Shown piece by piece: positions 1 to 64,000 of a DNA stretch of 64,000 nt (its first letter is position 1; each line of letters begins with the position of its first letter). Location: positions 72,488 through 136,487 of the forward strand of contig NZ_FQUU01000002.1 of the NCBI RefSeq assembly GCF_900129295.1, in the 5' to 3' direction. This DNA is from Flavisolibacter ginsengisoli DSM 18119. Lineage in GTDB: Bacteria > Bacteroidota > Bacteroidia > Chitinophagales > Chitinophagaceae. The position numbers were made by a program, and so were the translations under genes. The notes under the pieces were generated by a model. It did no database searches. It was not told the origin of the DNA and worked only from the letters and a program-made list of their open reading frames with translations.

Positions 1-1
1 A

Positions 2-23
2 AAAAGCGACTTTCGTCGCTTTT
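2..23 (-). terminator. Rho-independent terminator after tRNA-Leu(TAA)
   Basis: A perfect 9-bp stem (2-10 with 15-23) closes a 4-base loop (11-14). Read on the minus strand the stem follows the 3' end of the tRNA by three bases and ends in a run of T. It lies at the window edge, so any longer U tract is cut off. Confidence 0.75.
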
Positions 24-25
24 GT

Positions 26-110
26 GCCCCGGATCGGACTTGAACCGATACGACCGTTGCGGGTCACAGGATTTTAAGTCCTGCGTGTCTACCAATTCCA
101 CCACCAGGGC
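26..110 (-). tRNA. tRNA-Leu (anticodon TAA)
   Basis: The minus strand folds into a class II tRNA of 85 nt. The seven-pair acceptor stem (GCCCTGG with CCGGGGC) has one G-T wobble, the anticodon loop carries TAA, there is a long variable arm, and the T-loop reads GGTTCAAGTCC. CCA is not encoded. The long variable arm and TAA anticodon identify a leucine tRNA reading UUA/UUG. It is followed by its own terminator and preceded by that of tRNA-Gly, so the two tRNAs appear to be separate transcripts. Confidence 0.95.
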
Positions 111-113
111 TCC

Positions 114-141
114 AAAAAAAATCTCCCGGTTAAACGGGAGA
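114..141 (-). terminator. Rho-independent terminator after tRNA-Gly
   Basis: A 7-bp GC-rich stem (122-128 with 135-141) with a six-base loop is followed on the minus strand by eight T (114-121). It lies between the two tRNA genes and ends the tRNA-Gly transcript before tRNA-Leu. Confidence 0.8.
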
Positions 142-148
142 AGTTCTG

Positions 149-221
<73 letters not shown>

Positions 222-347
222 TTTTGCAACAACTTAAACTATAATATTCCTTAAGTATTAGGAAACCATATTTTAATTGTCTACATGTAAAGAACTTTAC
301 GGGGTTGCAAAAATAAGTATTGTAACTATTGCAGCAAAAAAATTCTG

Positions 348-587
348 CTATTTTGGAGCACTATATTTTGGAGTATACAATGTACTTTCCTGAACGACTA
401 CATTTTGAGGCTTACTGTTCTCATAACGGATGTTGTATAGCTTATAACAACTTCCAAAGAAAAAAGCAAGAATACAAAAAACAGAAAGGTAAAAGATAAA
501 GGCAGAAGAAGAGACCCAACTATGAGTAAAGTCCCTGTCTTGTACTTTCTCCAGTTCCTCCCGATATTCTTCCTGTTGGTAATCCAT
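348..587 (-). CDS. Small single-pass membrane protein, unknown function
   Basis: A 79-residue protein if translation begins at the internal ATG at 585-587. A 13-residue longer form starting at 626 is possible, but its extra N-terminus looks like untranslated sequence. An acidic, charged N-terminus (about 20 residues) is followed by one strongly hydrophobic segment (around residues 27-48) and a polar tail of about 30 residues. I recognise no family. It lies just downstream of a glycosyltransferase on the same strand, with a 52-bp gap, and may be cotranscribed with it. The coding call rests on composition and a clean membrane segment rather than on homology. Confidence 0.5.
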   Translation of the reverse strand: MDYQQEEYREELEKVQDRDFTHSWVSSSAFIFYLSVFCILAFFFGSCYKLYNIRYENSKPQNVVVQESTLYTPKYSAPK

Positions 588-639
588 ATTCAAAATTTGT
601 GGTGCAAAAATAATGGATGAAAGCAAATTGTTAAAAGAA

Positions 640-1677
640 TTAGACTTCTTTTTGATCTTCTTTTTGAATTATCTGGTTGAAGAGCTTTCTTTTTTGAATG
701 AAATAAGCCCAAATAATGTTGCCATTATAGACTCCACTTAGTTCTTTCAAACTTTTTTTAATGGCAGGCTTTTGATTTTTAATAAAGAGGCACCAATAAA
801 AATAGGCCATGTGTGCTTTTATTACGGCTTTAAAATAACCGCCATCACCTGTAATTAAGGCTTTCAAAGCTGAAACCTGGTCAAGAGCCAACCTGAAAGG
901 GATCTTCCACCATTTTTCCTTTAATGAAAGGTTTTTGGCTAGCATTATTTGATTGTTGCGGTAATTTAAAAAAGTTTTCCTGGAATCTCCTATTGGGAGC
1001 GTTCCACCTCCCACATGGTAAACAACTGACTCTGGGCAGCAATATATTTTATAACCGGCTAATTGCAATCTCCAGCAAAGGTCAATCTCCTCCATGTGAG
1101 CAAAGAAATATTCATCAAAACCGTTTAATTGGTGAAATAACTCACTCTTTATCACTAATGCAGCACCAGTAGCCCAGAAAATTTGTTCAATTGAATCATA
1201 TTGACCCAGATCACGCTCACAATGATCAAAAACCCTTCCCCTCGCAAACGGGTAGCCATATTTATCTATCCATCCTCCGGAAGCTCCTGCATATTCAAAC
1301 GAATCTTTATTGGTATAAGAAAGTATTTTAGGTTGGCAAGCACCAATTTTACTATCAGATTCAAACAGCTTTATGATAGGTTCTAACCAACCAGATGTTA
1401 CCTCGACATCTGAATTCAACAGTACGTAATATTCAGCTTTTACAAACTTCAACGCTTCGTTATATCCTTTTGCAAAGCCGTAATTCTTTTTTAGTTTTAT
1501 CAATTCAACTTCGGGAAACTTATTTTCTAAAACTATAATTGAATCATCTGTTGAGGCATTATCTGCTACAATCACTTTTATTGGATAAGAAGTAGAAAGC
1601 ACAGAAGGCAGAAATCTTTCAAGAAATGATCTGCCATTCCAATTTAGAATAACAATAGCTACTGAATAAACTGTCAA
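640..1677 (-). CDS. Glycosyltransferase family 2 (rhamnosyltransferase-like)
   Basis: A 345-residue GT-A fold glycosyltransferase, probably adding a sugar from a nucleotide-activated donor to a cell-surface glycan on the cytoplasmic side of the inner membrane. Visible motifs are the N-terminal strand VAIVILNWNG, the ADNAST nucleotide-binding loop (residues 38-43), the metal-binding NSD (88-90) and the later MEEIDLCWR acceptor/catalytic segment followed by VYHVGGGT. This order is typical of the WbbL-like rhamnosyltransferase branch of GT2. The C-terminal 100 residues are basic and amphipathic and may lie on the membrane. Donor and acceptor cannot be read from sequence. The gene is divergent from the histidine kinase at 1815, with about 137 bp between them. 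Confidence 0.88.
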   Translation of the reverse strand: MTVYSVAIVILNWNGRSFLERFLPSVLSTSYPIKVIVADNASTDDSIIVLENKFPEVELIKLKKNYGFAKGYNEALKFVKAEYYVLLNSDVEVTSGWLEPIIKLFESDSKIGACQPKILSYTNKDSFEYAGASGGWIDKYGYPFARGRVFDHCERDLGQYDSIEQIFWATGAALVIKSELFHQLNGFDEYFFAHMEEIDLCWRLQLAGYKIYCCPESVVYHVGGGTLPIGDSRKTFLNYRNNQIMLAKNLSLKEKWWKIPFRLALDQVSALKALITGDGGYFKAVIKAHMAYFYWCLFIKNQKPAIKKSLKELSGVYNGNIIWAYFIQKRKLFNQIIQKEDQKEV

Positions 1678-1814
1678 TAGAATAATAATTCAGTCAAAAA
1701 TAAGCGAAGCTGGCAAATTAGAAACTTTATGAATAAAAGGTATAACGGAGAGGTTTTAGTCTTTGAATAGTGATCACACTTCTTGCTTCATTTTTCATTA
1801 CTTATTTTTAAGGA

Positions 1815-2966
1815 ATGTTTCGTCAATTAATTAACTGGCGCACTTTATTGGCTATCATAGCAATTTTGATTGTAAGTGGTACCATTTCCTATTCCTCCTA
1901 CCTTGGGAAGAAAATAGAAAAAGAAGAACGTCAAAAGGTTGAAGAATGGGTTGAAGCCAGCACTTCTTTATTAAATCCCAATAATACCGGTGATACTCGT
2001 CTTCATTTGAAGATCATACAGGACAATAATGACATACCTATCATATGGACTAATGAAAAGGATAGCATTTTTGAATTTATTAATCTGGACTCTACAAAGA
2101 TTCATGAAGACAAGAACTATCTAAATAACATGCTTCAAAAATTCAAATCACAGGTTACTCCAATTACCTGGATAGATCCATTAGATTCAAGCAGGATTAA
2201 TAAATACTACTATGGCCACAGTCGCCTGTTAGATGAAGTCCGGTATTATCCATTAGTGCAACTTCTGATAGTTGGTTTATTCATTCTTATTACTGTTGGC
2301 GCTATACGAAGCAGTTACCGATCCACTCAGAACCAGGTATGGGCTGGCATGGCTAAAGAAACAGCGCACCAGCTTGGAACTCCAGTCTCGTCCCTGGAAG
2401 GATGGGTAGAAATATTAAAAGAAACACATGGCCATGAAAGTTTTGTACCTGAGATAGAAAAAGATGTGAGCCGTTTACGCCTAGTATCTGACCGGTTTGG
2501 TAAAATTGGAAGCACCCCACAATTAGAGCTTTTAGATATTATTGAGCAGGTAGAAAATATGGTTGAATATATTCGAAAAAGGGCTGGAGGAAGAGTGTCT
2601 TTTTCTATCAACACAAATGGAGCGGAAAGCATTCCTGTACATATATCGGCTCCCTTATTTGATTGGGTCATAGAAAACCTTTTAAAAAATGGTTTAGATG
2701 CTATGGAAGGAAAAGGCTCAATTATAGTAGATATAAAAGAACAACCAGATAGTGTTTTTATTGACATCACTGACAGTGGAAAAGGGATAAGCAAACAAAA
2801 TATTCAAAGAATCTTTAAACCGGGTTTTACTACTAAAAAGAGAGGATGGGGCTTGGGTTTAAGTCTGTCAAAAAGAATAGTTGAACAATATCATAAAGGA
2901 AGTTTGACTGTAAAGAACTCAGAAATTGGAAAAGGAACAACTTTTCGGATTGTTTTAGTAAAATAA
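1815..2966 (+). CDS. Membrane sensor histidine kinase
   Basis: A 383-residue two-component sensor. TM1 is at about residues 11-29, a periplasmic sensor of about 115 residues follows, TM2 is at about 146-165, and the cytoplasmic kinase follows with no clear HAMP domain. The phospho-acceptor is His185 in KETAHQLGTP. The N box is ENLLKNGLDAM, G1 is DSGKGI and G2 is GWGLGLSLSK, so the ATPase domain looks intact. No response regulator gene lies next to it, so it is an orphan within this window. The histidine box (HQLGTP) is of the type often seen in Bacteroidota orphan kinases. The downstream gene is tRNA-Leu(GAG), 72 bp away. The stimulus is unknown. Confidence 0.9.
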   Translation: MFRQLINWRTLLAIIAILIVSGTISYSSYLGKKIEKEERQKVEEWVEASTSLLNPNNTGDTRLHLKIIQDNNDIPIIWTNEKDSIFEFINLDSTKIHEDKNYLNNMLQKFKSQVTPITWIDPLDSSRINKYYYGHSRLLDEVRYYPLVQLLIVGLFILITVGAIRSSYRSTQNQVWAGMAKETAHQLGTPVSSLEGWVEILKETHGHESFVPEIEKDVSRLRLVSDRFGKIGSTPQLELLDIIEQVENMVEYIRKRAGGRVSFSINTNGAESIPVHISAPLFDWVIENLLKNGLDAMEGKGSIIVDIKEQPDSVFIDITDSGKGISKQNIQRIFKPGFTTKKRGWGLGLSLSKRIVEQYHKGSLTVKNSEIGKGTTFRIVLVK

Positions 2967-3038
2967 ATAGATTTGCCCACTAATGAGAAGAGAAAGGTTA
3001 AAGATTGAACATTTACCCTTAAACTTGCACCTCCAAAT

Positions 3039-3122
3039 GCCCGGGTGGCGAAATTGGTAGACGCACCACCTTGAGGTGGTGGCGCTGGAAACGGCGTGCT
3101 GGTTCGAATCCAGTCTCGGGCA
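3039..3122 (+). tRNA. tRNA-Leu (anticodon GAG)
   Basis: An 84-nt class II tRNA: acceptor GCCCGGG pairs with CTCGGGC (one G-T pair), discriminator A, anticodon stem CCACC/GGTGG around loop TTGAGGT (anticodon GAG), a variable arm and T-arm GGTTCGAATCC. It reads CUC/CUU. CCA is not encoded. Confidence 0.96.
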
Positions 3123-3127
3123 CTTAC

Positions 3128-3165
3128 GCTAAAACCCTTTCAGAAATAGGGTTTTAGCTTTTTTT
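3128..3165 (+). terminator. Rho-independent terminator after tRNA-Leu(GAG)
   Basis: An 11-bp perfect stem (3128-3138 with 3148-3158) with a nine-base loop is followed by seven or more T. It begins six bases after the tRNA 3' end. Confidence 0.88.
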
Positions 3166-3322
3166 ATGTATTTGCTGTTGATAATTAGGTATTATAAATC
3201 TAAAGGAAAGTCTATACTACTTAAATGTTATAAATAAGTTGCCATCGATGAAGAACTCCGAAAATGAATATTTCATTAGTATATCTGATTACCTATTAAG
3301 GTGATTATCTTAATAACAATGA

Positions 3323-3976
3323 TTACCTGAAATTGCAGCTTACCCCACTCCACATTGCATCAATAGTAGCATCATCCCCAATACCGGAAAGCAGACCGTA
3401 AAAGCCGGATTTTACAGCAAACTCCTGCCCCAATGTAGTTTTTGAAACCGAAATTTCGTAAGCACTTTTTAACTCTGCGAGTGTGGAACCAACACCAACT
3501 CCTGCCATCGTACTAAGTTTAGTTTCTTTATGTTGGGGTTTACTGGCAAACCAACCTGCAAAAAGCCACTCTCCATTATCTCGCTTTGTTTCTTTAAATA
3601 CCAAGGTTAGTCCATTTGACCAGGAGGCCATCTTAAGGGGGCCTGCACCGCATTCTGTATTAACGCCAACCTTTGCTGGCTCTCTTTCCAATATGTTACG
3701 AACAATTGTAACGATCTGTTTATAAGGCACACCGTAAATTATCTCTTTTGTAGAACCTGTTATGGCATCCACCAATTGCAGCGCATTAGAAGTAAGGGCC
3801 AGCTTTTGCTTATTCCCTATTACTGCGGCAGTCATAGTAGTATCCTTTGTTTCAATTTTGGATTTGACTGAAGTGGTTACTTGATTTGAAACTATCTTGT
3901 CAGGACTTCCTGATTTATTGTTTCTGCAGTTGGTAAATAGTAGGACAGTGAGTAATAAATGAATAAGTATGCGCAT
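3323..3976 (-). CDS. Putative secreted or lipid-anchored protein, unknown function
   Basis: A 217-residue protein with an N-terminal hydrophobic signal followed by LLFTNC, which may be a lipobox. Asn just before the Cys is unusual, so lipidation is uncertain. The mature part begins with a Ser/Thr/Lys-rich linker of about 35 residues, then a compact region of alternating strands with GVGVGSTLAEL, resembling small periplasmic beta-rich domains. I do not recognise the family. It lies downstream of the ECF sigma gene on the same strand with a 138-bp gap, so cotranscription is possible but unproven. Confidence 0.65.
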   Translation of the reverse strand: MRILIHLLLTVLLFTNCRNNKSGSPDKIVSNQVTTSVKSKIETKDTTMTAAVIGNKQKLALTSNALQLVDAITGSTKEIIYGVPYKQIVTIVRNILEREPAKVGVNTECGAGPLKMASWSNGLTLVFKETKRDNGEWLFAGWFASKPQHKETKLSTMAGVGVGSTLAELKSAYEISVSKTTLGQEFAVKSGFYGLLSGIGDDATIDAMWSGVSCNFR

Positions 3977-4114
3977 ACAAAGATTTATAGATGTCGTTTA
4001 AAGGGAACTCTAACTAACATCTTAAATGCCTTTGTTGTTCAATTTTAGTGCCTGCAGGCTTCTTATTAACAGGATTTAATGCTGGTAATATAAAAAATGC
4101 TGCAATAAGAAGAA

Positions 4115-4687
4115 TCAATATAAAACACTGTATTCAGGTAGCAAATATTTAAGTGTTTTAAGAGCCTTGCCAATGTGTTTTTCAACTGTGCTGATAGAGA
4201 TTTTCAGATCCTGGGAAATATCTTTATTTGTTTTATTCCCATGTCTGCTCATAATGAATACACGCCTGCATTTCTCGGGTAAAGAAGCCAGGATATTATC
4301 TATTTTCTTCCCGAGATCCTTTGCTTCTATTTCATTTGCAAAATCGTTTTTGCAAACGTCCTTAAAAAAAAGGTGCTGCTGAAAGGTATTGCGGGTATTT
4401 TCTGAACGAAACTCATTCAGGATTTTATACTTTAATGCCTGGTATAAATATGCTTGAACAGAAACTGTGATTTCTAAAAAATCTCTTTTTTGATAAAAAC
4501 TGATAAAAATATCCTGAACTATATCCTCTGCTTTTTCGCGGGATTGTAACCTACGATAGGCTGTATCTATTAATGAGGACCAATGGCGCTTGTACAATGC
4601 CTCAAAAGCTTTTGTATCATCCTGCCGGGTCAATTGAAACAACTCAATATCTGGCAGTTGCTCATAAAATACATTTGGTGGGAGCAT
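4115..4687 (-). CDS. RNA polymerase ECF sigma factor (FecI-like, Bacteroidota type)
   Basis: A 190-residue sigma-70-family factor. Region 2 spans about residues 25-95 and includes AFEALYKRHW and KAEDIVQDIF. Region 4 spans about 130-180, including LPEKCRRVFIMSRHGN and the helix-turn-helix core ISISTVEKHIGKAL. In Bacteroidota such factors usually pair with a FecR-type anti-sigma factor and control SusC/SusD genes. Here the only FecR-like sequence is a 68-residue fragment upstream (4777-4983) and no SusC/D gene follows. The nearby mannan locus has its own LacI regulator, so this factor's target is not evident. Confidence 0.88.
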   Translation of the reverse strand: MLPPNVFYEQLPDIELFQLTRQDDTKAFEALYKRHWSSLIDTAYRRLQSREKAEDIVQDIFISFYQKRDFLEITVSVQAYLYQALKYKILNEFRSENTRNTFQQHLFFKDVCKNDFANEIEAKDLGKKIDNILASLPEKCRRVFIMSRHGNKTNKDISQDLKISISTVEKHIGKALKTLKYLLPEYSVLY

Positions 4688-4776
4688 GCAAATCGTATTT
4701 AGAGGTTGAATTTAATGAAAATATCTAAGTTCGGGTTGAACTTATAGCAATCTTTATTTTTAATCAGTAAAAACAC

Positions 4777-4983
4777 TTATTCCTTATTCAGATTTAACTT
4801 TTGAAGTAAGGTTGCAAAACCCTTTGTTTGCAGGCCACAAATAATTTCCTGGCTTAACTCTGATGTCAATCCTTCGTTCGATTCAAACGAATCATACCAG
4901 GTATCTACGAGTTTTCTTTCAGACTCAGATGCCTGCCCGTTCAAATACTTCTCTATTAATACCTGTATTTCACTATCATTCAT
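4777..4983 (-). pseudogene. Short FecR N-terminal-like protein (remnant or mini anti-sigma)
   Basis: A 68-residue ORF whose first 40 residues (EIQVLIEKYLNGQASESERKL and on through a TWYDSF element) match the usual start of Bacteroidota FecR anti-sigma factors. In those proteins this cytoplasmic sigma-binding part is followed by a membrane helix and a periplasmic domain, about 300-400 residues in total. Both are missing here, and the 90 bp up to the sigma gene cannot hold them. It sits upstream of the sigma gene, whereas full FecR genes normally sit downstream. It may be a decayed gene or a soluble minimal anti-sigma. The ORF itself is clean. Confidence 0.5.
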
Positions 4984-5125
4984 AGTAAATATTCATCTGG
5001 GTCAAAAGGTAATCAAAAACATGTTTTTATTATAACAGGGCATTTAAATAAGTTAAGTACTCATTGATCTTTGCTAAAAAAATGCATTAATAAGCTTTTT
5101 ATTATTCCTTGCATTCAATCTGCCA

Positions 5126-6142
5126 TCATGTTGATGATCTTATTACTAATTCCGGCTTCTTGTATACATGTGATTCAGCAGTAACAGTATAATTGTTTTC
5201 CAATAAACTAATGAGCATCTCAATAGCACTCCTTGCAATTTCTTCAATAGGTTGCCTGATAATGGTTATGGCAGGAGTAAATAGTCTGAATATATCATGG
5301 TCATCAAAACAGATCACTCCTATTTCTTCTGGTATCTTTAATCCGGCCTTTTTAATGCTTTCCAATCCATACATACCCAGGTAGTTGGTAGCAAAAAAGA
5401 TGGCATCAATATCAGGATTGGATTTAATAAATTCAGACACTTGTTTAATAGCATCTTCAGGACGGGATTTGAATGGAATTTTTTCAATAAGCTCATTCCT
5501 TACTTCGATGCCATGCCTTTTCAAAGTTTCTTTATAACCCTTCTCACGTTGTAACATTTGGATCTGTTGGGTATCAAGCGTAACAAATGCAATATTCTTA
5601 TAACCTTTCCCTAACAGGTGCTCCATGCCTAATTTTACACCAGCATAGTTATCAACAAGGGTAAACGGTACATCCAGTCCGGGTAAAAACCGGTCCATTA
5701 ATACAACTGGCTTATTATTTTTGATGAGGTTATTGATATCATTTTCCATGCCCGGTGTAGGTGTAATGAGGTAACCATCCACCTGCTGATGTGTAAGCAT
5801 CCTGATCAATTCTTTTCCTTTTTCCGGATCATTTTCTGTACTGCAATAAACTATTCTGTAACCAAGAGAATAGGCAGCATCTTCTATTGACTTAGCCAAG
5901 GAAGCAAAGAACACATTTGATATATCCTCCACGATCAATCCAAGGATCTTTGTTTTGCCAGTCCTTAAGCTTACCGCGGTATGGTGTGGTTGATAGCCGG
6001 CAGCCTCAATCAATGCCCTGATCTTTTCTGCCAGTTCATCACTGATCCTCATTTGCTTGGCTTTTCCATTCAATACAAATGAAACTGTGGACGGAACCAC
6101 ACCGGCTTGTTTTGCAATATCCTTTAACGATACTCTTTTCAT
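5126..6142 (-). CDS. LacI-family transcriptional regulator of the mannan locus
   Basis: A 338-residue DNA-binding regulator. The N-terminal helix-turn-helix (residues 3-25, LKDIAKQAGVVPSTVSFVLN) and hinge helix (to about 60) precede a periplasmic-binding-protein-like sensor domain (60-330) with ILGLIVEDISNVFFASLA and the late VICFDDHDIFRLFTPAIT motif. The family binds palindromic operators and responds to a sugar or sugar phosphate. It is the first regulator next to the GH76-SusE-SusD-SusC block and is probably its controller, acting on imported mannose or an oligosaccharide product. Its own transcription appears separate, with 195 bp between it and GH76. A 7-bp inverted repeat lies just upstream of its start. 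Confidence 0.9.
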   Translation of the reverse strand: MKRVSLKDIAKQAGVVPSTVSFVLNGKAKQMRISDELAEKIRALIEAAGYQPHHTAVSLRTGKTKILGLIVEDISNVFFASLAKSIEDAAYSLGYRIVYCSTENDPEKGKELIRMLTHQQVDGYLITPTPGMENDINNLIKNNKPVVLMDRFLPGLDVPFTLVDNYAGVKLGMEHLLGKGYKNIAFVTLDTQQIQMLQREKGYKETLKRHGIEVRNELIEKIPFKSRPEDAIKQVSEFIKSNPDIDAIFFATNYLGMYGLESIKKAGLKIPEEIGVICFDDHDIFRLFTPAITIIRQPIEEIARSAIEMLISLLENNYTVTAESHVYKKPELVIRSST

Positions 6143-6337
6143 AAGGATCTCATGAATGATCAGATCATTGTTTATAATTCTTTAGTGATAACAATGTGAA
6201 ATTTAAAACTATTGCCCGAATTTCTTTGTAAACTCTTAAACTACTTATTGTCAATTTTTTTAATTGCGAAAGTTTAATAATACGAATCCCATTATCAAAA
6301 TCTAAAAATCCTGCACTGGATATTCAGAGCTTGTCTT

Positions 6338-7504
6338 TTAAAAAACATTATTCTTCTTTAAAACTGCTGCAGCTTCTATTAACATCGATCCGCTTAGCTG
6401 AGTAGTAAGATCGGTTGATGCTCCTGGCTGTGTTTTCCAATAAGAACCGTAAAGTAAGTAGGATTTATCAGTACCAACATTCCACAATGTTTCAGCATTA
6501 TTTTTTATAAAATTAGCATAACGTTGCTTGTCAGTACTGAGCATTCCGGGTGCTAACGTTAGTTGGGTAAAATACCTGACAAAAACACCCTTAAATAATC
6601 CGCCATCGCCCCCTCCCTCGTCTTTTAAAAGGTTGTCATTTAAATTGGTCAGCGCATTATCTGACAAAGTAAAATTAGCTGCGGCCAATGCATCTGTAAG
6701 GTATACATTGTCGTTAGTGATCTTATATAATTCCAGTGCGGCACCAATAAAAGTTCCCTGGTTATAAGTAAACTTCCATGTAGTATTCCTCTTGCCATCA
6801 TTGTCACTATTCATCCCATCATAAACCCATCCTGAAGATTTATTATACAAACTGTCCTTTAACCATGTATAGATTTTCTTAGACCACTCAAGATCTGCAG
6901 CATTATTAAACCGCTGGTACAACCTGGCCGACAATATGGCTGCTGGTGCATTAGCGGGAGTATTCTTGTAATAAGGCATGCTTTTTCTCCAGGCTATACC
7001 TCCACCCATTGTAGTGTTCCAACCAGTCTTGATATCTGTCCAAACCTGGTCAACCGCGGTTTTGAATTTAACATCGCCAGTGGCATCATAGGCTCTTAAC
7101 ATAGCTAATGCATTCCACTCCATATCGTCATAGAATTCATTAAGAAACGTATTACCATTCTTTGCATTTACACCAACATACCATTTATCCATGTAATCTT
7201 TATACATTGAATTACCGGTCCTGGTATAGGCATCAACCAAAACATCCAGCCCGTGAGCCTGTGGCCAGTAATTGAAATTGGTATTGGTATTTTTCTCATT
7301 GAAATAATTTCCGGAAGCATTCCAGAACTTATTCAGCAGGTTTAATGTGCTGCTATCCGCAGCTTTTGCCCAGTCAATTACAGGTTTACCACCATTAATA
7401 GGCGGTGTTACGGTTCCCTGGTCATAATCTTTTTTACAACCTGTTCCAATGATGAGCACACTGGTTACAAAAAGTATTTTATTTATCAGTTGTCGAAGCA
7501 TCAT
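6338..7504 (-). CDS. GH76 endo-alpha-1,6-mannanase, lipoprotein
   Basis: A 388-residue surface or periplasmic enzyme predicted to cut the alpha-1,6-mannan backbone of yeast or fungal mannan. The signal peptide ends in the lipobox IIGTGC with Cys23, followed by Lys-Lys. The mature protein has the alpha/alpha-barrel repeats of GH76, and the catalytic pair Asp126-Asp127 is visible in EFYDDMEWNALAML. Further GH76-like segments are GGGIAWRK and TYNQGTFIGAALELY. Length fits a single catalytic domain. It lies downstream of SusE with 139 bp between them, including a hairpin that may lower read-through. Lipidation suggests outer-membrane placement so that long mannan is cut before import. Confidence 0.92.
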   Translation of the reverse strand: MMLRQLINKILFVTSVLIIGTGCKKDYDQGTVTPPINGGKPVIDWAKAADSSTLNLLNKFWNASGNYFNEKNTNTNFNYWPQAHGLDVLVDAYTRTGNSMYKDYMDKWYVGVNAKNGNTFLNEFYDDMEWNALAMLRAYDATGDVKFKTAVDQVWTDIKTGWNTTMGGGIAWRKSMPYYKNTPANAPAAILSARLYQRFNNAADLEWSKKIYTWLKDSLYNKSSGWVYDGMNSDNDGKRNTTWKFTYNQGTFIGAALELYKITNDNVYLTDALAAANFTLSDNALTNLNDNLLKDEGGGDGGLFKGVFVRYFTQLTLAPGMLSTDKQRYANFIKNNAETLWNVGTDKSYLLYGSYWKTQPGASTDLTTQLSGSMLIEAAAVLKKNNVF

Positions 7505-7579
7505 TTTACTATTTTATTTCCATCTGCCAGCTATCTATTCAACTACATATGGAAATCCAAATTATCAATAAACAAAAGA

Positions 7580-7624
7580 ACCGCCATACTTATACACGCT
7601 GAATAGGTGTCAAGCTATGGCGGT
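7580..7624 (-). terminator. Hairpin between susE-like gene and GH76 (attenuator or partial terminator)
   Basis: A perfect 9-bp inverted repeat (7580-7588 and 7616-7624, ACCGCCATA with TATGGCGGT) encloses 27 bases, which may themselves pair weakly. On the minus strand it is followed by a T-rich stretch (TTCTTTTGTTTATT). It lies 20 bp past the SusE-like stop, so it could end or attenuate the SusCDE transcript before GH76. The U tract is interrupted, so full termination is doubtful. Confidence 0.45.
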
Positions 7625-7643
7625 ATCCTTTACGTAGGAAAAC

Positions 7644-8789
7644 TTATTTAATTACCAATACATGGTTATAAGGCGCATCTGGCTTAAAGTTCAGTATCAG
7701 GTCAACATTTTTCATATCAGCTTCTGTAGGAAATTTAAAGCAATAATCCCACTGATTTACTTCATGCTTGAATAAGTTATACCAGGCTGCGGGAGTAGTA
7801 GCAGTTGGTCTGTTATTATCCCTGTTCGCACTTCCCCAATCTTCCATAAATTCAGTGCCACTGGCATCCTTCAATGTCATGCGGAATTTATAACGCTCAT
7901 CCCTTCCCCATCCTTCTTGTTTAAATTCAATTGGAACATTCAATGCCTGGAATACACCACCGCCTGCATAAGTCAATTCAGCATCAATACTATTATGAGG
8001 TGCAAACCAATAACCAACCTTTGTGATCTCTGTCAATTTCACTGCGGCATTATTGAAATCAAGCTCGATTCTATATACCTGTGTTCCTGTTGCCGGGCTG
8101 GCCACTCCGCCGCCTTCTTTGAGAAATGTTCCCTGCACCTGGTAAGAAGTTGACGCGCCGGTAGTCTTGTTTACAAAATTATAAGTACCTGGTTTCAGAG
8201 ATGTATAGATCTCAAAAGTTCCTGGACCGGTAGATTTCAACTTAATAGCATTTGCCACGTTAGCACCTGCTTCTGTTGCGTCACCTGTTAAATACACCTC
8301 AGTAGGGATCTCTGCAAATCCTGCGGGTCTTTCCACTTCTATTGTTCTTACCAATGCTGATTTTTTTACATTGGTACCTTTCGATGCTAAGACAGTCCAT
8401 TTTAACTTGCCGGTTTCCAAAGATTTAATGCCTGCAAAATTCGCTATCCTATTCAGGTCTTTATGGCTTAAGGTTAATTTGTTCTGTACACCATTTCCGT
8501 CAGAAGCCATCTTATATACTGGATTAGAAAAGTCACCAGTAACCTTATCGAAAGCCACTTCATACATTACAAGAGATCCATCTTCAGCTTTAGCCTGGTC
8601 CCACTCAAAACCAACACTGGCAGAAGTTGCTGGTTCTAATTTTACAAACAGGTTATCATTAGGCGCATAGAATTGAGTAACTTCTGAAATATTCATGTTA
8701 ATGTCTCTGCCTTCTTTCTTGCATCCCAACATGCCAAGAGTAAAGAGAAGAACAATCATGCCTGTGGCATTTATAAGCAATCTTTTCAT
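7644..8789 (-). CDS. SusE/SusF-like outer-membrane glycan-binding lipoprotein
   Basis: A 381-residue lipoprotein (lipobox LGMLGC, Cys23, then Lys-Lys) expected to bind glycan on the cell surface and assist SusC/SusD. The N-terminal domain (about residues 35-150) is fibronectin-like, with VGFEWDQAKAEDGSLVMYEV and the LTLSHKDLNRIA element characteristic of SusE. Two later beta-sandwich modules (about 160-380) include YLTGDATEAGANV, which starts the carbohydrate-binding repeat of SusE/SusF proteins, and a terminal AWYNLFKHEVNQWDYCFKFP region. It lies 33 bp downstream of susD, so it is in the same operon. Ligand specificity is inferred from the neighbouring mannan enzymes only. Confidence 0.85.
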   Translation of the reverse strand: MKRLLINATGMIVLLFTLGMLGCKKEGRDINMNISEVTQFYAPNDNLFVKLEPATSASVGFEWDQAKAEDGSLVMYEVAFDKVTGDFSNPVYKMASDGNGVQNKLTLSHKDLNRIANFAGIKSLETGKLKWTVLASKGTNVKKSALVRTIEVERPAGFAEIPTEVYLTGDATEAGANVANAIKLKSTGPGTFEIYTSLKPGTYNFVNKTTGASTSYQVQGTFLKEGGGVASPATGTQVYRIELDFNNAAVKLTEITKVGYWFAPHNSIDAELTYAGGGVFQALNVPIEFKQEGWGRDERYKFRMTLKDASGTEFMEDWGSANRDNNRPTATTPAAWYNLFKHEVNQWDYCFKFPTEADMKNVDLILNFKPDAPYNHVLVIK

Positions 8790-8822
8790 ATAAATAAATT
8801 ATAAGTTTAAGGTTTTGATGTA

Positions 8823-10454
8823 TTAATAATTAGGGTTTTGTGTAAGGTTTGGATCTTTCCCAATTTCTGCAGCAGGAATTGGCCACAGGTAATGCTTGCT
8901 GGCTTCAAAAGTTCTTAATTGAGCTCTTATATATCCATTATCAATGGAAGGATCTTCAAATTTTGCTCCATGCGCCCAACCATTCAACACGCTTTCAGCT
9001 ATCTTCCATCTCCTGATATCATAAATACGTGAATCTTCAAGAACCAGTTCACTTCTTCTTTCATTACGTATGATTGCTGTCATATCTCCCGTGGTAGGAT
9101 AAGATAATGCAGCAGGATCAGTGAAGCCGGCACGCTGGCGGATAGGCCTGATGGTCTTATCCCACACTTCCTGTGTCATTTGACCTAAAGCATTCTTTGC
9201 TTCAGCATACATTAATAATACATCTGCATAACGGATCAGTATTAGGTTTAATCCGGAATTAAATCCGCCCGTTGCTGTTGGATCATAATATTTCTTCCAG
9301 TAATACCCAGTAGCTGTTCCCTGTCCTGATGGCTTATATTCATTTTTCCTTGCAGGGTCAGGATCTGTTCCAGGCTTAATGTAGATCGTTTGTGTACTTC
9401 CATTTGGGTTTTTCCATGTAGCACCATGGTAAATGATGGTTGAGGTAAGACGTGGGTCTCTTCCTGCATAAGGGTTAGACTCATCATAACCGGAACCTGG
9501 TTCATTGATCTTCTTGCCATTTAACATTACATAACTGTCCACAAGCTCCTGGGTTGGCGCCAGGTTGTTTCCACGAGCACCAGCAGATATTGGCGCAAAG
9601 TCTATATACTCGCCCCATGTACGCAGGTTAGGCACATATTGCAGATCGAGTATCACTTCGCTGTTATACTCATTAGTTGGACTGAAGATGTCATCATATT
9701 TCGACACTAAACTATAGCTTCCATTGGCAGCCTGGTTATTGATTAAATCTTCGCAAATTGCAGCCACTTCAGCCATCCTGTTTCCTTCATAAAGTAGCAC
9801 TCTGGCTTTTAATGCCTTGGCCGCTCCTTTAGTAATTCTTCCCCTATCGGCATTGCTATACTGATCACGAGTGGGAAGGGCTGTGGCAGCGGCATCCAGT
9901 TCTGAAAGAATGAATTCCAGAACTTCGGCACGTGGAGTCCGTGCAATGTTCTTTGCCTCCTCGATGGAAACATCCTTTTTAAGTAAAGGAATATCGCCCC
10001 ACCATGTCATTAATTTAAAATTGTGAAACGCCCGGATAAAACGAACTTCAGCCTTCATCCTTTCCTTAACAGCTGGTGCCAGTGTTGTATTCTTATCCAC
10101 GTTGTCAAGGAAAATATTAGCCGCTTTAATGCCCGTATAATAATAATCCCATTCATTAATAAAACGAGCAAGTGTAGGAGTAAAATTTCCACTTGCTATG
10201 GCATCCGGAAACCCGGCACTTATTCCTAATCTTGTATAGGCATTATCGCTTAAAGCTTCATTATAGAAGTAAAGCTGGCTGTTATACATCCTGTTGTATA
10301 CATTATTTAATGCGTTGTTCACATTTTCATCCGATGTCCAGAAGTTTAGCTCTGTAAACCGGTCTGTAGGGGCAAGATCCATTTTCTTACATCCGGCAGA
10401 TAGTACCACCAGGAATAAGAAAGTGAAGGATCTATTGAAATATTTAAAAAACAT
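8823..10454 (-). CDS. SusD/RagB-family glycan-binding lipoprotein
   Basis: A 543-residue lipoprotein (lipobox VVLSAGC, Cys22, then Lys-Lys) that forms the lid of the SusC transporter. Family features visible are the N-terminal SusD-like half with TPR helices (IKAANIFLDNVD, RFIRAFHNFKLMTWWGDIPLL), ALKARVLLYEGN, the central variable ligand region, and the C-terminal RYADVLLMYAEAKNALGQ and IRNERRSELVLEDSRIYDIR segments that define the RagB/SusD family. The stop is 18 bp from the end of susC in the same operon. The substrate is probably an alpha-manno-oligosaccharide, inferred from neighbours. Confidence 0.95.
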   Translation of the reverse strand: MFFKYFNRSFTFLFLVVLSAGCKKMDLAPTDRFTELNFWTSDENVNNALNNVYNRMYNSQLYFYNEALSDNAYTRLGISAGFPDAIASGNFTPTLARFINEWDYYYTGIKAANIFLDNVDKNTTLAPAVKERMKAEVRFIRAFHNFKLMTWWGDIPLLKKDVSIEEAKNIARTPRAEVLEFILSELDAAATALPTRDQYSNADRGRITKGAAKALKARVLLYEGNRMAEVAAICEDLINNQAANGSYSLVSKYDDIFSPTNEYNSEVILDLQYVPNLRTWGEYIDFAPISAGARGNNLAPTQELVDSYVMLNGKKINEPGSGYDESNPYAGRDPRLTSTIIYHGATWKNPNGSTQTIYIKPGTDPDPARKNEYKPSGQGTATGYYWKKYYDPTATGGFNSGLNLILIRYADVLLMYAEAKNALGQMTQEVWDKTIRPIRQRAGFTDPAALSYPTTGDMTAIIRNERRSELVLEDSRIYDIRRWKIAESVLNGWAHGAKFEDPSIDNGYIRAQLRTFEASKHYLWPIPAAEIGKDPNLTQNPNY

Positions 10455-10472
10455 ACCTAGAATATTTTAAAA

Positions 10473-13400
10473 TTAAAATGTTATATCTAAACCAACACCA
10501 TAGAATACCGGCAATGGATAAGCGCGGCCACTGTTAGCACCAGAACCCATGCTTGTATTATTACCAAACTCTGTATTTTCCGGATCAATGAATGTAAGTC
10601 CACTCAAAGTATAAATGTTTTGTGCTGTCACATATAGCCTTGCATTTTGAATATGCGCTTTGCCTGCAAGATCTTTTGGCAAAGAATAACCTAATTGAAC
10701 GTTTTTCACACGGGCATAGGCTGCATTGAACAGGTATATATCAGAACCGGTCCTGTAATTGTTTTGATTAGAAGGGCTACCTGCTTCTGCCAGGCGTGGC
10801 CATTTTGCGTCCGGATTGGTAGGAGTCCAGTAATCAGTCTGATGTGTATATAAAGTTCCGGAGTATCCTACGTGGAAAGGCTCCACCAATTCACCCCTGA
10901 TCATCAGGTCTCTTCTGCCAACTCCCTGAATGAATACCTGAGCGTCAAAACCTTTAACTGCAACTGAATAGGTAAATCCAAACGTATACCTCGGGAAAGG
11001 ATTACCAAGAATGTACTTATCCTGGTCATCTATTACACCGTCACCATTCTTATCCTTGAATTTGATATCTCCCGGAACAACAGTAGCATTCGCTGGCTTT
11101 GCAAAATTCTTAATATCATCAATCGTTTGAAAATAACCGTCTCTTTTATAGCCCTGATATACCGTTATAGGTAAGCCTACCCTACGCACAAATTCAAATT
11201 CTTCCTTACGTAGAACCTGTTCTTTTGCACCAAATGTGTAGTCTACAAGTTCATTTAGATTATCAGCCAGGTTGGCGCTGAAAGTATGGGTAAACAGTTT
11301 ACCCTGCAGTTTGTAAGAAGCTGCAATCTCCCATCCTTTGTTTCTGACCTTTGCAGCATTGTAATCAGGAAACCCTGCACCAAAAATTTCTGGCACATCG
11401 TCTCTGCCCACAAGAATGTCAGATGTTGTTTTATCAAAATAATCAAGTGAAAGGTTCAATTTTCTATTCAACAGGTTTGCATCCACTCCGACATTGAATG
11501 TTGCGGCCTTTTCCCATGTGATCTCTGGATTACCTAAAGAAAAACCTGAACCACCAACTATGACGTTATCAAAACCATAAGCATTGGAATAGTTGAAATA
11601 GGAAGTCTGGTATTGGTAAGCACCAACATTTTGATTACCGAGAATACCATAGGAAGCCCTTAGTTTCAGATCACCTATATTGTTTTTAAAATTCTCAAGG
11701 AAACCCTCTTCCGTCATTCTCCAGGCTGCACTGGCAGAAGGGAAAAAGCCCCATCTTCCTGCTTTTGGAAAATTAGATGATCCGTCATACCTAAAGGAGA
11801 ATTCAGCAAAGTACTTATCCTGGAAAGAATAGCCCAACCGACCCAGCAATGAATTGAGGCTGGACTCTGAAGTTCTTTGATTGGAATTACTTGAATTAGG
11901 ATCCACCACAGTTCCGGTAGTCGGGATTCCCCAAACAGGGTCAGTTAATGTTTTCCGGATATTATTACCTTCTCCTTTATAAGATTCATTAGTTCCACCC
12001 ACCAACAGGTTCAAGCTATGCTGATTAAATTTCTTTTTGTATTCAGCAATCAGTTGTGTATTTGTCAGTAAGGATTTGCTATTATCATCAAATACTTCCC
12101 TATCCTGTCCATAACTGCCACCAGGGAAAAAAGACAATTGCTTTCTCCTGCCAAAAGCATGGTCAGTTCTCATGGTACCACCAAATACACCCCTTAACTT
12201 CAGATCAGGAGTAAAGGAATATTCGCCGGTAAAACTTCCAAACACTTCATCATTATCATACTTTCTATAACCACCATTTTCCAAAACAGCTTTCGGATTG
12301 AATTCTGCGGATACCGCATTAGTAAGGTATCGACCTAGGCTATCCTGGAAACTATATAACAAAGGCACCCTTGAAGCATCAATGATCAAGGTAGAAGCAT
12401 TGGAGGAATGGTCTTTGCCATCTGATTTCACATAACTTAATATGGTACTAAGCCTGAATTTACCAATGTCAGTTGTCTGATTCAACCTGAAATTGTATCG
12501 TTTCCATCCATAATCAGGACCAATAAAATTATTCTCCTGGTCCATGTATCCAAAACTTACCAGGTAAGTGTTAAACTCCCCACCGCCTTTGATACTTAGG
12601 TTATGAGTTTGCTGAGCAGCATTTTGCAAAATGGTAGACAGCCTCCAATCGCCATCACCTGCTGCAGCAATTTTCTGAATATCAGAGGGGGAGTAAACCG
12701 GTTGACGCCCTGAATTTACAAGTGATTCATTTTTATAATAAGCATTCTCCCAGGCATGCACCGGTTGTGCTGCTATTTTAGGAGAAGTAATGCCATAAAT
12801 TCCATTATAGGAAAGAGATGGCTTTTCGTTCTTCCTTCCTTTTTTAGTAGTAATCAACAAAACCCCATTAGCAGCCCTTGACCCATAAATAGCGGCAGAG
12901 CCTGCATCTTTCAAAACAGAAACACTTTCTATATCGTTCGGGTTTAAAAGGTTGATATCACCTCCTACTATTCCATCTATAACAATCAATGGGTCATTAT
13001 TACCCAAAGTACCCAAACCCCGAATATTAATATTCAAACCCTGGCCTGGTTCAAAATTGCGTTGCTGGATAATAAGGTTTGGCGATACCCCCTGTAAGGC
13101 CTGGCTTACATTAGCCACCGGTTTACCTTCCAGGACATCGGCACTTATCTTATCAACAGCGCCTGTTAAGGACACTTTTCTTTGAGTGGCATAACCTACC
13201 ACTACAACCTCGTTGAGGCTGTTACTTGCTGGCTGCAATTGCACATCAACCCGTGTACCTGTTATACCCACCTCTTTTGGAGCATACCCTACAAAGGTGA
13301 AAACCAGGACACCTTTTGTTGTTGGTACAGAAAGGGAAAAGTTTCCCGATTCATCTGTAACAGTAGCGTTTGCGGCATTCTTTAATTGCACCGTTACACC

Positions 13401-13571
13401 AGCAACTGGTTTGCTGTTCTCATCCCTTACCTGGCCATTTATAACAGCCTGGGCAAAAGCTGAATTAGTAAAAAATTGAAATAATAAGAATAGCCCCAAT
13501 ACCCGTAACGGGATAATGGACATCCTGTAAAAACCGGGAAGTTTGCCGCCATGCGGCTTGTCAATATTCAT
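10473..13571 (-). CDS. SusC/RagA-family TonB-dependent outer-membrane transporter
   Basis: A 1032-residue outer-membrane receptor that imports oligosaccharides using TonB energy. The signal peptide ends near residue 40 (NSAFAQ). A carboxypeptidase-regulatory-like domain follows (about 45-120, VINGQVRDENSKPVAGVTV), then the SusC signature LNEVVVVGYATQ, the plug domain (about 130-235, with IRGLGTLGNNDPLIVIDG and SVLKDAGSAAIYGSRAANGV) and the 22-stranded barrel to the end. Length is typical of SusC. It is the first gene of a susC-susD-susE operon, with a 212-bp leader region between it and the ROK kinase gene. Confidence 0.96.
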   Translation of the reverse strand: MNIDKPHGGKLPGFYRMSIIPLRVLGLFLLFQFFTNSAFAQAVINGQVRDENSKPVAGVTVQLKNAANATVTDESGNFSLSVPTTKGVLVFTFVGYAPKEVGITGTRVDVQLQPASNSLNEVVVVGYATQRKVSLTGAVDKISADVLEGKPVANVSQALQGVSPNLIIQQRNFEPGQGLNINIRGLGTLGNNDPLIVIDGIVGGDINLLNPNDIESVSVLKDAGSAAIYGSRAANGVLLITTKKGRKNEKPSLSYNGIYGITSPKIAAQPVHAWENAYYKNESLVNSGRQPVYSPSDIQKIAAAGDGDWRLSTILQNAAQQTHNLSIKGGGEFNTYLVSFGYMDQENNFIGPDYGWKRYNFRLNQTTDIGKFRLSTILSYVKSDGKDHSSNASTLIIDASRVPLLYSFQDSLGRYLTNAVSAEFNPKAVLENGGYRKYDNDEVFGSFTGEYSFTPDLKLRGVFGGTMRTDHAFGRRKQLSFFPGGSYGQDREVFDDNSKSLLTNTQLIAEYKKKFNQHSLNLLVGGTNESYKGEGNNIRKTLTDPVWGIPTTGTVVDPNSSNSNQRTSESSLNSLLGRLGYSFQDKYFAEFSFRYDGSSNFPKAGRWGFFPSASAAWRMTEEGFLENFKNNIGDLKLRASYGILGNQNVGAYQYQTSYFNYSNAYGFDNVIVGGSGFSLGNPEITWEKAATFNVGVDANLLNRKLNLSLDYFDKTTSDILVGRDDVPEIFGAGFPDYNAAKVRNKGWEIAASYKLQGKLFTHTFSANLADNLNELVDYTFGAKEQVLRKEEFEFVRRVGLPITVYQGYKRDGYFQTIDDIKNFAKPANATVVPGDIKFKDKNGDGVIDDQDKYILGNPFPRYTFGFTYSVAVKGFDAQVFIQGVGRRDLMIRGELVEPFHVGYSGTLYTHQTDYWTPTNPDAKWPRLAEAGSPSNQNNYRTGSDIYLFNAAYARVKNVQLGYSLPKDLAGKAHIQNARLYVTAQNIYTLSGLTFIDPENTEFGNNTSMGSGANSGRAYPLPVFYGVGLDITF

Positions 13572-13662
13572 ATGCGTGCTTGTTTTAGTTCTTTAGTGGT
13601 TGAAGCCAACCTCATACTTTCTTAAGACAATACTTATTAGTACAAGACCTGCTTATTGTAAT

Positions 13663-13683
13663 GTCACCTTAAAAAGGTGTGAC
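13663..13683 (-). promoter_or_regulatory. Hairpin in the susC leader region
   Basis: An imperfect inverted repeat (core CACCTT at 13665-13670 with AAGGTG at 13674-13679, extended by GT and GAC around a 2-nt bulge) lies about 92 bp upstream of the susC start. No U tract follows on the minus strand, so it is a weak terminator candidate for the ROK gene. It may instead be a leader RNA structure or a protein-binding site. The recurring heptamer GTATAGY overlaps its upstream flank (13685-13691). Confidence 0.3.
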
Positions 13684-13783
13684 TGCTATACTTTATTAAA
13701 AAATTTTACAGTAAATAGTGAATACCGTACGTAAAGCCTGGTAAATGGTTTATGTATCTCTTTAGTTTAGATAAACACTTGAA

Positions 13784-14701
13784 TTATCCACGAGATATTT
13801 TGTGAACAAATGCAGGCTGAATGGATTCATGCTCTTGCTGGCAAAAGCTGGCAGCTCCCATCAAGGCAGCGCTTTCACCAAGTACTGAATGCCTCACTTG
13901 AACTTGTATATTTTCTGAAGTCAATAATTTTTCTAATTCCCCTATAAATAGATCATAAGCTTTAGCAATGCTGCCACCCAGGATCAATACATTCCTGCTT
14001 TCTGCGACCATAAAAGGTTTTATAAACGTTGCAAGGTTATTACCAAATTCTTTAAATATGGCTTGAACACAGCCTTCAGTATCTTTCAATTGAACCAGTT
14101 CTTTTACATTTTCCAACTTCCTGCCGCTATATTCAAAAAAACGCTTCATAAACCACCTGCTTGACAGGTAATCCTCAGCAATTCCATCTTTAAAAGAGTA
14201 GCACCATAAATCTGCATCTTCAGACGTCATATTTACTGCCCTGGCAGCACCTAGACCTGTCCCTAATGTCAACCCCATTACCCTGTCATTACTACCGGCA
14301 ACTCCATGAAAAATTTCGCCCTGAAGGAAACATGCAGCATCATTGGCAATACTTATATCTCCCGCATTTATTTGAAGCCTGCTTGCCATTTGAACTTTTA
14401 CATTTATTCCATACAGATTATCAAACTTGTCCTGGTTCTTTAATAATGCCACTCCTTTCTTATAATCAAAAGGACCTGGCATAGCCATTCCTATTTTAGC
14501 AGGTTTCATATTGAAAGACTGAAAGCAATCCCTTATCACATTGCACCAGGTAGTGAAAATATTGGCTGCACTATCTTTTGAATTTACAGCCACTCTTTGT
14601 AATGAATTATTAAGTATAACTCTTCGTTGAACATCAACAAGGGCTGCTGTTATATGTGTACCTCCTATATCGACGCCTGCTATAATTGAATCCATCATCA
14701 C
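13784..14701 (-). CDS. ROK-family sugar kinase
   Basis: A 305-residue ATP-dependent kinase of the ROK (repressor, ORF, kinase) family without a DNA-binding domain, so it is an enzyme and not a repressor. The phosphate loop GVDIGGTHITAALVD (residues 7-21), the catalytic Asp in NDAACFLQGE and the LGTGLGAA motif are present. The usual zinc-binding cluster (CxCGxxGCxE) is not visible; the matching region reads SFKDGIAEDYLSSRW. Within a mannan locus it most likely phosphorylates mannose, glucose or galactose released by the glycosidases. A terminator at 14833-14859 separates it from the GH97 gene, so it begins a new transcript. Substrate assignment is inference. Confidence 0.85.
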   Translation of the reverse strand: MMMDSIIAGVDIGGTHITAALVDVQRRVILNNSLQRVAVNSKDSAANIFTTWCNVIRDCFQSFNMKPAKIGMAMPGPFDYKKGVALLKNQDKFDNLYGINVKVQMASRLQINAGDISIANDAACFLQGEIFHGVAGSNDRVMGLTLGTGLGAARAVNMTSEDADLWCYSFKDGIAEDYLSSRWFMKRFFEYSGRKLENVKELVQLKDTEGCVQAIFKEFGNNLATFIKPFMVAESRNVLILGGSIAKAYDLFIGELEKLLTSENIQVQVRHSVLGESAALMGAASFCQQEHESIQPAFVHKISRG

Positions 14702-14832
14702 TAGTTTTTATTTCCTTGCAGCAACTATTGTTGTTAATAATTGGCCACCAGGGTACATATTATTAGTCACATTACGACCTTGTAACCACCATATTAAACT
14801 CAACATCTCTTCCTGATATTAATCAGGTAAAT

Positions 14833-14859
14833 AAAAAGCCTCCTGTGAAAACAGGAGGC
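14833..14859 (-). terminator. Rho-independent terminator after the GH92-GH125-GH97 operon
   Basis: A perfect 9-bp stem (14838-14846 with 14851-14859, GCCTCCTGT/ACAGGAGGC) with loop GAAA is followed on the minus strand by five T (14833-14837). It lies about 105 bp after the GH97 stop and splits the mannan locus into two transcripts. Confidence 0.8.
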
Positions 14860-14964
14860 GACACTGCTTATGAGAAACGATTGCTATACTATATTTGAAC
14901 AATTAGTTCATCTACTTTACTTTGTCACTTAGCACAATTCAAACCGCTACTTTTAGCAAAATAA

Positions 14965-16905
14965 TTATTTCATTTTTACTAGCCTGGCTACAAATCCTCC
15001 ACCCTTAGCCAGGAGAATGGGAAGTATGGAATTCCTGGTTACATTCATTTCTTCAAATGTATAATCCTTAGCATTTTGATTGGCATTTGGACCATCCTTC
15101 CAAAGTTTCATTTTCCACTTCCCTTTGGGTAGAAATTTCAGGTTAATATCAGATGTATACCCTGACCAGTCAGCCATGGCTCCAATATACCAATCCCCGT
15201 TTTTTGCTTCTCTGGCAATTGCCAGATAATCCCCGATTTTGCCTTCCAGGGGAACAGTAGATTTCCATTCAACAGGCACAGATTTTAGAAATTCCATGCA
15301 CTCAGGTTCTTTATTATAATGTGTTGGAATATCACATAACATTTGCAGAGGGCTTTCAAAAACTACATACATGGCCATTTGATTACACCTGGTACCAAGG
15401 GTCATTGGTTCCGAGGGTATAACTGCAAAATCATTTTTCTGAGCATTATACATTCCTCCCGGCGTAAAATCCATCGGACCGGCAGCCATCCTTATAAAAG
15501 GAATAGTTAGTGTGTGATCAGGATCTACCAGGTTGCTGAATTTGCTCATTTCATTCCCCAGCACACCTTCTGATGTCAGCACATTAGGATATGTGCGTAA
15601 AAATCCAGTGGGTTTACAGGCACCATGAAAATCGACCAGGAGTTTCCTTGCTGATGCAGACCTGGCAACCTTTTCGTAATATTCCATCATCTGCTGGTCA
15701 TCACGTTGCATAAAGTCAACCTTAATCCCTTTAATCCCCCATTTGGAAAACATATCTAAAGCAGTATCTAATTGCCTGTCCAGCACCAGCCAGCTTGTCC
15801 AAAGTAATAAGCCAACATTTTTACTCCTTGCATAATCTGCCAACACAGCTACATCTATGCCGGGTGATTGAGCCATCAGGTCTTTGGTATCACACCAGCC
15901 TTCATCCAAAAGCACATATTCTATTCCATTTTTTGACGCAAAATCTATATAATACTTATAGGTATCGTTGTTGATGCCCGCCTTAAAATTCACACCATAT
16001 ACATTATTGTAATGCCACCAGTCCCATTGCACTTTACCAGGCTTCACCCAACTATAATCTCCAGTAGAAGGTCGGGCCAGTTGGTACACGAGCTGGTTTG
16101 TCAGCAGTTCCTGGTCTTTCCTTTCTATCATCAGTATTCTCCATGGTAATGATCCGTTTACTGAACGTTTAGCAATGAAATCTTCTCTTGAGATGACCTT
16201 CTCGTCCCTGTCACCCGAAATCATTTTTTCCTTTGGGTAATGAGGAAATACGGCATGCACGCCACCGGAGATATTTCCATTTAACCACATGCCTGCATAA
16301 TTAAACAAGCCTGCTTCATTGATCAACAATTTGCTGCCATTTATATCAAATAATGCTGGCAGGCTTGCCAATTTCTGATCAATGCTGTCTGTTGAATAAT
16401 TATGGTATTTGCGTTCATTGTGTGAATAAAATCCATCTTCCTCAGGATAAAAGGCCCTTGAACCCTTTGGAAAGTTAAAACCTGCTTCTTCTGCAATCAC
16501 TTTATACCCCCCGGCTTTATTTACAGACCATTGCCAGGCAACTCCATTATCAAATGCCCGCCATTCCAATGACAATCCGTTTGTAAATACAATACGTAAA
16601 GCATTATAACGATTGCGTATCCTATCAGTCTTTTGAAATACAACCGGTACAAGTGTTTCCTCCTTTTCGTAACGTGAAACCTTAGCTACTTTCCAGCCTG
16701 TTTTTTTCATTTGGTCAGTTACGAAAGAAACCCTCGAAATATTTACCAAAGGTTTATTATCCAGCTCCACGCTATAACTTACCGAGTCATTAATTCCTAA
16801 ATGAACTACAATGGACTTATCAGGAGATGTAAGTTCAAATGAGTGTTGCGCTTGTAATTGAGTGACCAATAACAGCGCTATGACAGTTTTTAGTACTTTC
16901 TGCAA
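14965..16905 (-). CDS. GH97 glycoside hydrolase, retaining type (alpha-galactosidase/alpha-glucosidase)
   Basis: A 646-residue secreted or periplasmic exo-glycosidase. The signal peptide is MQKVLKTVIALLLVTQLQAQ. The N-terminal beta-sandwich (about 25-290) precedes the TIM barrel (about 300-560) and a C-terminal beta domain (about 570-646). GH97 holds an inverting SusB-like group and a retaining group. In the retaining group a barrel Asp acts as nucleophile, and here GIKVDFMQRDD presents one at about residue 395. The later VDFHGACKPTG and TSEGVLGNE (acid residues around 445-450) also fit the family. Retaining GH97 enzymes characterised so far include alpha-galactosidases, which suggests a galactose side branch on the mannan. 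Specificity is inference. It is last in the GH92-GH125-GH97 run. Confidence 0.88.
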   Translation of the reverse strand: MQKVLKTVIALLLVTQLQAQHSFELTSPDKSIVVHLGINDSVSYSVELDNKPLVNISRVSFVTDQMKKTGWKVAKVSRYEKEETLVPVVFQKTDRIRNRYNALRIVFTNGLSLEWRAFDNGVAWQWSVNKAGGYKVIAEEAGFNFPKGSRAFYPEEDGFYSHNERKYHNYSTDSIDQKLASLPALFDINGSKLLINEAGLFNYAGMWLNGNISGGVHAVFPHYPKEKMISGDRDEKVISREDFIAKRSVNGSLPWRILMIERKDQELLTNQLVYQLARPSTGDYSWVKPGKVQWDWWHYNNVYGVNFKAGINNDTYKYYIDFASKNGIEYVLLDEGWCDTKDLMAQSPGIDVAVLADYARSKNVGLLLWTSWLVLDRQLDTALDMFSKWGIKGIKVDFMQRDDQQMMEYYEKVARSASARKLLVDFHGACKPTGFLRTYPNVLTSEGVLGNEMSKFSNLVDPDHTLTIPFIRMAAGPMDFTPGGMYNAQKNDFAVIPSEPMTLGTRCNQMAMYVVFESPLQMLCDIPTHYNKEPECMEFLKSVPVEWKSTVPLEGKIGDYLAIAREAKNGDWYIGAMADWSGYTSDINLKFLPKGKWKMKLWKDGPNANQNAKDYTFEEMNVTRNSILPILLAKGGGFVARLVKMK

Positions 16906-16936
16906 ACCAATAAAGTTTTTATATTAGGCCATGCCA

Positions 16937-18355
16937 TTAAGCAAGCAAATGCTTTTTCTGATGATAAGTTTTTAGTAATAATTCACCAAACAAAGTATTC
17001 GCCCAGGCAAACCAGGTTCTTGTGAATTTCTTCGGATCGTCCTTATGGAAAGATTCATGCATAAAGCCCGTACCGCCATGTGTCTTCCGTAAAGTTTCAA
17101 TACAGTCCCTTATCTCTTTTTCATTACTGCTGGTAAGTGCCCGCATGGTGATACCCAATGGCCAGATCATATCCTGGCCTACGTGTGGACCTCCAATTCC
17201 TTCCGCAGCAGTTCCCTTAAAAAAGAATGGGTTGCTTTGGGAAAGTACCAGTTTCCTTGTATTTTGATAAATGGGGTCAGTGCTTTTTACGGCATCCAGG
17301 TATGGAAGTGACAATAAACTTGGCACATTGGCATCATCCATCAGGTTATAACTTCCAAATCCATTGATTTCGTAAGCATATACCTTTCCATATATTTTAT
17401 GCTGCACAATGGCATGGTCATGTATAGCTTTCTCCACTTCAGTTGCAAGCGCTCTCAATTGTTGTGCAGAGGCCGCATCTTTAGATATACTGTTCAACAT
17501 TTCCGCAGCTTGCCTCAGGCTTACTACCGCAAAAAAGTTGGAGGGTATTAAGAAAGAAAACACTGTGGCATCATCACTGGGCCTGAATGCGGAACAAATT
17601 AAACCTACAGGTTTTACCGGGTATCCATAACCATTCATTGGCAAAGTATCTGTAGCAAATTGGGTGGTCCGCTGGAAATGGTATGAGCCGTGATTCTCTT
17701 TTCGTTGCTGATCTTTGAAAACCTTATAGGTAGTCAAAACGGCTTCCTTCCAATCATTGTTAAAAGGCGAACTATCACCTGTTTCCTTCCAGTAATGATA
17801 GGCCAGGCGTATAGGATAGCATAAAGAATCTATTTCCCATTTGCGTTCATGCACCCCCGGCTTCATATCTGTATGGTCCGAGGTCCATTCACCCTTCTTA
17901 TTTTCATCATGATAAAAAGCGTTGGCATAGGGATCTTTTAATACATATTTAGTTTGCCTGTTGATCACGCCTGCTATCAATTGTTGCAAAGGTTTATCTT
18001 CCTTAATGAGTTGCAGGTAAGGAAATACCTGGGCACTGCTGTCCCTGAGCCACATGGCATCAATATCACCCGTGATCACATACGTATCAGGCCTGCCATC
18101 TTTTATTTCATGAAAAACCGTTGTATCTAGCGTATTAGGAAATGCATTTTCAAACAGCCAACCCAACTCTTTGTTTTTCACACCAGCTTTAAAATTGACA
18201 ATAGCTTTTTCCACTGCCTTGCTGTTGAATTTCCTGTTAGCAAGTGGAGTTCTTACAACCGGGAATTCCATCCCCGCACCAAAAGCAGAAAATTTAGAAA
18301 ACATCAACCCGGTGCCAGCCAGGCCCGTAGTTTTTATAAAGGAACGTCTTTGCAT
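16937..18355 (-). CDS. GH125 exo-alpha-1,6-mannosidase with Tat-type signal
   Basis: A 472-residue enzyme that removes terminal alpha-1,6-linked mannose by inversion. The N-terminus MQRRSFIKTTGLAGTG has the twin-arginine pattern, so folded export to the periplasm by Tat is likely. Family signatures are DIDAMWLRDSSAQVFPY (about 92-108), the acid candidate Asp near residue 175 in WEIDSLCYPIRLAY, and the base candidate Glu near residue 433 in GFMHESFHKDDP followed by FTRTWFAWANTLFGELL. Length is normal for the family. It lies 31 bp upstream of GH97 and 161 bp downstream of GH92. It would finish alpha-1,6-manno-oligosaccharides made by GH76. Confidence 0.93.
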   Translation of the reverse strand: MQRRSFIKTTGLAGTGLMFSKFSAFGAGMEFPVVRTPLANRKFNSKAVEKAIVNFKAGVKNKELGWLFENAFPNTLDTTVFHEIKDGRPDTYVITGDIDAMWLRDSSAQVFPYLQLIKEDKPLQQLIAGVINRQTKYVLKDPYANAFYHDENKKGEWTSDHTDMKPGVHERKWEIDSLCYPIRLAYHYWKETGDSSPFNNDWKEAVLTTYKVFKDQQRKENHGSYHFQRTTQFATDTLPMNGYGYPVKPVGLICSAFRPSDDATVFSFLIPSNFFAVVSLRQAAEMLNSISKDAASAQQLRALATEVEKAIHDHAIVQHKIYGKVYAYEINGFGSYNLMDDANVPSLLSLPYLDAVKSTDPIYQNTRKLVLSQSNPFFFKGTAAEGIGGPHVGQDMIWPLGITMRALTSSNEKEIRDCIETLRKTHGGTGFMHESFHKDDPKKFTRTWFAWANTLFGELLLKTYHQKKHLLA

Positions 18356-18516
18356 AATGGAGTATGTTTTATCAAATAGCCCAAATTATTAAAAAGAAAG
18401 CAGTATAGCCAACTATTCACTCACCGGGCATACTGAGTATAGTCACTTCAGTAAGGCTATACCCTACCTGGTCCAGAACATTTCCTAAAAACTTTCTCTC
18501 ACCTTTTAAATGGCAA

Positions 18517-20694
18517 TTATTTTGTTTCAATGACTATCTCTGCGCCATTTTTGATGGCATCATGGTCTATAAAATACCCCTGTAGATCTGTTTTGTTAAT
18601 GGTAATTGATTTCAAATTCCTGCCCGGGCCCACCTTTTTTATATGGAGGACTTTACCATTATCCAGCGTCCATTTAATATCGTCAAATAAAGGAACCGTT
18701 ACAATATAATGAGCGTCTGCAGGAGAAAATGGATACAGCCCCAATGCACTGAATACATACCAGGAGGACATTTCTCCGGCATCATCCATACCGCAAAGAG
18801 CAAGGCCTTCAGGACCTATACCATATAAACTATCCAAAATATAATCTATGATCTTTTGAGATTTTTCAGGTTTGCCAATAAAATGATAGGCAAAGGGTGC
18901 TTCATGATCCGGCTGGTTGCCATGGCAATATTGACCTATCATGGTTTCTACATTTCGGGCTATGTAATTTGGATTCCATGGAACAGAGTATAAAGAATCC
19001 AGCTTTGACTCAAAACCCCTTTCACCACCATACAGATTGATCAGTCCTTTCATATCATGCGGAGCAAAGAAGGATACCTGCCAGGCATTTGCTTCGCGAT
19101 ACATGTATTCATAATAAGGATATTGCGGATTAAAGTTTTTTATCCAGTCTCCATTTTCCAGCCTTCCCCTCATAAACCTGGTGGAAGGATCAAACATATT
19201 CTTATAGTAAGTTGACCTGGCCATAAGTTTCCTGTAGTTGGCAGTATCCCCCAATTTCCTGGCCAGTTGTGCCAGGGCATAATCATCATATGCATATTCT
19301 AGTGTTTTTGAAACGCCAGCCCTGGCTTTGGTCTCAACATTTGGATTAGCCACATCAGGATCTGAAATAAAGCCTTTAGCCATGTATTCCTCCAGGTATG
19401 GACGACTTGGTCCCGGTACATAAGCATTACGAAGCAACAATTCATAGGCACCCTTTACATCAAAATTGTGAATGCCCCGGAGGTAAGACCCCGCAATAAA
19501 AGAAGCTGCATGATCACCATGAAAGAAGGTGGGAATAAACCCTGTTTTATCTCCCATGTCTTTTAATGACTGGATAACATCTGCTGTAACCTTGGGAGAA
19601 ATTATGGCCAGTAACACCAGTTTATTCCTGTACGTATCCCAAAGAGAAGGAACTGTATAATAATTAAAGCTTGCTTTAACAACCTGCTTTTTTTCATCGA
19701 GGTACTCCCCATTAACATCACTTCTCAAGGCAGGCCATAAAAAAGATCTGTAAAAGGATGAATAAAATAATTGCCTCTGCCTTTCATTGCCACCCTGCAC
19801 CTGCACTTTTGACAACTGGTTTTCCCATATCCTGTTGGCTTCAGATCTAACTTCTTCAAAAGTTTTATTCGCGATCTCTGCCCCAAGGTTCTGCCTGGCA
19901 TTGGCAACACTTACAAAGGATAATGCAATTTTCACTTCCACCGGATCTGTACTACCATCTTTTAAGTATAAAATAGCCTTCCCTTTTTTCGAACCTTCCT
20001 CCTGTTTATCCAGCCTATCAATGGCATTGTTAAGTGTCGCATAAAAAAAGATCTTTTCTCCCCTGGTTTCCTGGAACCCTTGCACAGCTGTTGGTCCATC
20101 CTGGTCTATCTTCCAGTAAATGACACCATTATTGGCATGGGCCAGATCGAACAAAATGCGCCTATTGGATTTATTTTTAAAGTTATACTGGTGGTATCCG
20201 CAACGTAATGAAGAAGTCAGTCTCACATCAACATCAAAGTCCGCCAGGTACACCTCGTAATATCCCGGAGAGGCCTTTTCCCTGGCATGTGAAAAAGCAG
20301 ACGCATACCTGGATGTTGTATCTGAAACTCCCGATATAGGCAATAAGGGTATGTTACAAAGGTTCCAGTGCCCTTTATTGGTATGCGTAAAACCATAAAT
20401 AAGCGAATCTTCATATTCATACCCTGCACCGGATCCATATTCAGTAATGGGACTTAATTGCACCATTGCATTTGGAAGTGAACTTCCAGGGAAAACCAAT
20501 CCTGCCCATGACCTCCAGCCATCAGGAAGTGTATATCCCAAAATCCTTGGGTCTGTCATAGGGGCTGTACCAATTAATGGATTTACATATTGTGTATAAG
20601 ATGAAGTACTACTACTTCCCCGCGGTGTTACTGATTTACAGGAAGTAAATGCAATGGCGAGCAGTAAAGGAGATAATGCCTTTATAATATTCAT
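18517..20694 (-). CDS. GH92 alpha-mannosidase (probably alpha-1,2), lipoprotein
   Basis: A 725-residue calcium-dependent exo-alpha-mannosidase that trims mannan side chains. The signal peptide ends AIAFTSC with Cys19, so it is probably lipidated. The N-terminal beta-sandwich opens with YVNPLIGTAP, and the (alpha/alpha)6 barrel includes the glycine-rich GSGAGYEYEDSLIYGFTHTN. GH92 hallmarks near the C-terminus are GNQPDHEAPFAYHF and the DDAGEMSSWYVFSALGLYP catalytic/calcium region. His-Glu in the DHEAPF segment may correspond to the pair reported in alpha-1,2-specific members, but I could not align this. It is the first gene of the GH92-GH125-GH97 operon and is divergent from the MFS gene. Confidence 0.93.
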   Translation of the reverse strand: MNIIKALSPLLLAIAFTSCKSVTPRGSSSTSSYTQYVNPLIGTAPMTDPRILGYTLPDGWRSWAGLVFPGSSLPNAMVQLSPITEYGSGAGYEYEDSLIYGFTHTNKGHWNLCNIPLLPISGVSDTTSRYASAFSHAREKASPGYYEVYLADFDVDVRLTSSLRCGYHQYNFKNKSNRRILFDLAHANNGVIYWKIDQDGPTAVQGFQETRGEKIFFYATLNNAIDRLDKQEEGSKKGKAILYLKDGSTDPVEVKIALSFVSVANARQNLGAEIANKTFEEVRSEANRIWENQLSKVQVQGGNERQRQLFYSSFYRSFLWPALRSDVNGEYLDEKKQVVKASFNYYTVPSLWDTYRNKLVLLAIISPKVTADVIQSLKDMGDKTGFIPTFFHGDHAASFIAGSYLRGIHNFDVKGAYELLLRNAYVPGPSRPYLEEYMAKGFISDPDVANPNVETKARAGVSKTLEYAYDDYALAQLARKLGDTANYRKLMARSTYYKNMFDPSTRFMRGRLENGDWIKNFNPQYPYYEYMYREANAWQVSFFAPHDMKGLINLYGGERGFESKLDSLYSVPWNPNYIARNVETMIGQYCHGNQPDHEAPFAYHFIGKPEKSQKIIDYILDSLYGIGPEGLALCGMDDAGEMSSWYVFSALGLYPFSPADAHYIVTVPLFDDIKWTLDNGKVLHIKKVGPGRNLKSITINKTDLQGYFIDHDAIKNGAEIVIETK

Positions 20695-20931
20695 TGTCTG
20701 GTATGATTAGATAAAAAGTTCATTAACTGTATAGTCACCCGGCAGAGACCAAACCGCATATCATACCCCAACTTTATTTAAGAAAAGGCTAAAAACAGAG
20801 AAGCCTATTCTTCTTATCACCGGGGGCATGAAAATGCGCTTAAATTTGACAATATTTTCTAATTCCTTTATTGGTTGCTGTTACATGAATAGGATCGCCC
20901 TGCCACAGGGGTTGTACTTTTAATATAAGAT

Positions 20932-22131
20932 ATGGCAGCTATCCCTTCTTCTCAAAAATTAAACAGGTCATTCCGGTTGGCTGTTGGATGTCTGTTTTTC
21001 CTCCAGGGGCTTTGCTTTGCCACATGGGCATCACGCATACCAAGCATACAGCAACATCTGGATCTTTCTGATGCTTTACTTGGAATGGTATTATTTGCAC
21101 TTCCTGCCGGATCCATGATAGCATTGCCATTGTCCGGATGGTTGGTTACAAGGTATGGCAGCAAAAGAATAGCCTCTATAGCGTTGTTATTATATACATC
21201 AAGCCTGGTCCTATTGGGTTTTGCTGACAGTACAGGTTTTTTAATTGGAGATCTCCTTCTTTTTGGAATGGCGGGCAACATTTCTAATATAGCCATTAAT
21301 ACTCAGGCTGTAGGCGTTGAAGTAAGGTATGGCCGAAGTATCATGGCTTCTTTTCATGGTTTCTGGAGCTTTGCAGGATTCACTGCTGCAGGCATTGGAA
21401 CGGTTATGATAGGTAATGGGATCTTGCCATTGCAGCATTTTACCATTATTATGGTTGTTATCATAGCAGGCATAGCAATTTGTTCCAGGTACCTGCTGCC
21501 AAACGAAACCAGTCCTGGTCAAACCCCACGGCTTTTCGCAAAGCCAGACAAAACTCTTTGGAAGCTAGGAATCATAGCCTTCTGCTGTATGATCTGCGAA
21601 GGCGCCATGTTTGACTGGAGCGGGATCTATTTTAGAAAAGTAGTTATGGCTGATAAAAACTGGATAGGCGCTGGTTATACTGCCTTTATGTGCACGATGG
21701 CAACGGGAAGATTCCTTGCTGATAAATTGGTAAGCAGGTTAGGTTTTAATAAAACCATACAGCTAAGCGGTCTCCTGATAGCTACCGGCCTTTCAGTAGC
21801 CATTCTTTTTCCATATGTGCCCACCGCTATCATTGGATTTTTTATTGTTGGCTTTGGTGTCTCTTCGGTAGTTCCGCTGGTTTATAGCCAGGCTGGCAGA
21901 TCCACCACCATTTCTCCAGGTATGGCATTAGCTGCAGTATCCAGCATTGGTTTTTTTGGATTCTTAATTGGGCCCCCAATGATTGGTTTAGTGGCAGGAT
22001 TATCCAGCCTGCGCATATCTTTTCTAATTATCGCCGTTATTGGAATCATCGTAGTGCTGATAGCAGACAATTCCTTATATAAACGCATAAGGGTAAAATT
22101 CCAAAGGAAAAAACAAGAGGTTTATAATTGA
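20932..22131 (+). CDS. MFS transporter (YbjJ-like), probable sugar permease
   Basis: A 399-residue inner-membrane protein with about 12 hydrophobic segments. It begins with FLQGLCFATWASRIPSIQQHL and carries the MFS motif GWLVTRYGSKRIA between TM2 and TM3. The TM4-5 region, with INTQAVGVEVRYGRSIMASFHGFWS, resembles the YbjJ-like branch of the superfamily, whose substrates are not well defined. It shares a 237-bp divergent control region with the GH92 operon. This suggests it carries mannose or another monosaccharide from the periplasm into the cytoplasm. It is convergent with the suf-associated Rrf2 gene. Confidence 0.85.
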   Translation: MAAIPSSQKLNRSFRLAVGCLFFLQGLCFATWASRIPSIQQHLDLSDALLGMVLFALPAGSMIALPLSGWLVTRYGSKRIASIALLLYTSSLVLLGFADSTGFLIGDLLLFGMAGNISNIAINTQAVGVEVRYGRSIMASFHGFWSFAGFTAAGIGTVMIGNGILPLQHFTIIMVVIIAGIAICSRYLLPNETSPGQTPRLFAKPDKTLWKLGIIAFCCMICEGAMFDWSGIYFRKVVMADKNWIGAGYTAFMCTMATGRFLADKLVSRLGFNKTIQLSGLLIATGLSVAILFPYVPTAIIGFFIVGFGVSSVVPLVYSQAGRSTTISPGMALAAVSSIGFFGFLIGPPMIGLVAGLSSLRISFLIIAVIGIIVVLIADNSLYKRIRVKFQRKKQEVYN

Positions 22132-22168
22132 GACTGTATAATAAGCAGCGAAAAATTCTATTGGGATT

Positions 22169-22648
22169 TTAGTCCTGTTTTACAGTGTCTGTGTTTTGCT
22201 CCAGGATGTCAATTAAGACTTTAGCAGAATCCTTTTCAGCGTTTACAAGATCCTGGAGACTGATTTTATCCAAAACCTGGTCAATACTGAATTGAACCAT
22301 TTGCCAGAGTGAACGGGCGGAGCAATCAATGGAGTGAGTACAGATCTTAAGCGTACCCGCATGTGATGAGCAAAATGTAGGATCAAAAAGCGACCCACCC
22401 AGTGCTTTAAGCACTTTATTGATATTTATCTCGCTGGCAGGTACAGCAAGAATATAGCCTCCTTTATAACCTGGAGTACTATTAATAAAACCTTCCATAC
22501 GCAATATACGCGTGAGCTTGGCAACGTATGGAGGGGTCAGCCCTTCAGCTTCACTCAATTGCGGAATACTCATGCCTGTATCATCCTTGCAACAGGCAAT
22601 GCGTATCAGCAAGCGCAAACCATATTCTTCCTGAGCTGTTATTTTCAT
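22169..22648 (-). CDS. Rrf2-family Fe-S-type transcriptional regulator at the end of the suf operon
   Basis: A 159-residue winged-helix regulator if translation starts at the ATG at 22646-22648 (MKITAQEEYGLRLLIRIAC). A longer ORF starting at 22759 would overlap the preceding gene by 67 bp and add an N-terminus foreign to the family, so the internal start is preferred. The DNA-binding part has IPQLSEAEGLTPPYVAKLTRIL, and the wing follows as GGYILA. Three cysteines (in FCSS, KICTH and DCSA) lie where IscR and other Rrf2 sensors bind a [2Fe-2S] or related cluster. By analogy it would control the upstream suf genes according to iron-sulfur status; target and sign are inferred. Confidence 0.88.
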   Translation of the reverse strand: MKITAQEEYGLRLLIRIACCKDDTGMSIPQLSEAEGLTPPYVAKLTRILRMEGFINSTPGYKGGYILAVPASEININKVLKALGGSLFDPTFCSSHAGTLKICTHSIDCSARSLWQMVQFSIDQVLDKISLQDLVNAEKDSAKVLIDILEQNTDTVKQD

Positions 22649-22692
22649 TGATAAATGATTCTTCTGTTTGAATAATTCTTGTATCCCTTCTG

Positions 22693-23010
22693 TTATAAAA
22701 ATCCAAGTTCTAATTGTGCTGCTTCCGACATCATGCTTTTGTCCCATGGCGGATCCCATGTTACGGCCACATGAACATCATTTATTCCTTCAATTTGCCT
22801 CACCTTCTGATCTACTTCCACTGGAAGTGATTGAGCAGCAGGGCAGCCGGGTGCTGTTAATGTCATCACGATCTGCACATTATTTATGGGCAACACCGAG
22901 ACTTCATAGATCAGGCCCAGCTCATATATATTAACAGGTATCTCCGGATCATAGATCGTTTGAATACACTCAATTACTTTTTCTTTTAATTCTTCAGTGT
23001 TCATCATCAT
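22693..23010 (-). CDS. sufT: MIP18/SufT-like Fe-S assembly protein (DUF59)
   Basis: A 105-residue protein of the MIP18 (DUF59/PaaD) family, which helps mature iron-sulfur proteins. It has the family core IYDPEIPVNIYELGLIY, then MTLTAPGCPAAQSLPVEV with the conserved Cys, and the end VTWDPPWDKSMMSEAA. Three ATG codons stand in a row at the start, and either of the later two could be used. It lies 3 bp after the sufE stop, so translation is probably coupled. The symbol sufT is given because of this operon position. The family also holds PaaD-like proteins, so the exact role is moderately certain. Confidence 0.88.
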   Translation of the reverse strand: MMMNTEELKEKVIECIQTIYDPEIPVNIYELGLIYEVSVLPINNVQIVMTLTAPGCPAAQSLPVEVDQKVRQIEGINDVHVAVTWDPPWDKSMMSEAAQLELGFL

Positions 23011-23013
23011 TTA

Positions 23014-23451
23014 CTATTGCGGCGTTTTGATCTTAAAGGCCAATGCATAATTCTTCATTTGTTTCACCATTGAAAGCAAACCATTGGATCTTGTCTGCGC
23101 CAAATGAGACATCATACCAATCTCCCTGATAAAATCAAGCTTAGCCTCCACTATTTCATCAGGTGTGTGACCTGACAATACTCTTATCAACATACTGATC
23201 AAACCTTTCACTATTACAGCATCACTATCTGCCCTGAACCAAATTTTTCCCTCCTTATAATCTGCTACCAGGTAAACTGTAGACTGGCATCCTCTTACCT
23301 TATTCTCATCAACTTTATATTCAGCTTCTAAGGGCTCCAACTTTTTTCCCAGATCTATTATATACTCATACTTTTCATCCCAGGAATCAAATAATGAAAA
23401 CTCTTCCACAATTTCCGATTCTACCTCTTCTATGTTTTTTACCTCACTCAT
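23014..23451 (-). CDS. sufE: SufE, sulfur acceptor for SufS
   Basis: A 145-residue cytoplasmic protein that takes persulfide sulfur from SufS and stimulates its activity. The conserved region has LEPLEAEYKVDENKVRGCQS, where Cys is the sulfur-accepting residue, then VYLVADYKEGKIWFRADSDAVIVKGL and a C-terminal FIREIGMMSHLAQTRSNGL. This matches SufE. An acidic N-terminus of about 18 residues is extra. It starts 2 bp after the sufS stop. Confidence 0.93.
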   Translation of the reverse strand: MSEVKNIEEVESEIVEEFSLFDSWDEKYEYIIDLGKKLEPLEAEYKVDENKVRGCQSTVYLVADYKEGKIWFRADSDAVIVKGLISMLIRVLSGHTPDEIVEAKLDFIREIGMMSHLAQTRSNGLLSMVKQMKNYALAFKIKTPQ

Positions 23452-23453
23452 GC

Positions 23454-24698
23454 TTATGACAACATTTTGATGGCTTTATGCAAACCCTTTACCAGTATAT
23501 CAATTTCTTCCTTTGTATTATATACTGCAAATGAAGCCCTGATAGTTCCGGGGATCCCGAAGATATTCATACACGGTTGTGTGCAATGATGACCAGTGCG
23601 TACCGCTATACCAGAATTATCCAGGAGAATACCGGCATCCTGCGGATGAATATTGTCAAGGACAAATGAGATCACGCTTACCTTTTCTTTTGCCTGTCCA
23701 ATGATCTTCAGCTGGGGTATCATTTCCAGTTGCTTTGTGGCGTAAATCAACAATGCATTTTCATGTTCACGTATCTTTTGCTTTCCTACTCCATTAATAA
23801 ATTCAAAAGCAGTTTTTAAAGCAACTACATCCGCTATGTTGGGCGTGCCCGCTTCAAATTTGTAGGGCAGATCATTATAGGTGGTCTTTTCAAAACTCAC
23901 TTCTTTTATCATTTCCCCTCCACCTAAAAAAGGTGGCATTGATTCTAAAAGATGTTGCTTGCCATAAAGTACACCAGTTCCCGTTGGACCATATAATTTA
24001 TGCCCCGAAAAAACAAAGAAATCACAATCCATGGCCTGCACGTCAATATCCAGGTGAACAGTGGACTGAGCTCCATCCACCACAACTATTGCACCTGCCT
24101 GGTGCGCCTTTTCAATAATATCTTTTACAGGGTTTACAGTACCCAGTGAATTGGAAACATGAACAATTGAAACCAGCTTTGTTTTTGGGCTGATCAATTC
24201 TTCAAATACATCCATCCTTAATTCTCCTGCTCCGTTAAAAGGAATCACCTTTAATACAGCGCCCTTTTCTTCACATAACATTTGCCAGGGAACAATATTA
24301 GAATGGTGTTCCATAGCAGAAATAATAATTTCATCCCCGGCTTTTATATTTTGCCTTCCCCAGGTATAGGCAACCAGGTTGATGCTTTCTGTGGCACCCC
24401 TTGTAAAAATGATCTGTTCTCTTGAAGGTGCATTAATAAACCTGGTTACAGCATCCCTTGTACTTTCAAAGGATGCCGTAGCCTCCTCTGCCAGTGTATG
24501 AATACCCCTGTGAATATTTGCATTGTAATTAGAATAATAATCCACCAGGGCATCGATAACAACCTGGGGCTTTTGCGTAGTAGCAGCATTATCCAGGTAA
24601 ACCAATGGTTTACCTTTTACTTCACGGCTAAGTACAGGAAATTGTTTCCGGATACTATAAACGTCCAATTCTTCACGCAGGGCTACTGTGGTTATCAT
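23454..24698 (-). CDS. sufS: SufS, class II cysteine desulfurase
   Basis: A 414-residue PLP enzyme that takes sulfur from cysteine for Fe-S cluster assembly. The order is VYLDNAATTQKPQVV (cofactor domain start), RGIHTLAEEA, IIISAMEHHSNIVPWQ (substrate His), VDGAQSTVHLDIDV (PLP-ring Asp), FFVFSGHKLYGPTGTGVLYG with the PLP-binding Lys in SGHKLYG, and the active-site Cys in AVRTGHHCTQPCMN. The short RTGHHC loop is the class II type. It is four bases from sufD. Confidence 0.96.
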   Translation of the reverse strand: MITTVALREELDVYSIRKQFPVLSREVKGKPLVYLDNAATTQKPQVVIDALVDYYSNYNANIHRGIHTLAEEATASFESTRDAVTRFINAPSREQIIFTRGATESINLVAYTWGRQNIKAGDEIIISAMEHHSNIVPWQMLCEEKGAVLKVIPFNGAGELRMDVFEELISPKTKLVSIVHVSNSLGTVNPVKDIIEKAHQAGAIVVVDGAQSTVHLDIDVQAMDCDFFVFSGHKLYGPTGTGVLYGKQHLLESMPPFLGGGEMIKEVSFEKTTYNDLPYKFEAGTPNIADVVALKTAFEFINGVGKQKIREHENALLIYATKQLEMIPQLKIIGQAKEKVSVISFVLDNIHPQDAGILLDNSGIAVRTGHHCTQPCMNIFGIPGTIRASFAVYNTKEEIDILVKGLHKAIKMLS

Positions 24699-24702
24699 GC
24701 TA

Positions 24703-25998
24703 TTAACTTTCTAATCTTTCGGAAATCAAATGATCTACATATGAGCGTATAGCGGCGGGCTTAATATGTTCCAGCACATCCATTGCAAAAGCATGGACAA
24801 GTAATGCTCTAGCCTTTTCTTCTCTTATGCCTCTTGAACGCAGGTAAAACATACCTTCTTCATCGAGTTGTCCAACAGTACAACCATGAGAGCACTTCAC
24901 ATCATCTGCAAATATTTCCAGCTGTGGCTTTGTGTTCACACTCGCGCCGTCTGAGAGCAGGATATTCTTGTTAGATTGGTAGGCATTTGTTTTTTGAGCT
25001 AAACGCTGCACCATTATCTTTCCATTGAAGATACCTGTTGCATTATCATCAATGATGCCTTTATAAAATTCATTACTAAAGCTGTGTGGGGTAACGTTAT
25101 CTACCAGGGTATGGTTATCCACGTGTGTGTCCCCTCCTATAAAGTACAAACCATACAAATGAGTTTCACAATGTTCTGCTTCCAGTACCACATTAAGATT
25201 GTTCCTAACAATTCCTCCATTTAATGATATAGTTACTGTATGAACATAACTCTTACCGATTTGCCTTATATGCGTGGTGCTTACCTGGTTGGCATGAGAA
25301 GCGTCGTTCTGGATTTTATAATGCTCCAGCATGGCATCCTGCTCAACCACAATTTCCATCACTCCATTGGTAAAACTTTCACCGGTGCCAATAGTGTTAA
25401 ACGTTTCAACTATTTGTGCGTTGGCATTACCTGCCAGGTATACCAGGCTACGTGGTTGCGAGAATATATTACCAGTTCTGGCATCTGTGATGTTATACAG
25501 GTATATAGGATGCTCCAATGTCTTTCCCTTACCCAAATAAATAAAAACACCACCATGTACAAAAGCTGTATTCAATGCATTGATACCATCTTTGAGGTAG
25601 TCGCTGCTATGTCCAAGATGCTCGGAAACAATATTGCTAAATTCTCCACGTGCAGCTACTTCCAGTGGTTGCACCTGCAAAGAGGCAGAACGTATGTTAG
25701 ATAGTACTTCAGAAAACAAACCGTTCACAAATACCAGCTCGTTTGCTGCTTCATGGCCAGGCAGACGCAGTTCTTTGAGATCCTGTTCTGAAATGGAAGT
25801 AAGCTGAAGAGGAAAAGTATATTGTTTATTGAAAAGATTGCTGATACGGGTATATTTCCATTCCTCATTACGACCTAAAGGAATTCCTTTTTCATTGAAA
25901 GAATGAAATGCCTTTTGACGAAGCTCCTGCAGGTTACCATTACCTACCTGTGACTGCAGCTTATTAAAATGTTCTGTAAAAAAGTTATTAGTGTCCAT
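24703..25998 (-). CDS. sufD: SufD, scaffold subunit of the SufBCD complex
   Basis: A 431-residue SufB/SufD-family protein. The N-terminal helical part (GRNEEWKYTRISNLF) precedes the right-handed parallel beta-helix core and a C-terminal part with IFADDVKCSHGCTVGQLDEEGMFYLRSRGI, which carries the conserved Cys-Ser-His-Gly segment typical of SufD. It pairs with SufB and binds SufC. It lies 8 bp after sufC and 4 bp before sufS in a tight operon. Confidence 0.95.
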   Translation of the reverse strand: MDTNNFFTEHFNKLQSQVGNGNLQELRQKAFHSFNEKGIPLGRNEEWKYTRISNLFNKQYTFPLQLTSISEQDLKELRLPGHEAANELVFVNGLFSEVLSNIRSASLQVQPLEVAARGEFSNIVSEHLGHSSDYLKDGINALNTAFVHGGVFIYLGKGKTLEHPIYLYNITDARTGNIFSQPRSLVYLAGNANAQIVETFNTIGTGESFTNGVMEIVVEQDAMLEHYKIQNDASHANQVSTTHIRQIGKSYVHTVTISLNGGIVRNNLNVVLEAEHCETHLYGLYFIGGDTHVDNHTLVDNVTPHSFSNEFYKGIIDDNATGIFNGKIMVQRLAQKTNAYQSNKNILLSDGASVNTKPQLEIFADDVKCSHGCTVGQLDEEGMFYLRSRGIREEKARALLVHAFAMDVLEHIKPAAIRSYVDHLISERLES

Positions 25999-26006
25999 TC
26001 CATTTA

Positions 26007-26774
26007 TTAATTAAGTTCTTCCATGGCAGGAAATTCACTTTTGATAAAATCATACCCTCTTTCTTCCAGCTCATAGGCCAGTTCCTTAGGTCCTGATTTT
26101 ACTATTTGTCCATTGTAGAGTACATGCACAAAATCTGGTACGATATAATCTAATAACCGCTGGTAGTGCGTTACAAGCAAAACAGCATTGTCTTTAGACC
26201 GTAAGGCATTTACACCATTTGATACAATGCGGATAGCATCGATATCAAGGCCGGAATCTGTTTCATCTAAAATTGCAAGCCGGGGTTCCAGCATTGCCAT
26301 TTGGAAGATCTCGTTACGTTTCTTTTCTCCACCGGAAAAGCCTTCATTCAGCGAACGGCTTAATAATGTTTTTTCAATATTCACCAGGGCCATTTTTTCC
26401 TTCATCATCTTCAGGAAAGAAACAGCATCCAATGGCTGCTGTCCCCTGTATTTACGTACTTCATTCACCGAAGTTTTGATAAAGTGGGTAGTGCTCAATC
26501 CTGCTATTTCAATAGGATATTGAAAGGCAAGGAACAAACCTTCTCCGGCTCTTTTTTCAGGAGACAACTCTAAAAGATCCTTTCCTAAAAATTCAACTTT
26601 TCCCTGGGTTACTTCATATTCCGGGCGTCCCGCCAATACAGAAGCCAAAGTGCTTTTACCGGAACCATTTGGTCCCATAATAGCATGAACTTCTCCTGGC
26701 TTTATCTCCAGGTTAATGCCCTTTAATATCTTTTTGCCTTCTATACCTGCGTGCAAATTTTCAATGCTTAACAT
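26007..26774 (-). CDS. sufC: SufC, ATPase subunit of the SufBCD complex
   Basis: A 255-residue ABC-type ATPase if it starts at the ATG at 26772-26774 (MLSIENLHAGIEGKKILKGI); a seven-residue longer start exists at 26795. Walker A is GPNGSGKST, the signature is NEGFSGGEKKRNEIFQMA (the SufC form of LSGGQ), Walker B is LAILDETDSGLDIDA, and the H-loop is VTHYQRLL. It powers cluster assembly on SufB/D and does not transport. It lies between sufB and sufD, all on one strand. Confidence 0.95.
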   Translation of the reverse strand: MLSIENLHAGIEGKKILKGINLEIKPGEVHAIMGPNGSGKSTLASVLAGRPEYEVTQGKVEFLGKDLLELSPEKRAGEGLFLAFQYPIEIAGLSTTHFIKTSVNEVRKYRGQQPLDAVSFLKMMKEKMALVNIEKTLLSRSLNEGFSGGEKKRNEIFQMAMLEPRLAILDETDSGLDIDAIRIVSNGVNALRSKDNAVLLVTHYQRLLDYIVPDFVHVLYNGQIVKSGPKELAYELEERGYDFIKSEFPAMEELN

Positions 26775-26801
26775 GTCTGTATTTTTAAAGATCAATTCAG
26801 A

Positions 26802-28271
26802 TTAACCTACACTTCCTTCAAGGCTAATCGCTAATAATTTTTGTGCTTCTACTGCAAACTCCATGGGCAACTGGTTCATAACTTCCTTGGCAAAACCGTT
26901 CACGATCAATGCCACTGCAGTTTCCGTATCTATACCACGCTGGTTGCAGTAAAAGATCTGGTCTTCTCCAATTTTGGAAGTGGTAGCTTCATGCTCCACC
27001 ACGGATGATTTATTCTTCACTTCTATATAAGGGAAAGTATGCGCACCGCATTTATCACCTAATAACAGGGAATCACACTGTGAAAAGTTCCGGGCATTGA
27101 TAGCACCTTTACCCACATGTACAAGACCCCTGTAACTATTATTACTAAAACCAGCTGATATACCTTTTGAAACAATACGGCTTTTTGTATTCTTGCCCAG
27201 GTGTTGCATTTTGGTGCCCGTATCAGCTTGCTGGTGATTGTTGGTTACGGCTATAGAATAAAACTCACCTGTTGAATTATCTCCTTTCAATATTACACTG
27301 GGATACTTCCATGTAATAGCAGACCCCGTTTCCACCTGTGTCCAGGATATCTTGGAGTTATCACCCTTGCAAATACCTCTTTTGGTTACAAAATTGTAAA
27401 TGCCACCATTACCTTCTTTATCACCAGGATACCAGTTTTGTACGGTAGAATATTTGATCTCTGCATTTTCCATGGCTATCAGTTCTACCACGGCAGCGTG
27501 CAACTGGTTCTCATCACGCATAGGAGCTGTACACCCTTCCAGGTAACTCACATAGCTACCTTCTTCTGCCACAATGAGTGTTCTTTCAAACTGCCCGGTA
27601 TTTTCAGCATTGATCCTGAAATAGGTTGACAGTTCCATTGGACAACGCACACCTTTTGGAATATAACAAAACGAACCATCGCTGAATACAGCGGCGTTCA
27701 ACGCAGAGAAATAATTATCTGTAATAGGAACTACAGAGCTTAAATATTTTTTAATAAGGTCAGGGTGATTCTGGATAGCATCACTCATAGAGCAGAAAAT
27801 AATTCCCAACTCTCCCAGTTGTTCTTTAAAAGAAGTTCCGATGGAAACACTATCAATAACAGCATCAACTGCTACTCCACTCAGTCGCTTTTGCTCGTCA
27901 AGGGAGATACCTAATTTTTCAAACGTGCGTCTTAACTCCGGATCGATCTCATCAAGACTTTTTGGATTGATCTTTTGCTTAGGTGCAGAATAGTAAATAA
28001 TATCCTGGTAATCGATAGCGGGATATTTTATATTAGCCCATGTAGGCTCCTTCATCTTCAGCCATTGACTGAACGCTTTTAAACGCCAGTCAAGCATCCA
28101 TTGCGGCTCATTCTTCTTCGCTGAAATAAAGCGCACAATGTCCTCGTTCAGGCCTTTAGGAGCTTCATCTGCCTCCAAATCGCTTACAAAACCATATTTA
28201 TATTCAGAGAGAACGGTCTTCTCCAGGATAGAAAGCTCATCATTCATATCTTTCATGTATTTCTGATCCAA
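26802..28271 (-). CDS. sufB: SufB, Fe-S cluster scaffold
   Basis: A 489-residue scaffold of the SufBCD complex on which Fe-S clusters are built. The family core is clear: [75 protein letters not shown], and the C-terminal [23 protein letters not shown]. It is the first gene of the suf operon. A TAACTTTG box close to the start (28283-28290) fits the Bacteroidota -7 element. If used, it makes the leader very short, so the start may be the later Met (28256). Confidence 0.96.
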
Positions 28272-28282
28272 TAATTAAAATG

Positions 28283-28290
28283 CAAAGTTA
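28283..28290 (-). promoter_or_regulatory. Candidate Bacteroidota -7 promoter box for the suf operon
   Basis: Minus-strand TAACTTTG fits the Bacteroidota -7 consensus TAnnTTTG. The nearest TTG that could act as a -33 element is about 26 bp upstream, longer than the usual spacing of about 19-20. The box is only about 12 bp from the annotated sufB start. Confidence 0.3.
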
Positions 28291-28495
28291 GGCCTATTTG
28301 TACTAAAAAGTATAAACAAGTCTATAAGATTAAAGTTTAAAGAAAATTTTAAATGGAAATTGCTTTGGGGCTTGAGGTCAGAAACTATTAAAAAATTGTA
28401 ATAGCGACCTTAGCAGCTGCAATTTAGTCCAGACGGGGTTAATGATGGCTGATTTTTCTCACCCTTTCTATAATAAATTTAGCCAGGCAGGATAA

Positions 28496-28681
28496 CTAAA
28501 CTGGAATTAAGGCGCCAATTAACAGGCAAAGCCCAGTTATTATGACCCATCCAAATAAAAACCAGGATAAAAACAACCTTGGTGATATTGTCCAACAAGC
28601 ATTTTCAAACTCCTGCCCATCTATATGGTCTTGTTCATCGGCCTGTGATTCTTTTAAAATGCGGTAATATTTCATATACAT
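28496..28681 (-). CDS. Possible small membrane protein, unknown
   Basis: A 61-residue ORF. Residues 1-33 are polar and charged, and residues 34-58 form one clear membrane helix (LFLSWFLFGWVIITGLCLLIGALI). I recognise no family. It stands alone, 224 bp upstream of sufB and 740 bp from the ion channel. The polar-then-hydrophobic layout supports a real gene, but the length allows chance. Confidence 0.35.
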   Translation of the reverse strand: MYMKYYRILKESQADEQDHIDGQEFENACWTISPRLFLSWFLFGWVIITGLCLLIGALIPV

Positions 28682-29421
28682 TGCAATTCCGGTTCAAGGT
28701 ACTAGCAACAGTTTTGCTTTCCTTGTCACTCATGTATTTTAACAAGGTGATAAGTAGAAAAGTCAAATTTCCAGGGTAGTGATATAAATAAGAGAATGGC
28801 AGAAATGGGGAAATGCTCACCCCCATTTAGATAATTTCTATATTCAAGCTTTTATATACGCCTCAAAGTCAGTAAAATAAACATGCGGATTTCCTGTATT
28901 ATTCATTGAAGATTTATTCTATTCTTATATAGCTCTGTTGTCAATATCTAAACATCCTCATTTCCATTAGAACAGAAAGCATATAGAAAGATTGATTTTA
29001 GATACTGACTCATAGCCTTTGCCATAGCTATCAAGGGTGTTTCTAACGCCTATGTAACGCCTCTTTAAAGAGCCGTTGCAGAGGCGGCACAAAGGCGGTA
29101 CATAAATACACTAACTTTTAAGCTGATCAGTTCTAAATAAGGTTGCCAATTTTTATTGTTTTAACCAGCAAACCTCCCAGGTTGCTATCCTAATTTTCCT
29201 GGAACAGTATTTAAACTCAAGGTTTCATTATTATATGAGGAAATTGGTAAGAAGATAATAGGATCTCAATTCATGAATGAAATACCATAGAAATACATTA
29301 ATCTAATTGCTTATATAATGATGCCGGAATTAAGGTCTTAATGTATTTAACCTATTCCCCCGACCATCTTATTTTTTGAAGTGAGACTTTGGTGATACCA
29401 CAATTTTTCATCCCATTCCAG
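28682..29421. other. Gene-free interval between suf and the cyclic-nucleotide operon
   Basis: About 740 bp of AT-rich sequence with no ORF I would support on either strand and no tRNA or clear terminator. The only ordered element is the 57-bp imperfect palindrome at 29045-29101, which is G+C-richer than its flanks. Confidence 0.6.
29045..29101. repeat. 57-bp imperfect palindrome with four CGCCT half-sites
   Basis: Two copies of TAACGCCT (29045-29052 and 29056-29063) lie 11 bp apart. Two inverted copies of AGGCGG (29083-29088 and 29094-29099), also 11 bp apart, mirror them. Folding the whole stretch gives 21-nt arms with 17 matches around a 15-nt loop. A separate perfect 12-bp palindrome, CTCTTTAAAGAG (29062-29073), overlaps its centre. 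It could be an RNA hairpin, a cooperative operator or a small repeat element. Confidence 0.6.
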
Positions 29422-30135
29422 TCAATCAAAGTTCTTTATAGTGTCTTTTTTATGTTTCCGTTCTTTGTCCAACTCATCTTCTTCCCTTTTTTCAACAAAC
29501 CAGGAAGCCACGTAAGCCGTGAAGGTGCCAAAAAGACCCATGCCTACAGTTATTAACGCCACCGCAATAATGCGTCCTTCAGTAGTTACCGGAAATTTAT
29601 CACCATATCCCACAGTAGTTATGGTAACATAGGCCCACCAGAGCGCATCTTCTGCCGTTTTAATATTGCTATGCGGCGCATCCTTTTCAACATTTAATAT
29701 ACCAATGGCGGAAAATATGACCATTAATATGGCAATGATGCCAATAGATGTAAAAGCACCTTTTACCCTGTTGCTGAAATAATATTTCAATACCATGCGC
29801 ATAGAACGAAAAGCTCTCAATACCCTCAACAGCTGTACTACCCGGAAAAGCCGGGCCGCTACAAAAACATCAAATACGGGAATGCTCGAAATAAGGTCTA
29901 TCCACCCCCATTTCATATATTCCAGCTTATTTTTTGCCGAGGTGAACCTGACAATAAAATCTATAAGAAAGAAGAAACAGATGGCATGATCGATATCCCG
30001 TAACAGTTTTGATGTTTCTGGTGGAAGGTGCGCAAAAGTATTGATCAGCAAGGCAATGATCACATACACAGACAATACCATTATGAGGATATTGAATGGA
30101 TGCAGGGCCTGCCTTTGCTGAATGGTTATACGCAT
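29422..30135 (-). CDS. Voltage-gated-type potassium channel subunit
   Basis: A 237-residue inner-membrane ion channel with six membrane segments. S4-like basic repeats are visible in RLFRVVQLLRVLRAFRSMRM, with an Arg about every third residue. The pore helix and selectivity filter are WWAYVTITTVGYGDKFP, where TVGYGD is the potassium signature. The C-terminal tail (about 30 residues, Lys/Glu-rich) is too short for a fused nucleotide-binding domain. It is the last gene of the cyclic-nucleotide set, 43 bp after a stand-alone cyclic-nucleotide-binding protein. Ion selectivity for K+ follows from the filter; gating is unknown. Confidence 0.92.
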   Translation of the reverse strand: MRITIQQRQALHPFNILIMVLSVYVIIALLINTFAHLPPETSKLLRDIDHAICFFFLIDFIVRFTSAKNKLEYMKWGWIDLISSIPVFDVFVAARLFRVVQLLRVLRAFRSMRMVLKYYFSNRVKGAFTSIGIIAILMVIFSAIGILNVEKDAPHSNIKTAEDALWWAYVTITTVGYGDKFPVTTEGRIIAVALITVGMGLFGTFTAYVASWFVEKREEDELDKERKHKKDTIKNFD

Positions 30136-30178
30136 GATAAGCAGTTCTTGTTATGACACGTTGAATGAAACCAATACA

Positions 30179-30637
30179 TTACTGCATTTTCTGTTTGTCA
30201 AATTTTTCATTAAGGATGCGGAGTCGCTTACAGAGCATTCTTAAAAAACCTTTAGCTATCTCCGGGCGTGAATCGAGCAATTCAAAAAAAGGCTCCTGGT
30301 CAATTTTAAAGAGGTAGCAATCGGTATGGGCACGCACAGATGCACTCCTGCTTTCAGAATCGATCAGTGACAATTCCCCAAACACTTCTTTTTCCTTTAA
30401 TATGGCCAGGGTAGTATTGGATTTATAGATCTCCACTTCGCCCTGGTAAATAATATACATGCTGTCTCCAAAATCTCCCTCTTTAAATATTACAGCATCC
30501 TCTGGTAGTTCCATATCCTGCATAAGCGGGGCAAGATCTGCAAGAACATTTTCAGGTGTATCTGAAAAGATGTTGAGTGATTTAAGCAGGAGTACTTTTT
30601 CAATGAGTAACAGGCGTTCTGTTTTTGAAATAGACAT
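30179..30637 (-). CDS. Stand-alone cyclic-nucleotide-binding domain protein
   Basis: A 152-residue protein made almost entirely of one CNB domain (about residues 20-140). The beta-roll has IFKEGDFGDSMYIIYQGEVEIY, and the phosphate-binding cassette is FGELSLIDSESRSASVRA, with the Gly-Glu and the Arg-Ser needed to hold the cyclic phosphate. No DNA-binding domain is attached, so it is not a CRP-type regulator. The N-terminal 20 residues form a helix (LLIEKVLLLKSL). It lies between a transporter-like protein (20 bp) and a potassium channel (43 bp) and may serve as a detached regulatory subunit for either one; that is inference. Confidence 0.9.
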   Translation of the reverse strand: MSISKTERLLLIEKVLLLKSLNIFSDTPENVLADLAPLMQDMELPEDAVIFKEGDFGDSMYIIYQGEVEIYKSNTTLAILKEKEVFGELSLIDSESRSASVRAHTDCYLFKIDQEPFFELLDSRPEIAKGFLRMLCKRLRILNEKFDKQKMQ

Positions 30638-30657
30638 AGTGCGAATTTTTGATTATC

Positions 30658-33396
30658 CTATACAGCGTATTGGGCCAGTTCACTTAGTAATGGATGTTCG
30701 GCTCCAATGTAACGACTGATAAGATTATGATTAATTGAATGATGCTGTTTTTTGGATGTATAAATGGAACAGGCCTTTGTCCAGTTGTTGTATTTAAATT
30801 CATCTGTGCCCAAAATAGAGCTGAGGATATTTTCTATTGTTGTAAAGAAACTGGAAGGATACAATTTTCGAAGTGCATAGGTCTTATGACCAATGTCTGC
30901 ATTTTCAAAAATGAGATTGAAATGATAGGCAATATCTTTTTTCACAGACATTTCAATTATTTCCATGGCATTGGCAATAGCTTCCTTCTGTTCTGATTTA
31001 AATGCAGATCGAACGTCCTTTATCTTTTCACGATCGTATGAAATGGCAAAAATGTATAGTAATGTGTCCCTTAATCCGGCCAGTTCTAATTCGAGCGAAT
31101 GGGAAAGTAAATGATACTTATGTTGGTATGGCAGGAGCAATTGCTGCATGTATAATATCCTTGCACAATTGCTCAGGCATATACGTGCCTGGGTCTCAAA
31201 GAAAGACAGTTGTTCATCCTGGGCTTTATAATTTGATAAGTACAATGTTTTGATAATGATGTGAAGAAATCCAGGCAACCTGCTTGTAAGATCAAGTAAT
31301 ACTTTTTGGGAACGCTTGCCTCCTATCCTGCCTAATAATCGAATCAACTTTTCTGTTTGCCTGTATGTACCCTTGCGGTTGATGATAAAATCTTCCAGAA
31401 CAGGCAGGGCATTTTCGCCGGATGCATTTAAACAGTTCATTACCATTTTTTCATTGGTATTGAAGCGGTTCAATACAATATGTAAAAGTTCAACTTCGGC
31501 ATTAAGGCCGGCAGCCAGGAAAGCTTCATGTTGCACCTTTTCATCAGGGTCATCCATAAGCTTTTTGATATCCTCTTTATAGATGCCCTCTTTGAGGTCC
31601 TGTAAAATGGCGGCCCCTCTTCTCCTGTTCTCAGGATCGCCGGAATGTAGCAGGCTCACTAAAAAGTTGCGGGCATCCATTTTATTTTGCCTGTCGCCAT
31701 AGGTAATAATGCCTACTATAGCAGCTCGTTGTATAGTGCTATCTTCATTGGCCATGTAAGGCAGAATTTCATCCTCACGGATATTAACCCTGCTTAGTGC
31801 AGTAATGATCTCTGCTTTTAATACCGGGTCTGTGGCAGTGAGTAGCATTTCCCGAAGCTTATCATTCAACCTCGACACATTCCTGGGCTGTATAAGCCTG
31901 ATGGCTTCCGTTCTGATTCTTTCAGAAGGGTGCTCCAATGCAGCTACCACTATTTCATTGTGAAACATATTAGGATGGGAAGCTAATAGTTTCAAAACAT
32001 TGGATGCCTCGGCCTCAGTTCCTTTGCCCAGTCTTTCTTTCATCCAGCCAACCGTAGAAGCATCATTAACAGAAAATTCAGTGTTATAAAAAAAGCGGTT
32101 TCCTATTGTTTTTAAAAGTGTTTTTAAATATTGCTGGTGTATACGATAGATGCCAATGATCCAGGCAATGCCAAGTGCCAGTAATACATAATTCAAACTT
32201 TCCAGGTGTTTGCCTGGATCAAACTTCAGGATCACTATCAGCAATATCCCGGTAAGTAATGATGCAAACGGATCCATGATACCTTTGGTGATGGTATGCG
32301 CCCTCAGGCGTTCATGAGTGCTAAGCGGTTGCATGAGGGTCAGGAATACCGGGGTATTGATTGAACTCCGAAGGATATCTACGAAGATGGCCATGGCACC
32401 AAAGAGATAGATGGATAAGGATCGTGGCTGAATGATCCTGTCCGAGATTAGCACAATTGATACCAGCAGGATCAATAACAAGGGGGTTATAAGCAAAGAT
32501 TTGATAATGCCAAGCCTATTGATCAATCGCCCGGTAAAGATCATTTTAATAATAAGCGCCAGTATGCGCACGGTAGCAAAGAAAAATGCAATGAATTGTG
32601 CCAAAGCCACATCACTATGCAATGCGCCCTTTACTTTAGCATAGAAGGCAAAATTGACTATGATAAATGTAGCTGAAGCAATTATTGTCATAATAGCAAT
32701 TCTGCGTATAAGCACATTTGCTGAAAAGTTTTTAACCAGGTGCGTGATGGGGTACGCGGCCTGCTTTACATCATGATGATGCTCATGCTTGCTCAACAAT
32801 CCAAGTCTTTCTATTATTATGATGCATGGTAAAGAGGCCAGCATACAGAAAAAGCCAACCCATAACAGGTTTGCAGTGCCAATATAGCTAACCAGTAAAA
32901 GAGCCATAGTATAGCCTACAAACTTGGCAGGAATATCGCCTGAACTAATCAGTCCAAACAAGCGTTTACTCTGGCGCACATCAAAAAGAAGTGAAGTAAT
33001 TCCCCAAAATTCCAGGTTGTTGAGCAGGTACAGCATATTGAACCAGGCAATCATTAAAAAAAGGAATCCCGGGGGCATGGCACTTAAAGCAAAACGGAAT
33101 GCCAGAAAACTTAAAGCCATGAAAATGGTGACACCCTTAGCAAGATCAGTTATAGTAAACCTGGCCTCTAATTTTGAATAAATAAATCCAGCTACCCACA
33201 ATAAAAAAGCGGAGTAAATAAAAACCTTGGGAAACTCAGAAATATCAAACTTATTAAGAAACAAGGCGAATGCGGAAGTGAAGAAAAAGGCAATAGCTGC
33301 CCCCTGGAAAAACTCCATTAGAAAAAGAACCTTAACCAATTTCCATTCATTAGTCCGCACATTTAATATGCGTAATAATAAGCTGGTAGGTTTCAT
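30658..33396 (-). CDS. Nucleotide-transporter-like (Npt/ADP-ATP carrier or MFS) protein with HEAT-repeat C-terminus
   Basis: A 912-residue membrane protein. The first 430 residues hold 10-12 hydrophobic segments with a fold like MFS or the chloroplast/Rickettsia-type ADP/ATP (Npt, TlcA) carriers. Examples are WKLVKVLFLMEFFQGAAIAFFFTSAFALFLNKFDI near the start and RLFGLISSGDIPAKFVGY at about 145. Residues about 455-690 are soluble helical repeats of HEAT type (HPSERIRTEAIRLI, ATDPVLKAEIITALS, DPENRRRGAAILQDLKEG, DPDEKVQHEAFLAAGL). The last 220 residues are helical with no family I recognise. The start lies 2 bp after the HD gene stop. Its substrate is not evident; nucleotide transport is a family guess. 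Confidence 0.75.
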   Translation of the reverse strand: MKPTSLLLRILNVRTNEWKLVKVLFLMEFFQGAAIAFFFTSAFALFLNKFDISEFPKVFIYSAFLLWVAGFIYSKLEARFTITDLAKGVTIFMALSFLAFRFALSAMPPGFLFLMIAWFNMLYLLNNLEFWGITSLLFDVRQSKRLFGLISSGDIPAKFVGYTMALLLVSYIGTANLLWVGFFCMLASLPCIIIIERLGLLSKHEHHHDVKQAAYPITHLVKNFSANVLIRRIAIMTIIASATFIIVNFAFYAKVKGALHSDVALAQFIAFFFATVRILALIIKMIFTGRLINRLGIIKSLLITPLLLILLVSIVLISDRIIQPRSLSIYLFGAMAIFVDILRSSINTPVFLTLMQPLSTHERLRAHTITKGIMDPFASLLTGILLIVILKFDPGKHLESLNYVLLALGIAWIIGIYRIHQQYLKTLLKTIGNRFFYNTEFSVNDASTVGWMKERLGKGTEAEASNVLKLLASHPNMFHNEIVVAALEHPSERIRTEAIRLIQPRNVSRLNDKLREMLLTATDPVLKAEIITALSRVNIREDEILPYMANEDSTIQRAAIVGIITYGDRQNKMDARNFLVSLLHSGDPENRRRGAAILQDLKEGIYKEDIKKLMDDPDEKVQHEAFLAAGLNAEVELLHIVLNRFNTNEKMVMNCLNASGENALPVLEDFIINRKGTYRQTEKLIRLLGRIGGKRSQKVLLDLTSRLPGFLHIIIKTLYLSNYKAQDEQLSFFETQARICLSNCARILYMQQLLLPYQHKYHLLSHSLELELAGLRDTLLYIFAISYDREKIKDVRSAFKSEQKEAIANAMEIIEMSVKKDIAYHFNLIFENADIGHKTYALRKLYPSSFFTTIENILSSILGTDEFKYNNWTKACSIYTSKKQHHSINHNLISRYIGAEHPLLSELAQYAV

Positions 33397-33398
33397 AT

Positions 33399-34004
33399 TT
33401 ATTGATTAGTAGTGAATTCTTGTTTTTTCGCTTTCAGGTTTTCAAGGTGTTTCAATTTCTTTGGATTTCGATTTCTTTGGGAGGATTTGGTAAAATAGTG
33501 ATGAGACTCGATAAATTTCAACTGAACAGACATCCATTCAGCTTCTGTAGTAACAATGCCCTGTTGAAGGTATTCAAGCATTAGCTTATTACTCAGGATT
33601 TCAAAATCATCCCGGCCCAGGTAATCAAGGTCTGCATCACAAATAATCTGTTCAAGGTGGTTTGTTGGGGTTTGAGGAACCCTGGTAGCCATAATGATGG
33701 AACAAATGGTGTCTAGCTCTTCTTTTGAAAATGTTCCATTTGCCAGGTCATGACGGGCCATCTGGCAGCTCACTTCTTCATGTCCTTTATTAATAACTAA
33801 AAACCCCATATCATGATATAGGGCCGCAATTTTTAATAAGAGCAGGCTTCTGTCATCTGTGATACCTTCTTCCTTTGCAATTCGTTCAACATTAGAGAGC
33901 ACTTCTGCAGTATGCTGCACATTATGATAGGTAAATCCGGGAGCTATACATGCAGCAAGTGTATGAAGAACTTTATCCTTAATTATTTGGAAATCCGGAA
34001 CCAT
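33399..34004 (-). CDS. HD-domain phosphohydrolase (possible cyclic-nucleotide phosphodiesterase)
   Basis: A 201-residue HD-superfamily metal-dependent phosphohydrolase. The metal ligands are visible as YHNVQHT (His), then IAALYHDMGF (His-Asp) and a later Asp in CDADLDYLGR, an order shared with eukaryotic-like cyclic-nucleotide phosphodiesterases and other HD enzymes. The C-terminal 30 residues are Lys-rich. It lies 2 bp upstream of the transporter-like gene and 145 bp downstream of an adenylate cyclase gene, so degradation of cAMP is a sensible guess. HD proteins also act on (p)ppGpp or nucleotides, so the substrate is uncertain. Confidence 0.82.
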   Translation of the reverse strand: MVPDFQIIKDKVLHTLAACIAPGFTYHNVQHTAEVLSNVERIAKEEGITDDRSLLLLKIAALYHDMGFLVINKGHEEVSCQMARHDLANGTFSKEELDTICSIIMATRVPQTPTNHLEQIICDADLDYLGRDDFEILSNKLMLEYLQQGIVTTEAEWMSVQLKFIESHHYFTKSSQRNRNPKKLKHLENLKAKKQEFTTNQ

Positions 34005-34149
34005 TAGACAGGAAGTGTGGTTTAATTAAATATAACTATTTTCTAAAACTCCTTGATTGTTTTTGTCAGCCATAGCCCATATTCAACAGGAAGATGAAGA
34101 CTCAGGCATCCTGTTACTTCTTTATACCAAGTAAAGTAATCCAGGGTCT

Positions 34150-36165
34150 TTATCCATAAAGTGTATCCAGGTCAAACTTTTGCATTTCAGTATCGGGATT
34201 GTTCACATTTATTTCCCTGGGTTGTTCTACCAGCGATTCTGTTGATTCATCTACTGTTCCATCAATGAAATACATATCAACTTCACCCACATTTTTTGCA
34301 TAAATCTTACCCCGGTATTTGCAACGGAACCTGTCTTTGATCAATTCGTAGGTAGCTGAAGAAATATTTACAAGGCCTGGCTCTCCATTACTTTCCATAC
34401 GGCTGGCAATATTCACTGTGCTGCCCCAAATGTCATAAGCATATTTCTTCTTCCCCACTACCCCTGCTACCAATGGACCCACATGTATGCCCACCCTTAT
34501 TTCCCATGGTGGCAAACCTTTTTCCATACGGCGGAGGTTATTTTGAATAACATATTCCTGAATTTCCAGGCCGGCCTTTACAATCTTGTAGGGATGTTCA
34601 TTATCTGGTGTAGGTATGCCCCCAGCGCACATATAAGAATCTCCAATCGTTTTGATCTTTTCCAGCTTGTTTCTTTCAATGATATCATCAAAAGCCATGA
34701 AACAATGATTCAGTTCATCCACCAATTCGGCAGGAGACATTTTATCTGCAAGTGATGTAAATCCTTTAAAATCTGTAAATAATACTGATACACGCTCATA
34801 ATCTCTTGGTGTGGCACGGCCGCTTTCCTGCAATTCTTTGGCAACTTCCTGTGGCAGTATGTTCAGCAACAGGTGTTCGATCTGCTCCTTTTGATGGTCA
34901 AGTATCTTGTTGATCCTAACCTTGGCCTTATAGTTTCTGAAAATAATAAAAGCAATGATGAAGATGAATATAAGACCAGCCATAAATGCATTCTTGGCTA
35001 GTCGCTGACGCTTTAGTTCCACCTCCTGTAATTGTTTATCCTTTGTCAGGAGGTCAACTTCACCCTGTTTCTTTTGCAGATCAAAATCCATCTGCAGTAA
35101 ACCTATCTTTTTGCCTGTTTGCTCATTATAAATCGTATCCTTTATATCTGAATACTTACTCTGATAGGCAAAGGCTTTACCAAAATTCCCCGTCATGGAA
35201 TAAGCGTTGGCAATTTCTTTATAAAGATCAACGAGAATGCTATTGGCTTTAATTTCCACAGCCGGCGCTTCTGCCTTATTGAAATAATTTAGGGCAGCAT
35301 TGTAATTACCAAGCTTCGCTTCAATGTTGCCAAGGCCACGGTAAGCCTGAACTATATTGAAAGTGACATTGAATTTTTGGGCCACTGCCAGGGCTTGTGT
35401 ATGGCTTTTTAATGCCAGGTCATATTTGCCCTGTTTTGCTCTTAGCTCGCCAATCTCATTATATACATCTGAACTACCCTCAGATTTTCCGTAAGCTGCC
35501 AGTGATTTGTTATAGAGCGCAAGGGCTTTGTCTAATGCATTCTTTTTGGCGTAAAGCTTGCCTATGTTCACATACATGGAACCCAGGGCATTTGCATTAC
35601 CCAACTGTTCGCAAATGGGCAAAGCCTTCTCGTAATAATATAGAGCTTTATCAAAAGTTGCGTCCTTTAAGCTGTAGATATTACCAATATTATTCAGGGT
35701 CATCATTATCTTTTCCTTGTTGCCAATATGCTCAGCTATCTTCAATGACTTCAAATAATACTCCAGGGCCTTGACATTATCCCCCTGGTTAAAATAAATG
35801 GCTCCAAGGTTGTTCAGCAAATTGGCAATTCCCTCATCATCTTTTATTGCTTCATAAATACTCAATGATTGCTTCCAGTAATTAAGCGTTTCAACGTATT
35901 TGCCCTGGAAATAATAGGCTAGTCCCACATTCTTTAGCGCCAGGGCTTCCCCTTTGGGATAATCCACTTTGGCTGCTAATTCTTTTGCTTCAGTGGCAAG
36001 GTTAATGGCCCCTGCGGGATCAGTATTAAAAAGCTCCTTGCTACTTTGAATCAATTTATTGATCCTGGAAGTATCACGTGTAAAATTTCCATCCCTGCCT
36101 TCCTGTGCATAAACAGGAAAGACCAAAAAAAAGGAAGCGACAAACAATAAACCTTTACAGTGCAT
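34150..36165 (-). CDS. TPR-containing class III adenylate cyclase
   Basis: A 671-residue membrane-bound cyclase making cAMP from ATP. The signal or anchor segment is at the N-terminus (to about residue 21). About nine TPR units (residues 40-360, such as ALALKNVGLAYYFQGKY and ALEYYLKSLKIAEHIGN) follow on the non-cytoplasmic side, then a membrane helix (FMAGLIFIFIIAFIIF, about 393-410), a linker with LNILPQEVAKEL, and the catalytic domain. Metal-binding Asp residues are in VLFTDFKGFTS and KTIGDSYM. The base-selecting Lys (KIKTIGD) and Asp (YDIWGSTVNIASRM) are the adenylate pair rather than the Glu/Cys guanylate pair. The transition-state Asn and Arg are present in VNIASRM. It heads the cyclic-nucleotide gene set. 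Confidence 0.92.
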   Translation of the reverse strand: MHCKGLLFVASFFLVFPVYAQEGRDGNFTRDTSRINKLIQSSKELFNTDPAGAINLATEAKELAAKVDYPKGEALALKNVGLAYYFQGKYVETLNYWKQSLSIYEAIKDDEGIANLLNNLGAIYFNQGDNVKALEYYLKSLKIAEHIGNKEKIMMTLNNIGNIYSLKDATFDKALYYYEKALPICEQLGNANALGSMYVNIGKLYAKKNALDKALALYNKSLAAYGKSEGSSDVYNEIGELRAKQGKYDLALKSHTQALAVAQKFNVTFNIVQAYRGLGNIEAKLGNYNAALNYFNKAEAPAVEIKANSILVDLYKEIANAYSMTGNFGKAFAYQSKYSDIKDTIYNEQTGKKIGLLQMDFDLQKKQGEVDLLTKDKQLQEVELKRQRLAKNAFMAGLIFIFIIAFIIFRNYKAKVRINKILDHQKEQIEHLLLNILPQEVAKELQESGRATPRDYERVSVLFTDFKGFTSLADKMSPAELVDELNHCFMAFDDIIERNKLEKIKTIGDSYMCAGGIPTPDNEHPYKIVKAGLEIQEYVIQNNLRRMEKGLPPWEIRVGIHVGPLVAGVVGKKKYAYDIWGSTVNIASRMESNGEPGLVNISSATYELIKDRFRCKYRGKIYAKNVGEVDMYFIDGTVDESTESLVEQPREINVNNPDTEMQKFDLDTLYG

Positions 36166-36218
36166 AACATTGGTTTAGGTAAAAGCAATGGTGTTTTCAC
36201 AGGAAGAATTCAAATGCT

Positions 36219-39200
36219 TTAATAGGCTTTACCAGATATGATCAGCTTCTTGTTGATCACTTTATCTTTCTCCTGGTATTGAACTATATATACCCCCGAT
36301 GGTATGTTAGTAATTGAAACATCCTTTCGTATCAACTTACCAGCCTCTGTATACCCGTTTACAATTGTTTTTACAAGCTCTCCCTGCATATTATATATTC
36401 GGATCACTGATGCTCCGGACGTGTTAGCCCTGAAAGCTATAGTGAAACCGGAAACAGCAGGATTAGGGTACAATTTCAATATTTCTTGTTCCTCTGCATC
36501 CGGGAGTTGTGAACTGTTTAAAATAATCCTTTGCGTGGCATTTGATACAACAACCGGATCAATTAACATGCAGGCTGTAAACTTATCAAAGGAGCTGGAA
36601 CTACCAGTATAGTTATTACCACCACCTCCGCTTCCACCATTAACCAGGTAGTTTATTATTGGTGTAGGTGTCCCTGCCCTGTAATTGCCGTTGATAGAAG
36701 TGACTTTGCCTGAATCTGCTAAAATTGTATAGTTAAACTGTGGTTGGTACGCTGCCATGCCATAAGTCCATTGATCAGTAAACGGTTTATCGGAATAAAA
36801 AATTCCCTTTACCACAGAGTTGGCCCCATTCTTTTTAGTAAAGCCATTGGAAGAATTGATGATAACTCCAGCAATGAATATATCTGAAGTGCTGCTGAAA
36901 CCAATTGGAACTTTTGTGATCCACATGTTTTTCCCTATATCATAAATAGTATAAGGCACCACGGCATTTCTATCTGCAATGATCTTACCTACCGGCATTG
37001 AAAGATTAGATATAAGAGGGGACGATGTGATATTATTGAATGTAACAGAACCACCTGTAAACAATAGAAAATCTCCATGTGCTGCTAACTGTCCGCTAAC
37101 CTTGGTAGTTATATTCAACCAAAGAGATGTTGGCGCTTTAGTTGTGCTTCCAAAATTGGTAAAGGAATTATGTGTTAACAGGCAAGGATTTGGGTTTACT
37201 GTTAGGGTGCCATTTACATAAGTAATAGCATAATTGGAAAGATTGGTGCCTTCTGTACCCACAGCAGTTGTAGGTACTATGGGATAGGATGATCCGGTTG
37301 CGCTTGCAGAAGTCCCGTTTGAAGTGGACCGGACATACGAAATGGCATCATCATACATCATTTTTCCCGAAGTAATAGTAAAGGCAGTACTATCCAGTTG
37401 TATTTCTAATCCGTACAATTTAGATGTATCCTTTACTTTGATAGTTATGGGTGCCGGAAGAATATTAAGGTTACCCAATTCATAATGCACCTGGAGGTTA
37501 TCGTTTAATAAGGCTCCTGGAACAATGTTCTGGACACCAGCAGTGATTCCAGTTATCAGGTTGATGGATTTAAAACTGCTCGGCCCTGTATCACCCAGGT
37601 CTGATGAATCAATTATAACTGGTAATTTATTTGAATCTGCCAGACTGTTCACAATGGCAACGGGCACTCCACCCACAATGGCCACCGGAACACCATTTAC
37701 CATAGCTACAGGTACTCCACTTACTATGGCTACGGGCACTCCACCCACAATGGCTACAGGCACACCATTGATCAATTGGTAGGCATCCAGCAATCCCCTG
37801 AGATTGACGGAAGGAATTGAATTGATCATTGAAGTGGTGGTAGTATCAGGATTGATATTATAATTCAAAACGGATTCCTGGGTGAGGTCAACCACTTTGG
37901 TTGTTTGGGTAACAGGTATGCCTCCCGGGGGAGCATACTGATTGGTAATGATTCTTGCATTATGAATGGATGCAGAATCTGCCATAAAGCTTTCATTAGT
38001 CACAACACTATCAGCCAGGCTGTTCACCATGGCTACGGGAACACCGTTCACTATTGCTACCGGGACACCATTAACTACAGAACTTACCATAGCAACCGGC
38101 ACTCCACCTACTATAGCTACAGGAACGCCACCAACAATAGCCACAGGAACACCATTGGCTAACGTGGTGCTGACAACTACCGGGAAACCGTTTATAACCT
38201 GGATAGCCTGGTAATTCACTATTGCAACGGGTACACCGCTTACAATAGCAACTGGCACACCACCTACAATAGCCACCGGTACTCCGCCTACCATGGCAAC
38301 CGGAACACCATTCACCATATAATTTTTCACTTCAACCAATTGCCCACCAATTACTGCCACAGGCCTGTTATTGGCAAAAGCAATGACATCATTGGCCAGT
38401 TGGCTTTGGTGTGACTGCTGTATGAATGCCATCGTCGAAGAAGGATCAGCAAGCGTGACAGAAGGATCAACCTGGTAATTGAAATGAATATTGCCAATAG
38501 CCTGTCCATATACAAGAGTCGTATCTCTTGGCGTAACAGTAACACTCAATCTATCTATGGTAAGCACTCCGGGCAGTGAATCATAGTTATATTTTTCCAG
38601 GAGGGCTGCATCGGTGGCGTTGGTGGGATCAAAGGTTCGGGATGCCATGATCCTGTACAATCCAACATTGTCATTTACACCGGCATTAACAGAAAAATTA
38701 AGGTTGGTAAGACCAAGATCCTGCAAACTAAGGTTGGTATGTTGCAACGAATCATTATCTACAAGGATGGTAGCAGTAAATGAAGGGAAAACTTCACCAT
38801 ATTTTTTCGATTTATTATCAGCCTTTATGGTTATGTTCTTTTTAATAACACCGGTTATGGCAATGCTATTGGATAATCCGCCATCCAATCCGGAAGGAGT
38901 TTTAGAAGCGGTATAGGATGTTAACAATTGCTGTCCATTAAACATTGGCAATGTGGCAATGGCAGTATTGTTATTAATTATAGTTGTCGGGAGTGTATCG
39001 GACCCCAGGAGTATTTTAGTACCTGAGCTCAGGTAATTACCTAAAACTGTCACTTCCATAGTCTGTGCACCAGGAACAAGATTTGGATCTGTGAATTGGA
39101 GGCCAATAAGTTCAGGTGTTGGATTGGCGATGGTACGTGCTGCAGAATCTACCTGCACAAAACCATAACCTGTTTTATAATCGAACCCCGGCATATCCAT

Positions 39201-42104
39201 TGATAATGTTGTGGCGGTCAATAAGGTTTTTAGTGATGAAGGTGTAGGTACCTGGCTGTAAAACTTCTGACGTGCCTGAATAAGCAATGCGGCTGCAGCT
39301 GCGACATGAGGAGCAGCAGCCGAAGTTCCAAAGAAATTTGGCAGCCCATCATTTTCGTAATCAATACTTCCGAAAGCAACAGTGGTATTGCCTCCATTGG
39401 GGCCCATGAGGTCAGGTTTAGGCGAAGGCGCCCCTAAATAAGTTGTTCCACCAATGGAAGAAAAATTAGAACGGGTTGGTGTGGGAACGCCAAATGCAGG
39501 GGTGTTTCCATAAAATGTTGCCCCTACTGTAATGACCTCAGGTGTATTACCATGACCTACAATTGTTGAATTGCCCTGTATAAACTCATTGATCTTAAGC
39601 TCTCCGCGGAATACCACATATTTAAAACGGACGTTACTGGTAGTGGCGGTAGCATCAAGCGAAGAATTTACAATGAGCAAATCAATAATAGAGTTCTCAG
39701 TGACCGTTAGTGTCAGCACCTCAATTGGGTCGCCACCAACATTGTACCTATTAAAACCAATAACATTACCTAGTTGATCGATGGAATAAGCATCCAGGTC
39801 GGAAACTGTTCCTGTATTTCCACCAAGTGAATAAACATTTTCATCCCATTGAAGCACGATGGTATAGGTCTGGGGATGATCAGGGGAACCTTTTACAGAG
39901 TCTCTTTGGAAAATATCGCCGCCACCAAAATTATGGGCACGCCCGGGAAGTCCAAATGGCGCACTTCCAGGTGCAGGATTAAAAATGCCTTCATATGATT
40001 TGTCTGCAAAATTGCCCGCTGCAGTTACACATGTCACTCCGTTGGCGGTGGCTGACTGGTAAGCCCTTGACACGACACCAGGCTTGAAAAAAGGTTCTGT
40101 TATAAAACTAATATCATCAACGATCACCTTGCAGTTAGCTAATGTTAATGCACTTATTCCATCAGCAAAATCGCCCGGGCTAATAAATCCTGTCCTGTAA
40201 GCGAGAGATGCTTTGGGTGCCACATCATGAACTATCTGCAGCATGGCCCTTCCTTCATCGGATCTTGGTCCATAAGGATAGTCCTGCAAGACCTGCACTG
40301 GTGTAGGATTTACAGGATTGCCAATCCCCGGCAGGTCGCCATTATTGATGTCATTTTGTGCCGGGTTTCCGGGTATTGTATTATAACTATCCGATAAAAC
40401 ACCAATCTTAACGCCTTCCCCTGAAAGATTAAACCCATTCCTTACAAAGTTGGTGCGCATGGCACTATCCCCTGCTGTTTGAGCAATGCCGGCATTTCCT
40501 ACAGGAGGAAATACGGGCATAACGAAGTTGATCAGGCTTCGCATTGGTTCCAGGTCAAATTTATTCAGGTTGGCAATGGGATAAAACCCTGTGATCTTTA
40601 ATGTATCAGGTCCATTGTTTAAAAAACCAGTCATGCCATATCCCGAACCCTGTAACATTGATTGAACTATTGCGCGGTTACCAGCATAAACTACTACATC
40701 TATCAATACTTTGTCATTGACAATAAGGAACATGGCCTTCCCGCTATCTAACACATTCCCATAGTTGAGGTATAAAGAAGTTAACTCGGCACCTATTTTA
40801 GAATAGTCTTTACCGGTAGGCGGAGGTGGATAGTAGGGAAGCACACAACGTACACCTGTAACCAATACTGTATCCGATGCCGGAAATATACAATCTGCGC
40901 TGGACACTGAAAGTACATACTGACCGACTGCTCCGACTGTGATGGTTGAGGACGTACCTATAAAAGTACCATCCAGTTTACTCCAGCTGTATTGTGGGTT
41001 CGGACTTGAACTTGATCCTATTAACTGGGTAGTGGGATGTAAACAATCTATTGATTTATCTATCCCAGCATTTGCATTAGGATTACAATCATTCAACCTG
41101 GCAAAACTTATTCCGACTCCTGTTTGAATAGAAACTTTCTTGCCACTCCATAAAGCCCCGATAATCTTGCTTTCGCTTGACCCTGAACCTACAGTAATAG
41201 AACCATTAGGAGCATACACAGTGCCGTACCAGGTTGACCTTTTGCTACCAGAAGCCCCGTTGCTGATAGTCCATGTAGTAACGCCATCGGGTGCAGTTGC
41301 ACCATTTCCCATTACCTGCATATAAACCCGTGAGGCATCTCCACCCCGAGGAAAGGACACAGTTAACTTATACAGATCTACATCACCGGCCACATATATA
41401 CGCATTACTGCTGTGGGATCATTCTTAAAATCAAGTACGAAACTGTTGAAGTTTCCATAGTTCTTGATAGCATTGAAATAATAATTACCAGCACCTGAAA
41501 AGGTCACCGTTTTATTGCCGGGTAAAGACAAATTCCGGTATCCGCCAGGTGTTATAGTCTGCGTAGAAATTATATCACTGGTACCAGTGGAAAAAGAAGA
41601 TACAAATGGCAAAATCGGCAAAGAAGGGAAATTGAGCGTATGAGAAACTGCTCCACCTGAAGGTTGGCTTCCTGAGTAAGATCCTTCATAGTTTACGGTA
41701 CCATTAATAAATCCACCCCCGAGTAATACACTGCCTTTGATATTTAGATTACCGGTAATGGCCGCATTTGATCCCGTTTGAAAAATATATCCTGAAGCCC
41801 CACTGATATTTTGAGCGGAAATATTTCCATTAATAGTATTACTATTAGACAGATCTACACGCCCACCACTATAAATATTGGCACTAATAGTAGTATTTCC
41901 TATAGTACGGAATAGACTATTGCTCCCAATCGAACCTCCGGCTATGGTTGTAGAAGTATTTAATTCAACAATGTTTTTCCCATACAAGCTAAAATCCTTA
42001 ATGTTCAATTGCTGACCATTAATGTGGTTATAACAAACAACAATTAATAGCAGTAAGAAAAGTTTACGGCATCTAAAAAAAGCAGCAGCAGCAAAGTGTC
42101 GCAT
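36219..42104 (-). CDS. Giant T9SS-secreted subtilase-like protein with MBG domains and GVPVA(I/M)V repeats
   Basis: A 1961-residue secreted protein. The order is: signal peptide (about 1-30); a beta-helix-like region (to about 250, with NGNISAQNISGAS); a second beta region (to about 410); an S8 peptidase domain (about 565-960) with KIGVLSDSYNT (Asp near 570), AAGNFADKS (oxyanion Asn) and GTSAAAPHVAAAAAL (Ser near 924); IPT- and MBG-type beta domains (about 970-1230); 14 GVPVA(I/M)V octads (about 1264-1359 and 1443-1484); a further MBG domain; and a T9SS C-terminal sorting domain with LYPNPAVSGF and a KKLIIS end. Export through the outer membrane by T9SS is expected. The catalytic His motif (HGT) is not seen; the corresponding place reads DEGRAML. 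The gene stands alone, with 352 bp upstream. Confidence 0.85.
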   Translation of the reverse strand: MRHFAAAAFFRCRKLFLLLLIVVCYNHINGQQLNIKDFSLYGKNIVELNTSTTIAGGSIGSNSLFRTIGNTTISANIYSGGRVDLSNSNTINGNISAQNISGASGYIFQTGSNAAITGNLNIKGSVLLGGGFINGTVNYEGSYSGSQPSGGAVSHTLNFPSLPILPFVSSFSTGTSDIISTQTITPGGYRNLSLPGNKTVTFSGAGNYYFNAIKNYGNFNSFVLDFKNDPTAVMRIYVAGDVDLYKLTVSFPRGGDASRVYMQVMGNGATAPDGVTTWTISNGASGSKRSTWYGTVYAPNGSITVGSGSSESKIIGALWSGKKVSIQTGVGISFARLNDCNPNANAGIDKSIDCLHPTTQLIGSSSSPNPQYSWSKLDGTFIGTSSTITVGAVGQYVLSVSSADCIFPASDTVLVTGVRCVLPYYPPPPTGKDYSKIGAELTSLYLNYGNVLDSGKAMFLIVNDKVLIDVVVYAGNRAIVQSMLQGSGYGMTGFLNNGPDTLKITGFYPIANLNKFDLEPMRSLINFVMPVFPPVGNAGIAQTAGDSAMRTNFVRNGFNLSGEGVKIGVLSDSYNTIPGNPAQNDINNGDLPGIGNPVNPTPVQVLQDYPYGPRSDEGRAMLQIVHDVAPKASLAYRTGFISPGDFADGISALTLANCKVIVDDISFITEPFFKPGVVSRAYQSATANGVTCVTAAGNFADKSYEGIFNPAPGSAPFGLPGRAHNFGGGDIFQRDSVKGSPDHPQTYTIVLQWDENVYSLGGNTGTVSDLDAYSIDQLGNVIGFNRYNVGGDPIEVLTLTVTENSIIDLLIVNSSLDATATTSNVRFKYVVFRGELKINEFIQGNSTIVGHGNTPEVITVGATFYGNTPAFGVPTPTRSNFSSIGGTTYLGAPSPKPDLMGPNGGNTTVAFGSIDYENDGLPNFFGTSAAAPHVAAAAALLIQARQKFYSQVPTPSSLKTLLTATTLSMDMPGFDYKTGYGFVQVDSAARTIANPTPELIGLQFTDPNLVPGAQTMEVTVLGNYLSSGTKILLGSDTLPTTIINNNTAIATLPMFNGQQLLTSYTASKTPSGLDGGLSNSIAITGVIKKNITIKADNKSKKYGEVFPSFTATILVDNDSLQHTNLSLQDLGLTNLNFSVNAGVNDNVGLYRIMASRTFDPTNATDAALLEKYNYDSLPGVLTIDRLSVTVTPRDTTLVYGQAIGNIHFNYQVDPSVTLADPSSTMAFIQQSHQSQLANDVIAFANNRPVAVIGGQLVEVKNYMVNGVPVAMVGGVPVAIVGGVPVAIVSGVPVAIVNYQAIQVINGFPVVVSTTLANGVPVAIVGGVPVAIVGGVPVAMVSSVVNGVPVAIVNGVPVAMVNSLADSVVTNESFMADSASIHNARIITNQYAPPGGIPVTQTTKVVDLTQESVLNYNINPDTTTTSMINSIPSVNLRGLLDAYQLINGVPVAIVGGVPVAIVSGVPVAMVNGVPVAIVGGVPVAIVNSLADSNKLPVIIDSSDLGDTGPSSFKSINLITGITAGVQNIVPGALLNDNLQVHYELGNLNILPAPITIKVKDTSKLYGLEIQLDSTAFTITSGKMMYDDAISYVRSTSNGTSASATGSSYPIVPTTAVGTEGTNLSNYAITYVNGTLTVNPNPCLLTHNSFTNFGSTTKAPTSLWLNITTKVSGQLAAHGDFLLFTGGSVTFNNITSSPLISNLSMPVGKIIADRNAVVPYTIYDIGKNMWITKVPIGFSSTSDIFIAGVIINSSNGFTKKNGANSVVKGIFYSDKPFTDQWTYGMAAYQPQFNYTILADSGKVTSINGNYRAGTPTPIINYLVNGGSGGGGNNYTGSSSSFDKFTACMLIDPVVVSNATQRIILNSSQLPDAEEQEILKLYPNPAVSGFTIAFRANTSGASVIRIYNMQGELVKTIVNGYTEAGKLIRKDVSITNIPSGVYIVQYQEKDKVINKKLIISGKAY
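37650..38325 (-). repeat. Two clusters of a 24-bp coding repeat (octapeptide xGVPVA(I/M)V)
   Basis: Inside the giant secreted protein, 14 units of (N/G/S)GVPVA(I/M)V occur in runs of four, three and two (about 38028-38320) and then five (about 37650-37780). Non-repeat spacers lie between them, some themselves duplicated, such as NSLADS. Codons differ among units, so the peptide is kept while the DNA drifts, which points to selection at protein level. Degenerate flanking units (NGFPVVV, NNRPVAVIGG) extend the array. The structure is unknown, but alternating hydrophobic residues suggest stacked beta-strands. Confidence 0.85.
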
Positions 42105-42456
42105 ATAAGGGTATTAAACAGTTATTTTCTTTGGTCTAAAGCCGAAACATTAGTGTTTAATCACAAATACGGAAGCAGGTAATATTTTCAAGGAGGTATA
42201 AGGAATAAGGCAGAAAAGGTCCTGCAAAATCTGACAACAAAATAAATAGCTGAAGGATAAGGATTGAAAGTATAGAATGTTCAGGGATCCGGAAGTATAT
42301 AAAAAATATTGACCTATTAAATATAGCCTGAAACTGCCTAATTACCAAGACAATAATTAAAACCTGTTGGTTAACTGGTAAATAAATTATTAATTACTCC
42401 CATCATTTTGAAAGCTAAGGTCAACTGCTTAACAAGTATTTGCAATGAAAAATGGC
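42105..42456. other. Upstream region of the giant secreted protein, no gene seen
   Basis: An AT-rich interval of 352 bp between the repeat-protein gene start and the PAP2-like gene stop. It presumably holds the promoter of the former. A 63-codon minus-strand ORF within it looks like chance. I saw no consensus -7 box or hairpin. Confidence 0.5.
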
Positions 42457-43437
42457 TCAGGTAGTTAAAGTAACAAGCGCATCCATAATTTTCTGTCCTG
42501 CGGAAGTACTAATGAACCATTGAAATATCACTATGCCAAATAAAGCGCAGGAAATTCCTGCAAGTACGTCCAGTATATAATGGTGACCGGTATATACAGC
42601 AGCAAACCATATACCTACCATAATAACTGCAAAGAGAAAATTGAACCATTTCATCTTTGCCTTAATGCCATAATATAAAACGATAAGTATATAGGCTGCA
42701 TGTAAGGAAGGCATGGCAGCAAATACATTGGAACTTTTGCTATAGATGCCAGCAAAGACATTAGTGCCAAAATAGGCATCAAACCTTCCTAAACCAGCAG
42801 TATTGCCGGGGGTGGACGCAATAAAATGAAATCCTTTCTGAGCGATGTACCAGGGTGGTGCGGCAGGATAAATATAATACCCTACAAAACCAACCAGGTT
42901 TACCAGGAAAAAGGTTAACGAGAATTGAAAAAATAAATTTCTATTGCGAAAAAATAGAATACCTGCAAAAATTAAAGGCAGGGGAACCCAACATAAATAA
43001 AAAATACCACATAGAATATCCAGGATAGTATTATGCGCATGGGCAAAATATTCATTAGGTGTAATAAGAACACCATTGATATCAATTCCAAACAAGGATT
43101 TTTCCCAATTATATAAGGAGTGAATATGAACTGCATTGTAATGATAGTTTGGAAATGCCTTCATATAATCAAATATGACCCAATAGATTATAAAAATGGA
43201 AAAGCCGAGAATAAACTTCCGGGTAGTTTTGCTGGCGAAATAGAATGAGTTGAATATCAAAAGCAGAACAAGCTGGTCAGTTTTGAAGCCTATAAGTATG
43301 TAGGATAAGGCTAAATATATTGAAGAAACAAGTAGAGAAAACCTGATACTTTTAGCTGATAATAAGACAGAGCCAGACGGGCGCAGTTGAAACTCCGATA
43401 TTAATTCTTCCTGCACTTCACTTCCCGTTGGATACAT
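42457..43437 (-). CDS. PAP2/AUR1-like inositol phosphorylceramide synthase candidate
   Basis: A 326-residue inner-membrane protein with about 6-8 hydrophobic segments and the AUR1-type PAP2 catalytic motifs FAAMPSLHAAYIL (phosphate-binding Ser-His) and VYTGHHYILDVLAGI (catalytic His and Asp). Eukaryotic AUR1 transfers phosphoinositol from phosphatidylinositol to ceramide. The position at the end of a MIPS-PgpA-GtrA-CDP-alcohol transferase operon fits an inositol phosphorylceramide synthase, matching the inositol lipid gene set described in Bacteroides thetaiotaomicron. A simple lipid phosphatase is the alternative. It lies 75 bp after the transferase gene. Confidence 0.83.
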   Translation of the reverse strand: MYPTGSEVQEELISEFQLRPSGSVLLSAKSIRFSLLVSSIYLALSYILIGFKTDQLVLLLIFNSFYFASKTTRKFILGFSIFIIYWVIFDYMKAFPNYHYNAVHIHSLYNWEKSLFGIDINGVLITPNEYFAHAHNTILDILCGIFYLCWVPLPLIFAGILFFRNRNLFFQFSLTFFLVNLVGFVGYYIYPAAPPWYIAQKGFHFIASTPGNTAGLGRFDAYFGTNVFAGIYSKSSNVFAAMPSLHAAYILIVLYYGIKAKMKWFNFLFAVIMVGIWFAAVYTGHHYILDVLAGISCALFGIVIFQWFISTSAGQKIMDALVTLTT

Positions 43438-43512
43438 TTGGTAGCATTGGTTTAGTCTGGCAAATTTAAAGCTATCCTGTATAAGAAATAGTTAGGAAAT
43501 CGCAAATACACC

Positions 43513-44244
43513 TTACGCTACTTTACGAGAGAAGTCTTTTTGATCAAGTGCTCTTTTAGCATCCATCAGCCTTTTATAGGCTGTTATATTGGTGAGCACA
43601 GCAAGAATAGTGATGGGTATAGTAAATACAGACATCGTTTCAAATACATGATACCTGATACCTTTCAGATACAATTTATAATCACCTCCAATATATTGAG
43701 CTAATATTCCGCAGGCCAATGCAGATGTTCCGATCAAAATAATTCGTTCAGGTCTTTGCATCAATCCCCCTTTGCAATCAATCCCCAGTCCTTCTGCCCT
43801 GGCCCTTGTATAGCTAACCATCATAGATCCTATTAAACCAATGAAGGCAAATAATGAAGAAATGAAATAATGGTGGGATATAAGGTAATAACAAATGCCC
43901 AGGAACATGAATAACTCACTGTAACGGTCAAGTACTGAATCCAGAAGGGCGCCAAAGGAAGAACCCATTCTCCCAAGACGAGCAACTTGGCCATCCAACA
44001 TATCGAATAGGCCGGCAAAAAGTATCAATGCCCCTGCCCAACCCACATAAGAAAGATCGCCACGGTTGGTTTTTTCCGCACCCAAAATAAAAACAGCAGC
44101 AACACCTATATTGAGAATGAACCCAATAACACTTACAGTATTAGGTGTAAAACCCAGCTTGATAAGCAATTTGACAAAAGGATCGATTATCCTGTAAATT
44201 CCGAACTGTAGCCTTATTCTCAGGGGCTTGGTTTCCATAGACAT
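43513..44244 (-). CDS. CDP-alcohol phosphatidyltransferase (phosphatidylinositol phosphate synthase)
   Basis: A 243-residue membrane enzyme that joins a CDP-diacylglycerol to an alcohol. The CDP-alcohol signature D-x2-DG-x2-AR-x8-G-x3-D-x3-D is complete, beginning DMLDGQVARLG. About six hydrophobic segments follow the family pattern. With a myo-inositol-phosphate synthase and a PgpA-like phosphatase in the same operon, the acceptor is most likely inositol 1-phosphate, giving phosphatidylinositol phosphate. Phosphatidylglycerophosphate or serine remain possible by sequence alone. Confidence 0.9.
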   Translation of the reverse strand: MSMETKPLRIRLQFGIYRIIDPFVKLLIKLGFTPNTVSVIGFILNIGVAAVFILGAEKTNRGDLSYVGWAGALILFAGLFDMLDGQVARLGRMGSSFGALLDSVLDRYSELFMFLGICYYLISHHYFISSLFAFIGLIGSMMVSYTRARAEGLGIDCKGGLMQRPERIILIGTSALACGILAQYIGGDYKLYLKGIRYHVFETMSVFTIPITILAVLTNITAYKRLMDAKRALDQKDFSRKVA

Positions 44245-44317
44245 GGTTTTAAGGGTTCAACAACATATGAAGTTGTAGGCAGAAAACTTCTTTCTTGTTT
44301 CATAAATTGGAATAAGC

Positions 44318-44689
44318 TTACCTGAATACAAATTTCTTTTGAAGAGGATAGTTATATGAAATGGCCATAAGCAAGGAAACAGTTGCTTTAGAATATATAT
44401 AGTTGACGTGAGCAAAATGGGTTAAAAGAAAAACACCAAAAGTGGTAAGTATCAAATAACCTGTCCAAACCATAGTGTACCTGAACAACTGAACCTGCCT
44501 TGCTTTTTCCTTGTTGCGAAATACCCAGTTTCTGCCTAATGAAAAATTGGTGATACCACCTATCATTGTTCCTATAGCGCTAGCCCATACATACCATATA
44601 CCAAATATTTCTACGGCTATGATGGTACACCAATAGTCTATAATCGAGGCAATTAAAGAAGCTAATTGAGCTTTGGCGAATGTTTTCAT
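44318..44689 (-). CDS. GtrA-family membrane protein
   Basis: A 123-residue protein with four membrane segments and the GtrA-type pattern: KAQLASLIASIIDYWCTI near the start, MIGGITNFSLGRNWVFR in the middle and a basic end SYNYPLQKKFVFR. GtrA proteins are thought to flip polyprenyl-linked sugars or act in surface glycan synthesis. Here it sits inside the inositol lipid operon, 5 bp after pgpA and 73 bp before the CDP-alcohol transferase gene. It may help move or place an inositol lipid head group; this is inference. Confidence 0.82.
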   Translation of the reverse strand: MKTFAKAQLASLIASIIDYWCTIIAVEIFGIWYVWASAIGTMIGGITNFSLGRNWVFRNKEKARQVQLFRYTMVWTGYLILTTFGVFLLTHFAHVNYIYSKATVSLLMAISYNYPLQKKFVFR

Positions 44690-44694
44690 TATAA

Positions 44695-45144
44695 TTAAAA
44701 ACTCATTTTCACCACTATATGAAGCAGGATATTACTGTAAATTCCTGCCAGGACATCATCAGCCATAACACCCCAACCTCCCGGAAGTACTTCGGCTTTC
44801 CTGATATATAGAGGTTTAACAATATCAAAAAAACGAAAAAAAACAAATGCAAGAGCAATATATTTCAGTTCTGCTGGTATTAAAAAGAGACTGATACACA
44901 TGCCCAGCAATTCATCAATTACTACCCTGTTACTATCCTTACCCCACTCTATCTCTACAACAGATGCTGACCATATTCCAAAAATGGTGATAACAAGGAT
45001 GGTAATAAGATCGAATAAAGCATTTACTCCACGAACCTGGATAAAGTACCAGGCAATACAACCAATAAAAGCTGCAACGGTTCCTGCGCCTTTCCTAATA
45101 TAACCAATACCCAGGCACGTGGAGATCAACTTTGCTATTATCAT
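44695..45144 (-). CDS. PgpA-like phosphatase (phosphatidylinositol phosphate phosphatase candidate)
   Basis: A 149-residue membrane protein of the phosphatidylglycerophosphatase A family. GYIRKGAGTVAAFIGC is the N-terminal signature, VVIDELLGMCISLFLIP follows in the middle, and FFRFFDIVKPLYIRKAEVLPGGWGVMADDVLAGIYSNI near the end has the metal-binding Asp residues. In this operon it is placed to remove the phosphate from phosphatidylinositol phosphate. Its start overlaps the MIPS stop by 4 bp (ATGA), a sign of translational coupling. Confidence 0.9.
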   Translation of the reverse strand: MIIAKLISTCLGIGYIRKGAGTVAAFIGCIAWYFIQVRGVNALFDLITILVITIFGIWSASVVEIEWGKDSNRVVIDELLGMCISLFLIPAELKYIALAFVFFRFFDIVKPLYIRKAEVLPGGWGVMADDVLAGIYSNILLHIVVKMSF

Positions 45145-46469
45145 GACAACACTTCAACGAGGTCCTGGTAGTAATCCAGACCTAAATGGGTAATGAGGTC
45201 TTCACCCATCATATGGCGGAGCGTGTTTTGTAATTTGATCAATTGCTTGAAAATATCATGTTCCGGACGCAACCCTGGAGCTGTTTGTGGCGATTTAAAA
45301 TAAAAAGATAGCCACTCCTGGATGCCTGACATTCCTGCCCTTTTAGAAAGGTCAGCAAATAAGGCAAGATCCAGAACAATAGGAGCTGCAAGTATTGAAT
45401 CCCTGCAAAGGAAGTTGATCTTGATCTGCATAGGATATCCTAACCAGCCAAAAATGTCAATATTATCCCAGCTCTCCTTATTATCACCATGAGGAGGATA
45501 ATAATTGATCCTTACCTTATGATAGAGTTCTCCGTAAAGCTCAGGATTAATATCGGGTTGCAAAATGTCTTCAAGAACTGAAAGCTTGGAAACTTCTTTT
45601 GTTTTAAAATTATCAGGATGATCCAAAACATAACCATCACGGTTACCGAGTATATTAGAGGAGAACCAACCTTTGATTCCCAAAGCTCTTGCATGAAGTC
45701 CCGGAGCAAGGATGGTCTTCATTAAGGTTTGACCAGTTTTAAAATCCTTACCACCTATTGGTGTATTGGTTTCTTTTGCGAGGTCAATCAATGCGGGTAT
45801 GTCAACAGTAAGGTTTGGCGCTCCATTCATGAAAGGAACACCCAATTTTAAAGCTGCATAGGCATAGATCATGGAAGGAGAAATTGCCGGGTTATTGGCT
45901 TTTAGTCCTTCTTCAAAGCTTTCAATTGTTTCATGTACAGCAGAAACCTCAATATATTTTTCTGTAGAGCCACACCAAACCATTACCAGCCTGGCGCAGT
46001 CATTTGCTTCTTTAAAATTTTCAATGTCATCCATAGCCATCTTGGCAAGGTCCCATTTCGTAGCAGCCTCTTTAACATGCTGACCATCAAGGTTAGAAAC
46101 ATAGGTCTTGTCAAATACCGCTTTCATTGGCTTTATAGCTTCCAACTCAGCCTTCACAGCATGAAGCAACATGGGCTCCAGCACTTTGGCATGGCTGGCG
46201 GCTTCAAAAACATTATCACTGTAAACATCCCATCCGCCAAAAACGATATTGTTCAGATCTGTTAAGGGAACAAAATCTTTGATCTTTGGAAAACGATTCT
46301 CTGTTCTTTTACCTAAACGGATATTTCCCATTTGCGTTAAAGAACCTACTGGCTGAGCCAGGCCTTTTTTAACAGCTTCCACCCCCGCTATAACAGTTGT
46401 GGCTACAGCACCTAAACCAGGGATAAGAACCCCAAGTTTCCCATCAGCTTTTTCGATTGTATTATGCAT
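45141..46469 (-). CDS. Myo-inositol-1-phosphate synthase (MIPS)
   Basis: A 442-residue NAD-dependent enzyme that turns glucose 6-phosphate into inositol 3-phosphate (1L-myo-inositol 1-phosphate). The nucleotide-binding loop is VLIPGLGAVATTVIAGVEAV (residues 14-33). The catalytic core has GGKDFKTGQTLMKTILAP and the SSNILGNRDGYVLDHP motif with conserved Lys and Asn/Asp residues. The length agrees with bacterial/archaeal MIPS of the longer kind. It is the first gene of the five-gene inositol lipid operon and provides the inositol for the transferase at 43513. A plus-strand partner was not found. Confidence 0.95.
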   Translation of the reverse strand: MHNTIEKADGKLGVLIPGLGAVATTVIAGVEAVKKGLAQPVGSLTQMGNIRLGKRTENRFPKIKDFVPLTDLNNIVFGGWDVYSDNVFEAASHAKVLEPMLLHAVKAELEAIKPMKAVFDKTYVSNLDGQHVKEAATKWDLAKMAMDDIENFKEANDCARLVMVWCGSTEKYIEVSAVHETIESFEEGLKANNPAISPSMIYAYAALKLGVPFMNGAPNLTVDIPALIDLAKETNTPIGGKDFKTGQTLMKTILAPGLHARALGIKGWFSSNILGNRDGYVLDHPDNFKTKEVSKLSVLEDILQPDINPELYGELYHKVRINYYPPHGDNKESWDNIDIFGWLGYPMQIKINFLCRDSILAAPIVLDLALFADLSKRAGMSGIQEWLSFYFKSPQTAPGLRPEHDIFKQLIKLQNTLRHMMGEDLITHLGLDYYQDLVEVLS

Positions 46470-46679
46470 GTGGCTTGTTTTGATATAAAATAAAAGTCAA
46501 AATTATACTATCGGATAAAACCCTCAAAAATAGCCAAGTCTTGCACCATAAGTATTGATAATCAACTAAAGGCCTGCATTTATCCTTATTTTGGAAGTTC
46601 CTGTCTTTACCTGATAAATGGCTATAAATTAGGGGTAAGAACGCGCGGCAAGGTAAATATTTTAATCGGTTTTTGACCG

Positions 46680-47183
46680 TCAATTTTTAGAGTCCACCTG
46701 TTTGTCCTTTCCTCCAAAGAGCTTATCCAGGAACTTTCTCAGACCGGATTTGGGCTTTTGTTCCTCCTGAGGCGGTTTGGCAATTGTTGAATCGCGTCTT
46801 ACAACTGGTTTCGGCGGAAGACTATTAATAGAATCAGATTGAAATTTTTCCTTGATGTCTGCAGGTGAAGAATAAAGGTTAGCACTATAAATTAACCTAT
46901 CCTCTGCATTGTTTTTCCATACCGGGGAAGGCGGATTTTCAATTACTGCTTTTTCTCCCAGGGAAAGTTTTTGTTCTTCGCTAAAGTTCTTGGTTAGCTT
47001 CCAGGCCTTGCCTTCTTCATCAAAAAATATGTATTTACCTGTACCAACCTGGTAGTAAACATTAGCCTTTGGATAGAAGTATACGGTTTTAACTTTATTT
47101 GTTTCATCGCTCTTTCCAGGTATAGTTCTATAAAGAATGTAGCCAATTAAGCAAACAACCAGGAAAGCAAAAAATATCTTCAT
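46680..47183 (-). CDS. Single-pass membrane protein of the kinase/PBP cluster, unknown
   Basis: A 167-residue protein beginning at the ATG at 47181-47183 (MKIFFAFLVVCLIGYILY); a 12-residue longer start is possible at 47219. One N-terminal membrane helix is followed by a soluble domain (about 25-105, with YYQVGTGKYIFFDEEGKAWKL), then a Pro/Lys-rich linker and a short basic tail (SGLRKFLDKLFGGKDK). I do not recognise it. It lies just downstream of the Ser/Thr kinase gene and is probably cotranscribed, so it could be a substrate or partner in the envelope. Confidence 0.7.
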   Translation of the reverse strand: MKIFFAFLVVCLIGYILYRTIPGKSDETNKVKTVYFYPKANVYYQVGTGKYIFFDEEGKAWKLTKNFSEEQKLSLGEKAVIENPPSPVWKNNAEDRLIYSANLYSSPADIKEKFQSDSINSLPPKPVVRRDSTIAKPPQEEQKPKSGLRKFLDKLFGGKDKQVDSKN

Positions 47184-47229
47184 TAATATCTTGTATTCAA
47201 AGAATGTTCCAATAACCAAACCCTGCTAT

Positions 47230-49143
47230 TTATTGGGCCACCTGGACTTCCGTACTGTCCTTTTTGCGTATATTAAGCTCATCCAAAAGCCTTTTGGCAG
47301 TTGTATCGCCTGAAAACATAGCTTCAGTTAGTAGCTTGGTCCCTTTAAAAACATTTCTTTCATACTGGCAGTTATCATAATCATTGATCTTCAGGATCTC
47401 ATCACTGTCAGCAAACAAATATAAAAAGCCAAGTGTTCTTTTGGCAGGCACATAACCTTTGTCACTGGCTTTTTGGACCCAGTTCCAGCCTTCTTTGCAA
47501 TCAATAGCATCATTTTTCCGTTGCAAGGCCATATTCCCCCATTGATACATGGCTTCAGGAACATCCTGTTGTGCCAGGTAATCATATATATATAATGCTT
47601 CTTTTATTTCATTATTCGCTAAAAAAGTGCGGGCATCCTGCAATTGGGAGTTGATATCTTCCTGTTTTAAACGGACAGCTTGTTGGGCAGAATCCTGCCG
47701 GTGCCATTCGTCAAGTGTTACCAGGTCTGTCTTCTGAACCCAGCCTTTAGAGGTTTGTCCCTTGTTATTGGTAAACTCTGTATAGATGAAGCCATTTTTT
47801 TCATCCAGTGCAGTAATAACGTCATTAGATGGTATCAAATAAGCACCTCTACGGGAAGAGGGGTCAGGTTCATTATGAAAGTATGCCCTCGGCACCTGAA
47901 CTTTGTACTGGCCTATAATGGTTCGCGGTTTAACTGGTTGGGATGCTGTGGCCTGGGTTTCCTGAACCGGTTTATTATTTTCTACAGGCTCAGAACTTAT
48001 AAAAGTATAAGCTATGAATGCCAGTGCCACGACTATTACTAAGAGCCATAACCATTTACCTGCACCTCTCTTTTTATGCTGGCCAGGAATGTTGTTTCCA
48101 ACATGCTGAACTGGTATTTTAGACTGCTGGAATTTGAACAGGGATCTTTGCAGTTCTTCATTTTCCTTTCGAAGCCTTGCCGTTTCTTTCTCTAAAGTTT
48201 TTAGTGCTTCAGTAGCCACCTGGTTATAATTAGCGGGGGAAGTACTGTGGTAGACTACGAAATTGTGTAGTTCTGTGCCATTTACAAACCGGTTATCAGG
48301 TTTTTTTTCAAGACATTTATCTATCATGCGAAGAAGCCACTCGGGTACCTGCATTTCCCTTTCTTTTTTATCATTGGCCCAGGTAGCGGGCAAATGTTGC
48401 CTACGCAATGCAAGTATATCAGGAACAGGGCTTTCCATGTGGGCCACCATCACTTTGTTTCGGGAGGTTTCGCCCCGGTCAGCCAAAGGAAAAGGAACAA
48501 TGCCTGCAACAAGTTCATATAATATAATTCCGAAACTATAAATATCTGTCTGAAACAACATTTTACCATCATTTTGCTCGGGAGCCATAAATTCTATGGC
48601 CCCGGCCTGCCTAAGACTGGTACGTCTTTGCTCATCAGACATCATAGCCATTCCAAAATCGAGTAGTATATAATTTCCGGAATGAATATTAAATTTTACA
48701 TTATTGCTTTTTACATCACCATGTTTTACATCTGCTTTATGACAATGAGAAAGGGCATTAGATAAATGTTCAGCAACCTTGATGATCTCTTTAATGGTAA
48801 ATACAGGGTCGTGGGGTGATTTCAAAAGCTCTTCCAGGTCAGGTCCTTCTATGAACTCCATTTCTATGAAAGGGAAATTACCTGTATCAGTGATACCAGA
48901 GCTAATGATCTTTACCACATTTGGGTTGGGATCCTGGTTAACTTTTTTAAGCTTATTTACCTCGTTTTGAAAATCCGTAAAATGTTTGTCATCTATTGTC
49001 TCACTATAAATGGGTGTTGGTAACAACTTAACAGCCGATATAATTTCACCTATTCTGCGTGCCTTATATACCGAACCCTGTCCGCCGGTTTTCAAGGCAC
49101 CCATATTTTCCAGGCCTTCAGTAATTGTAAAAACCCTTGCCAT
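47230..49143 (-). CDS. Membrane-anchored eukaryotic-type Ser/Thr protein kinase
   Basis: A 637-residue kinase. The N-terminal kinase domain (about 10-300) has the glycine loop LKTGGQGSVYKAR, catalytic Lys39 (AVKLL), HGDVKSNNVKF (catalytic Asp), LDFGMAMM and EFMAPEQNDGK. A coiled coil (about 315-350, LEKETARLRKENEELQRS) leads to a membrane helix (about 370-390). The outer part has an SH3-like region (about 405-475, with KVQVPRAYFHNEPDPSSRRG) and Sel1/TPR-like helices (about 500-620). It lies 2 bp downstream of an FHA gene, in a cluster with PP2C and the SEDS-PBP fusion. It probably phosphorylates Thr residues read by the FHA proteins. Confidence 0.92.
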   Translation of the reverse strand: MARVFTITEGLENMGALKTGGQGSVYKARRIGEIISAVKLLPTPIYSETIDDKHFTDFQNEVNKLKKVNQDPNPNVVKIISSGITDTGNFPFIEMEFIEGPDLEELLKSPHDPVFTIKEIIKVAEHLSNALSHCHKADVKHGDVKSNNVKFNIHSGNYILLDFGMAMMSDEQRRTSLRQAGAIEFMAPEQNDGKMLFQTDIYSFGIILYELVAGIVPFPLADRGETSRNKVMVAHMESPVPDILALRRQHLPATWANDKKEREMQVPEWLLRMIDKCLEKKPDNRFVNGTELHNFVVYHSTSPANYNQVATEALKTLEKETARLRKENEELQRSLFKFQQSKIPVQHVGNNIPGQHKKRGAGKWLWLLVIVVALAFIAYTFISSEPVENNKPVQETQATASQPVKPRTIIGQYKVQVPRAYFHNEPDPSSRRGAYLIPSNDVITALDEKNGFIYTEFTNNKGQTSKGWVQKTDLVTLDEWHRQDSAQQAVRLKQEDINSQLQDARTFLANNEIKEALYIYDYLAQQDVPEAMYQWGNMALQRKNDAIDCKEGWNWVQKASDKGYVPAKRTLGFLYLFADSDEILKINDYDNCQYERNVFKGTKLLTEAMFSGDTTAKRLLDELNIRKKDSTEVQVAQ

Positions 49144-49145
49144 TT

Positions 49146-49949
49146 CTATAATTCGTTTTCATCTGGTGAATAGCTGAATTCCAGCAATGCAGATTGACCT
49201 AAAAGTATCTGGTCGCCTTCCCTCAATTCATAGCCCACCTTGGTAGAATATAATTTTACTGGTTCCCCTTCATTATTTGACCTCACTTTGACCTTATTTC
49301 TTGGAGGCACCCCTCCTTCATCTGCAAATAATAGAAAATGGCCTGTTTCCTGGTCAAATTCTATATGTGCATGCTGACGGCTTATGTAACGATTGCTATC
49401 GCTATCGCTTTTTTCCGGAAAGGCTATGTTATTTTCACGGTAAAAACCATCTGCGGTTTGCACTCTTTTTTCCCGGCCAATAAATATCTTACCACTTCCA
49501 GAGGTAATGATATAAGTTTTCTTTTCAGCTTCTCCCAATCTTATTTTAATAAATGCTGATGCGGTTTTAGGCAATGCATTTTTACGGGTCAATACAAATA
49601 AAGAAGCATCAAGTCCCGGTACCTGTTTTGATTCCGGGGGAGCGCTTTCAGTAAAACTGATTTTTAATTCCCAGTTATCCGGAAGGTCAATGGCATAATC
49701 ATCTGCAATTTTTTGCACTTCTTCATTTCTGAACCTGCCAGGTTCATCAAGGTAAACAGCTGCTTCATACATTTGTTTTTCTTCATCTGGACAGGTAATA
49801 AAAAGCTGGATGCCTTTAATATTTGACCCTTCGCCCCCTTCAGCTTTTTTCAACTGTTCCTTTATAAAATGCAGCAAAGCTTCCCTTACAGTTTTCACAT
49901 CCTTGCTGCTATTTTCAGTGTTCTTTTTAAAAAAATCAAACATGGGCAT
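49146..49949 (-). CDS. FHA-domain protein (FhaA-like)
   Basis: A 267-residue cytoplasmic protein. The N-terminal half (about 15-120) resembles the DUF3662-type domain of actinobacterial FhaA. The C-terminal half (about 150-265) is an FHA domain with KIFIGREKRV, an RYISRQHAHIEFD segment carrying the phosphothreonine-binding Arg-Ser and His, and a later NKVKVRSNN. It is expected to bind phosphothreonine made by the neighbouring kinase. It ends 2 bp before the kinase gene and follows the SEDS-PBP gene by 83 bp. Confidence 0.88.
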   Translation of the reverse strand: MPMFDFFKKNTENSSKDVKTVREALLHFIKEQLKKAEGGEGSNIKGIQLFITCPDEEKQMYEAAVYLDEPGRFRNEEVQKIADDYAIDLPDNWELKISFTESAPPESKQVPGLDASLFVLTRKNALPKTASAFIKIRLGEAEKKTYIITSGSGKIFIGREKRVQTADGFYRENNIAFPEKSDSDSNRYISRQHAHIEFDQETGHFLLFADEGGVPPRNKVKVRSNNEGEPVKLYSTKVGYELREGDQILLGQSALLEFSYSPDENEL

Positions 49950-50032
49950 GATTTAAAGTTTCCCCCTGGTTTATAATAAAGATTATTGAGACTTCGAATT
50001 TTGCATTTTAAAAGATAAAGACCTCATTGAAT

Positions 50033-53000
50033 TCATTTCATTCCTTCAATATATCCCGCCTGCAGCAACTTAGGTATAATATGCTTTCCTGCCAACTTTA
50101 CCGCCTCGCTTGATCCTTTAGCCTTTTCAATACGGGTGCAAACAACTATATGACCAGGACCCTTTGCTTTAGGTACAAAAAATACATACCACCCATCATT
50201 TATGCGTTCACCTTTCCATATTCTTTCAGGAGTACCTGTTTTACCTGCAACCACCAAATGTAGGTCCTTGACCTTATTGGCACTTTGCTCCAGCATATAA
50301 CTTTTTATAGTGGCAGCATATTGTGAATCATTAGCTATAGATATTCCCTGCATTGTTTTAATCAGTGAGTCGCTAATTTTCAATACAAACCTGTGAGGAA
50401 TAAGAACCCCATGGTTGGAAACAGAAGCTGCAAGCCTTGCAATTGCCGCCGGGGTTGCAATTAATTCCCCTTGTCCCCAGGCCATTCCTGAAACACCTCT
50501 TCCCCTTGTCTTTCGAATATCATTCTTGTCATAGCTTTTCAGGCTGGAGAATTCTGTTTTTCTCCAGAAGGTGCGCCATTTTTCTTCCTGTTGTTGATTT
50601 CTGGGATTCATTTCATAATAATATCCTCCCACTCCGTGTAGAAACATTCCTGTTTGCATATAAATGGTAGCCATTTCTTCCTGCAAACGTTCTTCATTGG
50701 CCAATTTGATAAAATAGGAATTATTTGATTTTACCAATGCTCTTTCCAATGAAATATTTCCAGCTTCATCGGGCTCCGCACTTTTTATCCTGATCAAATC
50801 CTGTGGTTTTATCAATATAGTTTTATTGGCTGCTGCCATTCCCAGTTTATTGAATGCAGCAAGAGTGGTTGCAATTTTAGCTGTAGATCCGGGTTGAGTG
50901 GCATAAGTAAACCCCAGGTCTGTATTAGTACTCCAGGAGGATAACTTATTTTGTTCCAATAAAGAAAGGTTCAACTGGTCCCAGTTATTCACAGGCGGAA
51001 GAGGATACATGGCAGACGCTAAAACATCCCCGGTGGAATCATCTAATATCACTGTTGATATCCTGTTATCCTGTAAGGAATCATCCATGGAAAATGATTG
51101 TTGTATGCTTGTTTGTAATGCAGCATCCATAGATAACTGAACATCCCTGTTTCTTTTTTTAAAAGCTTCTACCTTTTCACTATTGATGCCCGCCAATAAC
51201 AAAGGTGCAAGTACAGTATAATCTTTTTGAGAAACTGTCATTTCAGTTATTCTTCTAGGTAAAAAACGATTCTCCCTGAAACGGGTAGCAGAAACTGTAA
51301 ATGTTTTTACAGGAGTTTCAAATCCTCTTAGCTCGGCATCAAGCGCATATTCTGCAAAAAAACCATTATTGCCTCCATAAAAGATATTTGTATTGGCATC
51401 TCCAATCCAAAAGAACATTTCTTCGGCAAAAGGATAATACCTGTCGGAACGTTTGTGTGAAAGGGATTCAAGACTGCGTGGATCAAGACCTGCCTTTATC
51501 AAAGAATCCTTTTGAGAAGCGATCATTTCAGGTTTACTGGTAGCCAACAGCTTTCCATTTCTGTCAAATAAACTTCCAGCCTGCAATTTGTTGATAAGAA
51601 TAGCTATCCGGGGGTTATAGCTGAACATGCGTGCACCACTCCTGTCTGCTACAAGTGCAGGCTGAACTACCCATTGCTTGTTATTGAACAGGTACCTCGA
51701 CACATTGATCGTTAAAAGAATCACACCAATACATGCAGCTACCAATGCAGGGAGCATGTTTTTATCCTGTTGCTTTGATATATAATTCATCTGTACAGCA
51801 GTTCCCCTGACCATAGATACAGACAAAAGAAACCCGGCAGCGAGCATATTGCAAATAAGTGATGTTCCCCCGTAACTCACAAAAGGCAGTGATACCCCTG
51901 AAAGTGGTAAAGCCCCTATTGACCCTCCTGCAATCAATAAGAATTGAACAAAGGTGCAGATACCAATGCCTGTACATAAATAAAACAGAAAGGGCCTTCC
52001 CGTTTGCCTTCCAATCAATATAGACCGGTGCAGGTAAATCAGAAATAATATAAAAACGGAAATAATGCCAGCCCAGCCGAAATCTTCCCCTAAGGAAGGA
52101 AGTATCATATCGGTATGCGCTTCAGGTATGGTCTTGGCAAAGCCTTCACCCACTCCCTGGCCTTGTATGCCCCCACTTGACATGGCCCAGATACCATTGG
52201 CTATCTGGTCACCACCGAAGACTTCATTATCCCATTTATTCAGCCATATAGCTTTGCGGTCTGTTAATCGTTGAACAGGTCCCGGAAATATATTATGAAG
52301 TAGTGGCACCTGGTCGATCAACATAAAACCCGACACCACAACCAGGGCCATTATAGCTGACTCACTTAATTGCTTCCTTATAAAAAGCATAACAAGTAAC
52401 ATAATGAGAATGGTAACCCCTGTAGATATCCAGATGTTCTTTAATATCCAATTCGCCAGCACATATAAAACAACAGAAGCCACCATAAAGGCAAAATCAC
52501 CTCTTGAAAAAGAGAACAGGATGATAAAGGTGAAGCAAACAACGATTGCAGGGCCAAGATCGCCTAACATCAGGAATAAAAGAATTGAAGCCAGGATGGC
52601 ACCCAATGCCATCCAGAAAAACGACCATCGTTTTTTCATGGTGACATATTCGGCAAGGAACCTTTCATTGGCAGCAAAAAAGCCCGCAAGGAAAATGATA
52701 ATTAGAAATTTTACCATCTCGCTTGGCTGAAAACCAAAAAGGTTGACCTTAACTCCACTTCCTTCAGGCCCTGTTCCCAGAAGGATGGTTAATAATAACA
52801 ATAGCATCGCCAGTCCAGCCCATTGTATACCCTTAGAGCCCCTGTTGTCTCTAAAAGCAAACATCCTGTACAATCCTGAATCTGCTGTAAAACGTCGTAG
52901 ATCAAATAATAATAGCAAAATAATACCGGTAAACCCTCCTGCTAAATACCATAAAGTACTCCTGGCAAGAAAACGGTCTCTAAGAGGATCCTGCAAGCTT

Positions 53001-54091
53001 AATAATGTTAATAAAGAGAGGCCGGTGAGCAACATAACTATAGGGAGGATATATTGGTCTGTTGCTGAAAATCTGATGCTTAAAATCACATGCAGCAGGA
53101 AAAACCCGACAATGAAAACAATAACAATGATCCAATACCATTTAGTTACCTGGTCAGGCGTACGTACTATTAACGAACCTTCCTTTTTAAGATCAGTAAA
53201 GTCTTTTGTTGATAAAAGTTTAATAGTATGCGGCAATTGAATAAAAGTAAAAGCAGCATCTTCTTTAAGTTCCTGAACCCCTTTTGAAGGACCAAACTGA
53301 AAGCCAGGCTGCATGGGCAACAGCTCATAGGATTTTCCTTCAGGAAGCCCCGAGAAAGCAAACTTTCCATCAGCATCTGTTCTTGTATATGCTATTAAAG
53401 AAATCAATTGACTCCTGTTAAAAGAATCAGTAGCATATATCTTTTGAAGACCTGGAGCCTTTTGAATTCGTTGACCTGTGGCATCAGTAACTTCAGTACT
53501 ATAAATACTATCCTGAGGAATGACCATGGTAAGCCTGACAAGAACCCCATTAACTTTAGTTTCATTCCTGTTCCTTATGCTTCCTGAAATAGTGTGTGCA
53601 CCCAGGCCTACATTTAAGTTAGACGCAAGGGATGGAGGTGAGGTTCTTTCCTGGTTGAAACGTAAAGAATCGGCCCCTGTAAATCCAAGTAGTTTTCTTG
53701 AAACTTCTACTCTTTTTCTAAACGATGCACCACCTGTAGCATAAGCTTCGTCGGCGTTTACATTATACTTTGATTTATTTAATTCACCTATATTATCAAT
53801 AATATCATTCTCAGAATTCAGCTTTTGGCTTACTATGGAACTAATTAATTGAATATCCTTTGGATCTTCAAAATAAAAGCCCTTTTCCAGCATCTGTTTT
53901 AAACGCTGTCCCGGACTCTCGTCATTTAAATTCACAATAGTCCCTTGCTCTACCCTGGAAGGAACTTCGGTAAAATCTCTTTTTAATACTGTAAACAATG
54001 AATTGAAAAGCAGTAATAAGATGACTGCAATGCCAATCAAGCCTATTCGTTCTTTTATTCTTGAGGTATGATGCTGCAAACCATTTGTCAT
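50033..54091 (-). CDS. SEDS peptidoglycan polymerase fused to a class B penicillin-binding protein
   Basis: A 1352-residue protein if it starts at the ATG at 54089-54091, one base after the PP2C stop. A 16-residue longer start exists inside PP2C. The order is: membrane helix (about 20-36); a periplasmic region (to about 315) with a carboxypeptidase-regulatory-like fold (GSIRNRNETKVNGVLVRL, TDADGKFAFSGLPEG); about ten SEDS membrane helices (about 320-760, with FQPSEMVKFLIIIFLAG and LPLSGVSLPFVSYGGTSL); a PBP membrane helix (about 775-795); a PBPA-type pedestal (LQAGSLFDRNGKLLA); and the transpeptidase with STAK (Ser 1069), SNN (about 1120) and KTGT (about 1282). It would both polymerise and crosslink peptidoglycan. 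Confidence 0.93.
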   Translation of the reverse strand: MTNGLQHHTSRIKERIGLIGIAVILLLLFNSLFTVLKRDFTEVPSRVEQGTIVNLNDESPGQRLKQMLEKGFYFEDPKDIQLISSIVSQKLNSENDIIDNIGELNKSKYNVNADEAYATGGASFRKRVEVSRKLLGFTGADSLRFNQERTSPPSLASNLNVGLGAHTISGSIRNRNETKVNGVLVRLTMVIPQDSIYSTEVTDATGQRIQKAPGLQKIYATDSFNRSQLISLIAYTRTDADGKFAFSGLPEGKSYELLPMQPGFQFGPSKGVQELKEDAAFTFIQLPHTIKLLSTKDFTDLKKEGSLIVRTPDQVTKWYWIIVIVFIVGFFLLHVILSIRFSATDQYILPIVMLLTGLSLLTLLSLQDPLRDRFLARSTLWYLAGGFTGIILLLLFDLRRFTADSGLYRMFAFRDNRGSKGIQWAGLAMLLLLLTILLGTGPEGSGVKVNLFGFQPSEMVKFLIIIFLAGFFAANERFLAEYVTMKKRWSFFWMALGAILASILLFLMLGDLGPAIVVCFTFIILFSFSRGDFAFMVASVVLYVLANWILKNIWISTGVTILIMLLVMLFIRKQLSESAIMALVVVSGFMLIDQVPLLHNIFPGPVQRLTDRKAIWLNKWDNEVFGGDQIANGIWAMSSGGIQGQGVGEGFAKTIPEAHTDMILPSLGEDFGWAGIISVFILFLIYLHRSILIGRQTGRPFLFYLCTGIGICTFVQFLLIAGGSIGALPLSGVSLPFVSYGGTSLICNMLAAGFLLSVSMVRGTAVQMNYISKQQDKNMLPALVAACIGVILLTINVSRYLFNNKQWVVQPALVADRSGARMFSYNPRIAILINKLQAGSLFDRNGKLLATSKPEMIASQKDSLIKAGLDPRSLESLSHKRSDRYYPFAEEMFFWIGDANTNIFYGGNNGFFAEYALDAELRGFETPVKTFTVSATRFRENRFLPRRITEMTVSQKDYTVLAPLLLAGINSEKVEAFKKRNRDVQLSMDAALQTSIQQSFSMDDSLQDNRISTVILDDSTGDVLASAMYPLPPVNNWDQLNLSLLEQNKLSSWSTNTDLGFTYATQPGSTAKIATTLAAFNKLGMAAANKTILIKPQDLIRIKSAEPDEAGNISLERALVKSNNSYFIKLANEERLQEEMATIYMQTGMFLHGVGGYYYEMNPRNQQQEEKWRTFWRKTEFSSLKSYDKNDIRKTRGRGVSGMAWGQGELIATPAAIARLAASVSNHGVLIPHRFVLKISDSLIKTMQGISIANDSQYAATIKSYMLEQSANKVKDLHLVVAGKTGTPERIWKGERINDGWYVFFVPKAKGPGHIVVCTRIEKAKGSSEAVKLAGKHIIPKLLQAGYIEGMK

Positions 54092-54092
54092 T

Positions 54093-55538
54093 CTAGTGTA
54101 TAGAGTTTTGAGCTGTAGTATCTTTTGATAGAGTTGCATTCCGGAAAACTGTTTTCAGGTCGCCTGTACCTGAAAACCTAAATGCAACATTTATGGGACA
54201 ATTTTTAAACTTAACCCCCTTGAGTTGCAGACTTTCCTTTCCGGTCATGGATATTCCAATATCAAAACCATCAATTGTAAGGCTATCAATAACAAGTGAC
54301 CTGCATTCTGGGGAAACCATTATGGCAACCCGGTTGGATGAACTGCTGTCCCTTAACAGTATTGTATTTTTCCCTTTCAGGTAAAGCGAAGGCCTGTTCA
54401 CCCATAAAGTGTCAGTCAAATAAAGTATATGATCTTTGCTCCCCGTCTCCAATTCAACGGTGTCACCTGGAGAGGCATTGATAAACGTCTGTAGCCTGAT
54501 TTCCTGTACATTCTTTTCCTTTTTTACCACTTCGCCGGGAGTTCCCGAGAAATGATTTTTACTCCACCACATCCAGATAAAACCACTAAGGAATAAAAGG
54601 CAAAGTATGGATAGTATCCAAAGAATATTATTATGCCTTTTGCCAGGGTTAGATACCTGTGATGCTACTGTTTGATGTTTAGTTGTGGCCACTGGCTCAA
54701 CACTTTCATCCATATCATTCCTGGAAATTACAGGCTCAACTTTTTTCTTCTTTACCAGGACCGGCTTCGATGCGGGTTGCTTTAATGGCTTTTTATTATT
54801 TTGAACCAGGACCACCGTTATATTATCCTTACCACCAGCCTCATTAGCTGCCTCTATTAATTCCGCAGCTTTTTGTTCCAGCGAACTTTTCTTTTCCAGC
54901 ACTTGTGAAATCCGTGCAGAACTGATCATATCTGACAGACCATCGCTGCAGATCAATAGAGCATCCCCCGGCAGGAATGGAGATTCACCGGTTTCGATAT
55001 AGTCTTCTGCTAAAATAGATTGGTTATCGAAACCCAGTGCCTTATTGATCTCGTTGCGCTTTGGATGCCTCATAGCCTCTTCTTCAGATATACGGCCGCT
55101 ATCTTCAAGGTAACCTACAAATGACTGATCCCTGGTTACTTTTATTAAAGAATGGTCACGATACAGGTAAAGCCTTGTATCTCCTACATGCGCATAATAA
55201 AATTTATTGTTCTTAACATCAACCAGTGCAAGGGTAACTACACAAGCCATACTGGAATTCTTTCCACTTTCCAGTTTTTCCTTGTATATCCTTTCATTTG
55301 AAGAAATGATAGCCTCTTTCATTTTCCGTATAGGATCGGAAGGAAGCGTAGTAAAAGAATTTAAAAATTCTTCCTTGGTAATTTCAGCCGCAACTTCACC
55401 GCCTTCATACCCACCCACCCCGTCAATAACCGAAGCAAGAATCCATTGTTTATTAAACACTTGACGAGCTACAAAAGCATCCTCATTATTATCTCTTATC
55501 CTTCCTGTGTCTGTAAGTCCAAAGAAGTTATCAGCCAT
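54093..55538 (-). CDS. PP2C-family Ser/Thr phosphatase, membrane-spanning, with beta-helix-like outer domain
   Basis: A 481-residue protein. The catalytic PP2C domain (about 5-240) has RDNNEDAF, VIDGVGGYEGGEVA, HVGDTRLYL, ICSDGLSD and GGKDNITVVLV, with the metal-binding Asp residues. It would reverse phosphorylation by the nearby Ser/Thr kinase, as PstP does for PknB in actinobacteria. A basic linker (about 250-300) leads to a membrane helix (about 308-328). The outer domain (about 345-481) has short repeated strands (SLYLKGKNTILLRD, SLVIDSLTIDGFDI, SLQLKGVKFKNCP) like a right-handed beta-helix. The stop is one base before the SEDS-PBP start. Confidence 0.92.
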   Translation of the reverse strand: MADNFFGLTDTGRIRDNNEDAFVARQVFNKQWILASVIDGVGGYEGGEVAAEITKEEFLNSFTTLPSDPIRKMKEAIISSNERIYKEKLESGKNSSMACVVTLALVDVKNNKFYYAHVGDTRLYLYRDHSLIKVTRDQSFVGYLEDSGRISEEEAMRHPKRNEINKALGFDNQSILAEDYIETGESPFLPGDALLICSDGLSDMISSARISQVLEKKSSLEQKAAELIEAANEAGGKDNITVVLVQNNKKPLKQPASKPVLVKKKKVEPVISRNDMDESVEPVATTKHQTVASQVSNPGKRHNNILWILSILCLLFLSGFIWMWWSKNHFSGTPGEVVKKEKNVQEIRLQTFINASPGDTVELETGSKDHILYLTDTLWVNRPSLYLKGKNTILLRDSSSSNRVAIMVSPECRSLVIDSLTIDGFDIGISMTGKESLQLKGVKFKNCPINVAFRFSGTGDLKTVFRNATLSKDTTAQNSIH

Positions 55539-55637
55539 TCCTTTGATGTGATTTTTTGATATCTATAAAATGAGATATGAGCATGAGAATGCAAATCAGT
55601 AAAACAACAAGTGAAAGCACAGATGTTAACATATGCA

Positions 55638-56579
55638 TCAGGATTTAAAGATGTTAATACCTACTATACCGTTTAAAACCACTTTTGAATTAATGGGAAG
55701 TTCAGTCCAGGTGGGGTTGTTCTCAAAGCTCTTTGCCACCTGCTTTTCATTTACAATCGTCTTTTCTCCAAAGGAAGCAACATAAAGCTTCCCTTCTGCC
55801 TTATTATACCGTATGCGAAGATGTGGAGTATTCACCCATTCTGAAGGAATGCGAAAGACATTTGAATTGGCATGTACTTCCTCTTTTCCCGATACAATTA
55901 CCTCTTCATCCCTCATAACATATTCTATCTTTCTCCCCGCATACTCTTTTTCTGGAATGATGGCTTCAAACCTGGCGAAGAAGGATGGCTTTGAAACAGC
56001 ATGTTCATGATAAACAAGGTTTTCCTGGTAGGGAACTTCATAATATCCTTCACTATAGAAAGTAAACCCATTTAAGATTTCCGGGCTGATATCTGCAGTC
56101 TGAGCAATACCTGTTTGCCTCGGAATAAAGGTTATTCGTAGATTCTCCTCCTTTTGCATGTTTCCGGGCAACAATTTTCCTATAAAACTTTTATCACCTC
56201 TTTCATAATCAGGATGAGAAACAAATCTGAAAACCCATTTGGAACTTGAAGGCTCCACAGTTTTATTCTGAGCACGATATGCCTTCAAGGCTTCATAAAA
56301 CTGTTTTACAGATTCCTGTACAATAAGCCCAAAGATTCCCTTTTTGTTATCTGTAAAATCCCTGTAATCATCCGTATTAAAGCAGATGATATATTCATGG
56401 TAAAAAACTATCCTGTTGGCAAAAGATAAATGTCCGATCGACTCTTTGAATTTGTCGATAATATATTTATATACTTCATTAGGAGTTATCCCTTCCCTTG
56501 ATGCTTCAGCAATATCTTCTTTTTTAAGAAACCATTCATGCATTCCAATTCGTTGCCAGAAAGAAGGTTTTGTTTTCAT
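55638..56579 (-). CDS. FhaA-like protein with C-terminal FHA-like domain
   Basis: A 313-residue protein that heads the kinase/PBP cluster. Residues about 1-120 (IGMHEWFLKKEDIAEASREG, SFANRIVFYHEYIICF) look like the FhaA N-terminal DUF3662 type. The C-terminal 90 residues (LRIRYNKAEGKLYVASF, then VNEKQVAKSF and LPINSKVVL) are FHA-like but lack an obvious RxxSxxH core, so phosphopeptide binding is uncertain. It lies 99 bp upstream of the PP2C gene. The assignment comes from layout and weak motif resemblance. Confidence 0.6.
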   Translation of the reverse strand: MKTKPSFWQRIGMHEWFLKKEDIAEASREGITPNEVYKYIIDKFKESIGHLSFANRIVFYHEYIICFNTDDYRDFTDNKKGIFGLIVQESVKQFYEALKAYRAQNKTVEPSSSKWVFRFVSHPDYERGDKSFIGKLLPGNMQKEENLRITFIPRQTGIAQTADISPEILNGFTFYSEGYYEVPYQENLVYHEHAVSKPSFFARFEAIIPEKEYAGRKIEYVMRDEEVIVSGKEEVHANSNVFRIPSEWVNTPHLRIRYNKAEGKLYVASFGEKTIVNEKQVAKSFENNPTWTELPINSKVVLNGIVGINIFKS

Positions 56580-56849
56580 GTTATAAACGATGTTACAGTA
56601 AATTTAGGCTAATTGAAACCGCTATAATGTAAAAGGAATAAACAAAATAAGTCGAAAAGTATTGTGCTGAGCAGAAAGGATATACTTTAATTTGGGATTG
56701 TTTTATCAAATGATTGAAAAATACTGCTGTTCCAGATAACTACCTGAGAAATTACCAGGTAATTAAAAAGACATACACAACTGGCCAATAACTTATTGCA
56801 TCAGTTATATCCAGGCTGGTAAAATCTGATCCCGCTACAGAAAAAACAT

Positions 56850-57059
56850 TTAGTAATTATCAAAATTGGGTTTAACATCATCCAGCCGATGATCATTCCT
56901 GCCAATAGATCCTAGCCCTGAAGCATGTGCATTCTTTACTTCTGTCTTGTTTACTTTCTGATCACTTTCATTTTCTTCAATTTTTTTGGATTCCTCAGCT
57001 TGTGAATCTTTTCCTCTTTCAATATCTTCCAGGGGGGCGTCAATATCCTTTTTTGCCAT
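56850..57059 (-). CDS. Small hydrophilic, highly charged protein, unknown
   Basis: A 69-residue protein rich in Lys, Glu and Asp with no hydrophobic segment and little predicted structure. The first 40 residues are strongly charged (DIERGKDSQAEESKKIEENE), and the tail contains SGLGSIGRNDHRLDD. I recognise no family. It stands alone with gaps of 191 and 270 bp. Disordered stress or chaperone-like proteins have similar composition, but nothing shows its job. Confidence 0.5.
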   Translation of the reverse strand: MAKKDIDAPLEDIERGKDSQAEESKKIEENESDQKVNKTEVKNAHASGLGSIGRNDHRLDDVKPNFDNY

Positions 57060-57250
57060 GATTAAAAGATTTATATACCTCCTATAAAGTTAGGCCAAAG
57101 ACTGAAACCTTGGCAATACCATTTAAAGCATTTTCACATTCCGAGAATGTCGTAACACCTCTTGCTGCTTCATACTATTATGATAAGCCCGGGCACTCCT
57201 GTCCCTCTACATTCTTCAAAGGGTATTCCACTTAAAGGAATAATCATTAA

Positions 57251-60200
57251 TTATACATAACTGGAAGTTCTACCAGCATTAGCATCCGCCGCCTGGTGCT
57301 CAGGAACTTGTCTCAAAGGAATTACTATAATGAAGGAAGCACCTTCGCCTTCCTTACTTTTGGCTGTAATGATGCCATTATGCCTCTCGATAATCTTTTT
57401 AGTTATCGCAAGTCCTATTCCTGTTCCATCATATTTATCCCAGGCATGGAGACGTTGAAAAATTATAAATATTTTTTCTGCAAACTGGTTATTGAAGCCT
57501 ATTCCATTATCTTCTATGGTTATACGGCAATATGCACCATTGACATCAAATGAGTCAACAAAAGATAGTTCGCTCACCCTGGTAGCATTTACTTTTATTA
57601 CAGGTGAAATACCAGGCCGGTTGAACTTTAAAGAGTTACTAATAATATTTTGAAATACCTGCCTCATCTGGGCGCTGATAATTTCTGCTTCAGGCAAATT
57701 ACCAACTTCTATTGTTGCGTTTTTTTCCAAAATAGAAAGCTCAAGGTCACTTAATACCTCTTCCAATAAATTATTTAACCCCGTCAATTCAAACTTACTT
57801 TCACCAGACAGTCTTGTAAATGCTAAAAGGTCATTAATCAATTTTGTCATTCTTGAGGAAGCCTTGATGATCCTGTTCATATAATCCATAGCCTCGCTGG
57901 CAGAATTGGAAAGATATCGGTCTCTTACCAGGTTACTGAACATATGTATCTTACGCAAGGGCTCTTTTAAATCGTGAGAAGCAATTGAAGCAAATTGAAG
58001 CAGTTCACCATTACTGGCCTCCAATTCCATATTTATCTTTTGAAGTTCTTCCGTTCTTTCTATAACCTTTTGTTCCAAAATATCATTCATCAATTTATGG
58101 TCATTGATATTGGTACATGTACCAAACCATTTTACTATAATACCATTCTCATTCCTTAATGGAACTGCACGGGCAAGGAACCAATTGTATACCCCATCGT
58201 ATCGTTTCAATCTATACTCAATTTCATAAGATGTTCCTGTTTGAAGGCTATGCTCCCATAACTTCATTGACCTGTCAAAATCATCGGGATGTAACACTGC
58301 TGGCCAACCTTTTTCTATTGTATCTTCCTGTGTCAGGCCCGTGTAATCATACCAACCCTTATTAAAAAAGTCATAATGACCATCTGGTTGCGTTGACCAG
58401 ACAACCTGGGGCATGAAGTCTGTTACAAAGCGAAACTCCTCTATAAGGTCTTGTAGTTCATTATTCGTATCCTTCAATTTTTGTTCAGCTAATTCCGCCT
58501 CAGTAATATCTACCATGGAACCTAGCATCCGGTAAGGCGTTCCTTCATTATTGACAAGCACAGCACCCTTATCCTGGATAATAGCATAAGTTCCGTCCTT
58601 CTTTTCAAACCGGAACCGTTCAGACCAGTTATTGGAACCATTATTAATAGCTGTATAAATACTATTGGTGACTCTATCCCTGTCATCAGGGTGAATTTGG
58701 TTGATCCAAAAAGTACTGGTCAATTTGTGTTCAAGTTTTTCAAAACCAAAACGGCTGTAGAAACTCTCACTCCACCAAATCCGGTTGTTTACCAGGTCCC
58801 AATCCCAGATAGCATCATTAGTAACATTAGTAATCAACCTGAAACGCTCTTCACTTTTAGTCAATTCAAACGTTCTTTCCTTTACTTTATCCTCCAGGGC
58901 TATATTCAGGTTGCGGTAATTTTCCTTAACCTTCATTAATTCAAAATAATTACTCCTGAACTTTTCCTCAGCCTTCTTCTTATCATTTATATTGGTAAGA
59001 CTTACAACAATTCCATCCATCATTTGCGACACTATCAGGTCAAACCAATGGTTTTCACCGGAAATAGATAATGCAACTTCAGTCTGTAAAGGAACTGCTG
59101 TGTTGACAACAGAAACAAATTTTTCAAATAATTCATCTTTGATTAATTCCGGGAAATTAGCCTTAAGAGATTTCCCTAAATAATCAGGCGCCGATCGTTG
59201 TAATAATTCATCAGTGGCATAGTTGGCAGTTATCCAGTTGAAATCAACTATTTCATCCTTGTCATTACGTTTAGCTTTTAATGCCATGATCGCACTAATG
59301 GAAGAATTGAACACTGCCTGAACTATATTATTCAGCTCCTTAACATTGCTGATATCAATAAAAGTGATGACTACGCCATCTACCTTTTTATCCTGCCTGA
59401 TGTAAGGCAGTATCTTCATCAGGTTGGTATTTCCATTACTTAATACAACTTCTTTCTGAATAATCACCTGGTCTTTCAACACTTTCTGAATATCCTCAAT
59501 GAAATTCTTGTTTTCCCGGATGTTGGTAGAAATATGTTCTATTGGCCTGCCTATGTCTGATTCGATCAGGTTAATCATTTTGACAGCAACTGGATTGAAC
59601 TTCCGAATGCGAAGATTACTATCTACAAATACCTGGGCAATTTCAGTGCTTCTGAAATAGTTATTCAGATCATCATTTAATTCTATCAATTCCCTGATAC
59701 GAAGCTGGTGTTCGGTATTCAATGTATGCAACTCTTCATTCAGGGATTGCAATTCTTCATTACTTGATTGTAGTTCTTCATTTGCAGATAACAATTCCTC
59801 GTTACTGGATTGCAGTTCTTCATTGGCAGTTTCAAGGCTTTCGATAGCCATCTGGAGGTGTGACCTTGTTTCTTTCAATTCATCCTCTAGTTCTGCTATA
59901 TAATTGAGTGATTCAGTATGGTTGCCGGAAGTGAATTCAGGAAGGGGTTTTACAGCCTGGGCCTCATGATTCTCACCAAGAACGATCATGGTATGTCCAT
60001 CTTTATTGGCAGGCCGCACAAAAATATTAATGTTGCTATCCCTGTTCTGAACCCTTATATTATTTAAGCTAACAGTGACCTTTTCTCTTAAGGCCTTACG
60101 AATAGCGGCATTTAAAGCAACCGCCAATTCGCCATTAACCATTCTAAGAATATTTAAAGAAATGATCTTATCCGGCAAAGACAAATACTTTTTGAAATCG

Positions 60201-61822
60201 CCTATTGCTTCCCTGATCTCAAAATTCTTATCAATATAAATAGCCGCAAAACCATATTCTGCAACCAACACATTTCTAAAATCATCTGCGAGTTCTTTCT
60301 CAAGTGTATCTTCCTTTCTGGGGGCAATAGTCCTTATTTCCCGAGGGGTTTTGAACATTTGCGCAGAGGGTAATCTTTCAGGGTTATATTTTACATCACT
60401 GATAATTTTTCTGAAGATCTTCCATTTTCCATTTACTTCTTCAAACCCATCTTTCACTGTTGCAGGTGTTTCACTCGGGCCCAGGAATAAATAACCACCT
60501 GCATTTAAAGAGAATTGCAGGGTGGACAATACCTTTCGCTGCAGAATATTGTTCATATAAATGAGCATATTCCTGCAGGTCACCATATCATTTTTTATAA
60601 ATGGTGGATCTTTTAACACATTATGACGGGCAAAGACAATCTGCTTACGCAACCTGGGTTGAACAACAACATGACTTCCATCCTTGATAAAATACCGGTT
60701 AACCAATGCAGGTGATATTTCTACCACACTTGAAGCAGGATAGGTTGCTTTTGAAGCGAATTCAATGGCATCAATATCAAGGTCACTGGCAAATATTTTT
60801 ACTTCAAGCTTCTTCCCCATGCTTTGCAAAAGATCATCAATCAGGATTGCCAGTGAATACGCTTCCTCACCAGTGCTGCAGGCGGTGACCCATATCTTTA
60901 ATATCTCGTTATCATTTTTTGAATTGATAATATCCGGCAAAACTTCCCCGCGCAATATTTGGAAGGCTGCACTATCTCTAAAGAATTTGGTAACTCCTAT
61001 CAAAAACTCTTTTCCAAGCGAACGGCATTCTTCTGGCGATATACGCAAAAATTCAAGGTAGTCCGTGAACTTTTTATATCCCATCAGTCCCATTCTTCTT
61101 GTAATGCGTCTTAAAATGGTAGGGGTCTTATAATTATGAAAATCATAACTGCAATGTTTTTCAATAAGCTTTAAAACCTCGGGCAGCAGGGTTTCATCTG
61201 GCTTATCTTCAGTTACAATATGAATAGGCCGTTCATTAATATAATTGAATACCTCCTCCGGCATTAACTCAGGTGCCAGTATTAGATCCGCAAAACCGGT
61301 AGCTATAGCTGTATTCGGCATACCATCAAACTTGGCGGATAAAGGATCCTGCACCAGTACCATACCCCCTGCCTGTTTGATACTTTGTATACCTTTTGAT
61401 CCATCAGAACCTGTACCTGAAAGAATGATGGCAATTGCTTTTTCTGCCTGGTCTTCAGCCAAAGAATGAAGAAAAGTATCTATAGCTGTGTTGGGAACCT
61501 TATCAAAATTCTTTACACCCAATTGCAGGTGCCCATTCTTAATGGTAAGCAACTTGTTATTAGGGATCACGTAAACACAATTACTCTCCGCCTTTGCACC
61601 ATGGGTGGCCTCATACACCTGCATATGTGTATGCTTGGATATAAGTTCAACCAGTAAGCTTTTATAATCAGGTGAAAGGTGTTGAATAATAATAAAAGAC
61701 AGGTTGCCATTAGAAGGCATATTATCAAAGAATTCGTGGATGGCTTCCAATCCACCTGCAGAGGCACCAATAGCAACAATAAAATGCCCCTGGCCCTCAA
61801 TATTTTTTTTCGAACCGTTCAT
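57251..61822 (-). CDS. CheB-CheR-multi-PAS hybrid histidine kinase
   Basis: A 1523-residue fusion. A CheB methylesterase domain (about 10-200) has Ser in AIGASAGGLEAI, His in IIQHLSPDY and Asp in LSGTGSDG. A CheR methyltransferase (about 215-480) has LIGVTKFFRDS and IWVTACSTGEEAYSLAI. A coiled coil (about 640-700) is built of NEELQSS-type heptads, with about four PAS/PAC modules (690-1250) after it. The kinase has His in ASIASHDLKEPLRKIHMF (about 1290) and an HATPase with IEDNGIGFNN and GTGIGLAITKK. No receiver domain is fused. It follows the bacteriophytochrome gene by 51 bp and may receive its signal; that is inference. Confidence 0.94.
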   Translation of the reverse strand: MNGSKKNIEGQGHFIVAIGASAGGLEAIHEFFDNMPSNGNLSFIIIQHLSPDYKSLLVELISKHTHMQVYEATHGAKAESNCVYVIPNNKLLTIKNGHLQLGVKNFDKVPNTAIDTFLHSLAEDQAEKAIAIILSGTGSDGSKGIQSIKQAGGMVLVQDPLSAKFDGMPNTAIATGFADLILAPELMPEEVFNYINERPIHIVTEDKPDETLLPEVLKLIEKHCSYDFHNYKTPTILRRITRRMGLMGYKKFTDYLEFLRISPEECRSLGKEFLIGVTKFFRDSAAFQILRGEVLPDIINSKNDNEILKIWVTACSTGEEAYSLAILIDDLLQSMGKKLEVKIFASDLDIDAIEFASKATYPASSVVEISPALVNRYFIKDGSHVVVQPRLRKQIVFARHNVLKDPPFIKNDMVTCRNMLIYMNNILQRKVLSTLQFSLNAGGYLFLGPSETPATVKDGFEEVNGKWKIFRKIISDVKYNPERLPSAQMFKTPREIRTIAPRKEDTLEKELADDFRNVLVAEYGFAAIYIDKNFEIREAIGDFKKYLSLPDKIISLNILRMVNGELAVALNAAIRKALREKVTVSLNNIRVQNRDSNINIFVRPANKDGHTMIVLGENHEAQAVKPLPEFTSGNHTESLNYIAELEDELKETRSHLQMAIESLETANEELQSSNEELLSANEELQSSNEELQSLNEELHTLNTEHQLRIRELIELNDDLNNYFRSTEIAQVFVDSNLRIRKFNPVAVKMINLIESDIGRPIEHISTNIRENKNFIEDIQKVLKDQVIIQKEVVLSNGNTNLMKILPYIRQDKKVDGVVITFIDISNVKELNNIVQAVFNSSISAIMALKAKRNDKDEIVDFNWITANYATDELLQRSAPDYLGKSLKANFPELIKDELFEKFVSVVNTAVPLQTEVALSISGENHWFDLIVSQMMDGIVVSLTNINDKKKAEEKFRSNYFELMKVKENYRNLNIALEDKVKERTFELTKSEERFRLITNVTNDAIWDWDLVNNRIWWSESFYSRFGFEKLEHKLTSTFWINQIHPDDRDRVTNSIYTAINNGSNNWSERFRFEKKDGTYAIIQDKGAVLVNNEGTPYRMLGSMVDITEAELAEQKLKDTNNELQDLIEEFRFVTDFMPQVVWSTQPDGHYDFFNKGWYDYTGLTQEDTIEKGWPAVLHPDDFDRSMKLWEHSLQTGTSYEIEYRLKRYDGVYNWFLARAVPLRNENGIIVKWFGTCTNINDHKLMNDILEQKVIERTEELQKINMELEASNGELLQFASIASHDLKEPLRKIHMFSNLVRDRYLSNSASEAMDYMNRIIKASSRMTKLINDLLAFTRLSGESKFELTGLNNLLEEVLSDLELSILEKNATIEVGNLPEAEIISAQMRQVFQNIISNSLKFNRPGISPVIKVNATRVSELSFVDSFDVNGAYCRITIEDNGIGFNNQFAEKIFIIFQRLHAWDKYDGTGIGLAITKKIIERHNGIITAKSKEGEGASFIIVIPLRQVPEHQAADANAGRTSSYV

Positions 61823-61873
61823 TAATCAGAGTCTATTACCAATGTTTTGCCAAAAAATATAACGATATGAACT

Positions 61874-63388
61874 TTACATTTTGTTTAAAGCATAGTCCAT
61901 AACAAAATTTCTAAATGTTTCCGCTACTTCCAGTTCCTGTTCCTGCCATGGAAGTGCCTTCTTATCAACGTTTTGTTGCCAAATATTAAAAGACGCCCGG
62001 GGATGGTATTTTTTTCCGCCAGGTTCGAAATTTATGGCTTCATTAGGATTTCCACCCCAGTTCACCTTCCTTTTTTCCTCTGGCCTGAATGCAAGAATAT
62101 AATTTCCTTTTTCCGCCTGGATAGGCAATACAAGCAAACCGCTTGCCTTGTCAGAATAGGCTAATGCCGGTTCAAATTCAAAGGAAAGGCCCTGTTGATG
62201 ATAGGTCTTATCCACTTTTTTCGATTGTAACCAATAGACCAATTCATTGACCTCTTCCTGTGAAGGAACCCTGCCATATGAGATCTGGTTTCTATTCAAA
62301 ATAATACTCACTCCTTCAGCACCTAATACACTCAATATATTCTTTTCATTTTTTTTCAACGCCTTAAATATATCAGCCTCTTTATATACATCTTCTACTA
62401 TCTCCAGTTGTTTTGCCTGCATTCCTGATTTATAATTAAAGGTATCCTGGGCACTTAAAGATTGAAGTTTCGCTGAAAGAACATTTGACACTAATTCAAA
62501 TAAGGCACAAAACTCAAAGGAAAGATAAAGTGGTTCGCGGTTATGACAGGCGATCAATCCCCAAAGTTTTCCGTTTTCCATTATGCGTGTAGACATGGAT
62601 GCCTTGACCTTCATATTGGCCAGGTATTCCAGGTGAACACCTGCCACACTTCTTAAATTAGAGTCAGAAAGATTTGTAAATCCATTTACTGCCGGGTTGA
62701 TTACAGGATACAGTTTTACCGGGACATAATCGATATTGGGAATCAGCCGATAAGGCATTTTTAGATAAAGTGCCCTGGCCTGCTGCGGCACATCGGAAGC
62801 GGGAAACTTAAGTCCCAGATAACTATCCATTCCGGCTTCCATAACCTCTGCTATAACATCACCATTCCAATCTTCGTCAAAACTGTAAACCATTATTTTA
62901 TCAAATCCTGACACACGTTTTAGTTCCTTAATGGCAATTAAGCAGGCTTCATTTATGGAATCAGCCCGCTCAATAGCAGCCATAACAAACTTCAATTCCT
63001 GGTATATGGGAATAAAAGAGGTTGCTTTCTGTAGTGATCGAATTTCCAGGTCCACTTCCAGGATAAAATAGGACTCTTGAAACTTTATAACTGCCAATCT
63101 TTCCCCGGTATGAAAGGAGAAAACAAAGGGTATGCCTTCTCCTCCTGAATAATGAAACCTATTTTTTACATCCTTCAGATCACTATCCGTTATATACGTT
63201 TCAAGCGAAGTATTGATAACATCATTAGCTGGTTTTCCCAGCAGATCTTCCACATTTTCACTAACCTGTAGTATGGTAAAATCTCTTTTGTCAATGACTA
63301 GCAGATATCCGTGGGGTTGTATAAGATTTGTTTGATGCAAGGGAACTTTGCCACAAAATTCCGCATCCGTTCTATTAAGAGCATTCAT
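61874..63388 (-). CDS. bphP: Bacteriophytochrome photosensory module (PAS-GAF-PHY) without a kinase
   Basis: A 504-residue protein from the ATG at 63386-63388 (MNALNRTDAEFCGK); an upstream start at 63445 would lie inside the heme oxygenase gene. Cys12 fits the biliverdin-binding Cys of bacteriophytochromes, followed by LIQPHGYLLVI (PAS). The GAF domain has PASDVPQQARALYLKM (the PASDIP-like motif) and HLEYLANMKVKASMSTRI with the conserved His. The PHY domain ends with the PRASFNIWQ tongue motif. No histidine kinase follows. The gene overlaps the bphO stop by 14 bp. Confidence 0.93.
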   Translation of the reverse strand: MNALNRTDAEFCGKVPLHQTNLIQPHGYLLVIDKRDFTILQVSENVEDLLGKPANDVINTSLETYITDSDLKDVKNRFHYSGGEGIPFVFSFHTGERLAVIKFQESYFILEVDLEIRSLQKATSFIPIYQELKFVMAAIERADSINEACLIAIKELKRVSGFDKIMVYSFDEDWNGDVIAEVMEAGMDSYLGLKFPASDVPQQARALYLKMPYRLIPNIDYVPVKLYPVINPAVNGFTNLSDSNLRSVAGVHLEYLANMKVKASMSTRIMENGKLWGLIACHNREPLYLSFEFCALFELVSNVLSAKLQSLSAQDTFNYKSGMQAKQLEIVEDVYKEADIFKALKKNEKNILSVLGAEGVSIILNRNQISYGRVPSQEEVNELVYWLQSKKVDKTYHQQGLSFEFEPALAYSDKASGLLVLPIQAEKGNYILAFRPEEKRKVNWGGNPNEAINFEPGGKKYHPRASFNIWQQNVDKKALPWQEQELEVAETFRNFVMDYALNKM

Positions 63389-63962
63389 TCGATGTCGTTG
63401 TAATCCAGTTTTGAAATAAGGTAAACGTTGCATTAGCAGCATCAATCACTGCATGTACATCCTGCTGTTCATTGAGGGCATCCAGGAAGGTTTTCCATTT
63501 GGCGCCCGTTTGCTCCTTATAGCCACTAAAAAAATGCAATTGCTCTTCCTGCAAAGAGATAAATGTATTTGATTGCAGCCATTTACTGATAATACGTCCA
63601 CCAAGAGTAGACCCTTCCATTACATACATGCAACCAAATGCCTCTGCTTTATTAGAAATGGCAGGAATATCCCGGCAGATGGGAATATCAGTAACAGGAT
63701 ATCCTAATGAAAGAAGGTCTTCCAGGGCCAGGGAAGCAAGCTTTCTTTCACTTATATCTGCAAGGTCTGAATCAGTTAATATCCTGGAAATTTTGTTTTG
63801 AAGAGGGAAATAAAAACCATAAAAGGTATTTAATAACGAAGCATAATCTTCTACCGACCGGATATTACCGATCCTTGGATTCATGGTTTTTTCTACGTCA
63901 ATATGACGGGCTGCAGTTTCTTTTTTAAGCATAACTGCAGCAGGCTCAAGGGTTAAGGGCAT
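63375..63962 (-). CDS. bphO: Heme oxygenase-like protein, biliverdin supply for the phytochrome
   Basis: A 195-residue helical protein of the heme-oxygenase superfamily, expected to make biliverdin IX-alpha from heme. His20 in KKETAARHIDVEK fits the proximal heme ligand, and the distal helix reads CMYVMEGSTLGGRIISKWL, with the Gly-rich kink typical of heme oxygenase. Length agrees with bacterial BphO. The stop overlaps the bphP start by 14 bp, so the two are probably translationally coupled. The upstream flank is truncated by the window edge (38 bp). Confidence 0.88.
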   Translation of the reverse strand: MPLTLEPAAVMLKKETAARHIDVEKTMNPRIGNIRSVEDYASLLNTFYGFYFPLQNKISRILTDSDLADISERKLASLALEDLLSLGYPVTDIPICRDIPAISNKAEAFGCMYVMEGSTLGGRIISKWLQSNTFISLQEEQLHFFSGYKEQTGAKWKTFLDALNEQQDVHAVIDAANATFTLFQNWITTTSNECS

Positions 63963-64000
63963 CCGTAAAAATAGGGAAGAAATTAATTGAATCTTCGTGA

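Follow-up and report, generated by a model that had tools for sequence, protein, structure and literature searches.

A single-chain SEDS-class B PBP fusion within a kinase, phosphatase and FHA gene cluster of Flavisolibacter ginsengisoli, a probable Bacteroidota form of the actinobacterial RodA-PbpA pair

Background

In the canonical RodA-PBP2 and FtsW-FtsI pairs, the SEDS polymerase and the class B PBP are separate proteins. A 64,000 nt stretch of the Flavisolibacter ginsengisoli DSM 18119 genome (contig NZ_FQUU01000002.1, positions 72,488 to 136,487; in the following, the window) holds one long frame that appears to encode both. This raises the questions whether such a protein is real, to which of the known pairs it is related and what its neighbouring genes may have to do with it.

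Three kinds of system are available for comparison. A natural SEDS-PBP fusion is mentioned, with reference to the Rhodococcus RHA1 genome, in the available text of PMC10449877; it likewise has SEDS and PBP in one ORF and is compared here by its description only. According to the accessible parts of PMC6207328 and PMC10449877, engineered fusions of RodA to PBP2 and of SpoVE to SpoVD retain function. Finally, an actinobacterial cluster fhaA-fhaB-pstP-rodA-pbpA-pknA-pknB has been described (PMC6554272, consulted in part).

Results and discussion

The fusion gene is one intact frame

The fusion ORF (50033..54139, minus strand) is open from its first ATG, which gives a protein of 1368 aa. A second ATG at 54091 comes 1 base after the stop codon of the PP2C gene upstream and yields 1352 aa with a computed mass of 150.25 kDa. 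Since the start codon is at or adjoining the PP2C stop in many relatives, we prefer this second start and place the gene at 50033..54091. Both halves of the intact frame are above the Pfam cut-off, and a membrane helix links them as originally predicted.

The original prediction had named a frameshift or an assembly error joining two genes as a finding that would speak against it, and had proposed to search other Bacteroidota for the same architecture. Fusions were found in 18 of 58 genomes (own included), 16 times as one full-length frame and twice truncated where a contig ends; the holders include genomes on a single contig, for instance G003, G015, G344, G471, G587 and G668. In total, 240 stretches of named genomes were counted as relatives of the fusion family. 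From these, 80 were fetched, and 78 of the 80 loci have an intact frame of more than 1300 aa. The two exceptions are L122, which is cut by a contig end, and L052, from a metagenome-assembled genome, with one in-frame stop. An artificial join of two genes was ruled out by the 16 full-length frames, the 78 intact loci and the single-contig genomes, and can for practical purposes be dismissed. The continuous fusion is thus real, yet it is not the exception it had been taken for, given these 240 relatives and the natural SEDS-PBP fusions in print (PMC10449877, available text). As natural cases are mentioned there, the fusion of SEDS and PBP by itself is not new.

In a class-wide draw, 10 out of 395 genomes (own included) match the fusion at E 1e-90, and because these are so few the fusion seems dispensable to the group. 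An unfused Bacteroidota version was not found at E 1e-28 in the 395 genomes, with two candidates scored per genome.

Domain layout and conserved residues

All parts of the protein are encoded on the minus strand. It starts with an N-terminal membrane helix (residues 12–40; 53972..54058), seen by hydropathy and in the structure model, followed by a predicted helical region in the model (residues 60–150; 53642..53914), which is presumably periplasmic, and a beta domain of the CarboxypepD_reg / CNA-B (prealbumin-like) type (residues 158–287; 53231..53620). The latter had been predicted in front of the SEDS part, and this assignment holds: the CarboxypepD_reg match is below the Pfam cut-off here (23.2 vs 32.3 bits) and above it in the distant homologue L143 (38.9 bits), and Foldseek gives weak matches (E 0.005–0.08). 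A second membrane helix (residues 312–340; 53072..53158; model and hydropathy) precedes the SEDS helices. The structure models, for which residues 1–790 and 153–1352 were folded separately, are of moderate confidence (mean pLDDT 76 and 72; pTM 0.71 and 0.56).

The SEDS glycosyltransferase region (residues 345–761; 51809..53059) matches FTSW_RODA_SPOVE (PF01098) with E 3e-46 (158.4 bits, cut-off 26.4) and, in Foldseek, FtsW 8p1u and RodA 8tj3. When aligned with FtsW and RodA chains, D661 within PEAHTD (52109..52111) corresponds to what we take to be the catalytic SEDS aspartate. An insert of about 50 residues with two extra predicted membrane helices (approximately residues 545–600; 52292..52459; spacing counts and model) is missing from the four distant fusions measured and from E. 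coli FtsW and RodA, in a count to which the stand-alone Bacteroidota SEDS rows, lying outside the motif patterns used, do not contribute.

The transpeptidase domain (residues 1012–1326; 50114..51058) is above the cut-off of PF00905 (E 8e-23), and in Foldseek this half matches the fold of PBP3 and PBP2 over about 560–620 columns with a low TM-score. PBP_dimer, the pedestal domain in Pfam, was not detected in the fusion at E 0.01 or in three homologues at E 1. By alignment, the SxxK motif is STAK (residues 1069–1072; 50876..50887), the SxN motif is SNN (residues 1122–1124; 50720..50728) and KTGT follows at residues 1284–1287 (50231..50242). Having a Transpeptidase domain together with SxxK, SxN and KTG, the protein classifies as a class B PBP, and its folds and active-site residues are common to the canonical pairs. 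The three motifs, which had been reported as intact, are indeed present and, like D661, invariant in 15 aligned fusions. Among 50 fusions S1069, K1072, SNN, K1284, G1286, T1287 and D661 do not vary, and the remaining motif positions are conserved to more than 90%. One might suppose that only the folds were retained in a catalytically silent scaffold or sensor, all the more as the PBP half of the window protein is more divergent than that of distant homologues (Pfam E 8e-23 vs 5e-35 to 7e-37). The invariance of these residues in 15 fusions, and of the core ones in 50, makes this very unlikely.

The two halves are connected by a membrane helix (residues 777–802; 51686..51763; hydropathy). It is also conceivable that the finished chain is cut to give separate SEDS and PBP parts, in which case the fusion would matter for co-translation only; in purified preparations of an artificial RodA-PBP2 fusion, a minor fraction is cleaved (PMC6207328 and PMC10449877, accessible parts). 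Between the last SEDS helix and the membrane helix of the PBP there are, however, only about 15 residues, presumably cytoplasmic, and this linker is partly conserved. We therefore regard cleavage as improbable. The E. coli RodA-PBP2 construct resembles the natural protein in having SEDS followed by PBP and works in cells and in vitro, whereas it is engineered and has neither the N-terminal beta domain nor a kinase cluster (same sources, as available).

A probable third synthase beside the two canonical sets

Separate ftsI/ftsW and pbp2-rodA sets, for which the original prediction had advised to look, are both present in the genome of the fusion, as assigned by SEDS and PBP trees; tree and gene layout identify the SEDS gene on contig 45 as FtsW and that on contig 20 as RodA. 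Among 20 chosen genomes, 14 have a fusion plus two stand-alone SEDS genes each, and the six without a fusion have two. Judged by its sequence, the fusion is thus a third, putative peptidoglycan synthase additional to both sets. It misses the NCBIfam equivalog cut-offs for FtsW and RodA (147.6 vs 337.5 and 140.7 vs 336.7 bits), and its gene order, SEDS before PBP, is that of the actinobacterial cluster (L178) and the opposite of pbp2-rodA.

In one SEDS tree, the fusions form one clade separate from the FtsW and canonical RodA rows (100/100). In another, unrooted and of 42 rows, a branch with support 100/99.7 divides 14 fusions and three kinase-cluster RodA from 25 FtsW and canonical RodA; E. 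coli RodA, unlike the fusion, sits in the canonical clade. The three RodA are the only reference sequences of this type, and the gene of each has a PBP gene and FHA or kinase genes next to it. The 42-row tree leaves out Listeria RodA (long branch) and a Spirosoma plasmid row (near-copy), the latter dropped from the PBP tree as well; Arthrobacter RodA (L180) was excluded as its full-length frame was not found. The PBP tree does not support a link between the PBP half of the fusion and PbpA (72/35).

Conserved neighbourhood of kinase, phosphatase and FHA genes

The flanking genes, all on the minus strand, were counted within the fetched stretch of the 80 named loci. A PP2C Ser/Thr phosphatase (54093..55538) has a relative in all 80. 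By reading, this protein has a membrane helix; its C-terminal stretch is beta-helix-like, below the cut-off. On the other side, an FHA-domain protein (49146..49949; PF00498 barely above the cut-off) is found in 79 loci, and all 28 aligned homologues give an FHA match with E no greater than 1. It is followed by a Ser/Thr protein kinase (47230..49143; PF00069), with kinase relatives in 75 loci. By reading, a membrane helix and then a C-terminal part were noted in the kinase. No PASTA domain was detected in it with Pfam, and NCBIfam PknB_PASTA scores 138 against a cut-off of 450 bits. A small protein without any family above cut-off (46680..47219) is only loosely linked (10 of 80 loci).

The gene at 55638..56579, present in 78 loci, probably encodes an FhaA-like protein. 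Pfam gives no match for it, and FhaA_N (PF12401) is absent from the window genome at E 10. The family matches the FhaA_N/FHA proteins beside distant fusions at 96.5% in a profile comparison; set directly against three actinobacterial FhaA, it gives a weak match (7%). FhaA_N appears in one of 26 homologues (at 0.0037), and in G458 and G547 it is above cut-off in the gene that directly precedes the fusion. In these two genomes FhaA_N also matches genes far from the fusion, one of them above cut-off, and there is a weak match in Sulfolobus, too.

G668, three Spirosoma-type genomes and one Spirosoma plasmid likewise carry the full set of neighbours around their fusion. G471 and G587 keep the FhaA-like, PP2C, fusion and FHA genes together with the kinase some kilobases off. 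The 19 kb fetched around the fusions of G458 and G547 yielded neither a PP2C nor a kinase relative, and a second G547 fusion has, of these two, just a kinase some kilobases off. The most distant fusions retain just part of the cluster. In one homologue, from a distant genome, PP2C, SEDS and transpeptidase are in a single frame, all above cut-off.

These neighbours, which the original prediction had overlooked, point to phospho-regulation. The competing view, an additional RodA-PBP2 or FtsW-FtsI pair of the ordinary kind that fused by chance and has no functional tie to the kinase genes, could appeal to the low support for PbpA in the PBP tree, to G458 and G547 with neither a PP2C nor a kinase relative nearby, and to the fact that SEDS-PBP fusions can function as mere linkage (sources seen in part). 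Yet the fusions are one clade (100/100) that groups with kinase-cluster RodA, and the neighbours are conserved across families of the window's class, so that we consider a chance fusion unlikely.

Relation to the actinobacterial cluster and proposed mechanism

The actinobacterial cluster shares with the locus the proximity of FhaA, FHA, PP2C, SEDS then class B PBP and Ser/Thr kinase, as well as the grouping of the SEDS halves; in the Tsukamurella locus (L178) no PP2C is found in the gene table, which is incomplete. The differences are that here SEDS and PBP form a single chain, to which a further membrane helix and a periplasmic domain are added at the N-terminus, that the Bacteroidota kinase is without detected PASTA domains and that the gene order is another. 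In our view, the fusion is probably the Bacteroidota form of the kinase-linked actinobacterial RodA-PbpA pair, made as a single chain and serving as a third synthase. The polymerising and crosslinking halves would be translated together, each polymerase carrying its own transpeptidase, and the protein would polymerise and crosslink lipid II. A membrane-bound kinase may sense the envelope, with PP2C counteracting it, and the FHA proteins may read phosphothreonines and thereby switch or recruit the synthase. For separate SEDS-PBP pairs, MreC and FtsQLB have the role of activator or sensor; the N-terminal periplasmic domain could be a built-in equivalent.

The locus suggests either an old common origin of the module or its transfer between phyla. 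More tentatively, at somewhat less than an even chance, this kinase-phosphatase-FHA-controlled module may represent an old third SEDS lineage in Bacteroidota, a single-chain synthase that includes a periplasmic activator or sensor domain of its own; in one lineage, with the phosphatase in the chain, a signalling enzyme would even have been built onto the wall-building enzyme.

Conclusions

In mainly non-subscription full-text literature, no title among the matches listed names a SEDS-PBP fusion from Bacteroidota or the cluster around it, nor were the status as third synthase, the gene cluster or the grouping of the SEDS half with actinobacterial-type RodA found there. In Actinobacteria, control of cell-wall synthesis by Ser/Thr kinases is hard to study, since a number of the genes involved are important for growth. 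The comparable module here is an additional gene set, which the group as a whole does not seem to need, and occurs in named Pedobacter and Mucilaginibacter strains. Its synthase is a natural single-chain SEDS-PBP, which fixes the ratio at 1:1. The module may offer a system for work on structure, on the coupling of polymerisation and crosslinking and on the targets of the phosphatase and the FHA proteins.

The fusion protein and its occurrence

The fusion of a SEDS polymerase with a class B PBP is real and conserved. As stated in the original prediction, both parts lie in one continuous frame at 50033–54091; it is on the minus strand and has 1352 codons. An alternative start is found 16 codons earlier at 54139, within the PP2C gene, yet 54091 is preferred, since in many relatives the start coincides with the PP2C stop or directly adjoins it. 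The protein begins with a membrane helix (residues 12–40), followed by a putatively periplasmic region (60–287) that comprises predicted helices and a beta domain, a second membrane helix (312–340), the SEDS polymerase (345–761), a further membrane helix (777–802) and the class B transpeptidase (1012–1326, Pfam match). The transpeptidase motifs STAK, SNN and KTGT, noticed already at first reading, do not vary across 15 aligned fusions. Invariant in these is also D661, the aspartate to which catalysis is ascribed in SEDS proteins and which aligns with structurally characterized FtsW and RodA.

A structure model of residues 1–790 matches FtsW (8p1u, E 2e-7) and RodA (8tj3, E 9e-6); it has just five matches at E 0.001, every one a SEDS chain. 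Weaker matches (E 0.005–0.08) to pilin domains and intradiol dioxygenases are taken to be due to the modelled beta domain. A second model, of residues 153–1352, hits PBP3 with E 3e-12 and PBP2 with E 4e-11. The spacing from DLGPA to HTD is 147–151 residues in the 11 fusions measured from the window's class, but 96–99 in four distant fusions and 98 and 101 in FtsW and RodA of E. coli, respectively. This longer spacing points to a SEDS insert of about 50 residues at 52292–52459, with two predicted extra membrane helices.

Among 58 genomes, its own and those of relatives, 20 gave matches at E 1e-20, 18 of them to the fusion and two to ordinary SEDS proteins. The fusion is one full-length frame in 16 of these 18 and interrupted by contig ends in the other two. 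It occurs in 16 out of 18 genomes of the window's genus (the two others are 78% and 62% complete), in 2 out of 17 from the rest of the family and in none of 23 at the order level. Wider draws of 395 genomes each, own genome included, yielded 10 matches for the class (E 1e-90) and 15 for the phylum (E 1e-45), the latter including genomes outside the window's class with frames of 1222–1387 aa. Scanning named genomes gave 240 stretches encoding a relative, of which the best 80 were kept; they belong to Segetibacter, Flavisolibacter, Cnuella, Mucilaginibacter, Pedobacter and others; 78 of these 80 hold the fused architecture sought, as an intact frame of >1300 aa. One copy in a Segetibacter MAG (L052:8217-12248) has a single in-frame stop.

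The fusion is an additional synthase in its genome. It encodes three SEDS proteins, and a class B PBP accompanies every one of them. The separate sets were sought and are present: contig 45 carries ftsI and ftsW, separated by about 5 kb, and contig 20 carries pbp2-rodA, all labelled according to the SEDS and PBP trees. In 20 chosen genomes, two stand-alone SEDS genes exist besides the fusion in 14 out of 14 holders, and two in all six genomes without it. One genome, G547, has two fusions.

Gene neighbourhood

The neighbourhood is the key to understanding the fusion. On the same strand follow, in order, a 313 aa protein (55638–56579), a PP2C phosphatase (54093–55538), the fusion, an FHA protein (49146–49949) and a Ser/Thr kinase (47230–49143). 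In the DNA fetched for the best 80 of 240 named loci, which is short for some of them, a PP2C relative occurs in all 80; 79 have a relative of the FHA protein, 78 one of the 313 aa protein and 75 a kinase, which may lie on either side. Genome G668 and three Spirosoma-type genomes have the complete neighbour set, as does a plasmid of Spirosoma oryzicola. This 137 kb plasmid record (L141, NZ_CP089545.1) carries the whole FHA-PP2C-kinase-kinase-fusion-FHA cluster, therefore the module may move between replicons. The more distant genomes G471 and G587 have FhaA-like, PP2C, fusion and FHA genes in order, with a kinase some kilobases off. The fusion of G458 and one of G547 are flanked by FhaA-like and FHA genes only, and no PP2C or kinase relative was found within the 19 kb fetched around them; for the second G547 fusion, a kinase some kilobases away is the sole cluster-type neighbour.

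In G587, and in this one genome only, PP2C, SEDS and transpeptidase form one 1384 aa frame (L147:8262-12416), all above Pfam cut-offs; no beta-domain family is among its Pfam matches. The C-terminal part of the window's PP2C protein (54096–54551) has a weak similarity to right-handed beta helices, short of the Pfam cut-off (E 0.007), and might serve the phosphatase as a periplasmic sensor. No PASTA domains were detected in the window's kinase, and its sensor is thus of a different kind from the one in PknB. Two of 28 aligned FHA-protein homologues contain a Swt1-like HEPN domain (E 1.5e-25).

Farther out, at 43513–46469, a myo-inositol-1-phosphate synthase gene (Pfam) lies beside small membrane genes and a CDP-alcohol phosphatidyltransferase-like gene, recognized by reading. 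Together they look like genes for making inositol lipids; a synthase relative is near the fusion in only two of the best 80 of 240 loci. At 57251–63445 we read a 1523 aa CheB-CheR-PAS-histidine kinase chimera adjoining a phytochrome-like gene.

Comparison with the kinase-linked rodA-pbpA cluster of Actinobacteria

An FhaA-like identity is probable for the 313 aa protein. The protein itself lacks Pfam matches, and a search of the window genome with FhaA_N gave no hit at E 10. Genes at the same position beside distant fusions do match FhaA_N: those of G458 and G547 pass the cut-off, those of G471 and G587 fall short of it. The 313 aa family matches these proteins by profile (96.5%, E 8e-10, 265 columns). 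When it is compared directly with FhaA from Actinobacteria (three sequences), the match is weak (7%), hence the link runs through these intermediates. FhaA_N is not confined to the fusion cluster, since other places matched in G458 and G547, once above cut-off.

In Tsukamurella (L178), FhaA, FHA, RodA, PbpA and two kinases are consecutive; unlike in the fusion, RodA and PbpA are separate genes, overlapping by four bases. FHA, SEDS and PBP are also adjacent in a clostridial record, Monoglobus. In a SEDS tree of 42 rows, midpoint-rooted for drawing only, 14 fusions form a single clade (100/100); a branch at 100/99.7 sets them and three RodA rows linked to kinase or FHA genes apart from 25 FtsW and canonical RodA rows. 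The fusions are likewise one clade in the PBP tree of 25 rows (100/100), where their union with PbpA is without support (72/35). The order SEDS-then-PBP would fit a fusion that arose when a RodA-PbpA-type pair lost its short overlap.

Possible function

Most likely, the fusion would synthesize and crosslink glycan as other SEDS-PBP pairs do, with the timing of its activity probably set by the kinase, the phosphatase and the FHA proteins. Naturally occurring SEDS-PBP fusions are mentioned in PMC10449877, which cites the Rhodococcus RHA1 genome for them. Artificial SEDS-PBP fusions are functional according to two reports (PMC6207328, PMC10449877), and among the matches listed from open full-text literature no title concerned the Bacteroidota fusion family or its cluster. 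For these reasons, the cluster and lineage of the fusion are of greater interest than the fusion as such.
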